Origin: Bdellovibrio bacteriovorus
GTDB lineage: Bacteria; Bdellovibrionota; Bdellovibrionia; Bdellovibrionales; Bdellovibrionaceae
Direction: 5' to 3'
Length of the DNA: 64,000 nucleotides
Assembly: GCF_001592745.1 (NCBI RefSeq)
Contig: NZ_LUKD01000001.1
Span: forward strand, 875,384 to 939,383
Shown: piece by piece, positions 1 to 64,000 of the stretch
Numbering within the stretch: the stretch's first letter is position 1
Layout: each line of letters opens with the position of its first letter
Translations under genes and position numbers: made by a program
The notes under the pieces: model-generated
Seen by the model: only the letters and a program-made list of their open reading frames with translations
What the model was told of the DNA's origin: nothing
Databases searched by the model: none

Positions 1-892
1 TTTTGATATTTTCCACTGACGGCAATGAGTTCACGGATTTCTCGTCGCGTACCTTTAAAGAACGTGTCGCTTTTTCAGAAGGCAAAGACTGCGCGATAAA
101 ATCAGGGTCGCCGGTGTACATCCAGCCCCAGTAATCAGCAAGACCTTCATTCAAACCGCGAATGATCGCCAGGTGATAGTACATGTGCATTTGGGCTTCG
201 CTCATTTCTTCGCCCGTACTGATAGGCAGAAGACGACGGTGACGAACAGAAAGATCTTCTACGATCGCACGCTCTAAGAAGTTTTCACGATCATGAATTT
301 GCGCGCGTTCGTCACCCATCACAAGTTTATAAAACAAAGAATGAAAGTGTTCGTGAGCCAAGATCCCACCGTTGATAGGAATTGGAAGACCTTCTGAAGA
401 ATAAGGAACTAAAAGCATGGAGTCCGTATTGCCATCATAGAAAGCGTTGTTCGTCAGACCGCCACGAACCTTCACAGCGACACCGACATCGCGAGGCCAC
501 TTGTTCACTCCACCAGCTCCTAACTCTTCATCCAAAAGCGCCAGTCTTTGCGTGTGCGCATAGATTGTAACTAATTGCTGAGTCATTTCATTGGCAGGAA
601 TGAAAGCTCCATCCGAATTTTTAATGAAACGACCTTGAGGAGCGGAACCTTGTAATTGTTTATTGGCGATGCGAGGGCTTAAGAAGAAACGCACAAACTT
701 ACCGGCCACGGTTTGCAGATCCGTGATGCCCTTCAATTCGAATATATCCAGAGAGTAGGAGCCTTTCGAGTTGCTCATAGGAGCTAAAACTCGGACGCTG
801 CCCGTTTCCGTAGCAGAATCTGTTTGCGGCGCACAGGCTGCCAACACAGATACTGAAATTGCTGCTATGATCCGACTGAAAACGTTCTTCAC
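1..892 (-). CDS. Putative metallopeptidase-like lipoprotein (C-terminus beyond window)
   Basis: The reverse strand is open from a GTG at 892 to the window edge (about 297 residues), preceded by the ribosome binding site AGAGGA at good spacing. The N-terminus VKNVFSRIIAAISVSVLAAC has a basic start, a hydrophobic core and a lipobox with Cys20, so the protein should be an acylated, envelope-anchored lipoprotein. Near the middle it has HEHFHSLFYK, which fits the HExxH zinc site of gluzincin-type peptidases, and further on conserved-looking NEGLADYWGW, whose Glu could be the third ligand. No family is recognised beyond this. The remainder lies outside the window, so catalytic competence cannot be judged. 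No partner gene is evident; the next gene (helicase) is divergent, 186 bases away. Confidence 0.7.
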   Translation of the reverse strand, partial: MKNVFSRIIAAISVSVLAACAPQTDSATETGSVRVLAPMSNSKGSYSLDIFELKGITDLQTVAGKFVRFFLSPRIANKQLQGSAPQGRFIKNSDGAFIPANEMTQQLVTIYAHTQRLALLDEELGAGGVNKWPRDVGVAVKVRGGLTNNAFYDGNTDSMLLVPYSSEGLPIPINGGILAHEHFHSLFYKLVMGDERAQIHDRENFLERAIVEDLSVRHRRLLPISTGEEMSEAQMHMYYHLAIIRGLNEGLADYWGWMYTGDPDFIAQSLPSEKATRSLKVRDEKSVNSLPSVENIK

Positions 893-1078
893 AAAGTCCT
901 CTCTAAGCACTATAAACGGAAGGTCCCTAAAGCCCATTGACCAAACGCGTTATAGTTATAGTTAAAATGGGCAAAAAACTCAATGAAAACTTAGGGATAG
1001 ACAAACTTTGTCAGTCCCACTAAAGGTTCGACAGTGAAAGGGCTCTGGAAGGGGCCCCTCTTGTGACGAGGAAAAGCC

Positions 1079-3373
1079 ATGGATGTACTTGATTTTGTTA
1101 CGAAAGATTTAAACCCTCCGCAAAAAGACGCTGTCGAAACCCTTGAGGGGCCTTTATTGATTTTAGCGGGTGCCGGCTCGGGAAAGACCCGCGTTCTTAC
1201 CCATCGCATGGCCAATATCATCGGCCAAGGGGTTGCCGCCCCCGATGAGATCCTTTGTGTGACCTTCACCAATAAGGCCGCCAAAGAGATGGAGCATCGT
1301 ATTTACAAGATCCTTTCTGAGATGGGTGCACATGTTCGCGCTCAACTTTGGATCAACACCTTCCACAGTTTCTGCGTGCGCGTGCTTCGTCAACATATCA
1401 CTTTGCTCGACTACAAACCTTTCTTCGGCATCTATGATTCATCCGATACGTTAAGCCAAATCAAAAAGGTTATGACGGTGCTGAATATCAACGACAAGAT
1501 GTATCCGGCGAAAAACTTCCAAAGCCGTATCAGCAGCGCGAAGATGATGGGACTTTCGCCAGAAGCTTTCGAAAAAAATGCGAAGCGCTTGATGGATGCA
1601 AAAACGGTTGAGGTCTATAAGGCCTACGAAGTCGAAATGAAAAAAGCGAACAGCTTAGATTTCGATGACTTGTTAATGAAGACCTACGAGCTTTTCCGCA
1701 TGTACCCTGATGTTTTAAAAATGTATCAGGAAAAATTCCGTTACATTATGGTGGATGAGTATCAAGACACCAATCACATTCAATATCTTTTGGTGCAGAT
1801 GTTGGCGAAGGCTCATCGTAATCTTTGCGTTGTGGGTGATGAGGATCAGTCGATCTATAGCTGGCGTGGTGCTGATATTAAAAATATTCTGGATTTTGAA
1901 AAAGACTTCCCGGAAGCCAAAGTCGTCAAGCTTGAAGAAAACTATCGCTCTTCGGCTAACATTGTGAATGCCGCGACTTCGGTGATTAAAAACAATTCGC
2001 AAAGAAAAGATAAAACTCTTTTCACTTCGAACAATGCCGGTGACTTGATTCATGTTCGTGAAGAAAAAAATGAATACGATGAAGCGAAGTTTGTCGCAAA
2101 AACCATTCAGACGATGATGAATGAGGGCGAAGGCTCTTACAATGACTACGCTGTCTTCTATCGTACGAATGCGCAGTCTCGTGTTCTTGAAGAACAAATG
2201 CGCACTTTGGCCATCCCTTACCGCCTGGTGGGCGGCGTGCGCTTCTATGAGCGCATGGAGATCAAAGACATTCTTTCGTACATGAAGCTTGCGATCAATC
2301 CCGCCGACGATATTGCTCTAAAACGTATCATCAATGTTCCCGCACGTGGAATAGGTAAGACGACGATTGAAAAACTGGAAGAGTACGCTGCTCAACACGG
2401 AACCAGCATGTATCTTGCCGCGGGCAAAGCCTGCGATGATCGCATCTTCAATGCGGGAACAACAGGAAAGATCCGTCGCTTCTTGGAATTGATGGATGAA
2501 TTGCAAGCCAATGCTTTGAATTTCAAGATTGTCGATTTCTATCACATCGTTTTGGATCGCACAGAGTATTTGCTGAACTTGAAAAAAGACGAATCTCCAG
2601 AAGCGCAAGCTCGTATCGAAAACTTAGAAGAACTCGACAATGCCATCGCCCAGTTCGCGAAAGAGCGTGGTGACGAAGGAACTTTGACAAGCTTCTTAGA
2701 AGAGATGGCTCTAGTCAGCGATGTGGACTCTTTAGATCAAGAGCAAAACTCGGTCACTTTGATGACTTTGCATATTTCCAAAGGTTTGGAATATCCTTAC
2801 GTCTTTGTTGTGGGGATGGAAGAAAATCTTTTCCCAAGTGGCCGAAGCCTGGATAGCGATGGTGAAGAAGACGTTGAAGAAGAACGCCGCTTGGCTTACG
2901 TGGGCATGACTCGCGCTCGCCAGAAATTATGGCTGACTTACGCCAAAATGCGTCGCGTGTGGGGACAGGAGCAAATGAATCCTCCATCTCGCTTCATTAA
3001 AGAAATTCCGAAAGAGTACGTGGACTTCAAAGCGGCTATTGCCGAAGGACCTCGCTTTGTTTCACGCTATGGCTCTAGCTCTTACGATGCGGATGGAGCC
3101 TTCGACAGCCCTCGCTGGGGATCGTTGGCATCGGATCGCAACAAAGCACGCCCACAAAGTTTTGATGATAGCCAAGCCTTTCCGGACTATGAAAATGAAG
3201 GCTCGCAAGGCGGTCAGTTCACCAAAGGCATGCGTGTTCGTCATCCTACCTTCGGCGCCGGCACTGTCTATGCGACCGAAGGAACGGGCGAAAACTTTAA
3301 AGTCAGCGTGATGTTCACAGATAATACGGTGAAGAAATTCGTCGTGAAATATGCCCGTTTAGAGCGCATCTAG
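1079..3373 (+). CDS. pcrA: ATP-dependent DNA helicase, UvrD/PcrA family
   Basis: A superfamily 1A 3'-5' helicase acting in nucleotide excision repair, replication restart and removal of stalled RNA polymerase or recombinase. All diagnostic motifs are present in order: Walker A GAGSGKT (about residues 31-37), TFTNKAA, DEYQDTN (Walker B), VGDEDQSIYSWRGAD, EENYRSS, TLHISKGLEYP and EERRLAYVGMTRARQ. The 764-residue length fits the family. The last 50 residues (GMRVRHPTFGAGTVY...) match the small C-terminal Tudor-like domain known in PcrA to contact RNA polymerase. The ATG at 1079 is preceded by GAGGA. uvrD is an equally acceptable name. It appears monocistronic. Confidence 0.96.
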   Translation: MDVLDFVTKDLNPPQKDAVETLEGPLLILAGAGSGKTRVLTHRMANIIGQGVAAPDEILCVTFTNKAAKEMEHRIYKILSEMGAHVRAQLWINTFHSFCVRVLRQHITLLDYKPFFGIYDSSDTLSQIKKVMTVLNINDKMYPAKNFQSRISSAKMMGLSPEAFEKNAKRLMDAKTVEVYKAYEVEMKKANSLDFDDLLMKTYELFRMYPDVLKMYQEKFRYIMVDEYQDTNHIQYLLVQMLAKAHRNLCVVGDEDQSIYSWRGADIKNILDFEKDFPEAKVVKLEENYRSSANIVNAATSVIKNNSQRKDKTLFTSNNAGDLIHVREEKNEYDEAKFVAKTIQTMMNEGEGSYNDYAVFYRTNAQSRVLEEQMRTLAIPYRLVGGVRFYERMEIKDILSYMKLAINPADDIALKRIINVPARGIGKTTIEKLEEYAAQHGTSMYLAAGKACDDRIFNAGTTGKIRRFLELMDELQANALNFKIVDFYHIVLDRTEYLLNLKKDESPEAQARIENLEELDNAIAQFAKERGDEGTLTSFLEEMALVSDVDSLDQEQNSVTLMTLHISKGLEYPYVFVVGMEENLFPSGRSLDSDGEEDVEEERRLAYVGMTRARQKLWLTYAKMRRVWGQEQMNPPSRFIKEIPKEYVDFKAAIAEGPRFVSRYGSSSYDADGAFDSPRWGSLASDRNKARPQSFDDSQAFPDYENEGSQGGQFTKGMRVRHPTFGAGTVYATEGTGENFKVSVMFTDNTVKKFVVKYARLERI

Positions 3374-3444
3374 AATATTGATATTGAGCATAATTTGTAT
3401 TTTTGTGTTGCCAAAATCATGGTTCCTGACAAATCTAGTTTGGC

Positions 3445-3458
3445 TACCTGAGGAGGTA
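3445..3458 (+). promoter_or_regulatory. Ribosome binding site inside a small hairpin
   Basis: TACCT-GAGG-AGGTA forms a perfect 5-bp stem with a 4-base loop. It contains the whole Shine-Dalgarno sequence GAGGAGGT of the gene starting GTG at 3464. Folding would partly hide the ribosome site. The structure is visible; a regulatory role is inferred. Confidence 0.45.
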
Positions 3459-3463
3459 CTACT

Positions 3464-3973
3464 GTGAAAAAGTTTTTTGTTGTAGCATGTTTATTTGTTT
3501 CATCTGTTTCTTTTGCTCAAAGACCAGCTCCAGCTCGTTCTGTAGCGTCTAACGGCGAAAACACTGCAAGCATCAGCTTGGGTATGAGCAGCTCTGCGCT
3601 TAACATTGGCGGCAGATTAGAATTCAGCCAAGAACAAGGTGCCTTCGGTGGTTACGCATTCTTGCAAACTGAAAAGAAAGATGCGGGAATTCCGCAAATC
3701 CTTTCTTTCGGTGGTCACTCTTTGATCAAGCTAGTTGATGCATCTAATGTAAATGCATACATGGCTCCAGGTGTTGGTATCTCTATGATCAAAATGGATG
3801 GCGCTGATGACAAAACTGTTTTCGGTCCTTCTTTCCGTTTCGGTGGTCAAATCAAATTGCCTCGCGGCGCGGGCGCTCTAGGTATCGAGCGCATGGAAAT
3901 CTGGAACTGGTTTGATGATGAAGCTGCAGGTTCTGCTGCTATCACTTCAGCAGTTTACTCTTTCAACTTCTAA
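3464..3973 (+). CDS. Small exported protein, probably a beta-barrel-like envelope protein
   Basis: A 169-residue protein starting GTG 3464 after a strong GAGGAGGT site. MKKFFVVACLFVSSVSFAQ is a clear signal peptide cleaved after SFA. The mature part alternates polar and hydrophobic residues with many glycines (ISLGMSSSALNIGGRLEF, GGYAFLQT, APGVGISMIKM, SFRFGGQI) and ends in VYSFNF. This resembles a small outer-membrane barrel with a C-terminal aromatic residue. No named family is recognised. It stands alone between the helicase and a convergent gene with which it shares a terminator. Confidence 0.75.
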   Translation: MKKFFVVACLFVSSVSFAQRPAPARSVASNGENTASISLGMSSSALNIGGRLEFSQEQGAFGGYAFLQTEKKDAGIPQILSFGGHSLIKLVDASNVNAYMAPGVGISMIKMDGADDKTVFGPSFRFGGQIKLPRGAGALGIERMEIWNWFDDEAAGSAAITSAVYSFNF

Positions 3974-4000
3974 TTTTGAATTTTAGAATTGAATAAAAAA

Positions 4001-4027
4001 AGCCCGGCTTTCGCTGGGCTTTTTTTT
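4001..4027. terminator. Bidirectional rho-independent terminator
   Basis: An A-run, the stem AGCCCGGC/GCTGGGCT with loop TTTC (one G-T pair), then a run of eight T. It sits between convergent genes ending at 3973 and 4026 and overlaps the last codon of the second. Confidence 0.85.
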
Positions 4028-4520
4028 ATTCACAAGGTCCTTCGTATTTATCATTCTGAATCAAATGACCGCGGGTTTCTCGGAACGAGGATTGAACCTG
4101 TACCGCCTCCCCTTCTAAAAGATCTCCATCTCCGGAGCCACCGCCTTGATCGATGACTTGCACGTAGTGCGTGAGTTCATGAACTAAAGAATCTACCGGC
4201 GTTCGAGGATGTTTATAGGACGCGCGTTTATTCATAAGATAAATCGTGTTGGTATTGCCATCGTAAACGTTTAAGAAAAAATCAGGGCGAATTCCCCACC
4301 ATTTTTCCATGGCGTCTTGAAAGACAACGAGGTCCGTCTGGCTTTCAATTTTAAGATTTACAGTGCCTGTTTTAGTGCTCTTCATTCGATTGCGAACAAC
4401 TTTAAGCAAGCACTCTTTGTTGTCCTGAAGTTTGTCGGCATCCCAGTATTCAGTATTTTGAGCGAAGCTTGTGCTTCCGATAAGAAGAATCATTAACAGC
4501 GAAATTACAGATTTCAACAT
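4026..4520 (-). CDS. Exported zinc-metallopeptidase-like protein of unknown function
   Basis: A 164-residue protein with a signal peptide (MLKSVISLLMILLIGSTSFA) and HELTHYVQ in the second half, an HExxH zinc site. LLEGEAVQVQSSF follows about 25 residues later, which could supply the glutamate ligand of a gluzincin. The start was set at ATG 4520, which has AGGTG at proper spacing; a TTG 21 bases upstream is unsupported. The size is small for a stand-alone protease. It may be a minimal peptidase or one in a domain family I cannot name. It is the second of three exported HExxH proteins in this window. Confidence 0.75.
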   Translation of the reverse strand: MLKSVISLLMILLIGSTSFAQNTEYWDADKLQDNKECLLKVVRNRMKSTKTGTVNLKIESQTDLVVFQDAMEKWWGIRPDFFLNVYDGNTNTIYLMNKRASYKHPRTPVDSLVHELTHYVQVIDQGGGSGDGDLLEGEAVQVQSSFRETRGHLIQNDKYEGPCE

Positions 4521-4752
4521 AGGCACCTCATTGAATACCAAAGACTCTTGGTAGCAGGTTGCAAAGGGTTGGCCATGAAACTGGCGCTTGTTTGTCGTTT
4601 TAATGGGTGTTCAGCACAAGAATCAATAGCCAAGTCCGCTTAGCGCGGGTCTATGTCAAAAATATCGACAGACTTTATTTGGAGCCCGAGCAAAGTCTTG
4701 GTGAAAATCAACGGGCGTTGCCCCTGCTCGTTCGGAACTGTAATCTTGAAGT

Positions 4753-5211
4753 ATGAAAACACTTAAGCACGTCCTACTTGCAGTTCTAGTTCTTTTACCA
4801 TCTCTTTCTTTTTCTGCACCCGCAGGTTTTTTTCTGACCAATACGAAAGAGATCACCGAAGACATGGTGAGCTTTCACTACATGTCTAGCGACGGAACCT
4901 TTGATCTAAAATGTGCGCATGTTTTTGATAAACCTGATGCCCATGATTGGGACGTTTGGTGCGGCAAAGGAACCAAGTGGTTGCGCCAATTCCGAGTGCA
5001 CTTCTTAGTAAGACAATATCAGGGAAGAGATTCGCAGAAATCGGCTTTTGAAGTTTTGTATTGGGTGATTGATCGTGATCAAAAGACGCCGAAGTTTTCT
5101 TCAACATCGTCTTGGATTCAGTTTAACAATCCGTCAAAACTAGAAATTATGAGATTCAGCCAAGGTGTTGAAAACGACTACGCTTACTTGACTGTTGAAC
5201 TTAAGCCATAA
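4753..5211 (+). CDS. Small exported protein of unknown function
   Basis: A 152-residue protein with a clean signal peptide (MKTLKHVLLAVLVLLPSLSFSA). The mature part has two cysteines (KCAHVF and VWCGKG, 16 residues apart) that could form a disulphide, and a beta-rich pattern. No family is recognised. The ribosome site ahead of ATG 4753 is weak. It is convergent with the flagellin gene. Confidence 0.7.
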   Translation: MKTLKHVLLAVLVLLPSLSFSAPAGFFLTNTKEITEDMVSFHYMSSDGTFDLKCAHVFDKPDAHDWDVWCGKGTKWLRQFRVHFLVRQYQGRDSQKSAFEVLYWVIDRDQKTPKFSSTSSWIQFNNPSKLEIMRFSQGVENDYAYLTVELKP

Positions 5212-5243
5212 AAAAAAGGGATGACCGCTTTCACGGCCATCCC
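5211..5243 (-). terminator. Terminator of the flagellin gene
   Basis: Stem GGGATGaCCG/CGGcCATCCC with loop CTTTCA at 5218-5243. On the minus strand it is followed by eight T. It lies 15 bases after the flagellin stop codon and probably serves mainly that gene. Confidence 0.8.
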
Positions 5244-5258
5244 CAACGGAGAAATCAA

Positions 5259-6092
5259 TTAACCAATCAGTTTCAATGCCAATTGGTTGGCTTGGTTTGC
5301 TTGCGACAACACGGAAGTTCCCGCCTGCAATAAAATATTATTTCGAACCATTTCACTGGAAGCCGCCGCGATATCGGTATCACGAATACGGCTGTTTGCT
5401 GCTGCCAAGTTTTCTTGAGTAACACCCAAGTTGTCTACGGTTGATGTCAGACGATTTTGTAAAGCTCCCAGATAAGCGCGTGTGCCGCTGACATTTGTTT
5501 GCGCATCATCAAGACGTGCCAACGCTTCTTGTGCGCCTTCTTTCGAAGAAAAATCAATTCCATCTAATCCCAGAGCATCGATCGTCGCCGCGTGTTTGCC
5601 GGCATCAAAGGAAATGCGATCGGCAAAATCATCATTGCCGATACCCACTTGAAAATCGAACTTAGGAGCAGAGCCATCAAGAAGCTTCGTCGTTCCCCAT
5701 GTCGTTGACTTCGCAATACGCTGCATTTCGTCTTTAAGCTGAGTAACTTCTTTGTTAAGCATACCGCGCTCAGTTTCGCCCACCGTATCGGAAGCCGCTT
5801 GGATTCCTAATTCACGTAAGCGCACTATGATGTTGCCGATTTCGTTCAAGCCACCCTCTGCTGTTTGAATCAGGGAAATACCATCGTTCGCATTTCGTTG
5901 GGCTTGAGATGCAGAGCGAATCTGCGCTTTTAATCTTTCGGAGATAGCTAAGCCAGCGGCATCATCAGCTGCCTTGTTGATACGACTGCCTGAAGATAAC
6001 TTCGCCATAGAATCATTGATAGCTCGTTGCGAACCTACCAAGTTTCTTTGTGCATTCAGTGCAGCGATATTTGTCGTAATTCTCATTCCCAT
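5259..6092 (-). CDS. fliC: Flagellin
   Basis: A 277-residue flagellar filament subunit. The N-terminal D0/D1 region (MGMRITTNIAALNAQRNLVGSQRAI... LSSGSRINKAADDAAGLAISERLKAQ) and C-terminal D0/D1 region (RIRDTDIAAASSEMVRNNILLQAGTSVLSQANQ) are canonical. The middle is very short, so there is almost no exposed D2/D3 domain, as in other Bdellovibrio-type flagellins. The start at ATG 6092 fits AAGGA; a second ATG six bases later is possible, and ATG 6104 upstream is not supported. Only one flagellin gene lies here; the main flagellar cluster is 51 kb away. Export is by the flagellar type III system, so no signal peptide is expected. Confidence 0.95.
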   Translation of the reverse strand: MGMRITTNIAALNAQRNLVGSQRAINDSMAKLSSGSRINKAADDAAGLAISERLKAQIRSASQAQRNANDGISLIQTAEGGLNEIGNIIVRLRELGIQAASDTVGETERGMLNKEVTQLKDEMQRIAKSTTWGTTKLLDGSAPKFDFQVGIGNDDFADRISFDAGKHAATIDALGLDGIDFSSKEGAQEALARLDDAQTNVSGTRAYLGALQNRLTSTVDNLGVTQENLAAANSRIRDTDIAAASSEMVRNNILLQAGTSVLSQANQANQLALKLIG

Positions 6093-6246
6093 AAGTTCCT
6101 TCAAAGTGGCGTGATAAATTTTTCGGTAATCACGATGGGAACTTCACAAGACTATGGGATAAATTTAGGAAGACATAGCAAACACGAGATTGTTGTAAAG
6201 GACGAGTCCTGCGCAAGATTGAATCACTTTCGTGTTTCGAGGTGAG

Positions 6247-6276
6247 ATTTTCCCCCGAGAAGCCTCAGGGGAAAAT
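6247..6276. repeat. 30-base inverted repeat
   Basis: ATTTTCCCC...GGGGAAAAT plus an inner GAG/CTC stem and a 4-base loop. The pyrimidine arm comes first and the purine arm second, so neither strand gets a U-tract after the stem. It lies just beyond the stop codon of the gene ending at 6287. Confidence 0.6.
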
Positions 6277-6286
6277 GCATCAATGT

Positions 6287-6790
6287 TTATCTCGGCTGAA
6301 CAACATCACATGTTGGGAAAGTGAAACTTTTAAAGAAAGAAGTTCCCGCTTCACCACGAGTCACGTGAACCTGTGTAGAAATTGTTCTTGGCACAGTCAC
6401 GTCACGAGTTCCCCACTCTGTGCAAACTGGTGTTTGCTCGCCAGAACCTTCAAAGCGTAAACACTCTGGAGCTTCGTAAGTGCGAGGTGCTGTTTTGTGA
6501 ACTGTTTCATAACGAGCACAAACCCAGTCTGTGATCGGACCGCCACCTTCACCTTCAGGAATGTTTCTTTTTACCGGAACAAGCTCGGCACACTCTCTTG
6601 TTGCGCTGATGGCTCTGATCTCATAGTCCGTCATGCAGGCATTTGACAAAGAGATGCCATGCAAATTGTAGCCATGTTCAACGACAGCATCGCGATCCGC
6701 GAAGATCTGACTCCAGGAACTTCCAGCATGAACGGCGAACGCACTTGAAGAAATAACCAATGTTAGTAGAGAAACAAATACTGATTTCAT
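6287..6790 (-). CDS. Exported cysteine-containing protein of unknown function
   Basis: A 167-residue protein starting ATG 6790 after AAAAAAGG. The signal peptide is MKSVFVSLLTLVISSSAFA. The mature chain has six cysteines spread evenly (NACMTDY, TRECAEL, DWVCARY, APECLRF, TPVCTEW, FPTCDVV), likely disulphide-bonded in the periplasm or outside the cell. No family is recognised. Divergent from the DUF1622 gene, with several overlapping inverted repeats between the two. Confidence 0.72.
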   Translation of the reverse strand: MKSVFVSLLTLVISSSAFAVHAGSSWSQIFADRDAVVEHGYNLHGISLSNACMTDYEIRAISATRECAELVPVKRNIPEGEGGGPITDWVCARYETVHKTAPRTYEAPECLRFEGSGEQTPVCTEWGTRDVTVPRTISTQVHVTRGEAGTSFFKSFTFPTCDVVQPR

Positions 6791-6847
6791 AAAATACCTT
6801 TTTTCTGTTGTTTTAGTGTTTTTCAAAGTTGCGCAACAGCCATGGAA

Positions 6848-6886
6848 TGTTCCGCAAAATTTCCGGTAACGTAGCGGAACACTCCG
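6848..6886. promoter_or_regulatory. Cluster of overlapping inverted repeats in a divergent promoter region
   Basis: TGTTCCGC (6848) and GCGGAACA (6874) are exact inverted 8-mers. GGAATGTTCC is palindromic at the left end, and GCGGA-acac-TCCGC overlaps the right arm. The cluster lies upstream of both the gene starting at 6790 (-) and that at 7047 (+), so an operator is plausible. Confidence 0.4.
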
Positions 6887-7046
6887 CGAACAGTCTAAAT
6901 ACAAAAATGTAATTGTGGTTCAGCAGGTAAAAAGAAAGTGTGTGGTCTGAACGTACCCAGAAAAGAAGTGTCGAATTAAAGATTTTCAAATCCGAAATTT
7001 GCGAGACACTGAAGACGCTCCTATACCGGAAATTTGGAGGAGTTCG

Positions 7047-7397
7047 ATGCTTCACGAGAACGTACGACAAATCGCTGTGGCCTTTGAGCTTGCGGGCATT
7101 GGCACCATTATTATTGGTGCCATTTATTCTACTGGAAAATATTTAAAACACTATTTTAATAAAGATCCGGAAGGATATCGCAAGTATCGCAGCGGTATGG
7201 GAAACGCCATTCTATTGGGACTGGAATTATTGGTTGCCGGAGACATTATCGGAACCGTCGCCGTTGAGCCCACTTATCAAAATTTAGGAGTGTTGGGCCT
7301 TATCGTTTTGATTCGAACTTTTTTAAGTTGGTCTTTGAGCGTAGAGATTCATGGGCGTTGGCCTTGGCAGGAAAACAACAAAGACCTTAAAGAATAA
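7047..7397 (+). CDS. DUF1622-family membrane protein
   Basis: A 116-residue protein with three hydrophobic segments (FELAGIGTIIIGAIYSTGKYL, AILLGLELLVAGDIIGTVAV, LGVLGLIVLIRTFLSWSL). The pattern GLELLVAGDIIGT...RTFLSW...E(I/L)HGRWPW is how DUF1622 inner-membrane proteins read. The ATG at 7047 was chosen because GGAGGAG ends just before it; the frame is open further upstream without a site. Function unknown; it probably stands alone. Confidence 0.8.
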   Translation: MLHENVRQIAVAFELAGIGTIIIGAIYSTGKYLKHYFNKDPEGYRKYRSGMGNAILLGLELLVAGDIIGTVAVEPTYQNLGVLGLIVLIRTFLSWSLSVEIHGRWPWQENNKDLKE

Positions 7398-7426
7398 TTT
7401 TAAAAAAGAAAATCCGACTCAAAAGT

Positions 7427-8611
7427 TTAGAGAGACTTTGAATTCTTAAGCGCAAGCCATTCTTCTTCATACAAAGAGACATCTGGCTTTTTTATTTTTT
7501 CTGGAGCGGGGCTGACGTATTCCGCCTTCACTCCGTCCCAACCGATGTAGTGACGAGTCAACCCTTCTTGCCCGACCTCGAAGTTCGGCACAAGATACGT
7601 TTTTCCTCCACCGTTCGGAATATCTAAAGAAAGATTCGGCATCGCGAGTCCGGAAAGATGACCCCACAACTCTTTTTGAATCTCTAATGAGTCTTCAACA
7701 GATGTCCGCAAGTGATCGGTACCAATCGAAGGATCGCATTGGAACATGTAATAAGGCTTCACACGTAAATAAAGCAAACGACGATTTAAAGCTTGGACAA
7801 TTGCAGGATGATTGTTGATGCCGTTAAGTAAAACCATTTGATTCATCACCGGAACGCCGTTATCGACGAATCTTTCCAAAGCTTCAACAGCTTCCGCTGT
7901 GAGTTCTCGCGGATGATTGAAATGAGACATTAAAAAGACGGGCTTGTGTTTCTTTAAAATCCTCACCAAGTCATCTGTCACACGCATAGGACATACCACA
8001 GGCATACGGGAACCAATGCGAATGATTTCGATGTGCTCAATATTTCTTAGGTCCGTCAGTACACGGTCAAGTTGCGCATCACTGACAGTTAAAGGATCTC
8101 CGCCAGAAAGAATAACTTCGCGAAGGCCCGTGTGTTTGCGGATGTAGTTGAGCGCTTGCTCGTATTCGTCGTTTTTAATAAACGCTTGTTCTTGTCCGGT
8201 GAAATGTTTACGCGTGCAAAAGCGACAATAAACACTGCAGATATCCGTGATCAAAAATAAGGCGCGATCCGAATAGCGATGAATCACGCGAGGCGCGGGA
8301 TTATTTCTTTTCTCTCCCAAAGGATCGAGCATCTGCTGCAAGCCTTCTTCGATTTCATATTTTTGCGGCATTAAGATCTGACGGATCGAATCGCCAGGCT
8401 CCCCCGCAAGGCTTGCGTAGTAAGGCGTTGTGCGAATATTAAAAAGTTCTTTACCACCTTGAAAAGCCAGACGCTCTTCTTCGGAAAGCGTGAAGTGTTT
8501 TTCAAAATCGCTTTGCGTTTTCAAGCTATGGCGAAGCTGCCAGGTCCAATTATTCCAATCAGACTGGGAAACATGCTCTGGCTTAGGGCTTCGAGGGAAA
8601 TGAAACTTCAT
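7427..8611 (-). CDS. kamA: Lysine 2,3-aminomutase family radical SAM enzyme
   Basis: A 394-residue radical SAM/PLP enzyme. The cluster motif is CSVYCRFC (Cys 125, 129, 132) followed by TRK. SGGDPL, CDPSIGTDHLRT and LDIPNGGGKTYLVPNF carry, by family comparison, the two substrate-binding aspartates and the PLP lysine of KamA. It lacks the Cys-rich zinc-binding C-terminal segment of clostridial KamA, as does EpmB, which beta-lysylates EF-P. No efp or epmA is nearby, so free-lysine mutase and EF-P modification cannot be separated. The ATG at 8611 is preferred over a TTG 36 bases upstream; neither has a strong ribosome site. Confidence 0.88.
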   Translation of the reverse strand: MKFHFPRSPKPEHVSQSDWNNWTWQLRHSLKTQSDFEKHFTLSEEERLAFQGGKELFNIRTTPYYASLAGEPGDSIRQILMPQKYEIEEGLQQMLDPLGEKRNNPAPRVIHRYSDRALFLITDICSVYCRFCTRKHFTGQEQAFIKNDEYEQALNYIRKHTGLREVILSGGDPLTVSDAQLDRVLTDLRNIEHIEIIRIGSRMPVVCPMRVTDDLVRILKKHKPVFLMSHFNHPRELTAEAVEALERFVDNGVPVMNQMVLLNGINNHPAIVQALNRRLLYLRVKPYYMFQCDPSIGTDHLRTSVEDSLEIQKELWGHLSGLAMPNLSLDIPNGGGKTYLVPNFEVGQEGLTRHYIGWDGVKAEYVSPAPEKIKKPDVSLYEEEWLALKNSKSL

Positions 8612-8929
8612 CGTCGTGGTTATGAATGAAACTGAGTTAATAGGCAAGACGTCTTATAAAAGTGACGTGAATGGGCGCTTTCAGGGTGTTTTTCAAAGTT
8701 GGCGGTCGTCAGCTCTAAATCACTGATTTCAGGTGTTTTTTTAGCCTTCTCAGGGTGGGACACCAGAAGTTTTACAGAGAGCCACTTGCGATTCCCTATT
8801 CTCAACATGAGAACCCTTTGAAATTTTCATCACTTACCCCCTCTGGCACCAAGCCCTCAAGTTGGCGCGGCCCTCGCTTTACATCAGGTTAGGAAAAAGG
8901 GTCTGGAAGACCCATATATAGGAGGACTT
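8612..8929. promoter_or_regulatory. Intergenic promoter/leader region with GGA-loop hairpin
   Basis: A 318-base divergent spacer with no gene seen. Directly before the gene at 8930 is GGGTCT-GGA-AGACCC (8899-8913), a 6-bp stem with GGA in the loop. Seven bases later comes the Shine-Dalgarno GGAGGA at 8921-8926. A GGA hairpin followed by a GGA-containing ribosome site is the layout of CsrA/RsmA targets. The binding itself is inferred. Confidence 0.4.
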
Positions 8930-10303
8930 ATGAAAACTTTCACTTACCCAACACACAAATGGGTCTTAACGGCGACACTGCTCGCTGTGCTAGGTTTAAA
9001 TGTATCTTTCAACACTCATACTGCGGGAGTGGCGTCTGCTGACTTCGCCTCTACAGAAGGTGAAGGCATCACGCCATCAAAAATCTACACCGCCGACGGT
9101 GTGGTCCCAGTAAAATACATTGATAACGGTGAAGACAAAGTCCTCGCGTTAGTTCCAAAGAAAATGACAGAAGGTAAAGCCTGCGACTCTTGCGGCTACG
9201 AATCCTATCCATTAAGTGTAAAAAACAAAGAAGACATCGACAGCTTGAATGTCGCATTGATGAAAGCCATCGGCGCCCGCTTGACGACTCAGGAAAAACC
9301 GAAGGCGGAGGCGACGCAGGAAGTGGAAGCGTCGGGCGATGCCAAGATCAATCCATTCGCATCTCTGGAAAAATGTGACGACAAGAAAAGCAACTCTGAC
9401 GTTCTTTCTTGCCGTACTACTAAATATATCCGCATTCTTAAATCAAACGCGAAATCGATCAATAAAGAAGACGCTTATGATTACTACAAAGAAAATATCG
9501 AATCTTTGATCTTGAGCGAAATCGCTGAATCTCGTCGCATCGTAAACGGCCAAAGAAGAGCATCCGTAATGCCAGGCCAATGGAGCTTCTTCAGCGAATC
9601 TGATTCCGCGATGAAAGATCCTGCGGCAATGCGTGATGAAGCACTTAAACTTGTACGCGAATTGATCAGCGGCGTTCCAGGCAAATTCGAAGATGTAAGA
9701 AGAAGATTGATTTCTGCCGAGTCAGAGATGATCCGCGCCGAAGCTCTTGAACTACAACAAACATATGTTCAAGCTAGAGACACTAAAGATCCATATCTTG
9801 GAAACTATTTGTTCAACGAAGGTAACTACCGTAGAGCAGACCTTGAATCATTGCTGAATAATGTCCTAAGCCAAACACAAATGGGTCTTGAAGGTTTGAA
9901 ATCTTCTGAGACAAGTGCGACTTTGAAGAACCAGTATATGACTGAAATCAACTCGTACATCCAAAAAATCTACAACGGTATGAATACTGATGTTTACAAC
10001 TTCATGGGAGCTGGAATCGGCGGAGGCACTACTGTACTTCCAGGTGTAAGCTTAGATTCTCGCCTACAAAACCCAGGGCGCATGGGAACAACGACGACAA
10101 TAGTTCCAGGTGTTTCAACAAGAACAGGAGCAAACCTAACAGTTTCCCCTGGAATCGTAGTTCAACCACAAGTTACGACTGTCCCTGGAACTACTCTACC
10201 GAACTTCCTGCCGCAAACTAACAACGGCGTAAGCTTCGGCACAGTATCGCCAATCTCTCCGCAATCACTGCAACAAAGACTCGACATCCGCGGCAGATTC
10301 TAA
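8930..10303 (+). CDS. Large exported protein of unknown function
   Basis: A 457-residue protein starting ATG 8930 after the very strong site TAGGAGGACTT. The N-terminus (HKWVLTATLLAVLGLNVSF) is a signal peptide or anchor. It contains a CDSCGY pair near residue 85, a helical middle rich in charged residues, and a low-complexity C-terminus with repeated VVPGVST/TVLPGVSL/TVVPGT-type motifs (residues about 365-440). The proline-glycine tail suggests an extended wall- or matrix-spanning region. No family is recognised. Strong translation signals suggest high expression, possibly CsrA-controlled. Confidence 0.75.
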   Translation: MKTFTYPTHKWVLTATLLAVLGLNVSFNTHTAGVASADFASTEGEGITPSKIYTADGVVPVKYIDNGEDKVLALVPKKMTEGKACDSCGYESYPLSVKNKEDIDSLNVALMKAIGARLTTQEKPKAEATQEVEASGDAKINPFASLEKCDDKKSNSDVLSCRTTKYIRILKSNAKSINKEDAYDYYKENIESLILSEIAESRRIVNGQRRASVMPGQWSFFSESDSAMKDPAAMRDEALKLVRELISGVPGKFEDVRRRLISAESEMIRAEALELQQTYVQARDTKDPYLGNYLFNEGNYRRADLESLLNNVLSQTQMGLEGLKSSETSATLKNQYMTEINSYIQKIYNGMNTDVYNFMGAGIGGGTTVLPGVSLDSRLQNPGRMGTTTTIVPGVSTRTGANLTVSPGIVVQPQVTTVPGTTLPNFLPQTNNGVSFGTVSPISPQSLQQRLDIRGRF

Positions 10304-10337
10304 GAATACAGCAAAAGAAAAAACTAACAGTTCCTCC

Positions 10338-10360
10338 AACGGGCTCACGACGGGCCCGTT
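10338..10360 (+). terminator. Hairpin downstream of the exported protein gene
   Basis: AACGGGC...GCCCGTT, a 7-bp stem with a 9-base loop 35 bases after the stop codon, followed by TCCTATTTT. The T-tract is poor, so it may be a weak terminator or a 3' stabiliser. Confidence 0.5.
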
Positions 10361-10392
10361 TCCTATTTTAACTAACGACGTGACGCAAACGC

Positions 10393-10413
10393 TTACTTCC
10401 ACCGTGGAAGTAA
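10393..10413. repeat. 21-base near-perfect palindrome
   Basis: TTACTTCCAC-c-GTGGAAGTAA: two exact 10-base arms around one base. The 3' side runs into AAATTT. It is too tight for an ideal RNA hairpin and could be a protein-binding dyad or an old terminator. It lies in a 522-base gene-free stretch. Confidence 0.5.
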
Positions 10414-10545
10414 AATTTCATTCGAAGAGTCACCCCGACGATTTCAAAAATCAAATCAACGTAAAAACCGGCGAAGCCCAGAAAAAACACCAGCTCCCAT
10501 TTCGGGATTTTTTTTTATTGTCTAGAGATGGAGTCGCCTCAGCAA

Positions 10546-10691
10546 GATTTGCAAGGGAAGTGGTTTGATGCTTCTCCGAAGGAAGGCCTTCGCCGGCGCA
10601 CGATGCGCGAACCGCCTGAAAGGCGGCGGCGACGAACCACGATGGTGTGCCGACCGCAGCGAGAAGCTTCAAACCACTTCCCTTGCAAATC
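10546..10691. repeat. 146-base structured element with 31-bp complementary arms and four inner stem-loops
   Basis: The arms 10546-10576 and 10661-10691 are complementary over 31 bases with a single mismatch. The 84 bases between hold four further hairpins in a row: CGAAGG-aagg-CCTTCG, GCGCA-cga-TGCGC, CCGCC-tgaaa-GGCGG and ACCA-cga-TGGT. The whole could fold as a long stem topped by a multi-branched head, on either strand. It sits between a T-tract of the upstream unit and the porin terminator, outside any gene. Its architecture (long private arms plus GC-rich core) is like the two elements at 38636 and 38912, though only the short CGCTGCGG motif is clearly shared. Confidence 0.7.
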
Positions 10692-10720
10692 CCCCGCTCG
10701 AAGCCAATTCCAAGCCCCAG

Positions 10721-10753
10721 AAAAAAAATCCCGAGGGACTTTCGTCCCTCGGG
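10721..10753 (-). terminator. Terminator of the H1/GroES-porin operon
   Basis: CCCGAGGGAC-TTTC-GTCCCTCGGG is a perfect 10-bp stem at 10730-10753. On the minus strand it is followed by GATTTTTTTT. It lies 73 bases past the porin stop codon. Confidence 0.9.
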
Positions 10754-10825
10754 CCCTGCTCACCACCAAACAAGATGTAATCATTTAGTCATCAAGCTGT
10801 CGTACAAGTTGCAATCAAGTTGTTA

Positions 10826-12241
10826 TCAAAAGCTGATGGCGGCTTTAGATGCAAATCCAAATGTAAAACTATTCTCTAAACCGTCGTTGCCATTTTTAAA
10901 GGCGTCACCCGGGAAGAGAAGACCGACTTGATTCACCCACTGAATTCTTTCAGATGGTCTGTAAATCACTTCGATATCCCATTCTAGGCCCAGATCTTTT
11001 GAAGAATCAACAGAGTTTTTTACGACATTAGAAATTTGTGCCCACACGAGTGTGTTGCGAACATCCACTTTTTCATTCCATGCGTAGTTCACTGAAGGTG
11101 CAACGTAGATGGTGTTGCTCACAAGTTCATCATCCGCAGAGTTTCCAACATTCGCAGAATTTCCCGCCGTTGCATCCGCTTGAGAAACATCTGTGCGGTA
11201 CGCATTCGTGTTCAAGAAATCTTTTCTGCCTAAACGGTGATTGAAAAGAAGCATTGCCGGCCCGTAGTTGCGGTTGAAAGCGTAACCGCTGAACTCTGTT
11301 GATGACGGGTCATCTCCAGTCGCCATACCTAACATCAATTTGTAATCCCATTTGGATTCATTCTTCTGGCTGTAAACTTCAGCTGCGATACCGAAACCAT
11401 TCACGCTGACGTCTTCTGTGCCTTTTGTCACTCCAGACTCACCACTTTGGAAACCAGCTTCTAATTTGAACCCGAAAGCATCAAAGCCACGACCCAAAAC
11501 GAAGTTCGTTCTTTGGATGTTCATATCTGAGTTCATGCTGTCGCCGCCCATTGCAGCTACTTGTCCGTCCGTGTAAGCCAAAACTTCTTTTACGCCTTTA
11601 ACGTTTTCTTGATAAACGCCAAGCAAAGATTTGTTCTCTTCACTTTCATATTGAAGTTGGAAACCCAATGTAGAGATCGTTCCACCCTGACCGTAACCGC
11701 TGGATTGTTTGCGGCTTAATTGCGGCATGAAGAACCAGTCACCTACTACGATTTTGTAAGCAATCATATCGCGAGTGTCGTACCAGTGATCAAAAGGACC
11801 TTTACCCGCGTTGTAAGTCATACCCAAACCGAATTCGAAGGGAGCACGACCGACGATCAAAGCGCCGTATTCTTGGTTCACATTCAAGTAAAGTTGGCTG
11901 ACTTTCAAATCAACAGAACCTTCGTTCGTCGAAGTCGCAGTGCCTTGTGTGTTTTGATTCAATCCCCAGATTTCACCTACTTGCGAGTTCGGATATTGAG
12001 AACTGTTCAAAACATCGAAGCGAGAAATGATGTTTACGCCATCAGCCGCGATGATTTTTGGGCTCAAGTAAAGATAGTTCAAACCATAGGCTTTTCTTTC
12101 AGAAGGTGAACCCAAAGATGGTTTATCCACTTCAGTCCATTCTGCGCGGTAGCCCCCGCTCCAATCCAAACTCATGGCGTTGGCCGTTGTGGACAAAAGC
12201 GCCACCGAAAGACCCAATGCTTTCAAAAGATTCTTATTCAT
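10826..12241 (-). CDS. Outer-membrane beta-barrel porin-like protein
   Basis: A 471-residue protein with signal peptide (LLKALGLSVALLSTTANA). The chain is made of amphipathic beta strands (LYLNVNQEYGALIVGRAPFEFGLGMTYN, LGFQLQYESE, FGFKLEAGFQSG, YKLMLGMATG) and ends SFTFGFASKAAISF, with the C-terminal Phe that outer-membrane insertion machinery recognises. The second of two adjacent ATGs (12241) is preferred, since AAAGGA lies six bases ahead of it. It follows the H1/GroES fusion gene by 11 bases and is probably co-transcribed. The substrate cannot be told. Confidence 0.85.
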   Translation of the reverse strand: MNKNLLKALGLSVALLSTTANAMSLDWSGGYRAEWTEVDKPSLGSPSERKAYGLNYLYLSPKIIAADGVNIISRFDVLNSSQYPNSQVGEIWGLNQNTQGTATSTNEGSVDLKVSQLYLNVNQEYGALIVGRAPFEFGLGMTYNAGKGPFDHWYDTRDMIAYKIVVGDWFFMPQLSRKQSSGYGQGGTISTLGFQLQYESEENKSLLGVYQENVKGVKEVLAYTDGQVAAMGGDSMNSDMNIQRTNFVLGRGFDAFGFKLEAGFQSGESGVTKGTEDVSVNGFGIAAEVYSQKNESKWDYKLMLGMATGDDPSSTEFSGYAFNRNYGPAMLLFNHRLGRKDFLNTNAYRTDVSQADATAGNSANVGNSADDELVSNTIYVAPSVNYAWNEKVDVRNTLVWAQISNVVKNSVDSSKDLGLEWDIEVIYRPSERIQWVNQVGLLFPGDAFKNGNDGLENSFTFGFASKAAISF

Positions 12242-12252
12242 TTTCATTCCTT

Positions 12253-12870
12253 TTATTTTGCGACCACGCCAAGGACATCCCCCTCGCGAAGGATGATGAG
12301 GTCTTCGTTTTGAATTTTGATTTTATTGCCAGCGTACTCAGAGAAGATCACTTTATCACCGACAACAACGTCCATCGGTTTCAAATGACCTTTTTTGCTC
12401 ATGTGACCGCGACCGACAGCAACAACCTGACCTTGTAGATTGCCAGAAGTATCTGCCACTGTATCCGGAATGTACAAACCACCTGGAGTCATTTTCTCTG
12501 CTCCAGAAAGTTGCACGATCAAGCGATCATCCAATGGAGTTACGAAATTGCTGAGATCCAAATTTTTCGTTGGGGCTTTTTCTTTGACCAAGTGAGAAGC
12601 TTTCGGCGCAGAAGCGACTTTCGCAGGAGCTTTAGCCGTTTTCTTAACAGCAGAAGGTTTCGCTGCTTTTTTGGGAGCGGCCTTCTTAGGGGCTGCCTTT
12701 TTCACTACGGCCTTTTTTGCCGGAGCTTTTTTCGCCGCCGTTTTTTTTGCGGGGGCCTTCTTAGCCGGAGCAGATTTTTTAGTTACTTTTTTAGGAGTTT
12801 TTTTAGAAGCGGTCTTTTTAACGACCTTTTTAACATTGGCTTTTTTAGCAGAAGCTTTCTTCTTAGCCAC
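12253..12870 (-). CDS. Histone H1-like Lys/Ala-rich tail fused to a GroES (Cpn10) domain
   Basis: A 205-residue protein in two clear parts. Residues 1-100 are almost only Lys, Ala and Pro in (A/P)AKKA-type repeats, as in bacterial histone H1-like/AlgP tails that bind nucleic acid. Residues 109-205 are a complete Cpn10 fold: FVTPLDDRLIVQ, the mobile-loop region EKMTPGGLYIPDTV with a hydrophobic tripeptide for GroEL docking, GQVVAVGRG, VGDKVIFSEYAG and EDLIILREGDVLGVV. The GTG at 12870 is chosen because AAAGGA precedes it by six bases; a TTG at 12876 overlaps that spacing. No groEL is adjacent; the next gene in the operon is a porin. The reading frame is continuous, so the fusion looks real. 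Confidence 0.9.
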   Translation of the reverse strand: MAKKKASAKKANVKKVVKKTASKKTPKKVTKKSAPAKKAPAKKTAAKKAPAKKAVVKKAAPKKAAPKKAAKPSAVKKTAKAPAKVASAPKASHLVKEKAPTKNLDLSNFVTPLDDRLIVQLSGAEKMTPGGLYIPDTVADTSGNLQGQVVAVGRGHMSKKGHLKPMDVVVGDKVIFSEYAGNKIKIQNEDLIILREGDVLGVVAK

Positions 12871-12957
12871 AACCAATCCTTTCGTTCAAACAAGCTTAGG
12901 AAAATTTAAATTTCGCTCATTTGCTTCAGAGAGAGTTTTGCACTACTCTTAACATAT

Positions 12958-15270
12958 ATGTTGCGACCACGATTAAAGACCATTTTAATTGCTTTTACAA
13001 TCCTTGTGACGCTTGTAATCATCTCTGGCCTTGGCGTTGGCGTCTATGCCTACGTCACACTGGAAAAAGAACTGACGGAAAAGTTGGAGTCGAAAAAGTT
13101 CATCGTTCCGACAGAGTTCTATGCAGCTCCACCAACTTTTTACGCTCACAGCTTGATACAGATTTCCGAAGTTGAAAAACAGCTTTTGCGCCAGAATTAT
13201 CGCCGTCGCGACTATGATCAACGCATTCTTCCCGGAGATTATTTCATAGCCAATCGAGAGCAGTGTGCGGCCCGTTTGCAAGTGGGTTTGAATGAAAATC
13301 AAGAGGCCTGCATCGGTTGGGTGACATTGGATACGGCTACCGCTGACGTGGACAGCTCTTTACAAATTCTGGTCGTACAAAAAGATCGTTTGATCTCGCA
13401 AATTTTTAAAGGGGCTCCGTTTGTCGAGATGACCGAAGCCCACGCCGAAGCTCCATTACTTGCTCAATACATTGGCAATGAACCTTTGATGCAAAAGACA
13501 GTGACATTAGGAGAAGTTCCTCCGATGTGTCTGAATGCGATCATGGCCATTGAAGATGCTCAATTTTTGGAGCATGGCGGAGTCAGCATTAAAGGTATCT
13601 TCCGTGCGCTGGTAAAAAATATTGCGGCGGGACGAAGAGCTCAAGGTGGTAGCACCATCACTCAACAACTTGTAAAGAACTACTTTTTAACAAGTGAAAG
13701 AACTCTGAAAAGAAAATTTCAAGAGTTCGTGATGTCCATCCTGTTAGAATCGCGTTTTTCAAAAGATCAGATCCTTGAAACCTATCTGAACGTCATTTAC
13801 ATGGGACAAAATGGAGCGTTTCAAGTTCGCGGGTACGGTTCAGCAGCCCGTTACTATTTCGGAAAAGAAATCGCGGATCTGAATTTAAGCGAATGCTCAC
13901 TGATGGCCGCCATCGTGAACAGTCCCGGCTTGTACAACCCTTTCCGAAAACCTGAAAACGCAGAACGCCGTCGCCATTTGGTTCTGGAAAAAATGCAAGG
14001 TCTTCAGTTCATCTCCAAAGATGAAGCCGACGCCGCAGACCGCTTGCCACTTCCGGGCGAACCCAGAACTCAAGCCTCTGAAACCGCACCTTACTATCTA
14101 GATGCCGTTCGCAAGCAGCTTCTTTCACAAAATATCAATCCCGAGGGTTTAAAGATTTACACCGCTTTGGATTTGGAAGCGCAAGAAGTGGCGCAAGTGT
14201 CTTTGCGCGGCCACTTAGACAATCTTGAGAAAAATAACAAATACATCAAAGGTCTTCGCGAAAAAGGCAACAGCCTTGAAGGCAGTGTCCTAGTAGCAAA
14301 CAATGTGACCGGCCTTGTGAGTGTCGTCGTAGGCGGCCGTAACTATCGCATGACTCAATTCAATCGCGCTATTGATGGGCACCGCCAAATTGGTTCGATC
14401 ATGAAGCCCTTTGTATACCTGACGGCGCTTTTAAATCAAACCTCTGAAGGACAACCGTATACTCCAATCACGTTACTGAACGATGAAAAATTCAATTACA
14501 AATACGAAGGCCAATCTTGGTCTCCGGTAAATTACGGAAAACAGTATTTCGGACAAGTTCCGATGTTTTATGCGTTAAAGAACTCTTTGAATGCTGCGAC
14601 AGCGGCTCTAGGTATCGCCGTCGGATTAGGAAACGTGATTGATGTCACCCACACCATGGGCGTCACATCAGAACTGAAATCCTTCCCGGCGATGACTTTG
14701 GGAGCTTTCGAAATGTATCCGAAAGAAGTTCTGCAAAGTTACATGACCCTTGCGAACATGGGCCAAAAACAAAAAATCTCGTTTGTTCGCCGCGCTCTGA
14801 ATTCTGATGGCGTAGAAATCTTCGCTCATCAAATAAATCCCGAGCCCACAGTCGATCCTGCAGCCGTCGCAAGTCTTGTCGGGATGATGAAGCAAACTGT
14901 TCTGTCAGGAACTGCTCGTTCGATCACGCTCAGTGGATTTCAGAATCCCGCTGCTGGAAAAACAGGAACGACAAGCGATAACAAAGATGCTTGGTTTGCC
15001 GGGTTTACTCCCTATCTGACGACGGTGGTTTGGGTTGGTTACGACAACAACCTTCCGCACCGATTAACGGGTTCTAGTGGAGCAGTACCAGTGTGGACGC
15101 AATTCATGAAAAAAATCGGGACGCGCTTCCCGGCCGATGATTTTCCTTGGCCGGAAAACACGAAGAAAGTGCTCTTAGATCAAAGCACTTTGGAATCTTT
15201 AAATGCGTTTAAAGAAAATGATCCGACTGAAGTTGAATTGATTTTCGACGCCGAAAAAGCACCGAACTGA
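12958..15270 (+). CDS. mrcB: Class A penicillin-binding protein, PBP1b-like
   Basis: A 770-residue bifunctional peptidoglycan synthase. It has one N-terminal membrane anchor (residues 8-32), a region compatible with a UB2H domain (about 50-130), then the glycosyltransferase domain with EDAQFLEHGG (catalytic Glu199) and GGSTITQQLVKN. The transpeptidase domain has SIMK (Ser480, Lys483), SLN (543-545) and KTGTT (Lys668). All catalytic motifs are intact. The ATG at 12958 has no strong ribosome site. It is divergent from the H1/GroES gene with an 87-base promoter gap, and ends one base from a convergent gene. Confidence 0.95.
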   Translation: MLRPRLKTILIAFTILVTLVIISGLGVGVYAYVTLEKELTEKLESKKFIVPTEFYAAPPTFYAHSLIQISEVEKQLLRQNYRRRDYDQRILPGDYFIANREQCAARLQVGLNENQEACIGWVTLDTATADVDSSLQILVVQKDRLISQIFKGAPFVEMTEAHAEAPLLAQYIGNEPLMQKTVTLGEVPPMCLNAIMAIEDAQFLEHGGVSIKGIFRALVKNIAAGRRAQGGSTITQQLVKNYFLTSERTLKRKFQEFVMSILLESRFSKDQILETYLNVIYMGQNGAFQVRGYGSAARYYFGKEIADLNLSECSLMAAIVNSPGLYNPFRKPENAERRRHLVLEKMQGLQFISKDEADAADRLPLPGEPRTQASETAPYYLDAVRKQLLSQNINPEGLKIYTALDLEAQEVAQVSLRGHLDNLEKNNKYIKGLREKGNSLEGSVLVANNVTGLVSVVVGGRNYRMTQFNRAIDGHRQIGSIMKPFVYLTALLNQTSEGQPYTPITLLNDEKFNYKYEGQSWSPVNYGKQYFGQVPMFYALKNSLNAATAALGIAVGLGNVIDVTHTMGVTSELKSFPAMTLGAFEMYPKEVLQSYMTLANMGQKQKISFVRRALNSDGVEIFAHQINPEPTVDPAAVASLVGMMKQTVLSGTARSITLSGFQNPAAGKTGTTSDNKDAWFAGFTPYLTTVVWVGYDNNLPHRLTGSSGAVPVWTQFMKKIGTRFPADDFPWPENTKKVLLDQSTLESLNAFKENDPTEVELIFDAEKAPN

Positions 15271-15271
15271 T

Positions 15272-16252
15272 TTAAAGTTTAATCTCTAAGCCTTCGTAGG
15301 CAAAGTCCCATGGGATCGGCGGAAGTTTTTCGCCGTTTCTAGTCGCGAATCTTTCGCGTGATTCATAGTACTCACGCGTTTGTCTTTTAAGTTCTAAAAC
15401 ATGCTCAATACGAGCGCCAGGATCATGATGGGCAAATAAAATGCGTTTGATTCCCTCGCGAAGGGCGATATCCAAGCCCACTTGAGCCGCACTATGTCCC
15501 CAATTGGCTTTTTCTGCCAACTCCGGAAGAGTGTACTGCGCATCGAAATACATAAGGTCAACGTTTTGATACAAAGGCAAATCCTCCGCAAGCTCTTCGC
15601 GGGTCACACGAGTGCCTTCGGTATCCACGCAATGAGCGTAGGCTTTACCTTCACTTTCCACTTTCAAGCCCCAACATGGATCGGGATGATCCAACTGGTA
15701 AGGCGTGATGGTCATGTCTTCTAATTGAAAAGGCTTGCGAGGTTCTAAAGTATGAAAAACCACTTTCGCCTTTAAAGATTCAAACGGAACCGGGAAATAA
15801 GGACGACTGAAAATTCCACGAATCAAAGATTCAAGCTCGGGCTGAACCGCATAGTAGTGAACTTCACAGCCAGGAATAAAGTGAGGGGTAAAGAACGGCA
15901 ATCCAATCACATGATCCCAATGAAAGTGAGTCATGAAGATGTGAAACGCGCCCTTAGACCGACCCGTGGTGCCACTCATGATTCGTTCACTTAAATTGCG
16001 AATCCCACTGCCACCATCAATGATCAATTGAGCTTTATTACTTTGAACCTCAACACAAGTTGTCGCTGCTCCATAACCGCCGATGCTAGGAACTTCTGCC
16101 GTCTGAATGTATTTAGAAATTTGTGAAGGATCACGATAGCCCATAGAGAAGAAGTTACGAAGTACTCCTTCAATATGATAAGTCCAGTCCGTTGGAGGAG
16201 GTGCCGATGGAATTGAGCCCCGAACTCCCCAAAATTTTATCGTGAGCGACAT
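15272..16252 (-). CDS. Metallo-beta-lactamase-fold hydrolase
   Basis: A 326-residue cytoplasmic protein beginning SLTIKFWGVRGSIPSAPP, typical of a branch of beta-lactamase-fold proteins. It carries THFHWDH (dinuclear metal site HxHxDH), a later DHPDPCWGLKVE, YAHCVDTEG, a DAQYTLPE segment and FAHHDPGA, together supplying the remaining ligands. Related proteins include phosphodiesterase- and RNase Z-like enzymes, but the substrate cannot be predicted. It is probably co-transcribed with the ferredoxin gene 43 bases upstream. Confidence 0.88.
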   Translation of the reverse strand: MSLTIKFWGVRGSIPSAPPPTDWTYHIEGVLRNFFSMGYRDPSQISKYIQTAEVPSIGGYGAATTCVEVQSNKAQLIIDGGSGIRNLSERIMSGTTGRSKGAFHIFMTHFHWDHVIGLPFFTPHFIPGCEVHYYAVQPELESLIRGIFSRPYFPVPFESLKAKVVFHTLEPRKPFQLEDMTITPYQLDHPDPCWGLKVESEGKAYAHCVDTEGTRVTREELAEDLPLYQNVDLMYFDAQYTLPELAEKANWGHSAAQVGLDIALREGIKRILFAHHDPGARIEHVLELKRQTREYYESRERFATRNGEKLPPIPWDFAYEGLEIKL

Positions 16253-16295
16253 ATGATTCAGGATAACTATTTATAAACACGAATCAAATAACATA

Positions 16296-16556
16296 TTAGG
16301 GGCTGGACTTCTTATCGTAGTTCACCACCACGTACTCGGACCATGGTACTGCCTGGCAAGTACGGATAATTTGAGTTCCTTCCACATCCGCGCTGGTTTT
16401 TCCCTCTTCAACGGCCGCCCCGCAAGTACCGCAAGTCCCCTCCATACAAGAATATGGAGGATTGATTTGAGCGATGAGTGCCAGGTCCAAAAGTGTTCGT
16501 CCCTCTTCAGCAATGACCTCGGTGGCCTTACCCTCGATGATAAATTTTACCTTCAT
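16296..16556 (-). CDS. [2Fe-2S] ferredoxin
   Basis: An 86-residue plant-type ferredoxin. The cluster ligands are in SCMEGTCGTC (CX4CX2C) and, 22 residues later, RTC. Start options lie at 16556, 16562 and 16565; MKVKFIIEG at 16556 gives the usual family length, but no strong ribosome site separates them. It could donate electrons to a reductase or oxygenase. The only neighbour in the operon is the beta-lactamase-fold protein, which does not suggest a specific partner. Confidence 0.88.
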   Translation of the reverse strand: MKVKFIIEGKATEVIAEEGRTLLDLALIAQINPPYSCMEGTCGTCGAAVEEGKTSADVEGTQIIRTCQAVPWSEYVVVNYDKKSSP

Positions 16557-16693
16557 ACCCATCATCAGAGCATTTCGGTAAATTCCGCACAATCAGTTTA
16601 TGGTATCTAGCGACATTTACCGGTAATTCGTTCTGATTTTTTATTTTTGCTTTTGCCTTCTAAGGATTCCTTGGTAAGCCTTCGTGTCGCCCT

Positions 16694-16747
16694 GAACGGA
16701 CGTTCTGGTATCTGAAGCTTGGAAGCTTCTTAAGAAGGGAAAAGGAT
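16694..16747 (+). promoter_or_regulatory. Leader with two GGA-apex hairpins before the ribosome site
   Basis: GAACG-GA-CGTTC (16694-16705) and GAAGCT-TGGA-AGCTTC (16714-16729) place GGA at their tips. They are followed by the ribosome site AAAGGA at 16741-16746 ahead of ATG 16749. Repeated GGA-loop hairpins ending in a GGA-containing Shine-Dalgarno match the usual layout of CsrA/RsmA-regulated leaders. The structure is seen; the binding is inferred. Confidence 0.45.
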
Positions 16748-16748
16748 T

Positions 16749-18716
16749 ATGATCAGAAAGCAAGTACTCGCGCTTTTGTTAGCGTCAGGCCTATTGGGAA
16801 CCGTGGCACCAGCTCAAGCTGGTTGGGAAGTTTTAAAACCTGCAAACATTTGGGAAAAGATCCAAAAAGAAGTTGCTAAGCAGGATATTGGAGCCAGCGT
16901 TAATCTTGTAAACGCTGAAATCTTAGAAGGGATCTCCACTTCACTTCGTTATCGTATCGAATCTGAACCATCTTACGTTGATGGCTTTTATACTCGCATC
17001 GACAAATATTCTTTAAAGTTCGATCTGAACCCAGGCGACTTTATCGACGACCTAGACACGCCCGTTGGCATGAACATCGAAAAAGATTCTGAAATCGTTT
17101 TCGCTCGTCAGTTCAAAAGCCAAAAAGACTCTTTATTGGCTTTGCCGTACACTCCAAGAAACTTGCCTTTCACAGCTAAGAAAGCTTTGGAACGTTTGGA
17201 GCCAGGAGATTTCGTGGCTTTCGAAGGCCGTTTGGCATTCGTTGTTTCTTTAAGTCACGACGTTCTTAAAGGTGAATTCACTGCGGGAGCTTCAACACAC
17301 GCCTTCATTTCAGGCGAATTCATGGTTCATATCTTCCGCATGGCTGACGACAAGGTCCGCGTGAAGTTGATCGCAGTTCGCGGCAAAGGCGTTGGCGCTA
17401 ATGCCGGTATTGATCTTGATGATGATCTTGAAATTTTGGGTGTGCACATCATCGACGACCGTATTCAAAAATGGTTGAGCATCACGCCGCTTGATTTGAG
17501 TTCTGGTATCAGCAAGAACGACGTCGTTATGCTGGACTATGTTTTTGACTTGAAGAATTCAGATGCTGCCAGAGCTTACGACAGCTTGATGCTGCATAAA
17601 GTTCAATTGAAAGACGTCAAAATTGCGAACCCTTTGGTAACTCGCAAAGATCTGACTCAAGAGCTTTTGACGGATCTAACTGACATTGAAAACATCGCTT
17701 TGGAAGACGGCCTATTGCCGCCTGAGCAACGTCGTATCGACCGCGTGTTCAAAGGCTCTTCTGAAGGATTCAATAAAGACGCCCGTGTTAAGTTTGGATT
17801 AAGCTTGTGGAAGTTCGAAGCTGGTAAAGCTTATGGCGAAAACAAAGTCCTTAGTTATGACAAACAAGATAACGAGCAGTACTTCCTTCTAGACACATTA
17901 TCTCGCTATAAAAAAACGAAAATCCTTTTTGGATTGTTCGGTGAAGAGACTTTGATGACTTCAAACTTGCTATTCACTGCGGATTCCAACTGGGTTCCAC
18001 AGCGTTTCGTAACTTTGACTTCTAGTGCAGAAATGAAAATGCGCGATGTTTCTAAAAGAGACTTCGAAGAAATCCAACGCCTGGTTAAAGACACTATCGG
18101 CGAAAAGGAATTTAACAAAGTTCCTTGGCACAATTGGAACAGCGACAACGCAAAAAAACACGTGAACGGCTACTTCAAACAAGAAGTGTTCTTCAACCCT
18201 GAAGCGTTGAACGTCATTCCTTACATGACTGAAAAAGCTCTAGCGGCGCGCTTCAAACAATACATTGAAGAGAAGGGTCGTCCTCGCTCTCGTCCATTCG
18301 TGGGTGGCAACAGCCCTATCGATTACATCACAAACTGGGTGGCCGCATTCACCGGCGATATCAACCGCGTGGCAGCTCGTCTTAAGATCGTGATTGATCC
18401 TAAGAAAACAGTCCAAGAGCGCTTTGATGCGTTCGAAGACTTGCAACAAATGCCAATCTGGAAAGAGCGTGGCATTGGCTTCTTAATGTCTTTCATCTCG
18501 GAGGCGGACCGTCCTAAGCTTCTTCGCTATGAATTGATTCTATCAGCGAAAGGCACGAACTCGGTTCAATACAGCTTCGGCAACTTCAATGAAGAAAAGC
18601 TTTACCGTTCGTTGATGTACATCCAAAACATCATCAACAACCGCTCTTTCGATTTGCGTCTGTACACAGATGGTAACGGTGAGTTCCGCACAACAGCGAC
18701 TTCATCAAATCCGTAA
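16749..18716 (+). CDS. Large exported protein of unknown function
   Basis: A 655-residue protein with signal peptide MIRKQVLALLLASGLLGTVAPAQA. The mature part is acidic and mixed alpha/beta, with GISTSLRYRIESEPSYVDGFYTRIDKYSL, a GDFVAFEGRLAFVVSLSHDV beta section, and many Asp/Lys pairs. No repeats, metal motifs or transmembrane segments were seen beyond the signal. No family is recognised; such long periplasmic proteins are common in Bdellovibrio-type genomes. The leader has GGA hairpins and the gene ends in a strong terminator, so it is probably a single-gene unit. Confidence 0.78.
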   Translation: MIRKQVLALLLASGLLGTVAPAQAGWEVLKPANIWEKIQKEVAKQDIGASVNLVNAEILEGISTSLRYRIESEPSYVDGFYTRIDKYSLKFDLNPGDFIDDLDTPVGMNIEKDSEIVFARQFKSQKDSLLALPYTPRNLPFTAKKALERLEPGDFVAFEGRLAFVVSLSHDVLKGEFTAGASTHAFISGEFMVHIFRMADDKVRVKLIAVRGKGVGANAGIDLDDDLEILGVHIIDDRIQKWLSITPLDLSSGISKNDVVMLDYVFDLKNSDAARAYDSLMLHKVQLKDVKIANPLVTRKDLTQELLTDLTDIENIALEDGLLPPEQRRIDRVFKGSSEGFNKDARVKFGLSLWKFEAGKAYGENKVLSYDKQDNEQYFLLDTLSRYKKTKILFGLFGEETLMTSNLLFTADSNWVPQRFVTLTSSAEMKMRDVSKRDFEEIQRLVKDTIGEKEFNKVPWHNWNSDNAKKHVNGYFKQEVFFNPEALNVIPYMTEKALAARFKQYIEEKGRPRSRPFVGGNSPIDYITNWVAAFTGDINRVAARLKIVIDPKKTVQERFDAFEDLQQMPIWKERGIGFLMSFISEADRPKLLRYELILSAKGTNSVQYSFGNFNEEKLYRSLMYIQNIINNRSFDLRLYTDGNGEFRTTATSSNP

Positions 18717-18736
18717 TCGAAATTTGATCAATTAGA

Positions 18737-18770
18737 GAAAAGACCCGCCGGATAAGCGGGTCTTTTTTTA
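18737..18770. terminator. Bidirectional rho-independent terminator
   Basis: AAAAGACCCGC-cggataa-GCGGGTCTTTTTTT, a perfect stem flanked by A and T runs. It serves the exported protein gene on the plus strand and overlaps the end of the convergent kinase gene. Confidence 0.92.
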
Positions 18771-20972
18771 TGTCTTCGCCCTAGCAATTTGAATCGAGTC
18801 AAAGAAAGAGCGCCTTACCAGCAAAGCGCCTTTTTTGTTCGCAAGCTCCTGAATATCCGCACTTTCGACTAATGACGTACACAAGACAGCCTTGTACAAA
18901 TGCTTTTGCGGAAGCGAGTCTAAAAGATCAAAGCCCGTTTCTTCTTCTCCAGGAAAAAGCAAGTCCGCTATCAGAGTCAGATTTTTCTCGGGGTTTGCTA
19001 TAAGAAATTCTTTTGCTTTAGAGAGTGTCGAGAAAGAAGAAACCTTGATTCCTACGTCCTCAAAACGTTTCCGTAGACTTGCAGAGTCTTCTGCAGTCAC
19101 GATGACAGCGCTTTCACTGACACCGAAGCGAACCGCTTCAAGAGCCATTGGTACCACAATTTTAAAACACGCTCCTTGCGCTGAAGGAATGTAAGACACG
19201 ACTCCCCCAGTGAGTTCTAAGTCCTTTTTGACCTGATAAAGTCCCAAACCTGTTCCACCTTTTTTATTAAAGGTCGATCCCTCTTTAAAAAGCGATTTGA
19301 CGTGCTCCGTAGGAATTCCTGGGCCGTTGTCTTTGAGGTAAATCACGATAATCCCCGCCTGCTTTTCTGCACTAATTTCAATCAAGGGATCAATGCCTTT
19401 GGCGTAACAAGCTTCCAACGAGTTATTCAGTAGATTTGAAAAGGATCGCTGAATAGCATAAAGCGGCCAATACGCGATTACGTCACTAGGAACTTGATTC
19501 AAGAACCGCGCTTTCTCATGCACTTTTTCATAGGAAGAAATCAGTTCCGAAAGCGCCGCCTTCAGCGAAGTATCCCCTTGCACTAAATCAGAACCCTTCG
19601 TCTTATATCTTTGAAAAAGATCTTCAGAAATATTTCGAATTCTTTGTGTGGCATTTTCGATAAGATCCCGCAGGTCCCCCGACACTTGCCCTTTCAGAAG
19701 TGAACTCGCCACCTGCAACGCCATCAACGGACTGCGAATATCGTGCGACACCTGCCCCACCATGCGCAACGTCGCTTCGGTGGTCGCGGCTTTGACCATG
19801 ATTCGAGCTTGAAGCTTTTCCCGCTCACTTTTTTTACTTTCTTCAAAAAGCTTTCTGTCTGCAGAGCGAAGTGAAACAATGAATAGAATTGGAATTCCAA
19901 GATACTGAATTATTAATCCACCGACCAAAATCCGACTGAAATCCAAGTTCAGCGAGTAGAATCTAAAAACGGCTAGCGAAAGCAAAAATGCTAGAGTAGG
20001 AACAATAAAAGACCACGCCACAAACAAGGCGGGACGATGATAAAACTTTCTCAACAAAAATAGCTCTAAGGAAATAACAAAAAAGATCCAAAAAAAGTTG
20101 GCACTTGCTTTCGCTTCTTTGATCCAATCGGTATTTTTAATATTATTAACTATAGTAATTAAGTATTTTCCCTCAGAAAAATATCCCTCATTTGTCGCGT
20201 CTTCCGAAAAGGAGAATCTTGCAAACTGGTGCGTCGAAATTGCACCTGAATGATGATCTTCTGAGCTAATAATGACGATTTTATCTCGAACTTGAACCAA
20301 ATTTTCAGTATCTAAAGAAAAGGTTCCTAATTTGTCAGCGGAATAGAATTTTATATAAACCTGCTTCGTCCCTAGGACATCGATGACACCTTGAGCTTTA
20401 TCAAGATCGATGTTTGGAAGCTCAAATACCTTCAAGAAATCTTTTAGATCGCTATCAAGACCAATTCCGTCCATACTGAAAACGAGTTTTCGAGTTCTCT
20501 GGTCAGACACATTTAAGTGAAATTTATGAATTAGGTGTCGAGAGAATTCATCGAAGTGCCTTGAAGTTGCGAAAACTCTTCCTTCACCGGCGCCCCATCT
20601 TGAATATAAATACAGATTCGATAACTTTTCTAAGCGCTTTTCAAACCGATCAAGTTCCTCTTCGGACGCTAGGATCTCGCCAGGAGAAATTGCCAAAATA
20701 ATCTTTTTGGCTTTTTGCATTTCAATTTTTTCAACGAGCTGCTGTAGTTTGTTAATGGGAATAGTAGGATTTTTTTCTTTCAAAGAACTGATGGAGATTT
20801 CAACAACATCACTGTCATGAATCGGAAATCGTGAAAGAAAACCTCTTAGATCTAAAAATAATGCATCTAAGTAAGACATCCTAAAACTTAGGGACGCAAA
20901 CGCGAACAATCCGCCAAAGATGAACGGGAAAATCCACGAGATTTTTCTGAAAGTTTTGGTGGTTATAGACAC
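18768..20972 (-). CDS. CHASE2-type sensor histidine kinase with C-terminal receiver-like domain
   Basis: 734 residues. An N-terminal membrane helix (about 12-30) is followed by a large extracytoplasmic region with CHASE2 character (MSYLDALFLDLRG near its start, VRDKIVIISSEDH near its end). Two or three more helices (about 292-370) come next, then HisKA with VSHDIRSPL (His410) and an ATPase domain (NLLNNSLEAC, DNGPGIP, GGTGLGLYQVKK). Residues about 622-734 resemble a receiver (VIVTAEDS, IADLLFPGEEETGFDLL) but are divergent. The start is GTG 20972 with a weak site. It is divergent from the radical SAM gene and convergent with the exported protein gene. Confidence 0.85.
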   Translation of the reverse strand: MSITTKTFRKISWIFPFIFGGLFAFASLSFRMSYLDALFLDLRGFLSRFPIHDSDVVEISISSLKEKNPTIPINKLQQLVEKIEMQKAKKIILAISPGEILASEEELDRFEKRLEKLSNLYLYSRWGAGEGRVFATSRHFDEFSRHLIHKFHLNVSDQRTRKLVFSMDGIGLDSDLKDFLKVFELPNIDLDKAQGVIDVLGTKQVYIKFYSADKLGTFSLDTENLVQVRDKIVIISSEDHHSGAISTHQFARFSFSEDATNEGYFSEGKYLITIVNNIKNTDWIKEAKASANFFWIFFVISLELFLLRKFYHRPALFVAWSFIVPTLAFLLSLAVFRFYSLNLDFSRILVGGLIIQYLGIPILFIVSLRSADRKLFEESKKSEREKLQARIMVKAATTEATLRMVGQVSHDIRSPLMALQVASSLLKGQVSGDLRDLIENATQRIRNISEDLFQRYKTKGSDLVQGDTSLKAALSELISSYEKVHEKARFLNQVPSDVIAYWPLYAIQRSFSNLLNNSLEACYAKGIDPLIEISAEKQAGIIVIYLKDNGPGIPTEHVKSLFKEGSTFNKKGGTGLGLYQVKKDLELTGGVVSYIPSAQGACFKIVVPMALEAVRFGVSESAVIVTAEDSASLRKRFEDVGIKVSSFSTLSKAKEFLIANPEKNLTLIADLLFPGEEETGFDLLDSLPQKHLYKAVLCTSLVESADIQELANKKGALLVRRSFFDSIQIARAKT

Positions 20973-21179
20973 CTTGTCTTATCGGAAAATTAAATACGAA
21001 GTTGATTATTCACCACCTGTTGAATCATTATCACTTCGTGTATTAGTTACCTTTTGATCCTAGGTCGCCTGACAAGGAGCCAAAAATACACCGCCACATC
21101 CATTGTAAGTTATTGATTATACTAGATATTATAATGAAAGCCGGATGTCTCATTTTGGAACGCTTATTGCAGCTCCTTA
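20973..21179. promoter_or_regulatory. Divergent promoter region of the radical SAM/kinase locus
   Basis: A 207-base spacer. CGAAGTTGAT (20997) and ATCACTTCG (21030) form an imperfect inverted repeat, with a nested TGATT...AATCA pair inside. Closer to the radical SAM gene is a very AT-rich stretch (about 21108-21134, including TATACT and TATAAT) suitable for a promoter. No gene with a ribosome site was found in it. Confidence 0.35.
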
Positions 21180-22466
21180 ATGCGCATGGAACAAAGACGT
21201 TACAAAGACATTGTGGCATTTAAATGGGGACAAAGCGCTCCCCTAGCGTTCCATGCCCGAAATCTTGAAGTCGCAGAGATTTCTGAAGAGACTTGGTCGA
21301 CAATGCAAGCCACTGACGATGTCAATGAAGCGTTGGCCGAACTTTCAGCTTGGGAACAAGATAGCAACCCCGACGTTAAATCTGGAAAGCTCGAACCAGG
21401 TATTCGCAGTCTTACGATTAACGTTACTCAAATTTGCAATTTGAAATGCACATACTGCGCGGCCGGTGGCGACGGAACTTACGGTGCTGCGCAAACAAAG
21501 ATCAATGTCGAAAAAACTTTGCCACAGTTGAAATTCTTTTTGGAAAGACTCCCCGACAATAGCAATTTCAAAATTACTTTTCTTGGAGGCGAACCCCTCC
21601 TTTATCCTGAAGGGATCCAAGAAATTGGCAACTATGTGCGACTTATGGCTGCCGGTCGGAATATCCATCCACGTTTTTCCATCGTAACGAATGGAACATT
21701 GATTAATGAAAAAACCTTGAATGTACTTAAAAGTATTCAAGCCAATATCACTATCAGCGTCGATGGACCTGCAAGCATTAACGACAAGTCTCGCCCAACG
21801 AAAACAGGCGCTAGCAGCACGGAAATGGTCGTTGACGGACTCAACCAAATTTCTGCTGTTCGCGACTCTTTAGGGCTCATCACGCTGCACGGAGTTTTTA
21901 ACGCTGATAATCTGGATTTAATAAAAGCCTATGAGTTCTACCGTCAATTCGACGTGGATAAATACGAGTTCACGTATTCAGTGTCTGACAACGATGATGT
22001 AAGCAATAGAGAATTCGTTTCGCAAATGAACCTGATCGCAAAAACAGCGTATGCAAAAGGCGGCGAGAGAGAACTTCGTAAAATCGGCGTCTTTGACCAA
22101 TACTTCCATGCACTTGATAGTCAGCAACAAACAGAGAATCATTGCGGCGCTGGAAAATCCTTCCTGATGGTAGATGCCAAGAACAATCTTTATACTTGCC
22201 CGTGGGAAGTGGGAAATAAAAATGAACAGGTTGGCCACGGTGACAACCTTGATTTAGAGAGTCTGAATGAATACCAGGCTCCCTTGATCGAAAAGAACAA
22301 CTGTCAAAGCTGCTGGGCACGTTATCTATGCGGTGGCGGCTGTATGTTCATCCATAAGCAAAGTACTGGAAGCAAACATAAGAAAGATGGCCAATTTTGC
22401 TTTCGCACACGCAGCTTGATTAGCACCGCCTTACTATATTATAAAATCAGCAGGGAATCCTGCTAA
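21180..22466 (+). CDS. Radical SAM/SPASM peptide maturase, candidate RiPP-modifying enzyme
   Basis: A 428-residue radical SAM protein. CNLKCTYC (Cys86, 90, 93) binds the SAM-cleaving cluster; LGGEPLLYP, VTNGT and ISVDG are the usual downstream motifs. The C-terminal SPASM domain has the auxiliary-cluster cysteines: Cys322, Cys340 (NLYTCPWE), CQSCWARYLCGGGC (Cys375, 378, 384, 388) and Cys407; the very last residue is also Cys (428). The first 75 residues lack the cluster and resemble the peptide-binding front part of many SPASM maturases. Its stop codon is 9 bases before the 38-residue peptide gene, which is the probable substrate. Known relatives make thioether or carbon-carbon crosslinks in peptides or activate sulfatases; no sulfatase is here. 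The start may also be ATG 21186. Confidence 0.9.
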   Translation: MRMEQRRYKDIVAFKWGQSAPLAFHARNLEVAEISEETWSTMQATDDVNEALAELSAWEQDSNPDVKSGKLEPGIRSLTINVTQICNLKCTYCAAGGDGTYGAAQTKINVEKTLPQLKFFLERLPDNSNFKITFLGGEPLLYPEGIQEIGNYVRLMAAGRNIHPRFSIVTNGTLINEKTLNVLKSIQANITISVDGPASINDKSRPTKTGASSTEMVVDGLNQISAVRDSLGLITLHGVFNADNLDLIKAYEFYRQFDVDKYEFTYSVSDNDDVSNREFVSQMNLIAKTAYAKGGERELRKIGVFDQYFHALDSQQQTENHCGAGKSFLMVDAKNNLYTCPWEVGNKNEQVGHGDNLDLESLNEYQAPLIEKNNCQSCWARYLCGGGCMFIHKQSTGSKHKKDGQFCFRTRSLISTALLYYKISRESC

Positions 22467-22475
22467 GAGGAATAT

Positions 22476-22592
22476 ATGACAAAGAAAACACATATCAAAA
22501 AAGTGAAGCCTCTGAAGCCCGCACTACCAAATCCAGGAATTAAAGGCGGGCCAGGTACAGGTAATGGCGAAGGCTGCATCCCCGTTCGCTAA
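22476..22592 (+). CDS. Candidate 38-residue RiPP precursor peptide
   Basis: A short frame from ATG 22476 to TAA 22592, with ribosome site AGAGGA at good spacing, nine bases after the maturase stop codon. The peptide has a basic leader-like half (MTKKTHIKKVKPLKPALPNP) and a glycine-rich half ending GGPGTGNGEGCIPVR with one Cys (residue 34) four residues from the C-terminus. Size, leader/core split and placement right after a SPASM maturase fit a RiPP substrate. There is no secretion signal or double-glycine cleavage context that I recognise with certainty, although a GG occurs at 24-25. It matches no peptide family I know. Confidence 0.75.
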   Translation: MTKKTHIKKVKPLKPALPNPGIKGGPGTGNGEGCIPVR

Positions 22593-22618
22593 CTTTTAAA
22601 AAATAAAATATAGGACTT

Positions 22619-24499
22619 ATGACTCTTCCTCCCTCCCCTGAAGAGAAATCAGTTCCCTCTAAAAAGGGCAACTACCAAGCACTTGCGCTGCGAATCTTAT
22701 TCGCAGTAGGGATTTCTATTCTTTTGGCGCAAACAAATTTGGAGTATATCGAGTCCTATCTATACGACCTGCGAAGTCGCACAAAATTAATCAACTCTAC
22801 GTCCGGAAATATTGAGCTTATCTACATAACGCCTAAGACAATTCAAAGCTTTCAAGGTTTCCCCTCAGCTTCCGAACAAAACAAGCTTTTAGAAAAGATT
22901 AAGAGCCAGAATCCAAAGGCCGTAGTTTATGACTTTGACCTTAATGAAACACCAGGCACCATCGAGGCAAAAAATAAATGGGAAGCTAGTATCGTAGCGG
23001 ATGAGAACATCTATGTCGCTGGACGTTCCACTCCTTTAAAAGGGGAAGAGAATCAATTGGTTTTAAGTCAGCCCTTTGAGCAAATCTCTTTATTCCCTTC
23101 TCCAAAAACGACGGACTTAGTTAATTTTGCTAAAGACGGCGTAACTCGAAGAATGATTTTAACCTATCAAGATCGTCCTCTATTATCGACGCACCTAGCG
23201 GCATTGGTTAACCCTAGTGTCGCAAACGTAGAAAGCGTTCGCGGCGTTTTTGATTTTTACGGGACCGACCAGGCTTACATTAATTTTCATCCAGCTAAGT
23301 CTTTTCCTTCAACTTCATTCGAAGATCTCATCGACGGTGTCGTCAGCACAGACAGATTCAAAGATAAAATTGTAATTATTGGTACCGATTTGGGATTGAA
23401 TGAAGCCGAGTATATTCAAAGCCCTTATAATAGAGATGTTATGGCAATGACACGTATCGAACTGCAGGCAAACGCGATCGATACCCTCATTACGAACTCA
23501 GCACCTGTCAGGGCTAGCAAATACGTTAGCTGGTTACTCATTCTCCTCGCTTCGTTATTAACGACTCATGTTGTCCTTACTATGAAACCCACTCAAGGTT
23601 TGATGGTTCTTGCGGCCACGTTGGTCGGCTTTATTGGTGTCAGCTCTGCCGCTTTCTGGATCGGAGGATTCTGGCTTCCGATGGCGGCGCCACTTTTAAC
23701 CATCTTCCTCTGCTACTACTTCTTCATCCCGTACCGCTTGATCGTGGAAAATCGTCGCAGTTGGGAATACTATCAAAAGAATAAACTTCTAAGTCAGGTC
23801 GAAGAGCTTAAGACGAATTTCATTTCTATGATGTCTCACGACTTAAAAACGCCGATTGCGCGCATTCAAGGGATGACGGATATGATTCTTGCCGATCCGG
23901 TGACCTTGAGTCCTCAGCAGCGCGAGGCTGTGGATACGATTCGTCATTCTTCTGATGACCTTTTGAAGTTCATCAATGCGATTTTGAATTATGGTAAAAT
24001 TGAAAGCCAAGGGGTTCAGCTGAACCTGCAAAGCAAGGACATCAACAATCTTCTTCAAGAAGTCATCCGTAAGCACGAGTTCCTTGCAAAAGTGAAACGT
24101 ATCCAGATCGTCTCTGAACTGGAGCCTATGTTCCCCGTTCCTGTGGACGCTGATTTAATGAAGCAGGTGTTCTCAAACCTTGTAGAAAACGCCATTAAAT
24201 ACAGCCCTGAAGACACGAAGATTATGATCTCTAGCGAAGAGTCCTCCACGAAGGTGGTCGTTCAAGTCGCCGATCAGGGGCCGGGTATTCCTGCTGACGA
24301 ATTGCCTAATATTTTCATGAAGTTTTTTAGATCCAAGAACGCCAAAAGCTCGCCAATTAAGGGGTCAGGATTGGGGCTTTATTTGGCTAAATACTTTACC
24401 GAACTTCACCATGGACGCCTTTTTGTAGAATCTTCCCATGGTAATGGCTCCACATTTACGGTAGAACTACCAATCGAGCAAGGGGGTACACATGCTTAA
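22619..24499 (+). CDS. CHASE2-domain sensor histidine kinase
   Basis: 626 residues. A membrane helix (about 22-38) precedes an extracytoplasmic CHASE2-type domain (LYDLRSRTK, KDGVTRRMILTYQDRPLLSTHLAAL, FKDKIVIIGTDLG, ELQANAIDTLI). Three further helices (about 300-370) lead to HisKA with MMSHDLKTPIARIQG (His407) and an ATPase domain (NLVENAIKYSPED, DQGPGIP, GSGLGLYLAK). It lies 26 bases after the peptide gene and overlaps the NtrC-type regulator by eight bases, so the pair is one two-component system, most likely transcribed with the maturase and peptide. The ligand sensed outside the membrane is unknown. Confidence 0.92.
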   Translation: MTLPPSPEEKSVPSKKGNYQALALRILFAVGISILLAQTNLEYIESYLYDLRSRTKLINSTSGNIELIYITPKTIQSFQGFPSASEQNKLLEKIKSQNPKAVVYDFDLNETPGTIEAKNKWEASIVADENIYVAGRSTPLKGEENQLVLSQPFEQISLFPSPKTTDLVNFAKDGVTRRMILTYQDRPLLSTHLAALVNPSVANVESVRGVFDFYGTDQAYINFHPAKSFPSTSFEDLIDGVVSTDRFKDKIVIIGTDLGLNEAEYIQSPYNRDVMAMTRIELQANAIDTLITNSAPVRASKYVSWLLILLASLLTTHVVLTMKPTQGLMVLAATLVGFIGVSSAAFWIGGFWLPMAAPLLTIFLCYYFFIPYRLIVENRRSWEYYQKNKLLSQVEELKTNFISMMSHDLKTPIARIQGMTDMILADPVTLSPQQREAVDTIRHSSDDLLKFINAILNYGKIESQGVQLNLQSKDINNLLQEVIRKHEFLAKVKRIQIVSELEPMFPVPVDADLMKQVFSNLVENAIKYSPEDTKIMISSEESSTKVVVQVADQGPGIPADELPNIFMKFFRSKNAKSSPIKGSGLGLYLAKYFTELHHGRLFVESSHGNGSTFTVELPIEQGGTHA

Positions 24500-26018
24500 G
24501 GTTTTGGTTGTAGACGACGATCAGGGCTTAAGACTTTCCGTTAAATCCGCACTCGCAGTCACTCAAAGATTTGAAGTCGACGAGGCTTTCGATGGCGTTA
24601 ACGCTATGGAAAAGATCAAAGGCGGCGACAAGAAATACGATCTAGTGATTCTTGATGTGGACATGCCCCGCATGAACGGGCTCGAAGCTCTTCGTCAAAT
24701 CAAAGAATTCGACCCAGGTATCATTGCTATCATCATGACCGCGCACGCGACGTTGAACGACGCGATTCAAGCCGTTAAAGACGGCGCTTACAATTACCTT
24801 CCAAAACCTGTTGGCAGCGATCAGTTACTTCAATTGATCGATAAAGCCGTAAATGCCCATAACTTGATTTCAAATATCGCAGCTTCGGCACCCGTCATGC
24901 ACGAAGCCGGTCGTAAAATCATCGGTCACACTTCGCAAATGCAAAAGGTGTTTAACATCATTCACCGTCTTGCTAAGGTCGATACCCCGGTTTTGATTCG
25001 TGGTGCTTCCGGAACGGGTAAAGAACTTGTTGCTAAAGCGATTCACTACAACTCCGCTCGCAAAGATGAAAAATTCGTTGCTATCAACTGCTCTGCAATC
25101 CCAGAGAATCTTTTTGAATCCGAGTTATTCGGTCACGAAAAGGGTTCTTTCACAGGTGCGGATCAACGCAAGATCGGGAAATTCCAATTCGCTGAAGGCG
25201 GGACGCTATTCCTAGATGAAGTTGGCGACATGCCACAATTGATGCAAGTAAAGATCTTGCGCGTACTTCAAGAAAAGCTTTTCACTCCCGTTGGCTCGAA
25301 TCGCGAATTCCCGACGAATGTTAGAATTATCGCGGCAACAAACAGACCTCTTGAAGACATGATCAAAGCGGGCACTTTCCGCGAAGACTTGTTCTATCGT
25401 TTGAACGTTGTACCTATCTTCTTGCCGGCACTAGCTGAGCGCAAAGACGATATGGATCACATGGTGAATATCTTTATTAAGAAATTCAACCAAGCGCACG
25501 GCAAACGCATCAACGGAATTGCTCCAGATGCGATGGCGGTCCTTAAAAAACACACGTGGCCGGGCAACATTCGTGAGCTTGAAAACGTGATCGAGCACGC
25601 TTTTGTTCTAGAGATGTCTAACATCATCACGATTGCATCTTTGCCTGAATCCTTGTTGATTGCTACAGGTACAAATTTGATCGATGTTCCACCAGTGATG
25701 GAAACCGCTCAAAACGTAGCTTCGGCGGGTTTGGCATCGGCTTCTCAAGCCCATGCGACTTTGGGTGATGACGATGATGCGGACGTGGGTACGGACTCTG
25801 AAGAGTTGGATGGCGAAGAAATCGTTCCTTACAACGGTTCCGAAAACCTAGATTTCAATGCGCAGAAAGAAGCTTTCGAAAAAGAGTTTATTATCAAAGC
25901 TCTTAAAACTTTCCGTGGTCGTATCAATCAAACAGCGTTGCACGCCAATATTCCGAAGAAGACACTTCTTAGAAAAATTGAGAAGTACGGAATCGTTGCG
26001 AAAGACTACGCCAACTAA
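24492..26018 (+). CDS. NtrC-family sigma-54-dependent response regulator
   Basis: 508 residues. The receiver domain has the acidic pair DDD near residue 8 and the phosphoacceptor Asp55 (VILDVDMPRMNG). The AAA+ domain has Walker A GASGTGKE (about 172-179), the sigma-54 contact loop as GSFTGA rather than GAFTGA (about 218-223), GGTLFLDEVGDM and the arginine-finger region. An unusually acidic linker (about residues 415-455, rich in Asp and Glu) precedes a Fis-type helix-turn-helix (GRINQTALHANIPKKTLLRKIEKYGI). It overlaps the kinase gene by eight bases. Targets are unknown; the divergent spacer 20973-21179 is one place to look. Confidence 0.93.
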   Translation: MLKVLVVDDDQGLRLSVKSALAVTQRFEVDEAFDGVNAMEKIKGGDKKYDLVILDVDMPRMNGLEALRQIKEFDPGIIAIIMTAHATLNDAIQAVKDGAYNYLPKPVGSDQLLQLIDKAVNAHNLISNIAASAPVMHEAGRKIIGHTSQMQKVFNIIHRLAKVDTPVLIRGASGTGKELVAKAIHYNSARKDEKFVAINCSAIPENLFESELFGHEKGSFTGADQRKIGKFQFAEGGTLFLDEVGDMPQLMQVKILRVLQEKLFTPVGSNREFPTNVRIIAATNRPLEDMIKAGTFREDLFYRLNVVPIFLPALAERKDDMDHMVNIFIKKFNQAHGKRINGIAPDAMAVLKKHTWPGNIRELENVIEHAFVLEMSNIITIASLPESLLIATGTNLIDVPPVMETAQNVASAGLASASQAHATLGDDDDADVGTDSEELDGEEIVPYNGSENLDFNAQKEAFEKEFIIKALKTFRGRINQTALHANIPKKTLLRKIEKYGIVAKDYAN

Positions 26019-26040
26019 GAAAATCCTAAAAAAACGACGA

Positions 26041-26072
26041 AACCCACAAGCTAAAAACTTGTGGGTTTTTCT
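26041..26072 (+). terminator. Terminator of the maturase-kinase-regulator operon
   Basis: AACCCACAAG-ctaaaaa-CTTGTGGGTT followed by TTTCTTTTATT, 22 bases after the regulator's stop codon. Confidence 0.9.
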
Positions 26073-26300
26073 TTTATTAACTGGGCCATTCCTAAAACCT
26101 GAAAGAAAAATCAAGAAAAACTCTTTTCCTTTTTTTCGTTTTTCGCAATGCCTCTAGTTTTGTAATTGAATAAAACCCCTGCATCTAGAGATGCATAATT
26201 TTTGAGCAGATAATTCTTGGGATTTTGTGGTTACTCTACATTGACTCGACGTAATGGAGTCTGTAGTTTCAGTCCCTCACCTTCCGGAGAAAATTAATCA

Positions 26301-26858
26301 ATGACCATGAATCCGTTGCCACCACAGGCATACACGAAAGAGACTTTGCTGAAAGCCTATCAGTGGCTGACAGTTCAGAACTCTTCGATCAAGGAAATGG
26401 CAACGACTCCGGATATCTTGGTGAGTTTGTATCTCAAAGCCACTCGCGATGGCGACCATGCGTTGGAAAGACCGAGCATCCAAAACTTCAAAAATGAACT
26501 AAGAAGCCTGGCTGGTATGATGGGTGAACTTGACGGCCCCGCTCGTCCAGTGATGGCACAGCCTCAACCGACGCCAGCGACTGTAGCACCTCCCGTGCAA
26601 CAGGTTCAGCAAATGCAACAAGTTCAGCAAGTTCACGTAGTGCCGGCGGCGACAACCGCGACACAAACTCAGGTTTCCTATACTGAAAAAACTGTAACAG
26701 CGACAACTCGTCAGCCTGATTTAATGGAGATGCTAGATTCCTGCTCCAAAGGCATGATTCAGGAAGTCAAAGAAGAGTTCAACTTGAGCTCAGACCTTGA
26801 AGCCCTTCGCATGCTTATCAAAATCGGCTACAGCCGTTCAAAAACCCTACTTAAGTAG
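26301..26858 (+). CDS. Protein of unknown function with Gln/Val-rich linker
   Basis: 185 residues from ATG 26301 behind GGAGA. The N-terminal third is helical and charged (AYTKETLLKAYQWLTVQNSSIKEM... LKATRDGDHALERPSIQNFKNELRSL). A linker of repeated QQVQQMQQVQQV joins it to a C-terminal block (DLMEMLDSCSKGMIQEVKEEFNLSSDLEALRMLIKIGYSRSKTLL) that reads like a short ribbon-helix-helix or docking helix pair. No signal peptide; presumably cytoplasmic. lspA follows 40 bases on without its own clear ribosome site, so the two may be co-transcribed. No family is recognised. Confidence 0.75.
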   Translation: MTMNPLPPQAYTKETLLKAYQWLTVQNSSIKEMATTPDILVSLYLKATRDGDHALERPSIQNFKNELRSLAGMMGELDGPARPVMAQPQPTPATVAPPVQQVQQMQQVQQVHVVPAATTATQTQVSYTEKTVTATTRQPDLMEMLDSCSKGMIQEVKEEFNLSSDLEALRMLIKIGYSRSKTLLK

Positions 26859-26898
26859 TCTTTGCGTGGCCCGCGGTAATTGGGCTATACTCCCCAGC

Positions 26899-27411
26899 AT
26901 GAAACGTAAATATATCTGGCTTGTGCTTATCTCTGCTTTCCTTGTGGCTTTAGACCAAGTGATTAAGGTCTATGTTCACACGCACTTTCACCTGGGCGAG
27001 TCCATCTCTGTCATTCCTAATTTCTTTAACATCACTTATGTAAGAAACTTCGGTGCGGCGTTTGGATTCTTGGCAGAAAGCCATCCCGATTTCCGTGAGA
27101 TCTTCTTCTTGGCGATGCCACCCATTGCGTTGATCATTATTTTAGGTATTTTACGTGGCGTGAAAGACGACGACACAAAACAAATTATCGCTCTTTCAAG
27201 CATCTTCGGTGGCGCTATTGGAAACTACATCGACCGCGTGCGCTTTCGTTACGTGATCGACTTCCTGGATTTCCATATCTACAATCGTTGGAGCTGGCCC
27301 GCTTTCAATATCGCCGATATGGCGATTGTCGGCGGAGTAGGACTTCTTCTGCTTCTGATGTTCCTTGAGAATAAAAAGAAAGAAAAAGAGAAAACAGAAG
27401 GCGCTGCTTAA
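26899..27411 (+). CDS. lspA: Signal peptidase II (prolipoprotein signal peptidase)
   Basis: A 170-residue inner-membrane aspartyl protease that cuts the signal peptide of lipid-modified prolipoproteins. Four hydrophobic segments are present. The signature GNYIDRVRFRYVIDF and FNIADMAIVGG carry the catalytic Asp121 and Asp140, 19 residues apart as in the family. The start was placed at ATG 26899 (MKRKYIWLV); the longer frame overlaps the upstream gene. No obvious ribosome site, so translation may depend on coupling. Its substrates include the several lipoproteins of this window, and lgt, the preceding step, lies 8 kb away. Confidence 0.96.
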   Translation: MKRKYIWLVLISAFLVALDQVIKVYVHTHFHLGESISVIPNFFNITYVRNFGAAFGFLAESHPDFREIFFLAMPPIALIIILGILRGVKDDDTKQIIALSSIFGGAIGNYIDRVRFRYVIDFLDFHIYNRWSWPAFNIADMAIVGGVGLLLLLMFLENKKKEKEKTEGAA

Positions 27412-27426
27412 GCGCCTTTTTTATTT
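27400..27426. terminator. Terminator overlapping the lspA stop codon
   Basis: AGGCGCT-gctta-AGCGCCT followed by six T. The lspA stop codon lies in the loop and 3' arm. The convergent regulator gene ends at 27421. Confidence 0.85.
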
Positions 27427-27945
27427 GTTCGGAATATTCTTACGAAGTTTTCTTTGCAGACTTTGGCGGTGCAGACCTAACTTCTTAGCGGCCTGAGTTA
27501 TATTGCCGTCGGAACTTTGCAGAACGTAATCGATGTATTCTCGCTCCATACGTGCCAAAGAAATTTCCTGATCAGGCACTTCCTCACCCACATTTTGGTC
27601 AGTAAAAGCCTTGATAATCATATCCGGGGTTACCGGCTTACTGATAAAGCTGTGGGCCCCCAACTGCATAGCCTTCACCGCAGAAGCAACACTGCCAAAA
27701 CCACTCATCATGACAACTTTGACTTGGGGAAATTTGTCTTTGAGATCCTTTAAAAACTGCAGGCCGTTTTCAGAACCTACACGTAAATCAAGCAAGGCCC
27801 ACTCAGCTTCAGTGATTTGCGCCAAAGAAGGAGTTTGTTCAAAACTTGTGACCACCATGCCACGATCTTGAAGTTCTTCCGTTAATACTTCGCGAAGGTT
27901 GCGATCGTCCTCCACCAATAAAAGCTTTTTACCTTTGATATCCAT
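27421..27945 (-). CDS. RegA/ActR/PrrA-like response regulator
   Basis: 174 residues: a receiver (LLLVEDDRNLREVL, phosphoacceptor Asp53 in ALLDLRVGSENGLQFL, Lys in ISKPVTPD) joined directly to a Fis-type helix-turn-helix (NITQAAKKLGLHRQSLQRKLRK). This is the compact layout of RegA/PrrA/ActR redox regulators, which lack the AAA+ module of NtrC. The gene follows its kinase with no gap, so they form one system. Targets are unknown. Confidence 0.88.
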   Translation of the reverse strand: MDIKGKKLLLVEDDRNLREVLTEELQDRGMVVTSFEQTPSLAQITEAEWALLDLRVGSENGLQFLKDLKDKFPQVKVVMMSGFGSVASAVKAMQLGAHSFISKPVTPDMIIKAFTDQNVGEEVPDQEISLARMEREYIDYVLQSSDGNITQAAKKLGLHRQSLQRKLRKNIPNK

Positions 27946-29166
27946 TTAAGCCTCCTCGATGGGAAGACGAATTTGCGCCGTCGCGCCTCTTCCCGAGGTG
28001 TTATTAAAGATTTTAAACTCGCCACCCGCAGCTTGTGCCATCATCATCGCAGAATAAATTCCCAGGCCGTTGCCATCCACCTTTGTAGTGACGAAGGGTT
28101 CGCCCAGACGAGATAAAGTTTCTTCAGAGAGTCCTTCTCCAAGATCTGTGACCTCTAGAAGAATCCAAGAGTCCTTTTTAAACAAGCGCACGTAAATTTT
28201 AGACCCAGCCGGAGAGGCTTCCAAAGCGTTGTTTAACAAATCAAAGAAGGTGTTTGAAAACGCCAGCACCTGCAAACGGCACGAAAGAGGTTCTGTCATA
28301 AAATGCTTTTCGATGACGACTCCTTCGTTTTCTTTTTCCCAGACTTTTAAAAGATCCTCAGTAAGTTTTTGAATTTCCACGGTGTGCAATTCAGCCTGCG
28401 AAGAGCGGGAAAAAACCGAAGCCATGTGTTGAAACACTTGCACGCATTCATCCAAAGATGTTTTGGCTTTCTCTAACTCTTCGCGCGCGGTTGTTTCCTC
28501 GCTGGATAATTTTCTTAAGCCACGTTCCATGCGAAGTTTTAATGAATTCATCGGAGTCGCTAATTGATGAGAGAACCCCGCCGTCAATGCACCTAAAGAT
28601 TTCAAACGATCCGCTTGATGCTGACGATCCTGCAAAAGACGAATGCGCATTTCGTTTTTTTGCAAAAGACCTGAGAAGTAATGGCTAACAAACCAAGAGG
28701 CGGTGATCAAAAGCCATTGCGAAAGAAATCCTAAGCCTAAATCAGACACGTCAGAGCCCACGGTGACCCTGGCGTCAAAATAAGTTTCTAACTGCAAAAG
28801 ACCTAATAAAAGAAGAACTGAAGCTCCAAAAAGATAAGAAGCTCTTTGACGTAAAAGCATGCCCCCTAAGAACGAATGAATGCAAAGAATGCTGACAAAA
28901 GGGTTATTTGCGGAACCACTCACAAAAAGAAGACCGGCCGCCGCTAAAAGGTCCACCCAAAGATGCACCAGGGTGTGCTTTTGACGAGCGTGATCTTCGC
29001 GGGGCCACAAACCTTGCGACAGAACATTGAAGGTCGCCAGCAATGCAAGGACAGCAATAAAATAGAAGATGTCCCTTTTTTGCAGAAGGTTCCAATGAAT
29101 AAGGGGAATAATCCCCAAAGTTAGACAGAATATCGCAATCCAGCGAAATCGAATCAGCCCAGGCAT
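27946..29166 (-). CDS. RegB/PrrB-like membrane sensor kinase
   Basis: 406 residues with five to six hydrophobic segments in the first 170. GSANNPF (about 84-90) sits where RegB has its quinone-binding GGxxNPF box, with one Gly replaced by Ser. The H-box is GFSHQLATPMNSLKLRMERG (His200), of RegB type, followed by NLLNNALEASP, DLGEGLSEE and DGNGLGIYSAMMM of the ATPase. The redox-active Cys of RegB near the H-box was not seen. The start is set at ATG 29166 with AAGGGG close by; a TTG further upstream would run through the zinc operator. Likely senses membrane redox state, by family. Confidence 0.85.
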   Translation of the reverse strand: MPGLIRFRWIAIFCLTLGIIPLIHWNLLQKRDIFYFIAVLALLATFNVLSQGLWPREDHARQKHTLVHLWVDLLAAAGLLFVSGSANNPFVSILCIHSFLGGMLLRQRASYLFGASVLLLLGLLQLETYFDARVTVGSDVSDLGLGFLSQWLLITASWFVSHYFSGLLQKNEMRIRLLQDRQHQADRLKSLGALTAGFSHQLATPMNSLKLRMERGLRKLSSEETTAREELEKAKTSLDECVQVFQHMASVFSRSSQAELHTVEIQKLTEDLLKVWEKENEGVVIEKHFMTEPLSCRLQVLAFSNTFFDLLNNALEASPAGSKIYVRLFKKDSWILLEVTDLGEGLSEETLSRLGEPFVTTKVDGNGLGIYSAMMMAQAAGGEFKIFNNTSGRGATAQIRLPIEEA

Positions 29167-29209
29167 GACCCCTTGATAGCGGACCCGGGGTGGTGCCGCA
29201 ACAAGTCTC

Positions 29210-29258
29210 TGTGTTACGCAACCATTCGTTGCATTTTTTAAATGCAAATTACTTGCAT
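29210..29258. promoter_or_regulatory. Candidate Zur operator array upstream of the zinc operon
   Basis: TTGCATTTTTTAAATGCAA (29229-29247) is a 19-base palindrome with 8-base arms. ATGCAA-attac-TTGCAT overlaps its right half (29242-29258), and a looser GCAAC...GTTGC pair overlaps its left side. Fur-family proteins bind dyads of about this size, and the operon that follows encodes zinc uptake. Zur is the natural candidate; it is not encoded in this window. Confidence 0.6.
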
Positions 29259-29303
29259 CTAAAAAATCAGGATGCTAGAACGCTTTAAATCGAAGGAGAC
29301 GTT

Positions 29304-29888
29304 ATGAAGACCTTTCTTATTTCCCTGATTTTCGCATTCACACCGGCCACTTTTGCTCATGATCACACAACGGATCTCAGTATCTTGAAGCGTTCTAAAG
29401 TGAGCGCGGCGACCGTCGAAGCCTTAGAAATGTTTGAGACTTCAGGAGCGGGTCTTCTTTGGAGCTTCCAAACCGAGACGTTTGATGACGAGGCTGCATC
29501 TAAAATTTACTTCGTTGCAGAAAATGCGGTGAAGTCGGCATCTTATGACTGCCACTTCCATTCTCAGGATGGCGAACACCATGCCCACTGCCATGAGGGT
29601 GCAGAATTGAACAATACTCCTTCGACGGTTCCGGCTTTGAGTTTCAATGTCGATGCGTATCTTGAAGGCTTAGCTTCTTCCATGGATGTTTTTGAAAGAA
29701 AAATTTCTTCTTTGGACAACTTAGCGAGCATTAAGATGTGGCAAAACGCGACGGAGATGTTTGTAACTCTTTCCTCTTTAGTTAATGGTGTTGAAACGAA
29801 AGCCCATTTCATGTGCCACATTCATTCAGGCACTGAAATTGATTGTCATCGCAGTCGCAATGCAGGCCCCGGCGAGCCTTCGTTCTAG
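29304..29888 (+). CDS. His/Cys-rich periplasmic protein, probable zinc binder
   Basis: 194 residues with signal peptide MKTFLISLIFAFTPATFA, then HDHTTD at the mature N-terminus. Two metal-binding-like clusters stand out: CHFHSQDGEHHAHCHEG (about 82-98) and CHIHSGTEIDCHRS (about 171-184). The first gene of the zinc-uptake operon, with ribosome site GAAGGAGA. It may capture zinc in the periplasm and pass it to ZnuA, a role known for the unrelated-looking ZinT and ZrgA proteins. The sequence itself matches no family I can name. Confidence 0.8.
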   Translation: MKTFLISLIFAFTPATFAHDHTTDLSILKRSKVSAATVEALEMFETSGAGLLWSFQTETFDDEAASKIYFVAENAVKSASYDCHFHSQDGEHHAHCHEGAELNNTPSTVPALSFNVDAYLEGLASSMDVFERKISSLDNLASIKMWQNATEMFVTLSSLVNGVETKAHFMCHIHSGTEIDCHRSRNAGPGEPSF

Positions 29889-29896
29889 GAGTGATC

Positions 29897-30505
29897 ATGA
29901 AGCATTCATTTCTGTTTGCACTGACGGCTTTATTCGTGACGGCTTGCGGAGGCGGATACAATCCTGACAAGGACGCCCTTCAACAAGCTCAAAAAATCGG
30001 AGATCAAGCTTACTTCGAAATTTCTCCCGGCGTAGGGCTTATGGCTGACACGGTTTCTTCAGTGTCTTCGGGAGCCAACTTTGAAGTGAGTTTTACTTTG
30101 GAAGAGGGAGGACGCTTCCGTGTGTCTACTTTCGCAGACTCCCAGCTTAAAAACGGCATTGATTTTGTTTTCACTCGTCAAGGCACCAAACTTTTTGTTT
30201 TCAGCTCAGCACAGGGTCAAACTCAAGAATGGTCCTCCCTGTTTAATTCTGTAGATGCGACGGGTGTTTTGACATTCACTATTGATGTGCATAACAACGA
30301 ACATCCTAGTCATATTCTATTGTGGAAAGGATCCAAGAATGCCTCGATGGATCATCGCAACACTCTTTATAATTCTGCAGAAGACAGCTTGGATCTAAAC
30401 TATGATAATAGCCCGGGTAATGGCTTCGGCCGTAATTGGGGTTTTAAACTTGAAAAAGCACAGCTTCTTAAAGCTGTCTTATCTGCACCACAGGAATCAC
30501 ACTAA
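29897..30505 (+). CDS. Lipoprotein of the zinc operon
   Basis: 202 residues from ATG 29897 (AGGAG before it). The lipobox FVTAC is followed by GGGYNPDKD. The body is beta-rich with VHNNEHPSHILLW and a DLNYDNSPGNGFGRNWGF segment, and a few histidines that might bind metal. It lies between the His-rich protein and the outer-membrane protein, overlapping the latter's start by one base (TAATG), so translation is coupled. Probably works at the outer membrane with that protein. No family is recognised. Confidence 0.78.
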   Translation: MKHSFLFALTALFVTACGGGYNPDKDALQQAQKIGDQAYFEISPGVGLMADTVSSVSSGANFEVSFTLEEGGRFRVSTFADSQLKNGIDFVFTRQGTKLFVFSSAQGQTQEWSSLFNSVDATGVLTFTIDVHNNEHPSHILLWKGSKNASMDHRNTLYNSAEDSLDLNYDNSPGNGFGRNWGFKLEKAQLLKAVLSAPQESH

Positions 30506-31563
30506 TGAAACGTTTTACGGTCATTCTTTTTATTCTGCTTTCTGGCGTTCGCGCTTCTGCACAGAATCTATTGCAAAACATTCAAACCGCCGCTGCGATC
30601 GATTTCGTGGCCCCTTTTGATTTCGAAGGCTCAGAAGAAAATAAGCTGGACATTCGATCTGCCGAGCTTTCTTTTTTTGGTCCTCTTGATCCTACATTCG
30701 ACGCGAACCTAAACGCGGCAGCTCACAATGAAGATGGTGAGTTTGTTTTTGAAGTGCATGAGGCTTTCGTTTCATCCAACAAACTGATCCCCTCTTCTCG
30801 GTTCAAAATCGGGAAATTCTTTTTAGGCGTAGGTCGATTAAACCAATTCCACCAGCACGATTGGGCCTTTATTTCTGCGCCTCGTGTGCAGACAGAGTTC
30901 TTTGACGAAGAAGGTATCGCCGATACGGGAGCCGAGTTTTCAACTCTTCTTCCCACGGACTCTTATTGGGACATTACCGCCGGTGTGACAAATGGATATA
31001 CCTATGGACACGCCCACGATGCGGGCGAAAAACCGCGCGTTCCTACTCACTATATTCACCCGGTCAACTTCATTGATTTTGGTGACGCCGGAGCCTTGCA
31101 ATGGGGAATGAATTATTTAGGCCGCACTGATGCTGAAGGCATTCAAACTCAGCTTTATGGGTTTGATTTTGTATTTAAAAAGACGGAAGGCAAAGTTCTT
31201 CGTTTTCTTTTGCAATCAGAAATCTGGTATCGCAACTTAAAAGCTCCCGAAGCAGACCGCCAAGAGGACATCGGTGCATACATCTATCCGCAAATGTCCT
31301 TGAGTGAACGTCTGTTTCTAGGACTGCGTGTGGATTTGTTCTCGGAGCTTTCCCGCACGTTTCAATCAGATGGTTCTAAACAAGACAATTTAGATTATGG
31401 CTTTGTTCCGACCCTGACCTATAAGCACAGTGAGTTCACATGGTTCCGCGTCGCGTACACTTACGATGTGCAAACTTATAAGGGCGAATCGGATGACTTG
31501 AGCCAGAAAATTGAGTTGCAGTTGGTGTCTATCTTGGGCGCGCACCCTGCGCATTCATTCTAG
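30505..31563 (+). CDS. Outer-membrane beta-barrel protein, probable zinc-operon porin
   Basis: 352 residues with signal peptide (RFTVILFILLSGVRASA). Alternating strands (RFKIGKFFLGVGRLNQFHQHDWAF, YWDITAGVTNGYTYG, LQWGMNYLGR, WFRVAYTYDVQTY) end at IELQLVSILGAHPAHSF, with terminal Phe. Histidines are common in loops (NQFHQHDW, YGHAHDAGEK). No TonB box or plug domain is seen, so it is a porin-like channel rather than a ZnuD receptor. The position just ahead of znuA suggests it lets zinc into the periplasm. Confidence 0.85.
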   Translation: MKRFTVILFILLSGVRASAQNLLQNIQTAAAIDFVAPFDFEGSEENKLDIRSAELSFFGPLDPTFDANLNAAAHNEDGEFVFEVHEAFVSSNKLIPSSRFKIGKFFLGVGRLNQFHQHDWAFISAPRVQTEFFDEEGIADTGAEFSTLLPTDSYWDITAGVTNGYTYGHAHDAGEKPRVPTHYIHPVNFIDFGDAGALQWGMNYLGRTDAEGIQTQLYGFDFVFKKTEGKVLRFLLQSEIWYRNLKAPEADRQEDIGAYIYPQMSLSERLFLGLRVDLFSELSRTFQSDGSKQDNLDYGFVPTLTYKHSEFTWFRVAYTYDVQTYKGESDDLSQKIELQLVSILGAHPAHSF

Positions 31564-31572
31564 GAGGATTTC

Positions 31573-32454
31573 GTGAAGAGTTTTGTATTTGCGACATGTT
31601 TATTCTGTGCTTCGACGGCTTTTTCGAAAATCAAAGTAGTCACGACACTTCCCGATATTGCAGAAATTGTTCAGGCTATCGGCGGAAACGAAGTGGAAGT
31701 TCAAAGCTTGCTGAAAGGAAGTGAAGATCCTCACTATGCCGAAGCCCGCCCCGATTATATTTTAAAAGTAAATCGAGCCGACGTGCTTTGCTCTGTTGGT
31801 TTAGAACTTGAAGTCGGTTGGCTTCCAAAGGTTCTAGAAAAAGCCGGAAATGCAAATGTCTCCCCTGGTGGTAAGGGTTCTTGCATCCTAGGAAAGTCGG
31901 TAAAGCCTGTCGACGTTCCCGTGGGCGTTATCAACAGATCCTTAGGAGATGTTCATCCTCAAGGAAATCCGCATTTTGCATTGTCGCCAGAAAAGCTCGT
32001 TGAAGGCGCGAACGAAGTTGTGCGCGTTTTATCAGAAGTAAACCCAGACAAAGCCTCTGAGTTTTCGAAGAATTATGATGCATTCAAAAAGAAAATGACG
32101 GACCTGCAGACGACACTTTCTAAGAGCGTAAAAAAAGTGAAGGTCATGGAGTATCACAAAGAATTTACCTACTTCTTTAATGCCTATGGGCTTGAATCCG
32201 TCGGATCGTTAGAGGAAAAGCCAGGCATGCCACCCTCGGCGGCGCGCTTAGCTCAGGTGGCGAAGCTCGCAAAGGACAACAAAGTGGCTGTGCTCTTCGC
32301 GACACCCTCAGCACCTCATAAAGCTTTAGAAAGATTCACAGAGCTTTCCGGCATTCCAGTTGTCACTGTGCCTTCCTATGTGCAAACTTCTGGTAATTCC
32401 GATGCAAAGACGATTGAAGGCTTGCAAAAATTATTGGTAAAATCCATTCCATGA
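31573..32454 (+). CDS. znuA: Zinc ABC transporter substrate-binding protein
   Basis: 293 residues, cluster A-I metal-binding protein with a signal peptide (KSFVFATCLFCASTAFS). The metal site of the family is visible: His54 in EDPHYAEARP, His134 in GNPHFALSP, His195 in MEYHKEFTYFF and a likely acidic ligand at Asp277. It lacks the long His-rich loop of enterobacterial ZnuA, perhaps because the His-rich protein at 29304 does that job. GTG start with AGGAGG. Overlaps znuC by four bases. Confidence 0.92.
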   Translation: MKSFVFATCLFCASTAFSKIKVVTTLPDIAEIVQAIGGNEVEVQSLLKGSEDPHYAEARPDYILKVNRADVLCSVGLELEVGWLPKVLEKAGNANVSPGGKGSCILGKSVKPVDVPVGVINRSLGDVHPQGNPHFALSPEKLVEGANEVVRVLSEVNPDKASEFSKNYDAFKKKMTDLQTTLSKSVKKVKVMEYHKEFTYFFNAYGLESVGSLEEKPGMPPSAARLAQVAKLAKDNKVAVLFATPSAPHKALERFTELSGIPVVTVPSYVQTSGNSDAKTIEGLQKLLVKSIP

Positions 32455-33020
32455 GTTCTATTCTTGAAGTTCGAAATCTAAAAGCCCGCAGCCGTGAAGG
32501 ACTGGATCTTTCACCTGCGGTCGACTTTGATCTTCAAGAAGGTGAAGTGCTGTTTCTGCGTGGAGAAAATGGTTCAGGAAAGAGCACCTTATTGAAAATT
32601 CTTTTGGGTCTTCATAAATACTATGAAGGCTCTTTTCAGTTGCGCATTTCGAAGGTCGAAATGCAGTATGTTCCTCAGTTAGGAAACTTGAATTTCCATC
32701 TTCCCTTGACCCTACAGGATATGGTCCCTCCCACGGCACGAGACCTTCCCTTGCTGCGGGGGCTTGATCTTAATAAGAAATGGAACACCGCCAGTGGCGG
32801 TGAAAGACAAAAAGTTCTTTTAGCGGCTGTTCTGGCGAAACGCCCCAAATTATTGGTTTTGGATGAGCCTTTTAATCACGTGGATAAGGACTCAGTTCAA
32901 GTGCTGGAAGACGCGTTAGCACAGTTTCTTAAAATGAATCCACAAAGTTCTTTGATTTTGGTGTCTCATCGCGCGCTTGTACAAAACTGGGCTTCAGTTA
33001 AATTTTTGGAGATTCGATGA
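32451..33020 (+). CDS. znuC: Zinc ABC transporter ATP-binding protein
   Basis: 189 residues, short for the family (usually about 230-260) because the C-terminal extension is missing. Walker A GENGSGKST (38-46), the signature as ASGGERQKVLL (about 114-124), Walker B LLVLDEPF and the switch SHR are present. It overlaps znuA and znuB by four bases each (ATGA), so the three are translationally coupled. Metal specificity is inferred from the operon and operator. Confidence 0.92.
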   Translation: MSSILEVRNLKARSREGLDLSPAVDFDLQEGEVLFLRGENGSGKSTLLKILLGLHKYYEGSFQLRISKVEMQYVPQLGNLNFHLPLTLQDMVPPTARDLPLLRGLDLNKKWNTASGGERQKVLLAAVLAKRPKLLVLDEPFNHVDKDSVQVLEDALAQFLKMNPQSSLILVSHRALVQNWASVKFLEIR

Positions 33021-33829
33021 GTTCCTTCTTGGACTTGCTAAAAATTTATCAGTGGGCTTTGCCGGCCAGTGTGGTTATGGCTGCGGTGCTTGCGTTGATA
33101 GGTGGCCAGTGGACCGCTCGGGCTAAAAGTGCGCAAATTTTTGTGTTAGGCCAAGGCTCTTCTTTAGGAATTGTATTGGGATTTGTTTTAAACCTTATCT
33201 TGGGAACCGACTTTCACGGTTTGAATCTGGTTTTAGGTTTGAGTTTAGGTTGGTTGACACTCTTACTTTCTGATTTTTGGATTGAATCCCGCTCGGACAG
33301 AAACCACGTTTATTTGACTCTTTTTGTATTCTTTCTTTCGCTTACGTATTTGATCACCTCCATCACGCCTTCTTTAGAGTCTCATATGGCAGCGGCGTAT
33401 TTTGGTGATATTGCGGTGATGAGCAATTTGGGTGCGCAGATGAGTCTGGCAGCAGGCTTGGCATTTGGGGCATTCTTATTGTGGAGCTGGAAAGAGCTTT
33501 CGATGATTTCTTTTCAGCTATTAAATCAAAGCTCCATTCATCGCAGCGGCAAAAATCTGGTTTTCGACGTAGGAACCTTGCTATTGACGACAATGGCAAT
33601 TCAAAGCATGGGCTATCTTTACACCATGGGATCACTTTTCATTGCGACAAGCTTTGCTTCATCCCGCAGTCGAAATTTGAATTCTTATACGGCGAAAATA
33701 CTGTTAATCGCTTCCTTAGGAAGTCTACTGGGATTTAGCATTTCATTATTTTCCACAGAGCTTCCCACCGTCCCCTGCATCCTTATTGGACAGATGTTGG
33801 TGGGTTTCTTGAGTTATACGAAGAAGTAG
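33017..33829 (+). CDS. znuB: Zinc ABC transporter permease
   Basis: 270 residues with about eight hydrophobic segments, of the ABC-3 permease family: GQWTARAKSAQIFVLGQGSSLGIVLG near the front, and AAAYFGDIAVMSNLGAQMSLAAG and DVGTLLLTTMAIQSMGYLYTMGSLFIAT in the usual order. Last gene of the operon. Its 3' end overlaps the convergent cNMP-domain gene by 16 bases, and no terminator lies between them. Confidence 0.9.
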   Translation: MSSFLDLLKIYQWALPASVVMAAVLALIGGQWTARAKSAQIFVLGQGSSLGIVLGFVLNLILGTDFHGLNLVLGLSLGWLTLLLSDFWIESRSDRNHVYLTLFVFFLSLTYLITSITPSLESHMAAAYFGDIAVMSNLGAQMSLAAGLAFGAFLLWSWKELSMISFQLLNQSSIHRSGKNLVFDVGTLLLTTMAIQSMGYLYTMGSLFIATSFASSRSRNLNSYTAKILLIASLGSLLGFSISLFSTELPTVPCILIGQMLVGFLSYTKK

Positions 33830-35244
33830 TGGAACGAAGGCTGAGCTTCGCGCTTTTGTCCGTCGACGTTGAAAAGACAAATCACTTCGGTGCGAACACC
33901 CTTTTTAACATTAAATACAGTTAAGTCCGCGTTCTCGATAATCTGGTGCAGACCGCGACCGGCACCGCCCTTTTCAGCATTCATGCTGCCAGCTTGGCCA
34001 TTATAACAGCTTAAAAGATAATCAATGATGATGTTTTTCGTAAGGGAACCAAATGGATCTTTCACCGCTACTGCAAGCAACACACCATCACTAGCATACG
34101 TCAGCTGCGATTGTTGATGAGTATCCAGTTTGATTTCTTCTTTACGAGAAATGTGATTGAAGATGGACTTTCCTTGAGCATCCACCGGAGCATCGTATAT
34201 CGCATTCATCAGCATTTCTTCAACGACAGTATTAACGCGATCTAAAACCGTGCTGCGAATCCCCATCTTTTTGAAGTAAGTGTAAATATCTTCGCGAAGT
34301 CCTTCGCGCTGACTAGAGTGAGTCACGGCTCGAGTTTGCACCTCTACTCCCCAAGTCAGATACTTTTCGATGCCAAAAAGATCTTTGTTCAAAAGCTTAC
34401 TCAAAGCAGTTAATACATAGCGAATGGTGGCATTTCTATCTTCGGCATCCCGAGAAATGATGTGATCGACGAAGCGGTTTTTTTCCAGAACATTCAAGTT
34501 TCCTTGGACATCTTTGTTTGTAAGTAGGACGGCATAGGGAGAGGATTTTTTGTCTTGAACATCTTTTAAGACGTCCACACAAGCTTCTTCACACAAAACA
34601 ATGTCATACTTATTTTCAGCCAAGAAAGTGTGTCCCATGGCCGAATCACTGGCGATATCCAATTGAACGCCGGTTCCACCAAGGGCCATACGAATCGGCA
34701 GTTGTTGCTTTTTATCTGGTTCGACTAACAGAACCTTGCCACCGCCACTTTTTTCGATCGCGCTTTGAGCTTCGTGCAGTTCACGATTGAGAATTTCAAA
34801 CAAACGAGCTTTTTCGTTTGTGCGCATCAAGCGCTCCGTCAAGATAAAGCAGTAGATCTGGAATAAGAGTGCTTGAAAGCGATCTTTGTCTTTGGGATGA
34901 ACATGTCCGAAATCTTCTGAGCGGATAACAAAGCACTCCACTGCCGTCAGAGCTTTGACCGTGGTCGACGTCAGATTGGATGTGATGACACTCATTTCTC
35001 CGAACACTTCACCCGGCGTATTTAATGTCGCAATCACTTCGCCAGCTAATGAAACTTCGACACTGCCCGATCTTAGAAAAAACAAAGAAGTGTTCTTTTT
35101 TCCCTCTTGAAGAATCAAACTTCCTGCTGACACGGATTCGGTATGAATCATTGCTGATGCTTGTAAAAGCAAGTCGTCACTGAATGACTTGAAGAAAGAG
35201 AAACTTTTAATTTCCTTAGCAATTTCGGCAGGGTGCAACTTCAT
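33814..35244 (-). CDS. cNMP-binding, receiver-like and GHKL ATPase domain signalling protein
   Basis: 476 cytoplasmic residues in three parts. Residues about 10-140 are a cyclic-nucleotide-binding fold (FFKSFSDDLLLQASAMI, GSLILQEGKKNTSLFFLRSGSVEV, GEVFGEMSVIT). Residues about 168-290 look like a receiver (KVLLVEPDKKQQLPIRMAL, YDIVLCEEAC, VLLTNKD), but the phosphoacceptor position reads CEE, not Asp. Residues about 330-465 are a GHKL ATPase of anti-sigma-kinase type (VVEEMLMNAIYDAP with the N-box Asn, KDPFGSL, GGAGRGLHQIIENAD). No HisKA domain is present. It resembles RsbW/SpoIIAB-like switch kinases put under cyclic-nucleotide control. Confidence 0.85.
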   Translation of the reverse strand: MKLHPAEIAKEIKSFSFFKSFSDDLLLQASAMIHTESVSAGSLILQEGKKNTSLFFLRSGSVEVSLAGEVIATLNTPGEVFGEMSVITSNLTSTTVKALTAVECFVIRSEDFGHVHPKDKDRFQALLFQIYCFILTERLMRTNEKARLFEILNRELHEAQSAIEKSGGGKVLLVEPDKKQQLPIRMALGGTGVQLDIASDSAMGHTFLAENKYDIVLCEEACVDVLKDVQDKKSSPYAVLLTNKDVQGNLNVLEKNRFVDHIISRDAEDRNATIRYVLTALSKLLNKDLFGIEKYLTWGVEVQTRAVTHSSQREGLREDIYTYFKKMGIRSTVLDRVNTVVEEMLMNAIYDAPVDAQGKSIFNHISRKEEIKLDTHQQSQLTYASDGVLLAVAVKDPFGSLTKNIIIDYLLSCYNGQAGSMNAEKGGAGRGLHQIIENADLTVFNVKKGVRTEVICLFNVDGQKREAQPSFHYFFV

Positions 35245-35350
35245 ATATTTGTAATTATGTATTTAGTTAGCGGGGCTTGACCAGAATCGAGTTGAATATT
35301 TTGGGGAATAAAAGAAAATTAAGTCTATCGTCGGTATACTTGGAGGTAGT

Positions 35351-36091
35351 TTGTACCCGATCCTTCCGCTTTCACCTACATTCGGTGTTCCCACTTATTA
35401 TCTGATCCTCAGTGGCACTGTGTGCATTTGCCTATGGTGGCTGGTGAGGCGTTCGGAGCAGTTGCAACTTTCGCGTAAAACGACGCTCGACCTTAGTCTA
35501 ATCATCATGGTGGCGGGATTTTTGGGCGGTCGCTTATTCCACGTTTTCTATGAAGACTTTCCTTATTATCGCGAAGAACCCGTCCGTATACTGCAAGTTT
35601 GGAACGGCGGCTTCGTTTTTTACGGTGGCGCTTTGTTCGCCGCGCTTCTGGCTTTTATTTATCTTATTAGAAAGAACAAAAGCACCTTCGAAGAATATCT
35701 GGACATGTTTGCTCCCGTTCTTTCTTTTTCTTATGTCATGGGTCGTATCGCCTGCCTTTTAGCGGGATGTTGTTTCGGAAAATACTGCGAACTGCCATGG
35801 GCTTTCGGAGGACGACACCCCACCCAAGCTTATGCCGCCTTATGGGAACTGGGTGTGCTTTTTATTTTACTGGGAATTGAAAAAGCTCCGAGAAAAAAAA
35901 GAGGAGCCGTTTTTTATTCGTGGATGATCTTGCATGCAATCGGCCGCTTGATCATGGAATACTTTCGGGATGACTTTCGCGGACCGACATTGGGAGTCTC
36001 AATTTCAAGCTGGATCAGTCTGCTCTTGATTTTGTTAGGGACATATCTGCTTTTAAGGAAGCCAACACACCGGAGCTCGACACGTTCCTAG
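35351..36091 (+). CDS. lgt: Prolipoprotein diacylglyceryl transferase family protein
   Basis: 246 residues, an inner-membrane enzyme that adds diacylglycerol to the lipobox cysteine. Seven hydrophobic segments and the family blocks LGGRLFHVF, WNGGFVFYGG, GRIACLLAGCCFGKYC and HPTQAYAALWE are present. The signature region is richer in Cys than the enterobacterial GRxxNFxNxE form, as in one branch of Lgt proteins. The TTG at 35351 is used because GGAGG ends just before it. Another lgt may exist elsewhere. It overlaps the convergent gene by 39 bases. Confidence 0.9.
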   Translation: MYPILPLSPTFGVPTYYLILSGTVCICLWWLVRRSEQLQLSRKTTLDLSLIIMVAGFLGGRLFHVFYEDFPYYREEPVRILQVWNGGFVFYGGALFAALLAFIYLIRKNKSTFEEYLDMFAPVLSFSYVMGRIACLLAGCCFGKYCELPWAFGGRHPTQAYAALWELGVLFILLGIEKAPRKKRGAVFYSWMILHAIGRLIMEYFRDDFRGPTLGVSISSWISLLLILLGTYLLLRKPTHRSSTRS

Positions 36092-36865
36092 TTGGCACAA
36101 ACTGCCTTGCACAAAACTGTCTAAGCGACATTGATCCGAAGGATAAGTATTGCGAACAAGTTCGTTTGTCGCTGCTGCGGGAGTATTGATATTCACCGGC
36201 ACATAGTCACGATACGAATATTGCTGCACGAAACGAATCATCTCAAGCCCTGCCTGCATGGATCTTTCACAAAGAGTATTCTGATCACAAGCCTTTCTGA
36301 CATCGTCTTCTATCACGGGAACAAGTTCTGGATACGCGGTGAGAAGCTCAGGTAAACAATTTGAGGCCGCGTAGAAATCAGATTGTCCTTCGGTTGAAGC
36401 CCAATCCGAACCGGGAATTGTTTGCCGAGGCTCACCGCCAATAATATGCCCCAACTCATGACAAAGAATAGCTGCCAGAGCAGCTTTCGTGGCACCTGGT
36501 GCTCGCGCCATTCCACCCCAGAGGGAAATCTGCATAGAGTCTTCCTTCTGCTGAGCGAAGGCCGCGAAGTAAGGACTTTGCCATTCATACGGAATAACCA
36601 AATTCTTGCCCGTAGCGGTCTGAACTTTTGCAAAATTTTTCACTAGGAATTGCCCAATCAACGTGGCGTAGTCCACCTCGGTCAAATTTGAAACGTTCTT
36701 CGATCCGACGGGAAGATAGAAGTAATTCGACTTCGATTCCTGCACCTGAACTTGTCGTTCACTGGTTCTGCTTTTCAATAAAACGCGAGGAGTTTGCGCC
36801 ATTGCAAGCAGTGCCACCAGAAGAAAAACTCCAAGAATGTACGGGATGTATTTGCGATCGATCAT
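36053..36865 (-). CDS. Membrane-anchored or exported zinc-metallopeptidase-like protein
   Basis: 270 residues with one N-terminal hydrophobic segment (YIPYILGVFLLVALLAMA). AAILCHELGHIIGG is an HExxH site and EGQSDFYAASNCL about 30 residues later offers the glutamate ligand, the M48-like arrangement. Eight cysteines, most in the C-terminal half (ACDQNTLCERS, QCRLDSF, SLCQLGTCRAPVC), suggest disulphides outside the membrane. The last 39 coding bases overlap the end of lgt on the other strand. Family beyond gluzincin is not assigned. Confidence 0.8.
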   Translation of the reverse strand: MIDRKYIPYILGVFLLVALLAMAQTPRVLLKSRTSERQVQVQESKSNYFYLPVGSKNVSNLTEVDYATLIGQFLVKNFAKVQTATGKNLVIPYEWQSPYFAAFAQQKEDSMQISLWGGMARAPGATKAALAAILCHELGHIIGGEPRQTIPGSDWASTEGQSDFYAASNCLPELLTAYPELVPVIEDDVRKACDQNTLCERSMQAGLEMIRFVQQYSYRDYVPVNINTPAAATNELVRNTYPSDQCRLDSFVQGSLCQLGTCRAPVCWLP

Positions 36866-36958
36866 AGCGCTAGCACCCTATCATAAATTCCCATTTTACT
36901 CGACCGAAAAGATTCCAATTTGTGAGACGAAAAAAGGCTGTTTTCAGAGGGAAAAATA

Positions 36959-36990
36959 GAGTGTCTCATTTTTAGACACTCGCAAGAGTG
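36959..36990. promoter_or_regulatory. Two mutually exclusive hairpins in a leader-like spacer
   Basis: GAGTGTCT-cattttt-AGACACTC (36959-36981) shares its right arm with CACTC-gcaa-GAGTG (36977-36990). Forming one stem breaks the other, as in attenuators. The spacer 36866-37133 holds no gene I could find, and the next gene starts 143 bases downstream. Confidence 0.4.
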
Positions 36991-37133
36991 ACGCAAATTG
37001 ACCGTGCTCTCCAGACTTTAAACAGTCTTTCAGCTGCCAATCGCAAAATAACCACAATTCACCCATAGATAGAAATGGCATGAGTTCTGTATTGCAGATT
37101 AGATGTAGAAGTTTAATTAGAAAGAGGTTTGTT

Positions 37134-37859
37134 ATGAAAAAGCTTTTAACGTCCTTTGTTGCGATGATGTCTTTCGCGGCATTGATGGTGGGCTGTAGCG
37201 ATGGCAGTGGTGGTGGTACAACCACAGTCACTTGTCCTGCGGGATATTCGTACAACGGCGTAAACTGTGTGTGGGTGAACGGTGGTACACCGGGGACTCC
37301 AGGTACAGTGACAGGCCCCGTACAATATTATGACTTCAACCGTTCGTATGTACAAAGTTGGGGTGGCGTCGGCACCGTGAATGGTGACATGACGATCGTC
37401 AACTCTGGCGCTTACAAACAATTCTTAAAAGAAGCCATGGCGGTTTGTGACAGAAATATCTGGGGTTGGAGCAGCGGTCTTTCCGACTGTAACAACTGGG
37501 TTTCTGGTTCATTCAAAATTGCGTTCTCTATTGATTCATCTATGAAACCAGCGGTGCGCTTCGAAGCTTACCCGGCTCCAAGTTTCTTCCAATGGAACTT
37601 TAGCTTGGGTTGGGATGCTGGCGGCGTTGCGTTCAACCCACTTATCTTGAACTCCAACAACACGTTTAGCTTGATCAATAACAGCCAAGGTTTCGAGATC
37701 CGTGCTCAAGGTTCCTACTGGAATGGTGGCGGCTTGCGCTTGATCCAAATTCAGGTTCTAAAAGGAACTCTGCAAGACGGTTACTTCACATATGATCTTT
37801 ACTACCCGTACAACAACGTAGCTACGAAGTTCGCAACGGGTAAATTTAAAAAGTACTAA
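37134..37859 (+). CDS. Lipoprotein of unknown function
   Basis: 241 residues from ATG 37134 (AAGAGG before it; the longer frame to 37080 lacks a site). Lipobox ALMVGC with Cys21, then a flexible SDGSGGGTTTV stretch, TCPAGYSYNGVNCVWVNGG (a small Cys pair motif) and a GTPGTPGT spacer. The remaining 180 residues are beta-rich with many Trp, Phe and Asn (NIWGWSSGLSDCNNW, FFQWNFSLGWDAGGVAF). They may form a jelly-roll or carbohydrate-binding-like fold, but no family is recognised. The yacG-like gene follows 45 bases on. Confidence 0.75.
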   Translation: MKKLLTSFVAMMSFAALMVGCSDGSGGGTTTVTCPAGYSYNGVNCVWVNGGTPGTPGTVTGPVQYYDFNRSYVQSWGGVGTVNGDMTIVNSGAYKQFLKEAMAVCDRNIWGWSSGLSDCNNWVSGSFKIAFSIDSSMKPAVRFEAYPAPSFFQWNFSLGWDAGGVAFNPLILNSNNTFSLINNSQGFEIRAQGSYWNGGGLRLIQIQVLKGTLQDGYFTYDLYYPYNNVATKFATGKFKKY

Positions 37860-37904
37860 GCTCTGCGTCTTGCACTCGTGGCAAGACTCAGCAAAGATTC
37901 AGGT

Positions 37905-38123
37905 ATGACAGAACCTCAAAAACCAAGACAAGTTAAATGCCCGCAGTGCGGGCGTTTAGCGTTGTACTCACCAGAAAATCCTTTCCGTCCTTTCTGTTCA
38001 GAAAGATGTCGCATCATCGATCTTGGCGCATGGGCCAGCGAAGAATACAAAATTCCCGTCAAAGATTCTTCAAGTGATGCTTTAAGTATGGACGACGAAG
38101 ACTCTTCTGAAGATATGCACTGA
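37905..38123 (+). CDS. yacG: YacG-like zinc-finger protein (DNA gyrase inhibitor family)
   Basis: 72 residues with the YacG zinc site: [42 protein letters not shown]. The four cysteines are in CPQC and CSERC, and the trailing DLGxWxxExYxIP is diagnostic. YacG of E. coli binds gyrase. The start at ATG 37905 (AGG just before) gives the usual family length; a GTG 27 bases upstream is less likely. An acidic Ser-rich tail ends the protein. Confidence 0.9.
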
Positions 38124-38250
38124 TGCCGCTGAAACGCGCACTCAGAGTCGTTTTCACATTTTGCTATTGACGAATTTCCGATTTTGCATTTTCATGACCA
38201 TGTCATTGGATGACGAAGAGTTATCATCACGATTTTTATTTACAACGACG

Positions 38251-38266
38251 GACACACAAAAGTGTC
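38251..38266 (+). promoter_or_regulatory. Small hairpin in the HU leader
   Basis: GACAC-acaaaa-GTGTC lies five bases ahead of the strong ribosome site AGAGGAG of the HU gene. It could influence transcript stability or initiation. Only the structure is seen. Confidence 0.3.
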
Positions 38267-38282
38267 TTAAAGAGGAGTTCAA

Positions 38283-38555
38283 ATGAACAAAGCTCAACTT
38301 ATCGAAAAAATCGCTACTGAAACAAAAGTTTCTAAAGCTCAAGCTGAAATGATCCTTGATTGCGCAGTAGAGAACATCAAGAAATCAGTTAAAAAAGGCG
38401 ACGACGTTAAACTTGTTGGCTTCGGTACTTTCACTAAAGCTAAACGCAAAGCTCGCACAGGTCGCAACCCACAAACTGGTAAAGCAATCAAAATCCCAGC
38501 TTCTTGGGCTCCAAAATTCCGCGCTGGCGCAGAATTCAAATCAATGGTTAAGTAA
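38283..38555 (+). CDS. hup: HU-family DNA-binding protein
   Basis: A 90-residue nucleoid protein. MNKAQLIEKIATETKVSKAQAEMILDCAVENI forms the dimerisation helices, LVGFGTFTKAKRKARTGRNPQTGKAIKIPAS is the DNA-binding arm with the Pro tip, and PKFRAGAEFKSMVK closes the fold. A Trp replaces the usual basic residue in PASWAPKF. The ATG at 38283 has AGAGGAG before it, and the gene ends in a strong terminator, so it should be a highly expressed single-gene unit. Confidence 0.96.
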   Translation: MNKAQLIEKIATETKVSKAQAEMILDCAVENIKKSVKKGDDVKLVGFGTFTKAKRKARTGRNPQTGKAIKIPASWAPKFRAGAEFKSMVK

Positions 38556-38579
38556 TCGTCTAACAACGATGAACTAATC

Positions 38580-38613
38580 AAAAGGCGTTCCCCACGGGAA
38601 CGCCTTTTTTTAT
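38580..38613 (+). terminator. Terminator of the HU gene
   Basis: AAAGGCGTTCCC-cac-GGGAACGCCTTT, a perfect 12-bp stem followed by more T, 25 bases after the HU stop codon. Confidence 0.95.
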
Positions 38614-38635
38614 TTCCCTTCATCACCTCGGGTGC

Positions 38636-38810
38636 CGGAGAGAGAGGAAGGGTTAAACTCTGCTTCCTTTTCGCTCGGACAGTCCTCGCGCTTCTCGTCT
38701 TTTGCTGGCATTCTTGCTTTTCGTGTCTTTCTTTTCTGTACTACCGCCATAGCTTTCGTGCGCTGCGGAACTCGCTTCAAGGAAGCAGAGTTTAACCCTT
38801 CCTCTCTCCG
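38636..38810. repeat. Hairpin element E1: private 32-base arms around a conserved core
   Basis: Left arm 38636-38669 and right arm 38779-38810 are complementary over 32 bases; the left arm has two extra bases (AG). Inside lies a 115-base core (38668-38782) that recurs, reversed, in element E2. Its first 24 bases (38668-38691) are identical to E2 39039-39062 on the other strand, and its last 23 (38760-38782, GCGCTGCGGAACTCGCT...) differ from E2 38946-38968 at one base. The arm sequences of E1 and E2 are unrelated. It directly follows the HU terminator, and no frame with a ribosome site was found in it. Confidence 0.88.
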
Positions 38811-38911
38811 AACCAGTTTTGGGGGAAATAAAAAAAGACATTGTATCGTTCCTCTGTGGTTTTCTGGTCAGCTGCGCTGACGTTTGGTCTTCTGAAAGAA
38901 CATCGAGATGT

Positions 38912-39098
38912 AATTTTGGGTAGAGCCTAGGGTTCCTGCTCTGAGCCTTGTAGCGAGTTCCGCAGCGCCCAAAAACATCTGCACCACAACGGGAAAAACT
39001 AAAAACCCCAAAACAAGATTGCCAGCAGAAGACTAAACGCGCGAGGACTGTCCGAGCGAAAAGGCCCAGAGCAGGAACCCTAGGCTCTACCCAAAATT
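38912..39098. repeat. Hairpin element E2: second copy, inverted, with different arms
   Basis: Arms 38912-38943 and 39067-39098 are perfectly complementary over 32 bases, and the stem continues five more pairs after one mismatch. The core (38946-39062) is the reverse complement of the E1 core: 24 of 24 bases at one end, 22 of 23 at the other, and a matching GTCTT.TGCTGGCA.TCTTG block between, with a more diverged T-rich middle. Just beyond the right arm is a small hairpin GCGCC-ttc-GGCGC (39099-39111). The stretch 38811-39176 holds no recognisable gene. Confidence 0.88.
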
Positions 39099-39176
39099 GC
39101 GCCTTCGGCGCTTTACGGCAAGAACTAACTCAACATGCAGCTTGGCTTTTTTACGATGGATCGGTAGCCTGTTTCT

Positions 39177-40166
39177 ATGGCTCAGTTCAGTAAGAAAATT
39201 CAGAAGATTGGTGTTTATACTAGCGGTGGTGATGCTCCCGGAATGAATGCGGCGATTCGTGCCGTGGTTCGTGTGGGTATTGCGCAAAATCTTGAAGTCT
39301 ACGGTATCCAAAACGGATACGTTGGCATGATGGATAACAAAATCTCGCAACTTCATTTGCGTGACATGGCGAACATCATTCAACGTGGAGGCACTGTCTT
39401 AAAAACAGGTCGCTCTACTGAGTTCATGAAACCGGAAGGTCGCGCAAAGGCGGCTCAACACTTAAGAGCTGCCGGCATTGATGCGATGGTTTGTATCGGA
39501 GGCGACGGATCTTTCCGTGGGGCTCATGCTCTTTGGGAGGAACACCAAATTCCAATCGTCGGCGTGCCCGGCACGATTGATAATGATATCTACGGCAGCG
39601 ATAAAACGATTGGCTTTGATACGGCGGTGAATACTGCTTTAGAAGCGATTGATAGAATTCGCGATACCGCCGCTTCTCATGATCGTCTTTTTATCGTTGA
39701 AGTGATGGGTCGAAATTCTGGCTTTATTGCATCGCATGTTGGACTAGCTGGTGGAGCCGAAGAGATCTTCACTCCTGAAGGAAATACCACTGTTGAAAAA
39801 GCACTGGATCGTATTAAAGAAGCCATCGGTCGCGGCAAAACCAGCAGTATTCTTATTACAGCCGAAGGCCAAAAACCGGGTCGTGCTTACGACCTTGCTG
39901 ATGCTATTCGTAAAAAATCGGGAATGGATGCGAAAGTCTGCATTCTAGGCCACCAACAGCGCGGGGGCTCACCGACGGCAGCTGATCGCATACTGGCCAG
40001 CCGGATGGGGGCCGCTGCCGTAGACTCTTTACTGAAGGGCTATTGCGATATCATGATCGGTACCGAAGGCGAGCGCTTAGTGCAAGTGCCGCTGGATCTT
40101 GTTACGAAGAATGAAAAGAAGAACCAATTAGATCTTCTTTCTTTAGCGAACGTACTAGCTACATAG
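39177..40166 (+). CDS. pfkA: ATP-dependent 6-phosphofructokinase
   Basis: 329 residues; phosphorylates fructose 6-phosphate at the committed step of glycolysis. Family motifs are complete: IGVYTSGGDAPGMNAAIRAVV (ATP site), IGGDGSFRGA, the active-site GVPGTIDNDIYGSDKTIGFDTA, EVMGRNSGFIA and LGHQQRGGSPTAADR. The GDGS form of the nucleotide loop favours ATP over pyrophosphate use. The ATG at 39177 has no strong ribosome site. It follows element E2 and has its own terminator. Confidence 0.95.
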   Translation: MAQFSKKIQKIGVYTSGGDAPGMNAAIRAVVRVGIAQNLEVYGIQNGYVGMMDNKISQLHLRDMANIIQRGGTVLKTGRSTEFMKPEGRAKAAQHLRAAGIDAMVCIGGDGSFRGAHALWEEHQIPIVGVPGTIDNDIYGSDKTIGFDTAVNTALEAIDRIRDTAASHDRLFIVEVMGRNSGFIASHVGLAGGAEEIFTPEGNTTVEKALDRIKEAIGRGKTSSILITAEGQKPGRAYDLADAIRKKSGMDAKVCILGHQQRGGSPTAADRILASRMGAAAVDSLLKGYCDIMIGTEGERLVQVPLDLVTKNEKKNQLDLLSLANVLAT

Positions 40167-40190
40167 GGCTTCATTCGAAGCCCTTTCTTC
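40165..40190 (+). terminator. Terminator of pfkA
   Basis: AGGGCTTC-attc-GAAGCCCT followed by TTCTTC. It begins at the stop codon itself. Confidence 0.8.
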
Positions 40191-40269
40191 TGCCTTTTTA
40201 TCTTGACCAGAGTTTTGGGAACTTGAATTCTAGTGTGTATCTATTTGCACTCTTAGAAATGAGGTCCTG

Positions 40270-41391
40270 ATGAAACGCCTGCTTTTAACTTTGGTATTGG
40301 TGCTTCCGCTTTTTGCGGGTTGTACAAAAAAAGAGAATGAAATCGTGATTGGTGAGTATGATTCCTTAACTGGAAGTGATGCTACTTTTGGTTTGAGTTC
40401 AAATAAAGGCGTTCGTTTGGCCCTGGATGAAGTGAATGCCGCAGGTGGAATCAAAGGAAAGAAAATTTCTTTGGTGACTCTGGATGACCAAGGTAAAAAC
40501 GAAGAGGCTGCGGCGGCCGTCACTCGCCTTATCAATCAAAATAAAGTCGTCGCTATTATCGGTGGTGTCGCCAGCGGCCGCTCGAAAGCATCAGCTCCGA
40601 TTGCTCAGAATGCAAAAGTCCCTTTTCTTTCTCACGCTTCGACAAATCCGGATGTAACTAAAATTGGTGATTATGTGTTCCGCATTTGTTTCATCGACCC
40701 TTTCCAAGGCTTCGTCATGGCTAAGTTTGCGAATGAGAATTTGAAACTTAAAAAAGTGGCGATTCTTCGTGACGTGAAAAACGATTACAGCGTGGGTCTT
40801 GCAGACGTTTTTTCAGAAGAGTTTAAAAAACGCGGTGGCGAAATCACAAACGACCTCAGCTATCAAGCCGGAGACATCGATTTTAAAGCGCAACTGACTC
40901 AGATCCGCTCAAAAAATCCAGATGGTATCTATGTTCCAGGTTACTACACAGAAGTGGGCTTGATCTCTCAACAAGCACGTCAACTTGGTATCAAAGTGCC
41001 ACTGATGGGTGGCGACGGCTGGGACAGCGACAAACTTTCAGAGATTGGCAAAGAAGCTGTGAACGGCAATTATTATTCGAATCACTACACGACAGAGTCT
41101 ACAGACCCTTTAGTGACTGAGTTTATCAAAAAATTCAAAGCAAAATACAATGAAACGCCGGATGCCTTGGCGGCCTTGGGCTACGACGCCGGAAAAATCT
41201 TAGCGGCAGCCATTGAGCGCGCTCCCGACTTGTCAGGAAAGTCTATTCGTGATGAACTAGCTAAAACGAAAGATTTTGCAGGCGTGACAGGCAAAATCAC
41301 TTTGAATGAAAATCGCGACGCTGTGAAAAGTGCCGTGATCATCCAAGTAGACGGTACCAACCGCAAATATATTACGACGATCACGCCATAA
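40270..41391 (+). CDS. livK: Branched-chain amino-acid ABC transporter substrate-binding lipoprotein
   Basis: 373 residues of the type I periplasmic-binding Liv family. The signal ends in lipobox LFAGC, so it is anchored by Cys17. The mature front EIVIGEYDSLTGSDATFGLSSNKGVRLALDEVNAAGGIKGKKI and the later VAIIGGVASGRSKASAPIAQ and LGYDAGKIL are characteristic. First gene of a five-gene operon (SBP, two permeases, two ATPases) with gaps of at most nine bases. Substrates are probably branched-chain or other hydrophobic amino acids, useful to a predator feeding on prey protein; specificity cannot be read from sequence. Confidence 0.93.
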   Translation: MKRLLLTLVLVLPLFAGCTKKENEIVIGEYDSLTGSDATFGLSSNKGVRLALDEVNAAGGIKGKKISLVTLDDQGKNEEAAAAVTRLINQNKVVAIIGGVASGRSKASAPIAQNAKVPFLSHASTNPDVTKIGDYVFRICFIDPFQGFVMAKFANENLKLKKVAILRDVKNDYSVGLADVFSEEFKKRGGEITNDLSYQAGDIDFKAQLTQIRSKNPDGIYVPGYYTEVGLISQQARQLGIKVPLMGGDGWDSDKLSEIGKEAVNGNYYSNHYTTESTDPLVTEFIKKFKAKYNETPDALAALGYDAGKILAAAIERAPDLSGKSIRDELAKTKDFAGVTGKITLNENRDAVKSAVIIQVDGTNRKYITTITP

Positions 41392-41400
41392 GGACGGTGC

Positions 41401-42303
41401 ATGCAGGATTTCATACAACACATTATCAACGGTATCAGTCTTGGCTCTATTTACGCACTGATCGCCCTTGGTTACACGATGGTGTATGGAATCCTGAAAA
41501 TGATCAACTTCGCCCACTCGGATGTTTACATGGTGGGCGCTTTTGCCGCTTACTACTTCGCTCGTTGGATCGGCATTGAAAACAACCCGGGCATTTCTTC
41601 CCTGATCACTCTTCTTATTGTTTCAATGATCTGTTGTAGTATTTTAGGTTTGATCATTGAGCGCCTGGCCTATCGCCCCCTTCGAAACGCACCGAAGTTA
41701 AATATTCTTATCACGGCGATTGGTGTGAGTTTATTCTTAGAGTATTCCGGCCAAGTTGTTTTCGGTGCGGACCCTAAAGTCTTCCCCTCTGTGATGAACG
41801 ACTTTGTTTTATTCAATATCGGTAACGTTGAATTAAAGTCTTTCGATATCACGGTTCTTGTCGTCAGCATCCTTGCGATGCTTGCTTTGAATTTTCTTAT
41901 TTTTAAAACAAAAATCGGTCGTGCTATGCGCGCTGTAAGCAGCAATGCTTCTGTCGCTAGCCTTCTTGGTGTGAATCCTGATCGAATCATCGCGTTTACT
42001 TTCGTTGTCGGTTCTTCATTGGCCGGAGTAGGCAGCGTACTTGTCGGAATGAAATATCCTAAAATCGATCCGTTGATGGGAATGATGATTGGCATGAAGG
42101 CCTTCGTCGCGGCCGTCTTGGGTGGCATCGGCAACTTAGGCGGTGCGGTTCTAGGTGCCTTGATCATGGGTCTTTCTGAAGAAATGGTCGTCGCTTATCT
42201 TTCCAGTACGTACCGCGACGCTTTGGCTTTTGGTATTTTGATTGTGATCTTGATCTTTAAGCCTGCGGGCCTTTTGGGCAAATACTCGGTGGAGAAAGTT
42301 TAA
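41401..42303 (+). CDS. livH: Branched-chain amino-acid ABC transporter permease (LivH type)
   Basis: 300 residues with eight or more hydrophobic segments. It opens with the LivH signature (FIQHIINGISLGSIYALIALGYTMVYGILKMINFAHSDVYMVGAF) and has AVSSNASVASLLGVNPDRIIAFTFVVGSSLAGVGSVLVG plus AAVLGGIGNLGGAVLGALIMGL, the coupling and C-terminal blocks. Its stop codon overlaps the next gene's start by one base (TAATG). Confidence 0.94.
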   Translation: MQDFIQHIINGISLGSIYALIALGYTMVYGILKMINFAHSDVYMVGAFAAYYFARWIGIENNPGISSLITLLIVSMICCSILGLIIERLAYRPLRNAPKLNILITAIGVSLFLEYSGQVVFGADPKVFPSVMNDFVLFNIGNVELKSFDITVLVVSILAMLALNFLIFKTKIGRAMRAVSSNASVASLLGVNPDRIIAFTFVVGSSLAGVGSVLVGMKYPKIDPLMGMMIGMKAFVAAVLGGIGNLGGAVLGALIMGLSEEMVVAYLSSTYRDALAFGILIVILIFKPAGLLGKYSVEKV

Positions 42304-43277
42304 TGATTAAATCACTAAAATCTCCCCTGCTCGTATTTTTATTTCTTTGTGTTCTGGGTTTCATTCTTGATTTTGGAATAAACGCTTACTTCCAGCTCAT
42401 CTTGCTTTTTGCCCTCGTGAACTGTTTGCTTTCCATGAGCCTCAATCTTGTGAATGGCTACACGGGACAGTTTTCTTTGGGCCACGCGGGATTCATGGCC
42501 ATCGGCGCTTACTTTTCGGCTTACGCCAATACTCACTGGGATTTGATTCCTCCGTCATTTCAGGCCATAGAATATTTTATTTATGCTTTGGGCGGCGGTT
42601 TGTTGGCCGCTATCGCAGGATTCTTAGTTGGCCTTCCTTCATTGAGACTTAAAGGGGATTACCTTGCGATTGTGACTTTGGGCTTTGGCGAAATCATCCG
42701 TGTGGCTTTGCTAAACATGGATTTCTTAGGTGGCCCTCGTGGATATTCGGGAATTCCTGGTTTTGGTTCTTTCTTGTTCTCTTTTATTTTTGCCTCAATT
42801 TGGCTTGTCATCTGCTTCTTTACTATTTGGCGCGTGATGCACTCTACTTACGGTCGCGGTTTTTTAAGTGTGCGTGAAGATGAAATTGCGGCAGAGGCCA
42901 TGGGTATTAACACGACCCGCATGAAAGTACGCTCCTTCGTGCTGTCCAGCTTCTTTGCTGGTGTCGCAGGTTCCTTGTTTGCGCACTTCACTAACTTCAT
43001 CAACCCTTCTTCCTTTACTTTTCTTTTAAGCGTGAATGCCGTGATCATGGTGGTCCTAGGGGGCATGGGCTCGATGACAGGTTCTATTGTTGCCGCAGTA
43101 GTTCTGACGATTCTTCCAGAAGCTTTGCGTCCTTTACAGGAGTTCACCGGTGTCGACCTCCGCATGGTCATCTATTCTTTGCTTTTAATCTTGGTTATGA
43201 TTCTTCGCCCGAAGGGACTTTTCGGCGAAAAAGAAATCACCGATGTTTGGAGAAAATATGTCCGACGTTCTGCTTGA
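42303..43277 (+). CDS. livM: Branched-chain amino-acid ABC transporter permease (LivM type)
   Basis: 324 residues with nine or so hydrophobic segments. LSMSLNLVNGYTGQFSLGHAGFMAIGAY, LPSLRLKGDYLAIVTLGFGEIIRV and VREDEIAAEAMGINTTRMKVRSFVLSSFFAGVAGSLFAH are LivM signatures. The final 20 coding bases overlap the start of livG. Confidence 0.94.
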   Translation: MIKSLKSPLLVFLFLCVLGFILDFGINAYFQLILLFALVNCLLSMSLNLVNGYTGQFSLGHAGFMAIGAYFSAYANTHWDLIPPSFQAIEYFIYALGGGLLAAIAGFLVGLPSLRLKGDYLAIVTLGFGEIIRVALLNMDFLGGPRGYSGIPGFGSFLFSFIFASIWLVICFFTIWRVMHSTYGRGFLSVREDEIAAEAMGINTTRMKVRSFVLSSFFAGVAGSLFAHFTNFINPSSFTFLLSVNAVIMVVLGGMGSMTGSIVAAVVLTILPEALRPLQEFTGVDLRMVIYSLLLILVMILRPKGLFGEKEITDVWRKYVRRSA

Positions 43278-44034
43278 GGCGCGTAAGATCACCATGCAGT
43301 TCGGCGGTCTGAAGGCTGTCGACTCTTTGGAATTTAAAATTCGCAAGGGTCAGCTTGCAGGACTGATCGGTCCTAATGGAGCTGGCAAAACGACGGTCTT
43401 CAACATGCTTACCGGTGTGTATCAGCCCACTCATGGCGATGTTGCTCTGGAAGGTAAATCTTTAAAAGGCCTGAAACCTTATGAGATCTCTCATCATGGA
43501 GTCACGCGCACATTTCAAAACATCCGTCTTTTTAAAGGCCTTACAGTTTTAGATAACGTTTTGATTGCCGGTCATCAACACATGCACTACGGGCTTTTCG
43601 ACACCCTTTTGCAAACATCTCGCTTCCGTAAGGCCGAACAAGCTTTGCAGGAAAAAGCGATGAGTTTGCTCAAGATCTTTCATCTCGATGGAAAAGCTCA
43701 TAAGCCCGCAAACTCTTTGCCTTACGGGGAACAGCGAAAGCTTGAGATCGTTCGCGCCCTTGCAACGGATCCCAAAATTATTCTATTAGATGAACCCGCG
43801 GCGGGCATGAACCATTCTGAAACCCATCATTTGATGGAGACCATTGCTAAAATTCGCGAAGAGTTTAAACTGACCGTTCTTTTGATCGAACATGACATGA
43901 AGCTGGTTATGGGCATTTGCGAAAACATCATCGTTTTGGACCACGGAGTGAAGATCGAAGAAGGTGATCCTCAAAAGGTTCAAGGTTCACAAAAAGTGAT
44001 CGAAGCCTACCTTGGCGTGGAGGAAAAAGAATGA
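43258..44034 (+). CDS. livG: Branched-chain amino-acid ABC transporter ATP-binding protein (LivG type)
   Basis: 258 residues. Walker A GPNGAGKTT, the Q-loop in VTRTFQNIRLFKGLTVLDNV, signature LPYGEQRKLEIVRALATDP, Walker B IILLDEPAAGMNHSE and switch His in LLIEHDMKLVMGI all match LivG. The start is ATG 43258 with ribosome site GGAGA eight bases before; the longer frame from 43243 has none. It overlaps livM by 20 bases and livF by four. Confidence 0.94.
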   Translation: MSDVLLEARKITMQFGGLKAVDSLEFKIRKGQLAGLIGPNGAGKTTVFNMLTGVYQPTHGDVALEGKSLKGLKPYEISHHGVTRTFQNIRLFKGLTVLDNVLIAGHQHMHYGLFDTLLQTSRFRKAEQALQEKAMSLLKIFHLDGKAHKPANSLPYGEQRKLEIVRALATDPKIILLDEPAAGMNHSETHHLMETIAKIREEFKLTVLLIEHDMKLVMGICENIIVLDHGVKIEEGDPQKVQGSQKVIEAYLGVEEKE

Positions 44035-44744
44035 GTTCTCCGCTTTTGACCGTCGAAAATTTAGAAGTTTTTTATGGATCCATTCAGGCTTTAAAAGGAG
44101 TCAGCTTTTACGTCAACGAGGGCGAAGTCGTGTCTTTGATCGGCGCCAATGGAGCAGGCAAAACGACAACCTTAAGAGCAATTTCTGGACTCGTTCCAGT
44201 ACAGGGCCAGATCTCATTTGCAAATCAGAATCTGACTAAAGTTCCTACTCATAAACGCGTGAACTTAGGCATTGCGCAGTCTCCTGAGGGCCGCGGCGTA
44301 TTCCCTCAGATGAGCGTATACGAAAACCTAGAAATGGGAGCCTATGCCCGTTCTGACAAAGCTCAGGTGAAAGCCGACTTAGAAATGTGCTTCGATCTTT
44401 TTCCACGCTTGAAAGAGCGTGTCGCGCAAATGGCCGGGACATTGTCAGGCGGTGAACAACAGATGCTCGCCATCAGCCGCGCTTTAATGTGTAAGCCTAA
44501 GCTGCTTCTTTTGGATGAGCCTTCTTTAGGATTGGCTCCACTGATCGTTGCGCAGATTTTTGAAATTGTGAAAAAACTGAATAAAGAAGGAATGACGATT
44601 CTTTTAGTAGAGCAAAACGCGCGCATGGCTTTGAAAATTTCCCACCGCGCTTATGTTTTGGAAACGGGTCGCGTCGTCATGCAGGATTCAGCTCAGAATC
44701 TTCTTAACAACGACGAGGTCCGTAAGTCTTACTTGGGCGTTTAA
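44031..44744 (+). CDS. livF: Branched-chain amino-acid ABC transporter ATP-binding protein (LivF type)
   Basis: 237 residues. LLTVENLEVFYGSIQALKGVSF, Walker A GANGAGKTT, IAQSPEGRGVFPQMSVYENLEMGAY, signature LSGGEQQMLAISRALM, Walker B LLLLDEPSLGLAP and LLVEQNARMAL are textbook LivF. Last gene of the operon. It overlaps the convergent small membrane protein gene by four bases, with no terminator seen between them. Confidence 0.94.
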   Translation: MSSPLLTVENLEVFYGSIQALKGVSFYVNEGEVVSLIGANGAGKTTTLRAISGLVPVQGQISFANQNLTKVPTHKRVNLGIAQSPEGRGVFPQMSVYENLEMGAYARSDKAQVKADLEMCFDLFPRLKERVAQMAGTLSGGEQQMLAISRALMCKPKLLLLDEPSLGLAPLIVAQIFEIVKKLNKEGMTILLVEQNARMALKISHRAYVLETGRVVMQDSAQNLLNNDEVRKSYLGV

Positions 44745-45007
44745 GCTCGGTTCTTTTCAACCACGGCGCCCGTAATCATCATAAATGCCAACAACCGGAA
44801 GACGAAGACATAGGTATGAACTTCGTTTTCACTTTGAATAAACACAAAGATGAATCGTTCAATAGCCAATAAAAAGAAGGCTAAAGAAAATAAGAGAAAA
44901 AAACGATCGGTAGTCTTCCTCCAAAATTTGAGAAAGAAAATGCCCGCAGCAATCGACGCCATCATCACGGCGCCGTAGAGAAACTGATTAAATTCTTGAT
45001 TGTCCAT
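44741..45007 (-). CDS. Small membrane protein, DUF5985-like (second of a pair)
   Basis: 88 residues with three hydrophobic segments (FLYGAVMMASIAAGIFFLKFW, RFFLLFSLAFFLLAIERFIFVFI, VFVFRLLAFMMITGAVV). The pattern KFWRKTTDRFFLLFSLAFFLLAIERF is shared with its upstream neighbour and fits DUF5985. Last gene of the kinase operon, one base after the neighbour's stop. May be a membrane accessory of the sensor kinases. Confidence 0.75.
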   Translation of the reverse strand: MDNQEFNQFLYGAVMMASIAAGIFFLKFWRKTTDRFFLLFSLAFFLLAIERFIFVFIQSENEVHTYVFVFRLLAFMMITGAVVEKNRA

Positions 45008-45008
45008 A

Positions 45009-45266
45009 TTACACCGTATCCCAAATCAAACCGTAAATAAACGAAGCCATCGCTACGAATATAATAACCGCGCGGATCGTAGACAGGTCATAACTGGGTC
45101 CCAATTGAAAATCGACCGAAAGTAAAATGTTGTTTAAAGCGATTCCGACAAAACAGGCGCTGCTCCAGAAAAGAAGTCGTGTGCGGTTGCTAAGGTAAGC
45201 GCGCATCAGCATAAAGGCACAGAAGGTACTCATAATCGAACAAAGAAGATAGACGACGAATGCCAT
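45009..45266 (-). CDS. Small membrane protein, DUF5985-like (first of a pair)
   Basis: 85 residues with three hydrophobic segments (VVYLLCSIMSTFCAFMLMRAYL, RLLFWSSACFVGIALNNILLSV, AVIIFVAMASFIYGLIW). R(A/x)YLSNRTRLLFWSSACFVGIALNN parallels the paralogue at 44741. Starts ATG 45266, two bases after the winged-helix-like gene. The two proteins may form a hetero-oligomer in the membrane. Confidence 0.75.
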   Translation of the reverse strand: MAFVVYLLCSIMSTFCAFMLMRAYLSNRTRLLFWSSACFVGIALNNILLSVDFQLGPSYDLSTIRAVIIFVAMASFIYGLIWDTV

Positions 45267-45268
45267 AA

Positions 45269-45646
45269 CTAGTCTTTCTTGATTTTAAAAGCATTCGCGA
45301 AGTCACGGATGCTATCAATAGGTTGTGAGTAAATGAATCCGATAACGGATGAACGACGATTGGCATAGAGCTCTTCCAATCGGTTCAGAATATCCATTTG
45401 TTTTGAATGGGCAGGGAATTCATAGCCCTCGCCATTATTTACAATTAATTTTGCCGCCGCCAACTCTGCAAGCTGTGATGAGGCGTAGGATACGTTCGTT
45501 CGCATTTCAGAACTAATGTCTTCCGCGCGCCACGCTTTCGTAGAATCCCGCTTCATCAACAGTAAAACTTCTAACAGAGAAACCGAGCTGATATACCGTC
45601 GAATAAATTCACGGATATCATCAGGTATCTCACCGGACATGAGCAT
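45269..45646 (-). CDS. Small winged-helix-like regulator in the kinase operon
   Basis: 125 residues from ATG 45646 (or 45640), with AAGGA just upstream. PDDIREFIRRYISSVSLLEVLLLMKRDSTKAWRAEDISSEMRTNVSYASSQLAELAAAKLIV reads like a winged-helix fold: helix, helix-turn-helix, then NNGEGYEFPA as the wing. It has no receiver or ligand domain. It overlaps the hybrid kinase gene by 17 bases, suggesting coupled translation. It could be the output, direct or by protein contact, of the kinases upstream. Confidence 0.72.
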   Translation of the reverse strand: MLMSGEIPDDIREFIRRYISSVSLLEVLLLMKRDSTKAWRAEDISSEMRTNVSYASSQLAELAAAKLIVNNGEGYEFPAHSKQMDILNRLEELYANRRSSVIGFIYSQPIDSIRDFANAFKIKKD

Positions 45647-47675
45647 CCCCTTCCTTAGGTTTATTAGGATTGAACTTCGAAAGATGCTCAATCAGAACGT
45701 TGAATTCGACCGGCTTAGCAAGATGTTCCGTGCAACCGGCACTGATACTTTTTTCTCTTTCTTCACGCAGAGCATGGGCCGAAAGAGCAATGATGGGAGC
45801 TTTAAAATTTTGAGCTCTTAAAAGACGTGTCGCCTCGTAGCCGTCCATCAATGGCATTTGAATATCCATTAAAACCGCATCGTATTTGCCCTTCAGGGCC
45901 TTTGCGATGCCTTCTTGTCCATTGTTGGCGACATCCACCTGGGCGCCAGCGATATTTAGAAAGTGAACCATTAATGCTTGGTTATCTAGAACATCTTCTA
46001 CCAAAAGAACTTTCATGCCTTTCAAACGACCATCGCTGATCTCAGAGATGCTTTTTCTTTTTCTTTGAATACCGAATTCTAAGTTCGAGATCAGGCTCTT
46101 TCTATTCACCGGTTCCGCATGAATCGTTACGAGGAATTTACTGCCCTTGCCCTGCTTGCTTTCTTCCAATTTCACATCACCACCCATGGCGCGCGCAAGT
46201 TGACGAGACAATGCAAGACCCAAACCAGTTCCACCAAATTTGCGTGTCGTAGAACCGTCCTCTTGAACAAAGGGTTGGAATAATTTAGAAGCATGTTCAG
46301 GAGCGATACCTACCCCCGAATCAGAAATCAAAAATCTCATTTCATCATTTTGCCACTGCACATCTAGGTGAACAAATCCGTGACTGGTGAACTTCAAAGC
46401 GTTTCCGACAAGATTTAAAAGAATTTGTCTTAAACGAGTCGGATCTGAATAAATGGCCTGCGGAATCGAGTTCATCAAATTAATTTCAAAATTCAAACCC
46501 TTATCGGCGGCCTGAAGATTCAATAGATTCTTTAAATCTTCCAGCAATGCAGACATATTGACTTCGACATGTTCAATCGTCATGTGTCCAGATTCAACTT
46601 TCGAAATATCTAAAATCTCGTCAATGATTTTAAGAAGCTGGCTGGCATTTCTTTGCACGGTATGAATGCAATCAATGCGATCTTCCGACGTTTGATTGGG
46701 TTCCAACATCAACTCTGTAAAGCCCAGGATAGCGTTCATAGGTGTGCGAATTTCATGACTCATATTAGCAAGGAAACTGGTTTTAGAAAGATTCGCCGCT
46801 TTGGCTTCCTTTTCAGCCTGAATCAGTCGGATCTCTGCCATCTTACGATCATGAATGTCAGTACAAGTGCCTAACCAATTCTGTGCTTGGCCAAATTGAT
46901 TAAGTTCGGAAACTGTCTTTACCCAGAACCAACGTTGCTCGCCGTCGTGTTTGGTGATGCGGCATTCACATTCGAATGAACTTCCGTCTGCCATAGCCTG
47001 CATCCAGGTTTTTAGGAAGTTTGTCAGATCTTCACCGACAAACGCTGTTTGCCATCCACTTCCGAAACTTTTTTCTAAAGAAAGGCCGGTGTAATCACTC
47101 CAACCTTTATTGAAATAATCCAAAGTTCCGTCCCCACGCGCACGCCACACCATATGGGGAATGGCATCCGCAAGATTGCGGTATCGTTTCAGACTTTCAT
47201 TTTCCAACTCGGTAAGACGCAGATAGCGCTCGCGACGTTCGCTTTCACGAATGGTTTCGGCTTGCGCTTGCAATTGACGATTTTTTTTGAAGAGCTCGAT
47301 GAAGACGCTGACTTTCGAACGCAAAATCTGAGGTTCGAATGGCTTAAAAATATAATCCACTGCACCGGCTTCATAGCCGCGATAGATATAGCGCTCGTCT
47401 TTATTGATAGCAGTTACAAAAATGATCGGCGTCAGTTTGTATTTTTCGTGCTTGCGAATCAAAGCTGCTGTTTCAAAACCATCAAGCTCTGGCATCTGCA
47501 CATCCAACAGAATCACGCCGAAATCATAAAGGTTTAAAAGATCCAAAGCCTCACGACCCGATTGGGCCTTGACCAAATTCACGCCGGGCATATCAAGGAC
47601 GGCCTCCAGAGTGATGAGGCCGTCGATACGATCATCGACTATTAAAATGTCTACGAGGCTCTGATCTTTGCGCAT
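45630..47675 (-). CDS. Hybrid histidine kinase, receiver-PAS-HisKA-ATPase-receiver
   Basis: 681 cytoplasmic residues. An N-terminal receiver (DILIVDDRIDGLITLEAVL, ILLDVQMPELDGFETAALIR, FKPFEPQIL) is followed by a coiled coil, then a PAS domain (IPHMVWRARGDGTLDYFNKGWSDYTGL with the PAC part ECECRITKHDGEQRWF). HisKA NMSHEIRTPMNAILGFTELM, ATPase NLVGNALKFTSHG, DSGVGI, GGTGLGLALSRQL and a C-terminal receiver (VLLVEDVLDNQALMVHFL, VLMDIQMPLMDGYEATRLLR) complete it. It begins two bases after the stop of the poly-HAMP kinase. The N-terminal receiver could take phosphate from that partner, making a relay. Confidence 0.93.
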   Translation of the reverse strand: MRKDQSLVDILIVDDRIDGLITLEAVLDMPGVNLVKAQSGREALDLLNLYDFGVILLDVQMPELDGFETAALIRKHEKYKLTPIIFVTAINKDERYIYRGYEAGAVDYIFKPFEPQILRSKVSVFIELFKKNRQLQAQAETIRESERRERYLRLTELENESLKRYRNLADAIPHMVWRARGDGTLDYFNKGWSDYTGLSLEKSFGSGWQTAFVGEDLTNFLKTWMQAMADGSSFECECRITKHDGEQRWFWVKTVSELNQFGQAQNWLGTCTDIHDRKMAEIRLIQAEKEAKAANLSKTSFLANMSHEIRTPMNAILGFTELMLEPNQTSEDRIDCIHTVQRNASQLLKIIDEILDISKVESGHMTIEHVEVNMSALLEDLKNLLNLQAADKGLNFEINLMNSIPQAIYSDPTRLRQILLNLVGNALKFTSHGFVHLDVQWQNDEMRFLISDSGVGIAPEHASKLFQPFVQEDGSTTRKFGGTGLGLALSRQLARAMGGDVKLEESKQGKGSKFLVTIHAEPVNRKSLISNLEFGIQRKRKSISEISDGRLKGMKVLLVEDVLDNQALMVHFLNIAGAQVDVANNGQEGIAKALKGKYDAVLMDIQMPLMDGYEATRLLRAQNFKAPIIALSAHALREEREKSISAGCTEHLAKPVEFNVLIEHLSKFNPNKPKEGDAHVR

Positions 47676-47677
47676 AA

Positions 47678-50600
47678 TTAGTTCATTTTTTCTTTATTCG
47701 GTAACCAAGAGTACATGACTGATAACAAATGTGCTTCGTCAACAGGCTTCGTGACGTAGTCTGAAGCTCCGGCTTCGAGACACTTCTCTCTGTCGCCCTT
47801 CATTGCTTTCGCCGTCAATGAAATGATTGGCAAATTTGCAAACTGAGGAAGCGCACGGATTTCGCGGGTGGCCTCCAATCCGTCCATTTCTGGCATCATC
47901 GTGTCCATCAATACCAAATCCGTATCCGGATTTTCAGTAAGAACCTTAATTCCTTGTTTGCCGTTTTCTGCAAAAACCACATTCATACCGCGCATTTTTA
48001 GCACACTTGAAAGGGCAAAAACGTTACGGACGTCATCATCGACAATCAGAACTTTACGACCGGTAAAGTCAGCTTCAACTGGGAGTGGCAGAGCTTGAGT
48101 GCTTTCGTCTGCCTGAATGCCTACATTCTGCGCTTCCGCACCCGTGTACTTCAATGGAAGAACCAGAGTAAAGCTACTGCCTACACCTGGCTGACTTTGC
48201 ACTTCGATAACACCACCTAAGAGGCGAGCGATTTCTCGACTGATCGTCAGACCCAAACCTGTTCCACCATATTTACGACTTGTTGTGCCGTCAGCTTGTT
48301 GGAAGGCTTCGAAGATCAATTTCTGTTTTTCTAATGGAATACCGATACCGGTATCGGTTACTCGGAAGACCATCGCTCCTTTAGATTTGCTGCCTTCGCT
48401 GGAATATCCAGTGCGCGTTTTGTCCCAAACAACTTCCAGCTTCACTTGTCCTTTTTCAGTGAACTTAAAAGCATTCGACAAAAGGTTCTTCAAAATCTGT
48501 TGCAGACGGTTTTCATCCGTATACATGTTTTTCGGGAGGTCCGTGCTGGTTTCGATAACAAACTCCAGACCCTTGTGCTCTGCCACCGGACGGAACGTCT
48601 GCTCGATGTATTCTTGAACCTCTTTGAGTGGAACTGCCTTTGGCGTGACTGGCATTTTTCCAGCTTCCACTTTTGATAGATCTAGAATCTCGTTGATCAA
48701 TGCTAACAAGTCTTGTCCGGCTGAATGGACCGTGCTTGCAAATTTCACCTGTTCCGCACTTAAGTTCTTATCCTTATTATCCGCCAATGTTTTTGACAGG
48801 ATTAACAAGCTATTAAGCGGCGTGCGAAGTTCGTGGGACATGTTCGCCAAGAATTCGGACTTGTACTTCGAAATAAGTGACAGTTGTTCTGCTTTTTCTT
48901 CGAGTGAACGAGACGCCAGTTCGACCTCTTGGTTTTTGACTTCCAAAAGTTTCGCCTTTTCTTCGAGCTCTTTTGCTTGCGCTTCCAGTTCGGCATTGGA
49001 ACGTTTCAACTCTTGCAGAAGTTCCTCTGTTCTCATACTTGAAGAGATCATGTTCAGGATAACGCCGACCGAATCCATTAACTGATCCAGGAAGTTGATA
49101 TAGTTCTGAGTAAACGGAATGACGGAAGCCAATTCAATAACGGCTTTCAGCTCTCCCTCAAACAGAACTGGAAGAACAATCACATTGCGTGGCTTTTCTT
49201 CCACGATGCTGGAACTGATTTTTACATAGTCATCCGGTGGAGAGATCAGAAGAATGCGTTTTTTCTCGAACGCGCACTGACCCACCAGACCTTCTTTAAG
49301 TTTGTATTTGTTAGAAACATTTCTTCTTTCAGTGAAAGCGTAGCTCGCAATCAAATTCAAGACAGTTTCATTGCCTTCATTTTCTGCCATGAAGAATGTT
49401 CCATGACGAGCGTCCACCAATGGAGTCAGCTCGGACATGATCAACTGCGCGACTGAAGTCACGGAACGCTGCCCTTGCATCATTCCAGAGAACTTCGCGA
49501 GGTTCGTTTTCAACCAGTCTTGCTCTTGGTTTTTCTGAGTCGTGTCTTTCAGATTTGAGATCATCTGATTGATATTTTCAGAAAGGGCCGCAACCTCTCC
49601 TTGTGCTTCCACCGTGATTGAACGAGTCAAATCACCTTTTGTTACCGCTGTCGATACTTCCGCGATCGCACGAACTTGTGTTGTTAAGTTTCCGGCAAGC
49701 TGATTCACGTTGTCGGTCAAATCTTTCCAAGTACCCGAAGCGCCCGGAACTTTCGCCTGTCCGCCCAGTTTACCTTCGATACCCACCTCACGAGCAACTG
49801 TCGTTACCTGATCAGAGAATGTACGAAGAGTATCTGTCATTGAGTTGATCGTTTCAGCAAGAGCGGCCACTTCCCCTTTTGCTTCAAGAACGAATTTTTG
49901 ATTTAAATCACCTTCGGCAACGGCAGTAACGACCTTCACGATACCGCGAACTTGTTTTGTTAAGTTCGAGGCCATGAAGTTTACGTTATCTGTTAAGTCT
50001 TTCCATGTACCGGCAACACCAGGTACGTGGGCTTGTGCTCCCAGTTTACCTTCGACACCCACTTCACGTGCGACCGTGGATACCTGATCCGCGAATGTAC
50101 GTAGCGTGTCTGTCATTGAGTTGATCGTTTCCGCAAGAGCGGCCACTTCCCCTTTTGCTTCAAGAACGAATTTTTGATTTAAATCACCATTGGCAACAGC
50201 AGTTACGACTTTCACGATACCACGGACTTGCATGGTCAAGTTTGATGCCATGAAGTTCACGTTATCCGTTAAGTCTTTCCAAGTTCCAGACACCCCTTTA
50301 ACATCGGCTTGTCCACCTAGTTTTCCTTCAGTACCAACCTCTTTCGCCACGCGAGTCACCTCGGCAGCGAATGAGTTCAACTGATCCACCATCACGTTGA
50401 TTGTATTTTTCAGCTCTAGGATTTCACCCTTGGCATCAACGGTGATCTTCTGAGACAGGTCACCTTTTGCAACGGCTGTTGTTACTTTGGCGATGTTACG
50501 AACTTGAGCTGTTAGATTTCCTGCAAGACCATTTACGTTATCTGTAAGGTCTTTCCACGTACCCGAAACACCTTTTACTTCCGCTTGTCCGCCCAATTTA

Positions 50601-53176
50601 CCTTCAGTACCAACCTCTTTCGCCACACGAGTCACCTCGGCAGCGAATGAGTTCAACTGATCCACCATCACGTTGATTGTATTTTTCAGCTCTAGGATTT
50701 CACCCTTGGCATCAACGGTGATCTTCTGAGACAGGTCACCTTTTGCAACGGCTGTTGTTACTTTCGCGATATTACGTACTTGCGCGGTTAGATTTCCGGC
50801 AAGGCTGTTGACGTTATCAGTTAAGTCTTTCCATGTACCAGAAACTCCGCGAACTTCCGCTTGTCCACCCAGTTTACCTTCAGTACCTACTTCTTTCGCC
50901 ACACGAGTCACCTCGGCAGCGAATGAGTTCAATTGATCCACCATCGTATTGATTGTATTTTTTAATTCGAAGATCTCGCCTTTGGCATCAACCGTGATTT
51001 TCTGTGACAAGTCACCTTTTGCGACCGCCGTCGTAACTTTAGCGATGTTACGTACTTGCGCTGTTAAGTTTCCGGCTAGACCATTCACGTTATCAGTAAG
51101 GTCTTTCCAAGTACCGGAAACACCTTTAACTTCGGCTTGTCCGCCCAGTTTACCTTCAGTACCCACCTCTTTCGCGACACGAGTCACCTCGGCTGCGAAT
51201 GAGTTCAACTGATCCACCATGACGTTGATTGTATTTTTAAGCTCAAAGATCTCGCCCTTAGCATCCACCGTAATTTTTTGTGACAAGTCGCCTTTAGCAA
51301 CGGCGGTTGTTACTTTCGCGATGTTACGTACTTGGTCTGTTAAGTTACCCGCTAAGCTATTTACGTTGTCTGTGAGGTCTTTCCACGTACCAGAAACTCC
51401 GCGAACTTCGGCTTGTCCGCCCAGTTTACCTTCAGTACCAACCTCTTTCGCGACACGAGTCACCTCGGCAGCGAATGAGTTCAACTGATCCACCATCGTG
51501 TTGATTGTATTTTTTAATTCAAGGATTTCGCCTTTAGCATCGACCGTAATCTTTTGTGACAAGTCCCCTGTCGCCACCGCGGTGGTAACTTTAGCGATGT
51601 TACGCACTTGAGCTGTTAAGTTCCCGGCTAGTCCGTTCACATTGTCAGTTAAGTCTTTCCATGTACCAGAAACACCTTTTACGTCGGCCTGACCACCTAG
51701 TTTTCCTTCGGTACCAACTTCTTTCGCAACACGTGTTACCTCCGCTGCGAATGAGCGAAGCGTATCCACCATTGTGTTGATGGTGTCTTTCAGTTCAAGA
51801 ATTTCACCTTTGGCGTCAACCGTGATCTTTTGTGACAAGTCACCATTTGCTACGGCTGTTGTTACTTTGGCGATGTTACGTACTTGCGCCGTTAAGTTAT
51901 TCGCAAGACCATTCACATTATCTGTTAAGTCTTTCCAAGTACCAGACACACCTTTTACGTCGGCCTGACCACCCAGACGACCTTCAGTACCCACTTCCTT
52001 CGCGACACGAGTCACTTCGGCTGCGAACGAGTTCAACTGATCCACCATCACGTTGATGGTATTTTTAAGCTCTAAGATTTCACCGCGCGCATCGACCGTG
52101 ATTTTTTGTGACAAGTCACCGTTGGCAACCGCCGTTGTTACTTTCGCGATGTTACGTACTTGCGCTGTTAGATTATTCGCAAGACCATTTACGTTGTCTG
52201 TTAAATCTTTCCAGGTACCAGACACACCTTTTACGTCGGCCTGACCACCCAGACGACCTTCCGTACCTACTTCCTTCGCAACACGCGTTACCTCGGCGGC
52301 GAATGATGAAAGCTGATCCACCATGACGTTGATAGTGTTTTTGAGCTCGAAGATCTCGCCCTTGGCATCAACCGTGATCTTTTGCGACAAGTCCCCTTTG
52401 GCTACGGCTGTTGTTACTTTGGCGATGTTACGAACCTGGTCCGTCAAGTTACCCGCAAGGCTGTTTACGTTATCTGTTAAGTCTCTCCAAATACCTGAAG
52501 CACCGCGAACGTCCGCTTGTCCGCCCAGTTTTCCTTCCGTACCCACCTCTTTCGCAACACGCGTAACCTCAGAGGCAAATGAATTTAACTGGTCCACCAT
52601 GGCATTCACCGTGGTACCGATACGCAAGAACTCCCCTTTGACCGCGCGGGATTCAATTTCTAAGGACATCTTCTGTGACAAGTCGCCCTTTGCCACGGAG
52701 GTGATGACACGCGCGACCTCTTGTGTCGGCTGTACCAGATCCCCGATAAGAAGATTCACAGAGTCTACACTTGTCGCCCAGGCGCCGCGCACCGACCCCA
52801 TCGACACACGTTCGTTCATCTTACCTTCAAGACCGACGGTGCTTCGAACTCTGACGAATTCGTTGGCCATATTTTCGTTAAGCTCGATGATATCGTTGAG
52901 GACTTCACCGATTTCAGCAATGATACCCTCTTGCCCCACCGGCATTCTCACCGCGAAGTCACCACGTCGCACGGCTTTTACCGTGAACAAAAGCTGGCGC
53001 AGTTGTTCTTTGGGGTTTGTGTCTGTTGGCATTTCAAAATTCAGAAAGGTTGACGGTGCGACATTTTTTTTGTCGACTGACGAAAACTCTTTCATCTTCA
53101 TCGGCTTCACAGGTGTTTTAGAATTCTTTTTTCCGGAACGACTTTTTGCTTCTACATGAGTATCAAGCTTAGCCAC
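47678..53176 (-). CDS. Giant poly-HAMP hybrid histidine kinase (Nik1/group III type)
   Basis: About 1832 residues. The GTG at 53176 is chosen because AAGGAGAG precedes it; an ATG at 53215 lacks a site. No transmembrane segment is seen, so it is cytoplasmic. After a basic N-terminus come HAMP-type units: one divergent, then eleven of 92 residues each (about residues 190-1210), with the shared pattern [20 protein letters not shown]...[42 protein letters not shown]-like domain follows (about 1230-1375), then a long coiled coil, His[16 protein letters not shown] (His near 1447), an ATPase domain and a receiver ([20 protein letters not shown]). Fungal osmosensing group III kinases share this 92-residue repeat plan with five or six units. 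Heads a five-gene signalling operon. Confidence 0.93.
49600..52640 (-). repeat. Eleven tandem 276-base repeats inside the poly-HAMP kinase gene
   Basis: The segment coding VAKEVGTEG recurs every 276 bases from about 52533 down to about 49771, giving eleven units. The middle units are very alike at DNA level, with long identical stretches such as the one encoding [13 protein letters not shown] and the ITVDAKGE block. The first unit and the last two or three differ more ([33 protein letters not shown]). This looks like recent in-frame duplication or gene conversion. Confidence 0.9.
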
Positions 53177-53341
53177 AAGATCTCTCCTTAGTTCGAGACA
53201 TCTTCGAATAAACATTATGGGAATTTAAACATGTAGACAAAACACAAATTCTTACGAGGATTTAATTCTGTGGGCTACACGGGGTCAATTACCAACGCGT
53301 AACTTGAAAGCTCCAAGAAGGGAAATCTTGGAGCGAGAGAT

Positions 53342-53923
53342 CTATTTTAGAGGATCACAATACATCGTCCCAGAGGAAATCAGCTTCCAGCGACATTTCA
53401 TTCCTCCTGCAGCAATCAACTCAGTCGTGAGTTTTGCAGAAGCTGTTTCGGACTGCAAAATAATTTCGCGTGGCTCATCCACAAAAAATTGTTCAGCCAC
53501 TGTGTCTGCAGCAAAAGGAATAACTTGCGACGTGAGCAATTCTTCGCCACGCACCAATGAAATTTTAAGGGCGATGCTGCCTTGGAAATCATCGGGTTTT
53601 TGCCAATTCTTATCGTACTTATAATTCACCATACGGAACATAAGCAGATCCTCGGTACGTGACAATGAAATCAAAGAGCTCTGTGGCATCCCGACTTCTG
53701 CGCCTTCAACGATCAGCGAAAATTTAATTTGAGCATCACCAACAATTTCCTTTTTTATCGTCATGTCGTAGCCGTGATCTATGCCTGTCGTTGTGTGCGC
53801 GAAGTAGGGGAAATCTCTTTTAGAAGTGCAAGGCTCTAGACAGCTACGATTTCCTGACTCCTGCGCAAAGGCAGAGAGCGTAAAAAGAAGACAACCCAAA
53901 ACTGTAACTACTGAACTTTTCAT
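53342..53923 (-). CDS. Exported protein of unknown function
   Basis: 193 residues from ATG 53923 (AAAAGGA before it; the longer frame is unsupported). Signal peptide MKSSVVTVLGCLLFTLSAFA. The mature protein has a close Cys pair (SCLEPC) and another pair near the end (GGMKCRW...GTMYCDP), likely disulphides, and a beta-rich body with an acidic bias. No family is recognised. Divergent from the exported protein gene at 54228, with a 22-base palindrome between. Confidence 0.75.
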   Translation of the reverse strand: MKSSVVTVLGCLLFTLSAFAQESGNRSCLEPCTSKRDFPYFAHTTTGIDHGYDMTIKKEIVGDAQIKFSLIVEGAEVGMPQSSLISLSRTEDLLMFRMVNYKYDKNWQKPDDFQGSIALKISLVRGEELLTSQVIPFAADTVAEQFFVDEPREIILQSETASAKLTTELIAAGGMKCRWKLISSGTMYCDPLK

Positions 53924-54094
53924 AAACCATCCTTTTATTTTGAGATTCAGGAAGGGTTTAGCAGGTATTGTTCCAAGTGTTTCGATTACCAAATTTGTTA
54001 GGAAGTCAGGTTTGGTAACTTCGTATAAAGCGTCTGATCGACACACCTATTTGCCCATAAAGAGGCTAAATATGTTTAAGTTTTATAAGCATTG

Positions 54095-54116
54095 CCAAAA
54101 AATGCGCATTTTTTGG
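54095..54116. promoter_or_regulatory. 22-base perfect palindrome in a divergent intergenic region
   Basis: CCAAAAAATGC followed directly by its reverse complement, then TTTTTATAC. It lies between the starts of the genes at 53923 (-) and 54228 (+), each 110-175 bases away. Position favours an operator over a terminator, though its A- and T-rich flanks could also end transcription. Confidence 0.5.
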
Positions 54117-54227
54117 TTTTTATACTCTGAAACAAGCCTCCAGATCTTCTTAATATCTCGCAGCCGGGCACGGTGATTGCTCCTTCGTTGAAACACATTC
54201 AAACCTCTCAGAAACGGAGCTTGTTCC

Positions 54228-54710
54228 ATGAAATTCTGTATTCCAGCCTTCATCACTGTTCTTTTCGTATCCTTGTTTGTTCAGGCTGGGACTACGTCAG
54301 GAAGCATTGGCGTATCCTTAACCATCGTCGACGCGGGAAAAACATCTTCAGGCGCGCCTACAAGCCCTACAGACTTACAAAGCGTGAAGTCTTTGAGTGT
54401 TCTCACAGATGCCGTAAATGGTGCTGTCATTGATGTTCTAATGAATGGACAAAAGATCGCGTCCGTCCTTTCACAAAACGGTGTTATCCATTTCGATGTG
54501 GACCTACGCGATGTCGACAGTATTCATTTCGCCTTTAAATCCAATGGCAAAAACGTCAATGTTTTACAAACTTACTATAGGCAAGGTAAGCATTCGATCT
54601 CACCGCAAATGAGCCAGAAAATATATCGCCAGCAAGTCCCAACAACAGACGCCCAGGGAAATCCATCGACCCGCACCGTGGACGTACAGGTCGTTGAAAT
54701 CTCTTATTAG
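54228..54710 (+). CDS. Exported protein of unknown function
   Basis: 160 residues with signal peptide MKFCIPAFITVLFVSLFVQA and a mature region made mostly of short beta strands (GSIGVSLTIVDAG, GAVIDVLMNGQKIASVL, IHFDVDLRDVDSIHFAFKSNG). GGAGC lies before the ATG at good distance. The size and strand pattern suggest an Ig-like or lectin-like fold, but no family is recognised. Its stop overlaps the end of the small membrane protein gene on the other strand by four bases. Confidence 0.72.
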   Translation: MKFCIPAFITVLFVSLFVQAGTTSGSIGVSLTIVDAGKTSSGAPTSPTDLQSVKSLSVLTDAVNGAVIDVLMNGQKIASVLSQNGVIHFDVDLRDVDSIHFAFKSNGKNVNVLQTYYRQGKHSISPQMSQKIYRQQVPTTDAQGNPSTRTVDVQVVEISY

Positions 54711-54841
54711 CGATGTTTCGAGTCTCGGGCCGAGCCCCCTTTGGATTTCCGACGAGACTCCATATAAAAGAAAAGTGATACAAAGAAAATCAGCGGGATA
54801 AATATAAATAGAAGATTTAAGAACTTTTCACCAAGCTCCAT
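54707..54841 (-). CDS. 44-residue single-pass membrane protein
   Basis: ATG 54841 to TAA 54707 with ribosome site GAAAGGA eight bases before. The peptide begins MELGEKF, has one long hydrophobic helix (LNLLFIFIPLIFFVSLFFY) and ends in a basic tail (MESRRKSKGGSARDSKHR), the inside-positive pattern of a small inner-membrane protein. No family is known to me. The ribosome site lies in a 20-base palindrome. Small genes are easily mis-called; the match of ribosome site, start, hydrophobic helix and tail supports it. Confidence 0.6.
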   Translation of the reverse strand: MELGEKFLNLLFIFIPLIFFVSLFFYMESRRKSKGGSARDSKHR

Positions 54842-54846
54842 AGGGG

Positions 54847-54866
54847 CATCCTTTCTAGAAAGGATG
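54847..54866 (-). promoter_or_regulatory. 20-base palindrome containing the ribosome site of the small membrane protein
   Basis: CATCCTTTCTAGAAAGGATG is a perfect dyad. Read on the minus strand, its 3' arm is the Shine-Dalgarno GAAAGGATG of the gene starting at 54841. Either a hairpin hides the ribosome site, or the dyad is an operator near the promoter. Confidence 0.5.
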
Positions 54867-54989
54867 GCGACCCTACCATCAAAAAACTTTTGCGAAACTC
54901 TTCCGCAAAACCCTTGGTATTCGAATTTAAACTAAGTTTACTACAAAGCAGATTGAGACGACAGAATAAAGCGCACCCAATGCGCTTTA

Positions 54990-56402
54990 TTAAGACATCT
55001 TTTGCAAAAGAACTTCGAATTCTGTGCCCTTTCCATCCTTCACAGGACTTCGGACAGAGACCTTTCCGTCATGAGCTTCGACAACGGCTTTAACAAATGT
55101 CAGACCCAACCCCATACCATATTCAGAACGGCTCTTATCACTGCGATACAGTTTTTGGAAAATCGCGGCATGCTCTTCAGGCGCAATACCAGGTCCCGTG
55201 TCTGTCACACGCAATATGACGTTTTCAGTTTGATTGATAGTTTCAATCAACACCTCACCGCCAGAAGGCGTGTATTTATGGGCATTATCCAAAAGGTTGG
55301 CAATCACTCGACTAATCAGACGGGCATCAACCATGGCCCAATCGTGAGCATCCAGCTTTACGCTGATCTTGATGTCTTTTTCTTCAAAAGCCATCTCGTA
55401 CAAACTCATGATTTCCTCAACCAACTGACTGATAAACTTCTTTTCAAGCTTCAGTTTTTTACTGCGGTTTTCTGCTTCAGTAATATCTGTAAGAACTTGC
55501 AGGAAGTTAAGAATCTTATCTGAGTTTTCAAAGCAGCTTTGTAAAGCTTCACGATAAGTTTCGATATCACCTTCAGCTTGCAATGCCAGTTCGGCACGAC
55601 CCCGCAAGCGTGTCACCGGCGTACGAATATCGTGAGCTAGGTGATCAAAGGCCTCTTTCAATCCGTTCACCAGATTTTCGATCTTATCGAGCATCTTATT
55701 ACAAAGAATTTTGAGCTCTTCTAATTCGTCGTCACTGCCACCAATCGGTACACGTGTCGATAAAGAGCCACCTTCAATTTTTTTCATTGAAGTCAAAAGC
55801 TCCCGGACAGGGCTGAGCGTTTTATTAGAAAGGAACAAGCCCCCTAAGAAACCCACCAAGGCCACAGGTAAAAGCAACCACCAGAAAATTTTTTGCAGAT
55901 TGCGCAATTGAACGCCCAGTCCTTCAGTGCTTTTTGCGACGAAAAGGCGATTTCCATCTTTCAAAGTTCTGCCGAAAATCAACAAACTGTCGTTTCCTTT
56001 TGCTTCGGGCATGACGAAATCAAAATGGGGCGACTTCTGGTTAATAACCTCGGACTTCACATCCTCAAAATCCACATTCGAACCAGCAATAGGTTCATGA
56101 AGAAAAAGGACGTCGCCCCGCGGGTTTACTAAACTCACAAGCAAAGCGGCATTCTGATCGTAACCAGGAACATAAGAAAAATAGTCCGTCAGCTCTTTGA
56201 GCCCGCGCATTTCGATACGATTTCGGTATTCTTCGAGTTTAGCTTCCAATACCAGTCGTTCCTGATTTTGCAGGGCCTGACTTATTTGAAAGTAAAGGAA
56301 GCTAAATATGACGGTGGAACTAAGGATCAGCACTAAAGAGTACGCTAAGGTCAATTTAGTGCTGATTCGGAAAAGAGTCGGCTTAAGACGACTTAAGAAC
56401 AT
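54990..56402 (-). CDS. Membrane sensor histidine kinase with HAMP domain
   Basis: 470 residues. Two transmembrane helices (about 15-38 and 170-192) enclose a periplasmic sensor domain of some 130 residues. HAMP follows (SNKTLSPVRELLTSMKKIEGGSLSTRVPIGGSDDELEEL), then HisKA AFDHLAHDIRTPVTRLRGRAEL and ATPase NLLDNAHKYTPSGG, DTGPGIAPEEH, GMGLGLTFVKAVVEAHDG. The layout and H-box are those of heavy-metal-type (CusS/QseC-like) kinases, but the sensor domain gives no clue to the signal. It overlaps the regulator gene by 20 bases. Confidence 0.92.
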   Translation of the reverse strand: MFLSRLKPTLFRISTKLTLAYSLVLILSSTVIFSFLYFQISQALQNQERLVLEAKLEEYRNRIEMRGLKELTDYFSYVPGYDQNAALLVSLVNPRGDVLFLHEPIAGSNVDFEDVKSEVINQKSPHFDFVMPEAKGNDSLLIFGRTLKDGNRLFVAKSTEGLGVQLRNLQKIFWWLLLPVALVGFLGGLFLSNKTLSPVRELLTSMKKIEGGSLSTRVPIGGSDDELEELKILCNKMLDKIENLVNGLKEAFDHLAHDIRTPVTRLRGRAELALQAEGDIETYREALQSCFENSDKILNFLQVLTDITEAENRSKKLKLEKKFISQLVEEIMSLYEMAFEEKDIKISVKLDAHDWAMVDARLISRVIANLLDNAHKYTPSGGEVLIETINQTENVILRVTDTGPGIAPEEHAAIFQKLYRSDKSRSEYGMGLGLTFVKAVVEAHDGKVSVRSPVKDGKGTEFEVLLQKMS

Positions 56403-57057
56403 ATCCTACACCTCTGACCGTATAAATAAGTCGTGTAGGGAAATCCTTCTCTAACTTGTTTCTTAAACGGCATACCAATACGTCTACCACGTTTGTTTGT
56501 GGATCGAAATCATAATTCCAAACTTCCTTAAGGATCGTTTGTTTTCCGATGATTTTATTTGGATTGCTCATGAATAGATCTAGAAGAACGAATTCTCTTT
56601 CTTGTAGATCCAACTTGCGACCCGCACGCACCACTTCACGATTCAATCGGTTCAACTTCAAATCTTGGAAAACCAATTGAGTCACTTCAGAAGCTTTTTG
56701 CGCGCGCTTCAAAAGATTTTTAACGCGGATTTGCAACTCAGCCATTGCAAAAGGTTTTGTAAGGTAGTCGTCGCCACCCATGCTTAAACCTTTCAAACGG
56801 TCGTCTAATTCGCGCAAGGCGCTAAGGATTAAGATTGGCGTGTTCACTTCTTTTTCGCGCAAAGACTTTGCGAATGTGTAACCGTCCATCTCAGGAAGCA
56901 TTAGATCAAGTACGATGATGTCGTAATGATTTGTCAAAGCTCTCTCGTAAGCGCGGCGGCCGTTAGCTTCAACTTCCACTTCGCCTTCAAGTTCCCCTAA
57001 GCCCTGTTTCACGATCGTTGCGATTTCGTTATCGTCTTCAACTACTAAGCATCTCAT
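56383..57057 (-). CDS. OmpR-family response regulator
   Basis: 224 residues. Receiver: MRCLVVEDDNEIATIVKQGL, phosphoacceptor Asp in IIVLDLMLPEMDGYTFAKSLR, Lys in LTKPFAMAEL. The winged-helix domain has DLQEREFVLLDLFMSNPNKIIGKQTILKEVWNYDFDPQTNVVDVLVCRLRNKLEK and IYTVRGVGYVL. First gene of the pair with the kinase at 54990. The 280-base upstream spacer (57058-57340) carries the promoter and the flgE terminator. Targets are unknown. Confidence 0.94.
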   Translation of the reverse strand: MRCLVVEDDNEIATIVKQGLGELEGEVEVEANGRRAYERALTNHYDIIVLDLMLPEMDGYTFAKSLREKEVNTPILILSALRELDDRLKGLSMGGDDYLTKPFAMAELQIRVKNLLKRAQKASEVTQLVFQDLKLNRLNREVVRAGRKLDLQEREFVLLDLFMSNPNKIIGKQTILKEVWNYDFDPQTNVVDVLVCRLRNKLEKDFPTRLIYTVRGVGYVLKSS

Positions 57058-57270
57058 ACAGAGTCACCTTTGTTACGTTCATGTTATTTCTGAGCCCAAG
57101 GATATAACAGGTTTGTCTCTAAACAAAAGTCGGAAATGTAATAAAACCCCGTAAACACAGCATTATTACATACATTTAACGGACGTCTCATTTTGGATTG
57201 CAAACTTAAAATCAAACTGTGCCGTAATCAGGATTGCATAAATGAGATTTCGCATTTACGGCGAGGCGCG

Positions 57271-57308
57271 AAAAATAAAAAAACGGGCTCCTGGTCAGAG
57301 AGCCCGTT
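57271..57308 (-). terminator. Terminator of the flagellar hook gene unit
   Basis: AACGGGCTC-ctggtcaga-GAGCCCGTT at 57282-57308. On the minus strand it is followed by a T run (about 57271-57281). It lies 32 bases after the flgE stop codon. Confidence 0.9.
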
Positions 57309-57340
57309 CGACATGGTCATTAGGTTTTTAGATCAGATTA

Positions 57341-58624
57341 TTATCTCTTAAGCTGGATAACCTCGTTCAAAAGTTCATCTGTCGTCGTGATTGTCTTCGC
57401 ATTCGCTTGGAAACCACGTTGATTTTGAATCATGTTTACGAATTCAGTCGCCAAATCTACAGTAGATCTCTCAAGAGATTTTGCGAACAACTTACCGCGG
57501 CCTGCTGAACCCGGGCCACCCAAAGAAGCAGCACCAGAGTCTCTAGATTCTTTCAAACGATTGTTACCAACTTTGAATAGGGCTTCCGGATTTTCGAATT
57601 TCGCAAGAGCGATCTGAGCAAGGTCAGAAGCTTGTCCGTTCGAGTAAACCGCAGTCAAGATACCTTCATCATTGAATGACAAGCCAGTGATTGTTCCTGC
57701 CGCCGCTCCGTCTTGGTTCCAAGAGATCAAGTCCGAGTTTTTACCGTACTGCTTAGTACCTTCCAAACCTTTACCGCCATCTTTAATAGCGTCACCGAAG
57801 TTGATCTTAACTTGTTGACCCTGAAGAGCACCGCCCTTGAAGTTGAATGCAGAGTCAGTCACTTCTTGTGAATCCAATTTACCGTCAACTGTGAAAGTCA
57901 ATTTACCAGCAACAACTTGAGACAATGCTCCGTCTTCGCCACCAGTCACTTCTTTACCGTCAACCAAACCTTTGAATTCCCACTCACGATCAGCCACTTT
58001 ATTGAAGAAGAAGCTTACCAAGTGTTTGTTACCTTGAGAGTCATACATCTCTACACCTGTAGAGTAGTGAGAGGTAGAATATGGATCTTTGATATCAAAT
58101 TTCTTAGTCGCTTCCATGCGCGAGTCTAAGTTCAAATCCAATTTCAATTCTTTTGTAGCTTTCGCTGGGATCAAAGCTCGAGGGAATTTGATATCTGTCA
58201 TTTTGTTAACGATATTGCCCTTCTCGTCTGTCGAGAAACCTTGAACTCTTTGATTGTCGTTCGTTACCAAGTAACCTTCACGGTCAAAGTGGAAAGAACC
58301 GTCACGAGTGAAAGATTCACCATCGGAACCTTTTACTTTGAAGTAACCGTCACCAGAAATCGCCAAGTCAGTGACTTTTTCTGTAGCGTCGATGTTACCT
58401 TGAGTTAAGATTGGGTTTACTGCACCGATCTTCACACCGCGACCGATTTGGTTACCACCAAGAATACCTTTTAAGTTTTTAGAAATAATGTCTTGGAATT
58501 CTGCACGGCTTGCTTTGAAACCGATAGTGTTCGCGTTGGCGATGTTGTCCCCGATAACGCCCAAAGCCTCGCCTTGCGCAGTCATACCAGACACACCCGT
58601 GTAAAGAGATGAAAGAATACCCAT
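57341..58624 (-). CDS. flgE: Flagellar hook protein
   Basis: 427 residues; polymerises into the flagellar hook. The N-terminal rod/hook motif MGILSSLYTGVSGMTAQGEALGVIGDNIANANTIGFKASRAEF and the C-terminal ERSTVDLATEFVNMIQNQRGFQANAKTITTTDELLNEVIQLKR are canonical, with LAISGDGYFKVKG between. ATG 58624 has GGAGG before it. Last gene of the cluster on this strand, followed by a terminator. It is separated from the upstream gene by 191 bases. Confidence 0.96.
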   Translation of the reverse strand: MGILSSLYTGVSGMTAQGEALGVIGDNIANANTIGFKASRAEFQDIISKNLKGILGGNQIGRGVKIGAVNPILTQGNIDATEKVTDLAISGDGYFKVKGSDGESFTRDGSFHFDREGYLVTNDNQRVQGFSTDEKGNIVNKMTDIKFPRALIPAKATKELKLDLNLDSRMEATKKFDIKDPYSTSHYSTGVEMYDSQGNKHLVSFFFNKVADREWEFKGLVDGKEVTGGEDGALSQVVAGKLTFTVDGKLDSQEVTDSAFNFKGGALQGQQVKINFGDAIKDGGKGLEGTKQYGKNSDLISWNQDGAAAGTITGLSFNDEGILTAVYSNGQASDLAQIALAKFENPEALFKVGNNRLKESRDSGAASLGGPGSAGRGKLFAKSLERSTVDLATEFVNMIQNQRGFQANAKTITTTDELLNEVIQLKR

Positions 58625-58815
58625 GTGACCTCCATGTCGTTGGCGTCTTCAATCGGAATCCGCCGTTTGGAGGGCCTCCTCTACGAGGACCAGCCCTAAA
58701 ATTATTTAATTTTTCAAACAAAAGCTAACTAAGCCCGTCCACTCTGTTAACTTCTTTGCGAACCAGTTCAGCCTTCGAGCTCCGCTCTTCGGCCTCTTCC
58801 GCGTCCGCGGGCGTT
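58625..58815. other. 191-base spacer ahead of flgE with small hairpins
   Basis: On the minus strand the spacer holds CCTC-gta-GAGG and GGAGG-c-CCTCC close to the flgE ribosome site, and further up GC-rich repeats of GAGC/CTTCGGCC type. It may carry an flgE promoter or a 5' leader. No coding frame with a ribosome site was found. Confidence 0.35.
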
Positions 58816-59247
58816 CTAGATAACTACTGTTGAGTCGATGTTCGTGAATACATTTTCTTTCAATGCATTCTTATCCATCACCGTCACAACGGTATTATTC
58901 TTCACGCTGACGATCAGTGCCGAGTCATTCATTAACACTAATGAATCCTTGGAACCTTTCGCCGCCGCTCTCGAGATCGCGTCTTGCAGCTTCGTGATGT
59001 CCTCAGGTGAATAACTAATCCCCCGAGTTCTCATGCGCTCAATCGCGTGATTCGAGAACTTCACTCCTTCAACAGCCTTGGCAAGGCCTTGAGGATTTAC
59101 TTGTCCAACATTCTGAGGCGTTACGCCCGAGATGTTGTTCAAGGTGTCCTTGAAGGAAGGTCCCTTACCCAAGTCAGGTTGTTTTATCTTCCCTGGCTGG
59201 CTCGGAACAAGTTGATCGAATGTTTGTATCTTCTTTAAATCTACCAT
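58816..59247 (-). CDS. Flagellar operon protein, TIGR02530-like
   Basis: 143 residues. The second half, VKFSNHAIERMRTRGISYSPEDITKLQDAISRAAAKGSKDSLVLMNDSALIVSVKNNTVVTVMDK, matches the small protein found between flgD and flgE in many flagellar clusters (TIGR02530). The first 60 residues are Pro/Gln/Gly-rich and flexible. It may assist hook assembly; the exact role is not established. Start and flgD stop overlap by one base (TAATG). Confidence 0.88.
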   Translation of the reverse strand: MVDLKKIQTFDQLVPSQPGKIKQPDLGKGPSFKDTLNNISGVTPQNVGQVNPQGLAKAVEGVKFSNHAIERMRTRGISYSPEDITKLQDAISRAAAKGSKDSLVLMNDSALIVSVKNNTVVTVMDKNALKENVFTNIDSTVVI

Positions 59248-60251
59248 TACTTCGCTGTCTCCTTAGCGATCTTCTCCATCATGTCGCGGGACAAACCCAC
59301 ATTCTTCATGATATTCGATTTTGCCGTAGGAGCGCTAGCAGTGGAAGATGTTTGTTGAACAACATTCCCCTCTTTTTCAGTTTGTCCTAGGGCATCATCT
59401 TTCTTCAAGTCTAGGTTTGTAACATCATTTATTTTCTGGTCGTTACTCATAAGACGAGGGTCTGTGATCTTTTTCACGTCAGAGAAACGAATCGCCTGAT
59501 TTCCCACGTGAAGAACAGGGCCTTCTGGTGAATAACTCACGCCTGTGATCATTCCTTCGAAGTCTGTTTTCAATCCCATTTTTTTGCCATCGCCTGTTTT
59601 TGCTTCTGCGATGAATTGATATTCTCCCGGAGGAGCTTTCATTGCTTTTTCATCCTCACCGTTCCAAGTCAGTTTGTTTTCACCTGGCTTCAAACCTTTG
59701 AGGTTGTATGAACGAACAATGTTTCCTTCGGCATCACGAACTTTCACACTCACTTCCGCCGCTTCCATTGGAAGATTGAATTTGAAATCGTGTTCTTTAT
59801 CATTCACGCCACGAACAACTTTCGAAGAATCACCTGATACAGCTTTGCCGATCAAGTTCAACGCTTGGAAACTTTCTGTTGGTTTCTGTCCGTTTTTCAA
59901 TTCTTCCAATGTTCTGTTCATGTTCTGCATTTGCTCTAGAGACGAGAAGTTTGCAAGCTGTGCCGCCATCTCGTGACTCTTCATTGGATTCGTCGGATCT
60001 TGGTTTTTCATTTGCGTCAGCATCAACTTGAAGAAAGCATCTTTATCCAAGTTGGGATTCCCCGTTGTACGGGCTTTCTTCGCTGGATCCGTCCAATTGG
60101 CATCAACGATTTTATTTAAAACTTCGCCGACGTTTTCGCCGCCAAGTTTATCTTTATCGAGAGCACTGATGTTAGAAGCACCCACGTTTTCGGCTTTCGT
60201 AGTTGTTGCGCCGAATGCGTTGACTCCTAGTTTGGTACTCATGACTGCCAT
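59247..60251 (-). CDS. flgD: Flagellar hook cap/scaffold protein
   Basis: 334 residues, longer than the usual 220-240 because of extra N- and C-terminal tails. The conserved block DKDAFFKLMLTQMKNQDPTNPMKSHEMAAQLANFSSLEQMQNMNRTLEEL is diagnostic. An Ig/tudor-like middle (VSVKVRDAEGNIVRSYNLKGLKPGENKLTWNGEDEKG-type) and a VSYSPEGPVLHVGNQAIRFSDVKKI segment follow. ATG 60251 has GGAGA before it. It caps the growing hook during assembly. Confidence 0.94.
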   Translation of the reverse strand: MAVMSTKLGVNAFGATTTKAENVGASNISALDKDKLGGENVGEVLNKIVDANWTDPAKKARTTGNPNLDKDAFFKLMLTQMKNQDPTNPMKSHEMAAQLANFSSLEQMQNMNRTLEELKNGQKPTESFQALNLIGKAVSGDSSKVVRGVNDKEHDFKFNLPMEAAEVSVKVRDAEGNIVRSYNLKGLKPGENKLTWNGEDEKAMKAPPGEYQFIAEAKTGDGKKMGLKTDFEGMITGVSYSPEGPVLHVGNQAIRFSDVKKITDPRLMSNDQKINDVTNLDLKKDDALGQTEKEGNVVQQTSSTASAPTAKSNIMKNVGLSRDMMEKIAKETAK

Positions 60252-60344
60252 TGAGGTCTCCTTCTAAAAAGTTTCTTGCTGCTTCAGCTTCCGCGCCTGA
60301 CGGCGCTTCAGCTCTGCGTGCTACCGCCCAGCGGGCTCACGCCC
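60252..60344. other. 93-base GC-rich spacer with hairpins between fliK and flgD
   Basis: Contains GCGCC-tgac-GGCGC and repeated CTTCAGCT motifs plus CCGCCCAGCGGGC. Similar GC-rich hairpin spacers lie before flgE and after fliI, which may tune relative expression within the operon. No gene seen. Confidence 0.35.
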
Positions 60345-62198
60345 TTAAGCTACAAGATTTAATCCGCTGCCTTTGCCTTCAACTTTGCGGGAACTTCGAG
60401 CGGTGCTGGAAGTTTCGATCGGTTGAAGTGGATCGCGATTGCGCATTCCATAACCTTTTAAGTTTGGCATTTCAGAGTAACCTTCGCGACGTCCTTGTGA
60501 ACCGAAGTTTTCGTTGAACTGGTTCCAGAACTGGCGAGCTTGATCACGCTGCTGATTGCCGTTGTTATTGGTTTGGTTTTGCATCGCTGTATCCGCAGAC
60601 GTTGAATTCACAACATCCACCTTTACATTTTCCATTGAGAGCTTGTGAGCAGCAAGACTGGTTTTCAGTTCAGCTAGACTAGACTCAATCGCCTTCTTAG
60701 CCTCTTGAGTATCTGCTGACATCTGCATGTTCACTTTACCGTCTTGAAGCATCACTTTCAGATGAATGGTTCCCATGCCTTCTGGAGTCATTTGAACTTT
60801 CATCTCCCCGCCACCTTTTTTAATAAGATATTGGGCTTGATTCATGAGCTGCTTCACTGCGGCTTCGTTCTCAGCTTGATTGACGGGCGTTGGCGCTGCA
60901 GCTGCGGCTACAGGTGTTGCTTGAGGCAGACCCAAAGCTTCGCCCTTGATAGGCTGAGCATGAACCGCTTCAAGACCGGAAAGGCTGGATTTGAAATCCG
61001 CACTTTTCGTCGTCAGTTTCGTCAATGCACTTTCTTTTTCAGAGGACATTCCCTGTTGCGCCAGATTCTGCGAATTCTGTTGCATCATTTGTCCCTGAGA
61101 TTGGTTTTGGAAGAATTCCTGATTGGCCATCTTGGCATTCGCCTGCGGAACTTGTCCGGCAAGCAATGCTTGAGGCTTTTCAAGTTTAGGAGCTTGCGCT
61201 ACCTGTTGGAACTCATTCATCAACTCAGGAGCTTGTTCCGCCGCTGGTTGCCCTTCAGCACCTTGAGCTTTCGCCGCCGCTTGTTTCGCCGCGAGTGCCG
61301 CCAACAAGGCCGGAGACATCGTCTCATTCATTTGGCCTTTTAAGTGCGGTGGCAATTCAGGCAATGGCTTTGCGTTGGCCGGAGCTTCAGGCATTTCCAT
61401 CACCGGCGGCGCTTCCATTGGAACTTCCTGGTCTAACGCCGCTGACATAGACTCTTCATCTATGTTCAGATTTTGCGCTAAAGCCGCGTCCAAGGACGGC
61501 ATTGCCGTGGGTGGAGTTTGCTGCTCTGGGGTCGTCCAAAACTTTTTATTCATGCGATCTACGGAAGCGGTCAAAGCATCTTGCTTGCCTTGAGCCGTCG
61601 CCACACGCATTTGCATGTTTTGTTGAGTCATACCAGCGCCACCCGTCACCATTTCTGGTGTCGGCTTGGGTTGTTGCTGTGTTGGCATCTGACTGAGTTG
61701 CACAAGCAAAGCGGCATACATGGCCTGCGCTTTTTCAGCGTCTGCTTCGCTTAAACCCAATTGATCAATCACAGCTTCCGCTGTTACCTCGGGAGATTGT
61801 GTAAGTTGCTTGTCGTCCAGCTGGGCCATCGCCTCCACAAGTCGTGTGGGAGGGATTTGGAATTCACTCTCGAATGAGTCCATGAACTCTTGAATTGCCT
61901 GCTGTCGAACTGCCTTCTTGGCTATCTTCCCTTCGGTTTTGTCGACCGGTTGTTCCTTCTTCGCTTCGGCCTTGGCTTGCTGAGGTTCTTTTTCCTCTTT
62001 CTGCCGAGTTTCCTTCTGCGGTGACTCTTTCACTTCCTTCGATTCTTTCGGGCTCTTTGCAGACATCTTGTCTTCGAGGGCCTTGCCGAATGAAGATTCG
62101 GAGCCGGAACCTTTGAAGTCTTTATCCACCGTTCTTTCCGGTTGAGACCTCAAATCGGTCGCACCCACCATTGGGGGTCCGACGATACTTTGTAACAA
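60345..62198 (-). CDS. fliK: Flagellar hook-length control protein
   Basis: 617 residues. A long low-complexity N-terminal part rich in Lys/Glu then Gln/Ala/Pro/Met acts as the molecular ruler. The conserved C-terminal switch domain is present: LIKKGGGEMKVQMTPEGMGTIHLKVMLQDGKVNMQMSADTQEAKKAIESSLAELKTSLAAHKLSMENVKVDV. The TTG at 62198 is used because GGAGGAAGG lies just ahead; ATG 62171 is the alternative. FliK is secreted and, when the hook reaches length, switches export to filament proteins. Confidence 0.93.
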   Translation of the reverse strand: MLQSIVGPPMVGATDLRSQPERTVDKDFKGSGSESSFGKALEDKMSAKSPKESKEVKESPQKETRQKEEKEPQQAKAEAKKEQPVDKTEGKIAKKAVRQQAIQEFMDSFESEFQIPPTRLVEAMAQLDDKQLTQSPEVTAEAVIDQLGLSEADAEKAQAMYAALLVQLSQMPTQQQPKPTPEMVTGGAGMTQQNMQMRVATAQGKQDALTASVDRMNKKFWTTPEQQTPPTAMPSLDAALAQNLNIDEESMSAALDQEVPMEAPPVMEMPEAPANAKPLPELPPHLKGQMNETMSPALLAALAAKQAAAKAQGAEGQPAAEQAPELMNEFQQVAQAPKLEKPQALLAGQVPQANAKMANQEFFQNQSQGQMMQQNSQNLAQQGMSSEKESALTKLTTKSADFKSSLSGLEAVHAQPIKGEALGLPQATPVAAAAAPTPVNQAENEAAVKQLMNQAQYLIKKGGGEMKVQMTPEGMGTIHLKVMLQDGKVNMQMSADTQEAKKAIESSLAELKTSLAAHKLSMENVKVDVVNSTSADTAMQNQTNNNGNQQRDQARQFWNQFNENFGSQGRREGYSEMPNLKGYGMRNRDPLQPIETSSTARSSRKVEGKGSGLNLVA

Positions 62199-62228
62199 AC
62201 CTTCCTCCTTCCTTGGAAAAAGTTTTAT

Positions 62229-63038
62229 TTATTTTGCGTCGCTTGCGGGACGTCTTTTATAGCCAGCGAACATCTCAGACAGAACCTGAGCCTTCTCTGG
62301 TTTTAACAAATTCATAATATCAGCAGCGTTCTTCTTTTTCATACGACCAAGTATTTCAATTGCCAAATCCTCGTCCATTGTCTCAAAGACTTTGGCCGCT
62401 TGTGGCGCTTTCATATTGGTGTACATCTGTACCAAGGTATCGACCTTCTGGTCGTCAGCCTTGACCCGTTCTTCAAGGATGCCGGAAATTTTCGCGCGCA
62501 TCTCTTCAAGATCTTTCAAACGCTTTTCCAGTTCCACTTTCTGTACTTGAAGTTCCCCCTCCATACGGTTGAGTTCTTCTTCACGTGCATCAAGTTCTTT
62601 TTTTCTTTCATTTAATTTTTGCAGGTGATCAATTTCAACGCTACTCATAGAAGCCGCCGCTGGAGCGCTTTCCACGGATTTTTCCACAGGCGCAGCTGCC
62701 GCCGCTTTCGGTGCTTCTTCAGCATAGGCCTGACCGGTCATTTGAAATTCCACGCGCTTGATAATTCTTTCGACTTCTTCGTGATTTTGGAATCCCCAGA
62801 TTGCCATCATCAAACCCATAAAAGAAACGCCCACCATCTTCCAAGGAATCGTGGCTTTTTTCTTCCTTTTTGGTTGAGACATTTTCATACGGCGGCGCAG
62901 TTGTTGCTCAACGTCTTCCGATGCAAGATCCAAATGCAATTTTGTCGCTGCAGGTTTTTTATTGAACTTCATTCCACCTTGCTGTTGATCGGCGACTTTA
63001 CGTGCATTTTGGAAAAATTGATCGTATCCGTTTTTCAT
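62229..63038 (-). CDS. MotE-like/MgtE_N-domain flagellar protein
   Basis: 269 residues. A basic cytoplasmic N-terminus, one membrane helix (about 67-83, PWKMVGVSFMGLMMAIWGF), an Ala/Pro linker, a coiled coil (about 135-190, rich in Glu/Leu/Lys) and a C-terminal domain VDTLVQMYTNMKAPQAAKVFETMDEDLAIEILGRMKKKNAADIMNLLKPEKAQVLSEMFAG. That last domain is the MgtE_N/FliG-middle fold of MotE-type proteins. Placed between fliJ and fliK; by analogy with MotE it may chaperone or stabilise a motor component in the periplasm. Confidence 0.88.
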   Translation of the reverse strand: MKNGYDQFFQNARKVADQQQGGMKFNKKPAATKLHLDLASEDVEQQLRRRMKMSQPKRKKKATIPWKMVGVSFMGLMMAIWGFQNHEEVERIIKRVEFQMTGQAYAEEAPKAAAAAPVEKSVESAPAAASMSSVEIDHLQKLNERKKELDAREEELNRMEGELQVQKVELEKRLKDLEEMRAKISGILEERVKADDQKVDTLVQMYTNMKAPQAAKVFETMDEDLAIEILGRMKKKNAADIMNLLKPEKAQVLSEMFAGYKRRPASDAK

Positions 63039-63041
63039 TCT

Positions 63042-63491
63042 TTAGGATTCCTTCACCGCTTTAAAGCGCAGGATGCTTTGCTCATCCATGTCTTTTTGGT
63101 CTTGCGCAAGTCTACCAAGTCGATATTCCTCGAACTTGTTTTCACGCATCTTCTCCATAATTTTATATTCCTGAGCGGCTTGTCGCAAAATCTCTCTTTT
63201 GGCCTCGACCAATTTTTCGATTTCTTGAACTTTTTGCTTTTGGCGCTGGATGCGGATTTGCTGCCCTTTTAAGAATTCATGAATCTGAGACAGAGCTGGA
63301 CCTTGGGCCCCGCCCTGATGCGCTAAAGCGCCGGCTTGCGCATGCGCTCCCGTCACTTGCTCATTCATCTGCTCAAGAAGCTCGTTTTCTTTGTTTAAAA
63401 GAAGCATGGCCCCCTGAAAGTCCTTCTGGGCCAGATTTTCCTTGATCTTACGATGTTCTAAGACTTTTTGGAGTGGAAATTTAAACTTCAT
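63042..63491 (-). CDS. fliJ: Flagellar export chaperone FliJ
   Basis: 149 residues, nearly all helical coiled coil: MKFKFPLQKVLEHRKIKENLAQKDFQGAMLLLNKENELLEQMNEQ is the FliJ N-terminal motif, and a long charged helix follows. FliJ fits in the FliI ring like the central stalk of an ATP synthase. It lies between fliI and the MotE-like gene, three bases before the latter. Confidence 0.9.
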   Translation of the reverse strand: MKFKFPLQKVLEHRKIKENLAQKDFQGAMLLLNKENELLEQMNEQVTGAHAQAGALAHQGGAQGPALSQIHEFLKGQQIRIQRQKQKVQEIEKLVEAKREILRQAAQEYKIMEKMRENKFEEYRLGRLAQDQKDMDEQSILRFKAVKES

Positions 63492-63536
63492 GTTTGCTTA
63501 CTCCAGCTTCGGGCCTCCGGCCCTTATACTTCACGC
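63492..63536. other. Short hairpin between fliI and fliJ
   Basis: GGGCC-tcc-GGCCC (63504-63520 region) lies just after the fliI stop codon and about 15 bases before fliJ's start on the minus strand. It may adjust the fliI/fliJ expression ratio. Confidence 0.35.
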
Positions 63537-64000
63537 TTAAGCGTTCATAAGGATTTGCTGCATTTGACGGACGGTCTGGGTGAAATTTGTTGGGTCTTCG
63601 ACTCTTTGTTTTAAGAAGTCATTCACCGCATCGATCACTTTCACCGCTTTATCGATCTTAGGATTTGATCCCGGCTTATAGGCACCGATATTGATCAAAT
63701 CTTCGGCGTCTTTATAGACGGCTAAGGTTTCTCTGAGCTTCTGCGCGAGCTTAGCGTGTTCTGGCGAAGAAACCGCTCGCATCACCCGACTTGCACTTTG
63801 CATAACATCAATCGCTGGGAAATGACCTTTTTGCGCCAAAGCACGGCTTAAAACAATATGTCCATCGACGATGGAACGAACTGAATCCCCAATAGGATCA
63901 TTCATATCGTCACCTTCAACGAGAGTCGTATAGAAACCTGTGATACTGCCTTCTCCTTCAAAAGAACCGGCACGCTCTAAAAGTTTTGGCAAAGTAGCAA
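63537..64000 (-). CDS. fliI: Flagellum-specific ATPase, C-terminal part (start beyond window)
   Basis: The frame is open to the window edge on the minus strand. The visible 154 residues, ATLPKLLERAGSFEGEGSITGFYTTLVEGDDMNDPIGDSVRSIVDGHIVLSRALAQKGHFPAIDVMQSASRVM, are a clear match to the C-terminal third of FliI, with the family's PxLLERAG and RxLAxxGxxPAIDxxxSxSR blocks. The Walker motifs lie outside the window. FliI powers unloading of substrates for flagellar type III export and works with the FliJ encoded next. Confidence 0.95.
   Translation of the reverse strand, partial: ATLPKLLERAGSFEGEGSITGFYTTLVEGDDMNDPIGDSVRSIVDGHIVLSRALAQKGHFPAIDVMQSASRVMRAVSSPEHAKLAQKLRETLAVYKDAEDLINIGAYKPGSNPKIDKAVKVIDAVNDFLKQRVEDPTNFTQTVRQMQQILMNA

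Follow-up and report, generated by a model that had tools for sequence, protein, structure and literature searches.

In Bdellovibrio bacteriovorus, a four-gene operon driven by sigma54 probably encodes a peptide pheromone that is modified by a radical SAM enzyme, sensed by a CHASE2 domain and coupled to sigma54-dependent feedback, here in a Gram-negative predator. The operon lies in a window of 64,000 nucleotides, which is the whole stretch of DNA that was analysed, and the original prediction described two of its genes as a candidate new RiPP, a SPASM maturase followed by its 38-residue substrate. Judged by sequence comparison, a CHASE2 kinase, an NtrC regulator and a sigma54 promoter also belong to the functional unit, and the “new RiPP” therefore becomes a probable peptide signalling system. 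The features concerned are as follows.

18768 to 20972, minus strand: divergent second sensor kinase, CHASE2-like, with a C-terminal extension (Pfam HisKA/HATPase_c; CHASE2 E 3e-4, below cut-off)
19830 to 23650, no strand: exchange (specificity) block, comprising the upstream-kinase sensor half, the maturase, the peptide and the CHASE2-kinase sensor half (drop in DNA identity)
21156 to 21171, plus strand: predicted sigma54 (-24/-12) promoter of the operon, TGGAACGCTTATTGCA, the best sigma54-like site in the 64-kb window
21186 to 22466 (listed frame from 21180), plus strand: radical SAM/SPASM peptide maturase (Pfam Radical_SAM E 1e-15, CX3CX2C, auxiliary Cys)
22467 to 22470, plus strand: ribosome binding site GAGG of the peptide gene (from the sequence)
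22476 to 22592, plus strand: 38-aa precursor peptide with leader KKTHIKKVKPLKP, variable spacer and C-terminal GEGCIPVR
22619 to 24499, plus strand: CHASE2 sensor histidine kinase, the proposed receptor (Pfam CHASE2 1e-26, HisKA, HATPase_c)
24492 to 26018, plus strand: NtrC-family sigma54 response regulator (Pfam receiver, AAA+, Fis-type HTH)

The peptide frame translates into MTKKTHIKKVKPLKPALPNPGIKGGPGTGNGEGCIPVR (38 aa), and its ATG follows the enzyme stop codon after nine bases, GAGGAATAT, with the coordinates and the GAGG site as originally described. A short peptide with an HIKK(V/I)KP leader and one near-terminal Cys stands behind every readable SPASM orthologue (~75), so that the frame is conserved beside the maturase, a point on which the original prediction was to be checked. 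The shared design of these peptides, present after practically all orthologues, consists of a basic leader, HIKK(V/I)KPxK, a spacer without fixed sequence, and a single Cys 4-12 residues before the C terminus. The Cys is invariant (62 of 62 aligned peptides) and a Pro occupies position Cys+2 in 60 of these 62, giving the usual ending C-x-P, while Cys+4 is mostly Gly, Arg or Lys, with Arg or Lys in 24 of 63 peptides, a count that includes one spurious frame. In the 62-peptide alignment, G-x-G-C-x-P is the only conserved end segment and no fixed crosslink acceptor residue is conserved. The original notion of a core-like end, GGPGTGNGEGC, set apart from the leader therefore needs trimming: the leader and G-x-G-C-x-P are conserved, whereas GGPGTGN belongs to the variable spacer. 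Purifying selection on the frame, set beforehand as a test, is apparent in near pairs of equal length, where 13 synonymous codons compare with four amino-acid-changing ones (9:3 in L003/L005, 4:0 in L120/L121 and 0:1 in L114/L115). Conservation behind the orthologues rules out a chance ORF, and on this comparative evidence the peptide is real. Searches of NCBIfam, Pfam and PHROGs gave no match to it, in line with the earlier statement that it fits no known RiPP precursor class, and on these searches none of the libraries contains this precursor family. The gene is single-copy, and no further peptide copies were found in the 3.76-Mb genome. Among related loci, L125 (8761-8992, minus strand) carries a tandem pair of precursor genes (TTGLSCIPIG and TTGLACIPSGLPNSSSN) after a single maturase gene, and the L181 peptide has two Cys (GCIGKNHCPEID). 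Peptides of family f9 (L179, L181-L185) end in CPE(R/I) or CEI in place of C-x-P, CEI being the ending in L179, and thus only the Cys is universal.

The enzyme has the makings of a SPASM peptide maturase. Its originally proposed frame and end (21180-22466) stand, but the start is probably the second ATG at 21186 (MEQRRYKD), since the orthologues align from residue 3 and this start is the conserved one. The CX3CX2C site is formed by C86, C90 and C93, and together with seven auxiliary Cys (C322, C340, C375, C378, C384, C388 and C407) it makes ten Cys that are invariant in 55 orthologues, with the auxiliary spacing CX17C, CX2CX5CX3C and C. Of the “seven or eight” auxiliary Cys counted earlier, seven hold and the eighth, C428, is not conserved among these orthologues. 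The enzyme thereby shows CX3CX2C and the 7-Cys motif CX9-15(G)X4C..CX2CX5CX3C..C co-linearly with CteB, and its seven auxiliary Cys align with the seven of CteB. The Pfam SPASM model matches neither the enzyme nor anything else in the genome, which reflects a sensitivity limit. In NCBIfam, the best profile is PapB (NF047865) with 176 bits, below its curated cut-off of 340; the SCIFF maturase profile TIGR03974 reaches 141 bits against a cut-off of 425, and the anSME profile TIGR03942 reaches 83 bits against 349. The nearest profiles are those of PapB, nif11-type and SCIFF maturases, all far under cut-off, and sulfatase activators score about half as much. CteB is the best PDB relative by sequence and by fold (Z ~31-32.5, compared with ~27 for anSME and ChlB), and the fold alignment with CteB takes in its N-terminal domain (residues 8-425). 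In all three comparisons, of profile, of sequence and of fold, the enzyme thus stands nearest the PapB/CteB-type thioether maturases and apart from the sulfatase-activating enzymes, as the original prediction presupposed. In addition, because the peptide lies in the reading frame of the enzyme, translation through the stop codon gives a natural fusion. Its AlphaFold model has a mean pLDDT of 88 and a disordered core, with a strand at the leader HIKKV at moderate confidence (pLDDT 75-79), as would be expected in a model of a leader docked on an RRE. The linkage in more than 70 genomes, the leader and invariant Cys, and the modelled leader strand support the earlier view that the peptide is the putative substrate of the SPASM enzyme.

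By analogy, a thioether in the Cys region is the most likely modification, and a fairly probable one, because CteB- and PapB-like enzymes make this link and are marked by the seven-Cys SPASM pattern. The ranthipeptide maturases PapB (freyrasin) and CteB (thermocellin/SCIFF) resemble the Bdellovibrio system in their radical SAM and 7-Cys SPASM domains and would also share an RRE, a leader strand and Cys-based chemistry with it, but the Bdellovibrio enzyme scores under every curated cut-off. Ranthipeptide precursors have about six Cys, whereas the Bdellovibrio precursor has one, and the latter lacks a conserved acceptor and an acidic residue at constant spacing as well as any Cys-X3-Asp or six-Cys-in-45 pattern; membership in the ranthipeptides or SCIFFs is excluded on precursor and score. 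CteB has an Aux I cluster with an open site, and the clusters of anSME are fully ligated (PMC6231123). One may argue that the enzyme acts like an anSME and makes formylglycine out of the Cys in the terminal C-x-P-x-R (CIPVR), yielding a peptide aldehyde, a variant that could go with any of the readings weighed below. The SPASM fold is shared, GEGCIPVR fits the sulfatase signature C-x-P-x-R, the Pro at Cys+2 and the Arg or Lys at Cys+4 agree with it at the frequencies given above, and among solved families anSME ranks second in sequence similarity. However, the maturase is nearer PapB and CteB in all three comparisons, has an added N-terminal domain and no sulfatase encoded beside it, and carries seven auxiliary Cys rather than the eight of anSME. 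Moreover, D277 of anSME, which directly follows the cluster ligand C276 (the third cluster Cys) and has a catalytic role, corresponds to a Pro in the Bdellovibrio family (Pro341 in the maturase), Cys+4 is often Gly, and in the f9 peptides CPE or CEI replaces C-x-P. Sulfatase-type maturation is thus disfavoured, despite the striking CIPVR match, by the enzyme profile, the cluster ligands and the f9 variants, and we regard formylglycine as improbable; the remaining probability falls to other Cys or backbone chemistry.

The gene that follows the peptide is the CHASE2 kinase in all 53 loci whose contig continues far enough. Its predicted topology is one transmembrane segment (TM1), a periplasmic CHASE2 domain of ~260 aa, three further TM segments, HisKA and HATPase. 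The NtrC gene adjoins the kinase in nearly all loci, the exceptions being L136, which is without an adjacent NtrC, and L159, in which NtrC has moved upstream. Receiver, sigma54 AAA+ domain and Fis-type HTH mark the regulator as a member of the NtrC-family two-component systems, and both a sigma54 promoter and rpoN are present in the genome. The 3.76-Mb genome has a single copy of the strict promoter pattern TGGMMCRNNNNTTGCA, and a sigma54 site scoring at least 12 is found in the 250 nt upstream of 55 of the 72 orthologous loci, as against 4.6% of random stretches. This NtrC presumably regulates the operon's own sigma54 promoter, and positive feedback is suggested because a sigma54 activator is encoded at the end of a sigma54 operon. 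The promoter lies 28-32 nt from the enzyme ATG in class-A loci and 47-63 nt in class-B loci, and the predicted class-A transcript, starting only 2-6 nt 5' of the enzyme ATG, would be nearly leaderless. No exporter or peptidase gene occurs within the conserved unit, in agreement with the earlier remark that none lies beside the pair.

The strongest indication that the peptide is a signal comes from the way in which the locus diverges. Compared with G007 (locus L132), which is almost the same organism, the window has ~93% DNA identity in the flanks and ~50% only within ~19.83-23.65 kb. Whereas NtrC, LspA and the metallo-beta-lactamase-fold protein (MBL) are 100% identical between the two, the maturases share 52% identity and the L132 peptide is of another class (GPRDCVPLST versus GEGCIPVR). 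The CHASE2 kinases are 38-53% identical in the sensor half and 100% in the kinase domain, and the upstream kinases 19-37% in the sensor half and 91-96% in the kinase half; each edge of the block falls within one of these two divergent kinase genes, where the membrane sensor passes into the cytoplasmic kinase. Among 18 genus members, a partial Mantel test relates the enzyme to the sensor given kinase domain and NtrC (r 0.94, p 0.0002), but not to the kinase domain given NtrC (r 0.12, p 0.18). The enzyme-sensor partial correlation vanishes when all families are included, probably owing to saturation. In the enzyme+sensor tree, the class-B loci (L126, L129, L130 and L132) form one clade (100/100), whereas the kinase+NtrC tree rejects such a clade (p-AU 0.0003; at least three changes) and groups L132 with the window (100/98). 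The sensor half of the upstream kinase follows the same classes where it is present. On the evidence of these alignments and trees, maturase, peptide and sensor domain co-diversify and are swapped as one block.

The system is widespread in the family. An enzyme orthologue is found in 60 of 66 Bdellovibrionaceae genomes, a weak match in G016 not being counted. Four of the six genomes without it are 54-72% complete, and in G016 the contig ends inside the kinase gene, so that a loss there was rejected in favour of an assembly gap. The sixth, G038 (99% complete), is a real absence in which the CHASE2 kinase and NtrC are kept while maturase and peptide are gone. In its locus (L165, ~8800-13700) neither is present between the two kinases, a natural loss. 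Searching the phylum adds 13 of 13 genomes of the sister family f7 and eight of f9, elsewhere only distant relatives, and the peptide with its following CHASE2 kinase is found in three families of the order. A spread beyond the order is contradicted by 60 distant relatives from many phyla (L051-L110) and two phylum relatives (L186, L187), which have no such kinase or NtrC adjacent and no convincing C-x-P peptide. Weak kinase matches lie 1.7-4.2 kb upstream in L078, L089, L101 and L108.

Starting from the linkage, the conserved Cys and leader, the promoter, the mosaic and the co-divergence seen in these sequences, we infer a biological role for the peptide system and the following course of chemical modification, cleavage, export, ligand binding and autoinduction. 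The SPASM enzyme would hold the HIKKVKP leader with a putative RRE-like domain at its N terminus and modify the C-terminal segment at the single Cys, most likely to a thioether. The C-terminal fragment would then be released and reach the periplasm or the medium by a route encoded outside the operon, where the periplasmic CHASE2 domain of the adjacent kinase, and that of the divergent kinase where present, would recognise it. The activated kinase would phosphorylate the NtrC-type regulator, which in turn would activate sigma54 promoters including the operon's own, closing a positive feedback loop. Delivery to the periplasmic sensor is the weakest link and is unexplained, since no exporter or leader peptidase is linked. 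Because maturase, peptide and sensor diversify jointly and are exchanged as a block, strains would fall into pherotypes. More tentatively, the modified single-Cys pheromone of these Bdellovibrionales pherotypes could be the natural CHASE2 ligand and control a sigma54 switch for same-type recognition, perhaps inside the prey cell. Gene counting from flgE (Bd3395) and RagB (Bd3393) tentatively places the kinase/NtrC pair near Bd3359-Bd3363 in HD100; if these tags do denote the two genes, the work of Lambert et al. would mean that the system is turned on within prey.

Instead of a signal, the modified peptide might be an output, i.e. an antimicrobial or prey-directed RiPP that CHASE2 and NtrC induce upon another cue. 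RiPP maturases often make antibiotics, and an effector would suit a sigma54-driven operon with an NtrC as well as the persistence of the kinase-NtrC pair without peptide in G038, from which it follows that the pair can act alone. Nevertheless, the conserved unit has no immunity, export or peptidase gene and is near-universal in the family, unlike most bacteriocins, which are patchy; and an output function alone leaves unexplained why enzyme and peptide diverge with the sensor and not with the kinase domain. We therefore consider an effector rather unlikely.

It is also unlikely that the peptide gives rise to a small cofactor or cell-internal ligand, like PQQ or mycofactocin, which would tune the sensitivity of the sensor without any cell-to-cell role. 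Cofactor precursors are highly conserved at the residues of the product, whereas here all but the Cys varies, and cofactor genes are not normally exchanged as allele blocks with a sensor domain, even though the strict one-copy presence, the short C-terminal segment around a single Cys and the lack of an exporter would fit such a role. There is only a slim chance that the membrane sensors are hypervariable for some other reason, such as phage or prey contact, with enzyme and peptide merely carried by linkage. Identity does drop in both flanking kinases precisely where their membrane and cytoplasmic parts meet, and hitch-hiking could contribute to the joint exchange since the enzyme and peptide genes sit between the sensor halves. 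Yet co-divergence is still seen although most genomes have no upstream kinase, and the strict retention of enzyme and peptide beside the CHASE2 kinase in more than 70 genomes calls for a function.

The preferred reading, a modified peptide pheromone with its own sensor, has a close functional counterpart in comQXPA of Bacillus, in which ComQ, ComX and the N-terminal part of ComP are polymorphic and the C-terminal part of ComP and ComA are conserved (PMC5385187, PMC4008528). In Bdellovibrio, the same four-gene order of modifying enzyme, small peptide, membrane histidine kinase and response regulator is found adjacent on one strand, with polymorphic enzyme, peptide and sensor, a conserved kinase domain and regulator, and exchanged alleles. 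The parts differ, however: ComQ is an isoprenyltransferase rather than a radical SAM/SPASM enzyme, ComX is modified on Trp whereas the Bdellovibrio peptide has a Cys and no Trp, the sensor is multi-TM there and a periplasmic CHASE2 domain here, the regulator is LuxR-type there and NtrC/sigma54 here, and the hosts here are Gram-negative predators. By this analogy the locus works like comQXPA without being a member, a functional likeness with no claim of enzyme homology. Most known systems that pair a peptide pheromone with a membrane kinase come from Gram-positive bacteria. In streptococci, the production of certain RiPPs is controlled by cytoplasmic Rgg together with an SHP peptide that carries no modification, whereas in Bdellovibrio the modified peptide itself would be the signal for the membrane kinase. 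Streptide and streptosactin are such Rgg/SHP-controlled radical-SAM RiPPs tied to quorum sensing (PMC8172795). A search of the literature outside subscription papers found no paper on a locus of the present kind. While a peptide pheromone with a kinase is known, its combination with a radical SAM enzyme, CHASE2, sigma54 and a Gram-negative predator is new. If the reading is true, a pheromone system with radical-SAM chemistry that nearly all members of a family of Gram-negative predators carry would be a novelty, and it would supply the CHASE2 domains, a sensor class without known ligands (PMC10581220), with a first candidate. Moreover, it would open the question of communication among predators to genetic study, as the pherotype swap between near-identical genomes makes strain-specific signalling testable, and it would add a RiPP precursor class that annotation pipelines miss because neither NCBIfam nor Pfam has a model for it.

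Around the conserved unit, the gene content changes from locus to locus. The divergent upstream kinase is accessory, being found only in L117, L129 and L132, with different ones in L138, L139, L149 and L153; in the window (18768-20972, minus strand) it looks like a hybrid kinase, with a receiver-like C-terminal extension. The flanking genes, which include those for the metallo-beta-lactamase-fold protein, PBP1b, LspA and a protein of 920-950 aa, are ordinary neighbours that come and go. Another ordinary neighbour, at 31573-33829 of the window, is a row of substrate-binding protein, ABC ATPase and membrane permease, which by eye resembles a ZnuABC-like metal importer.
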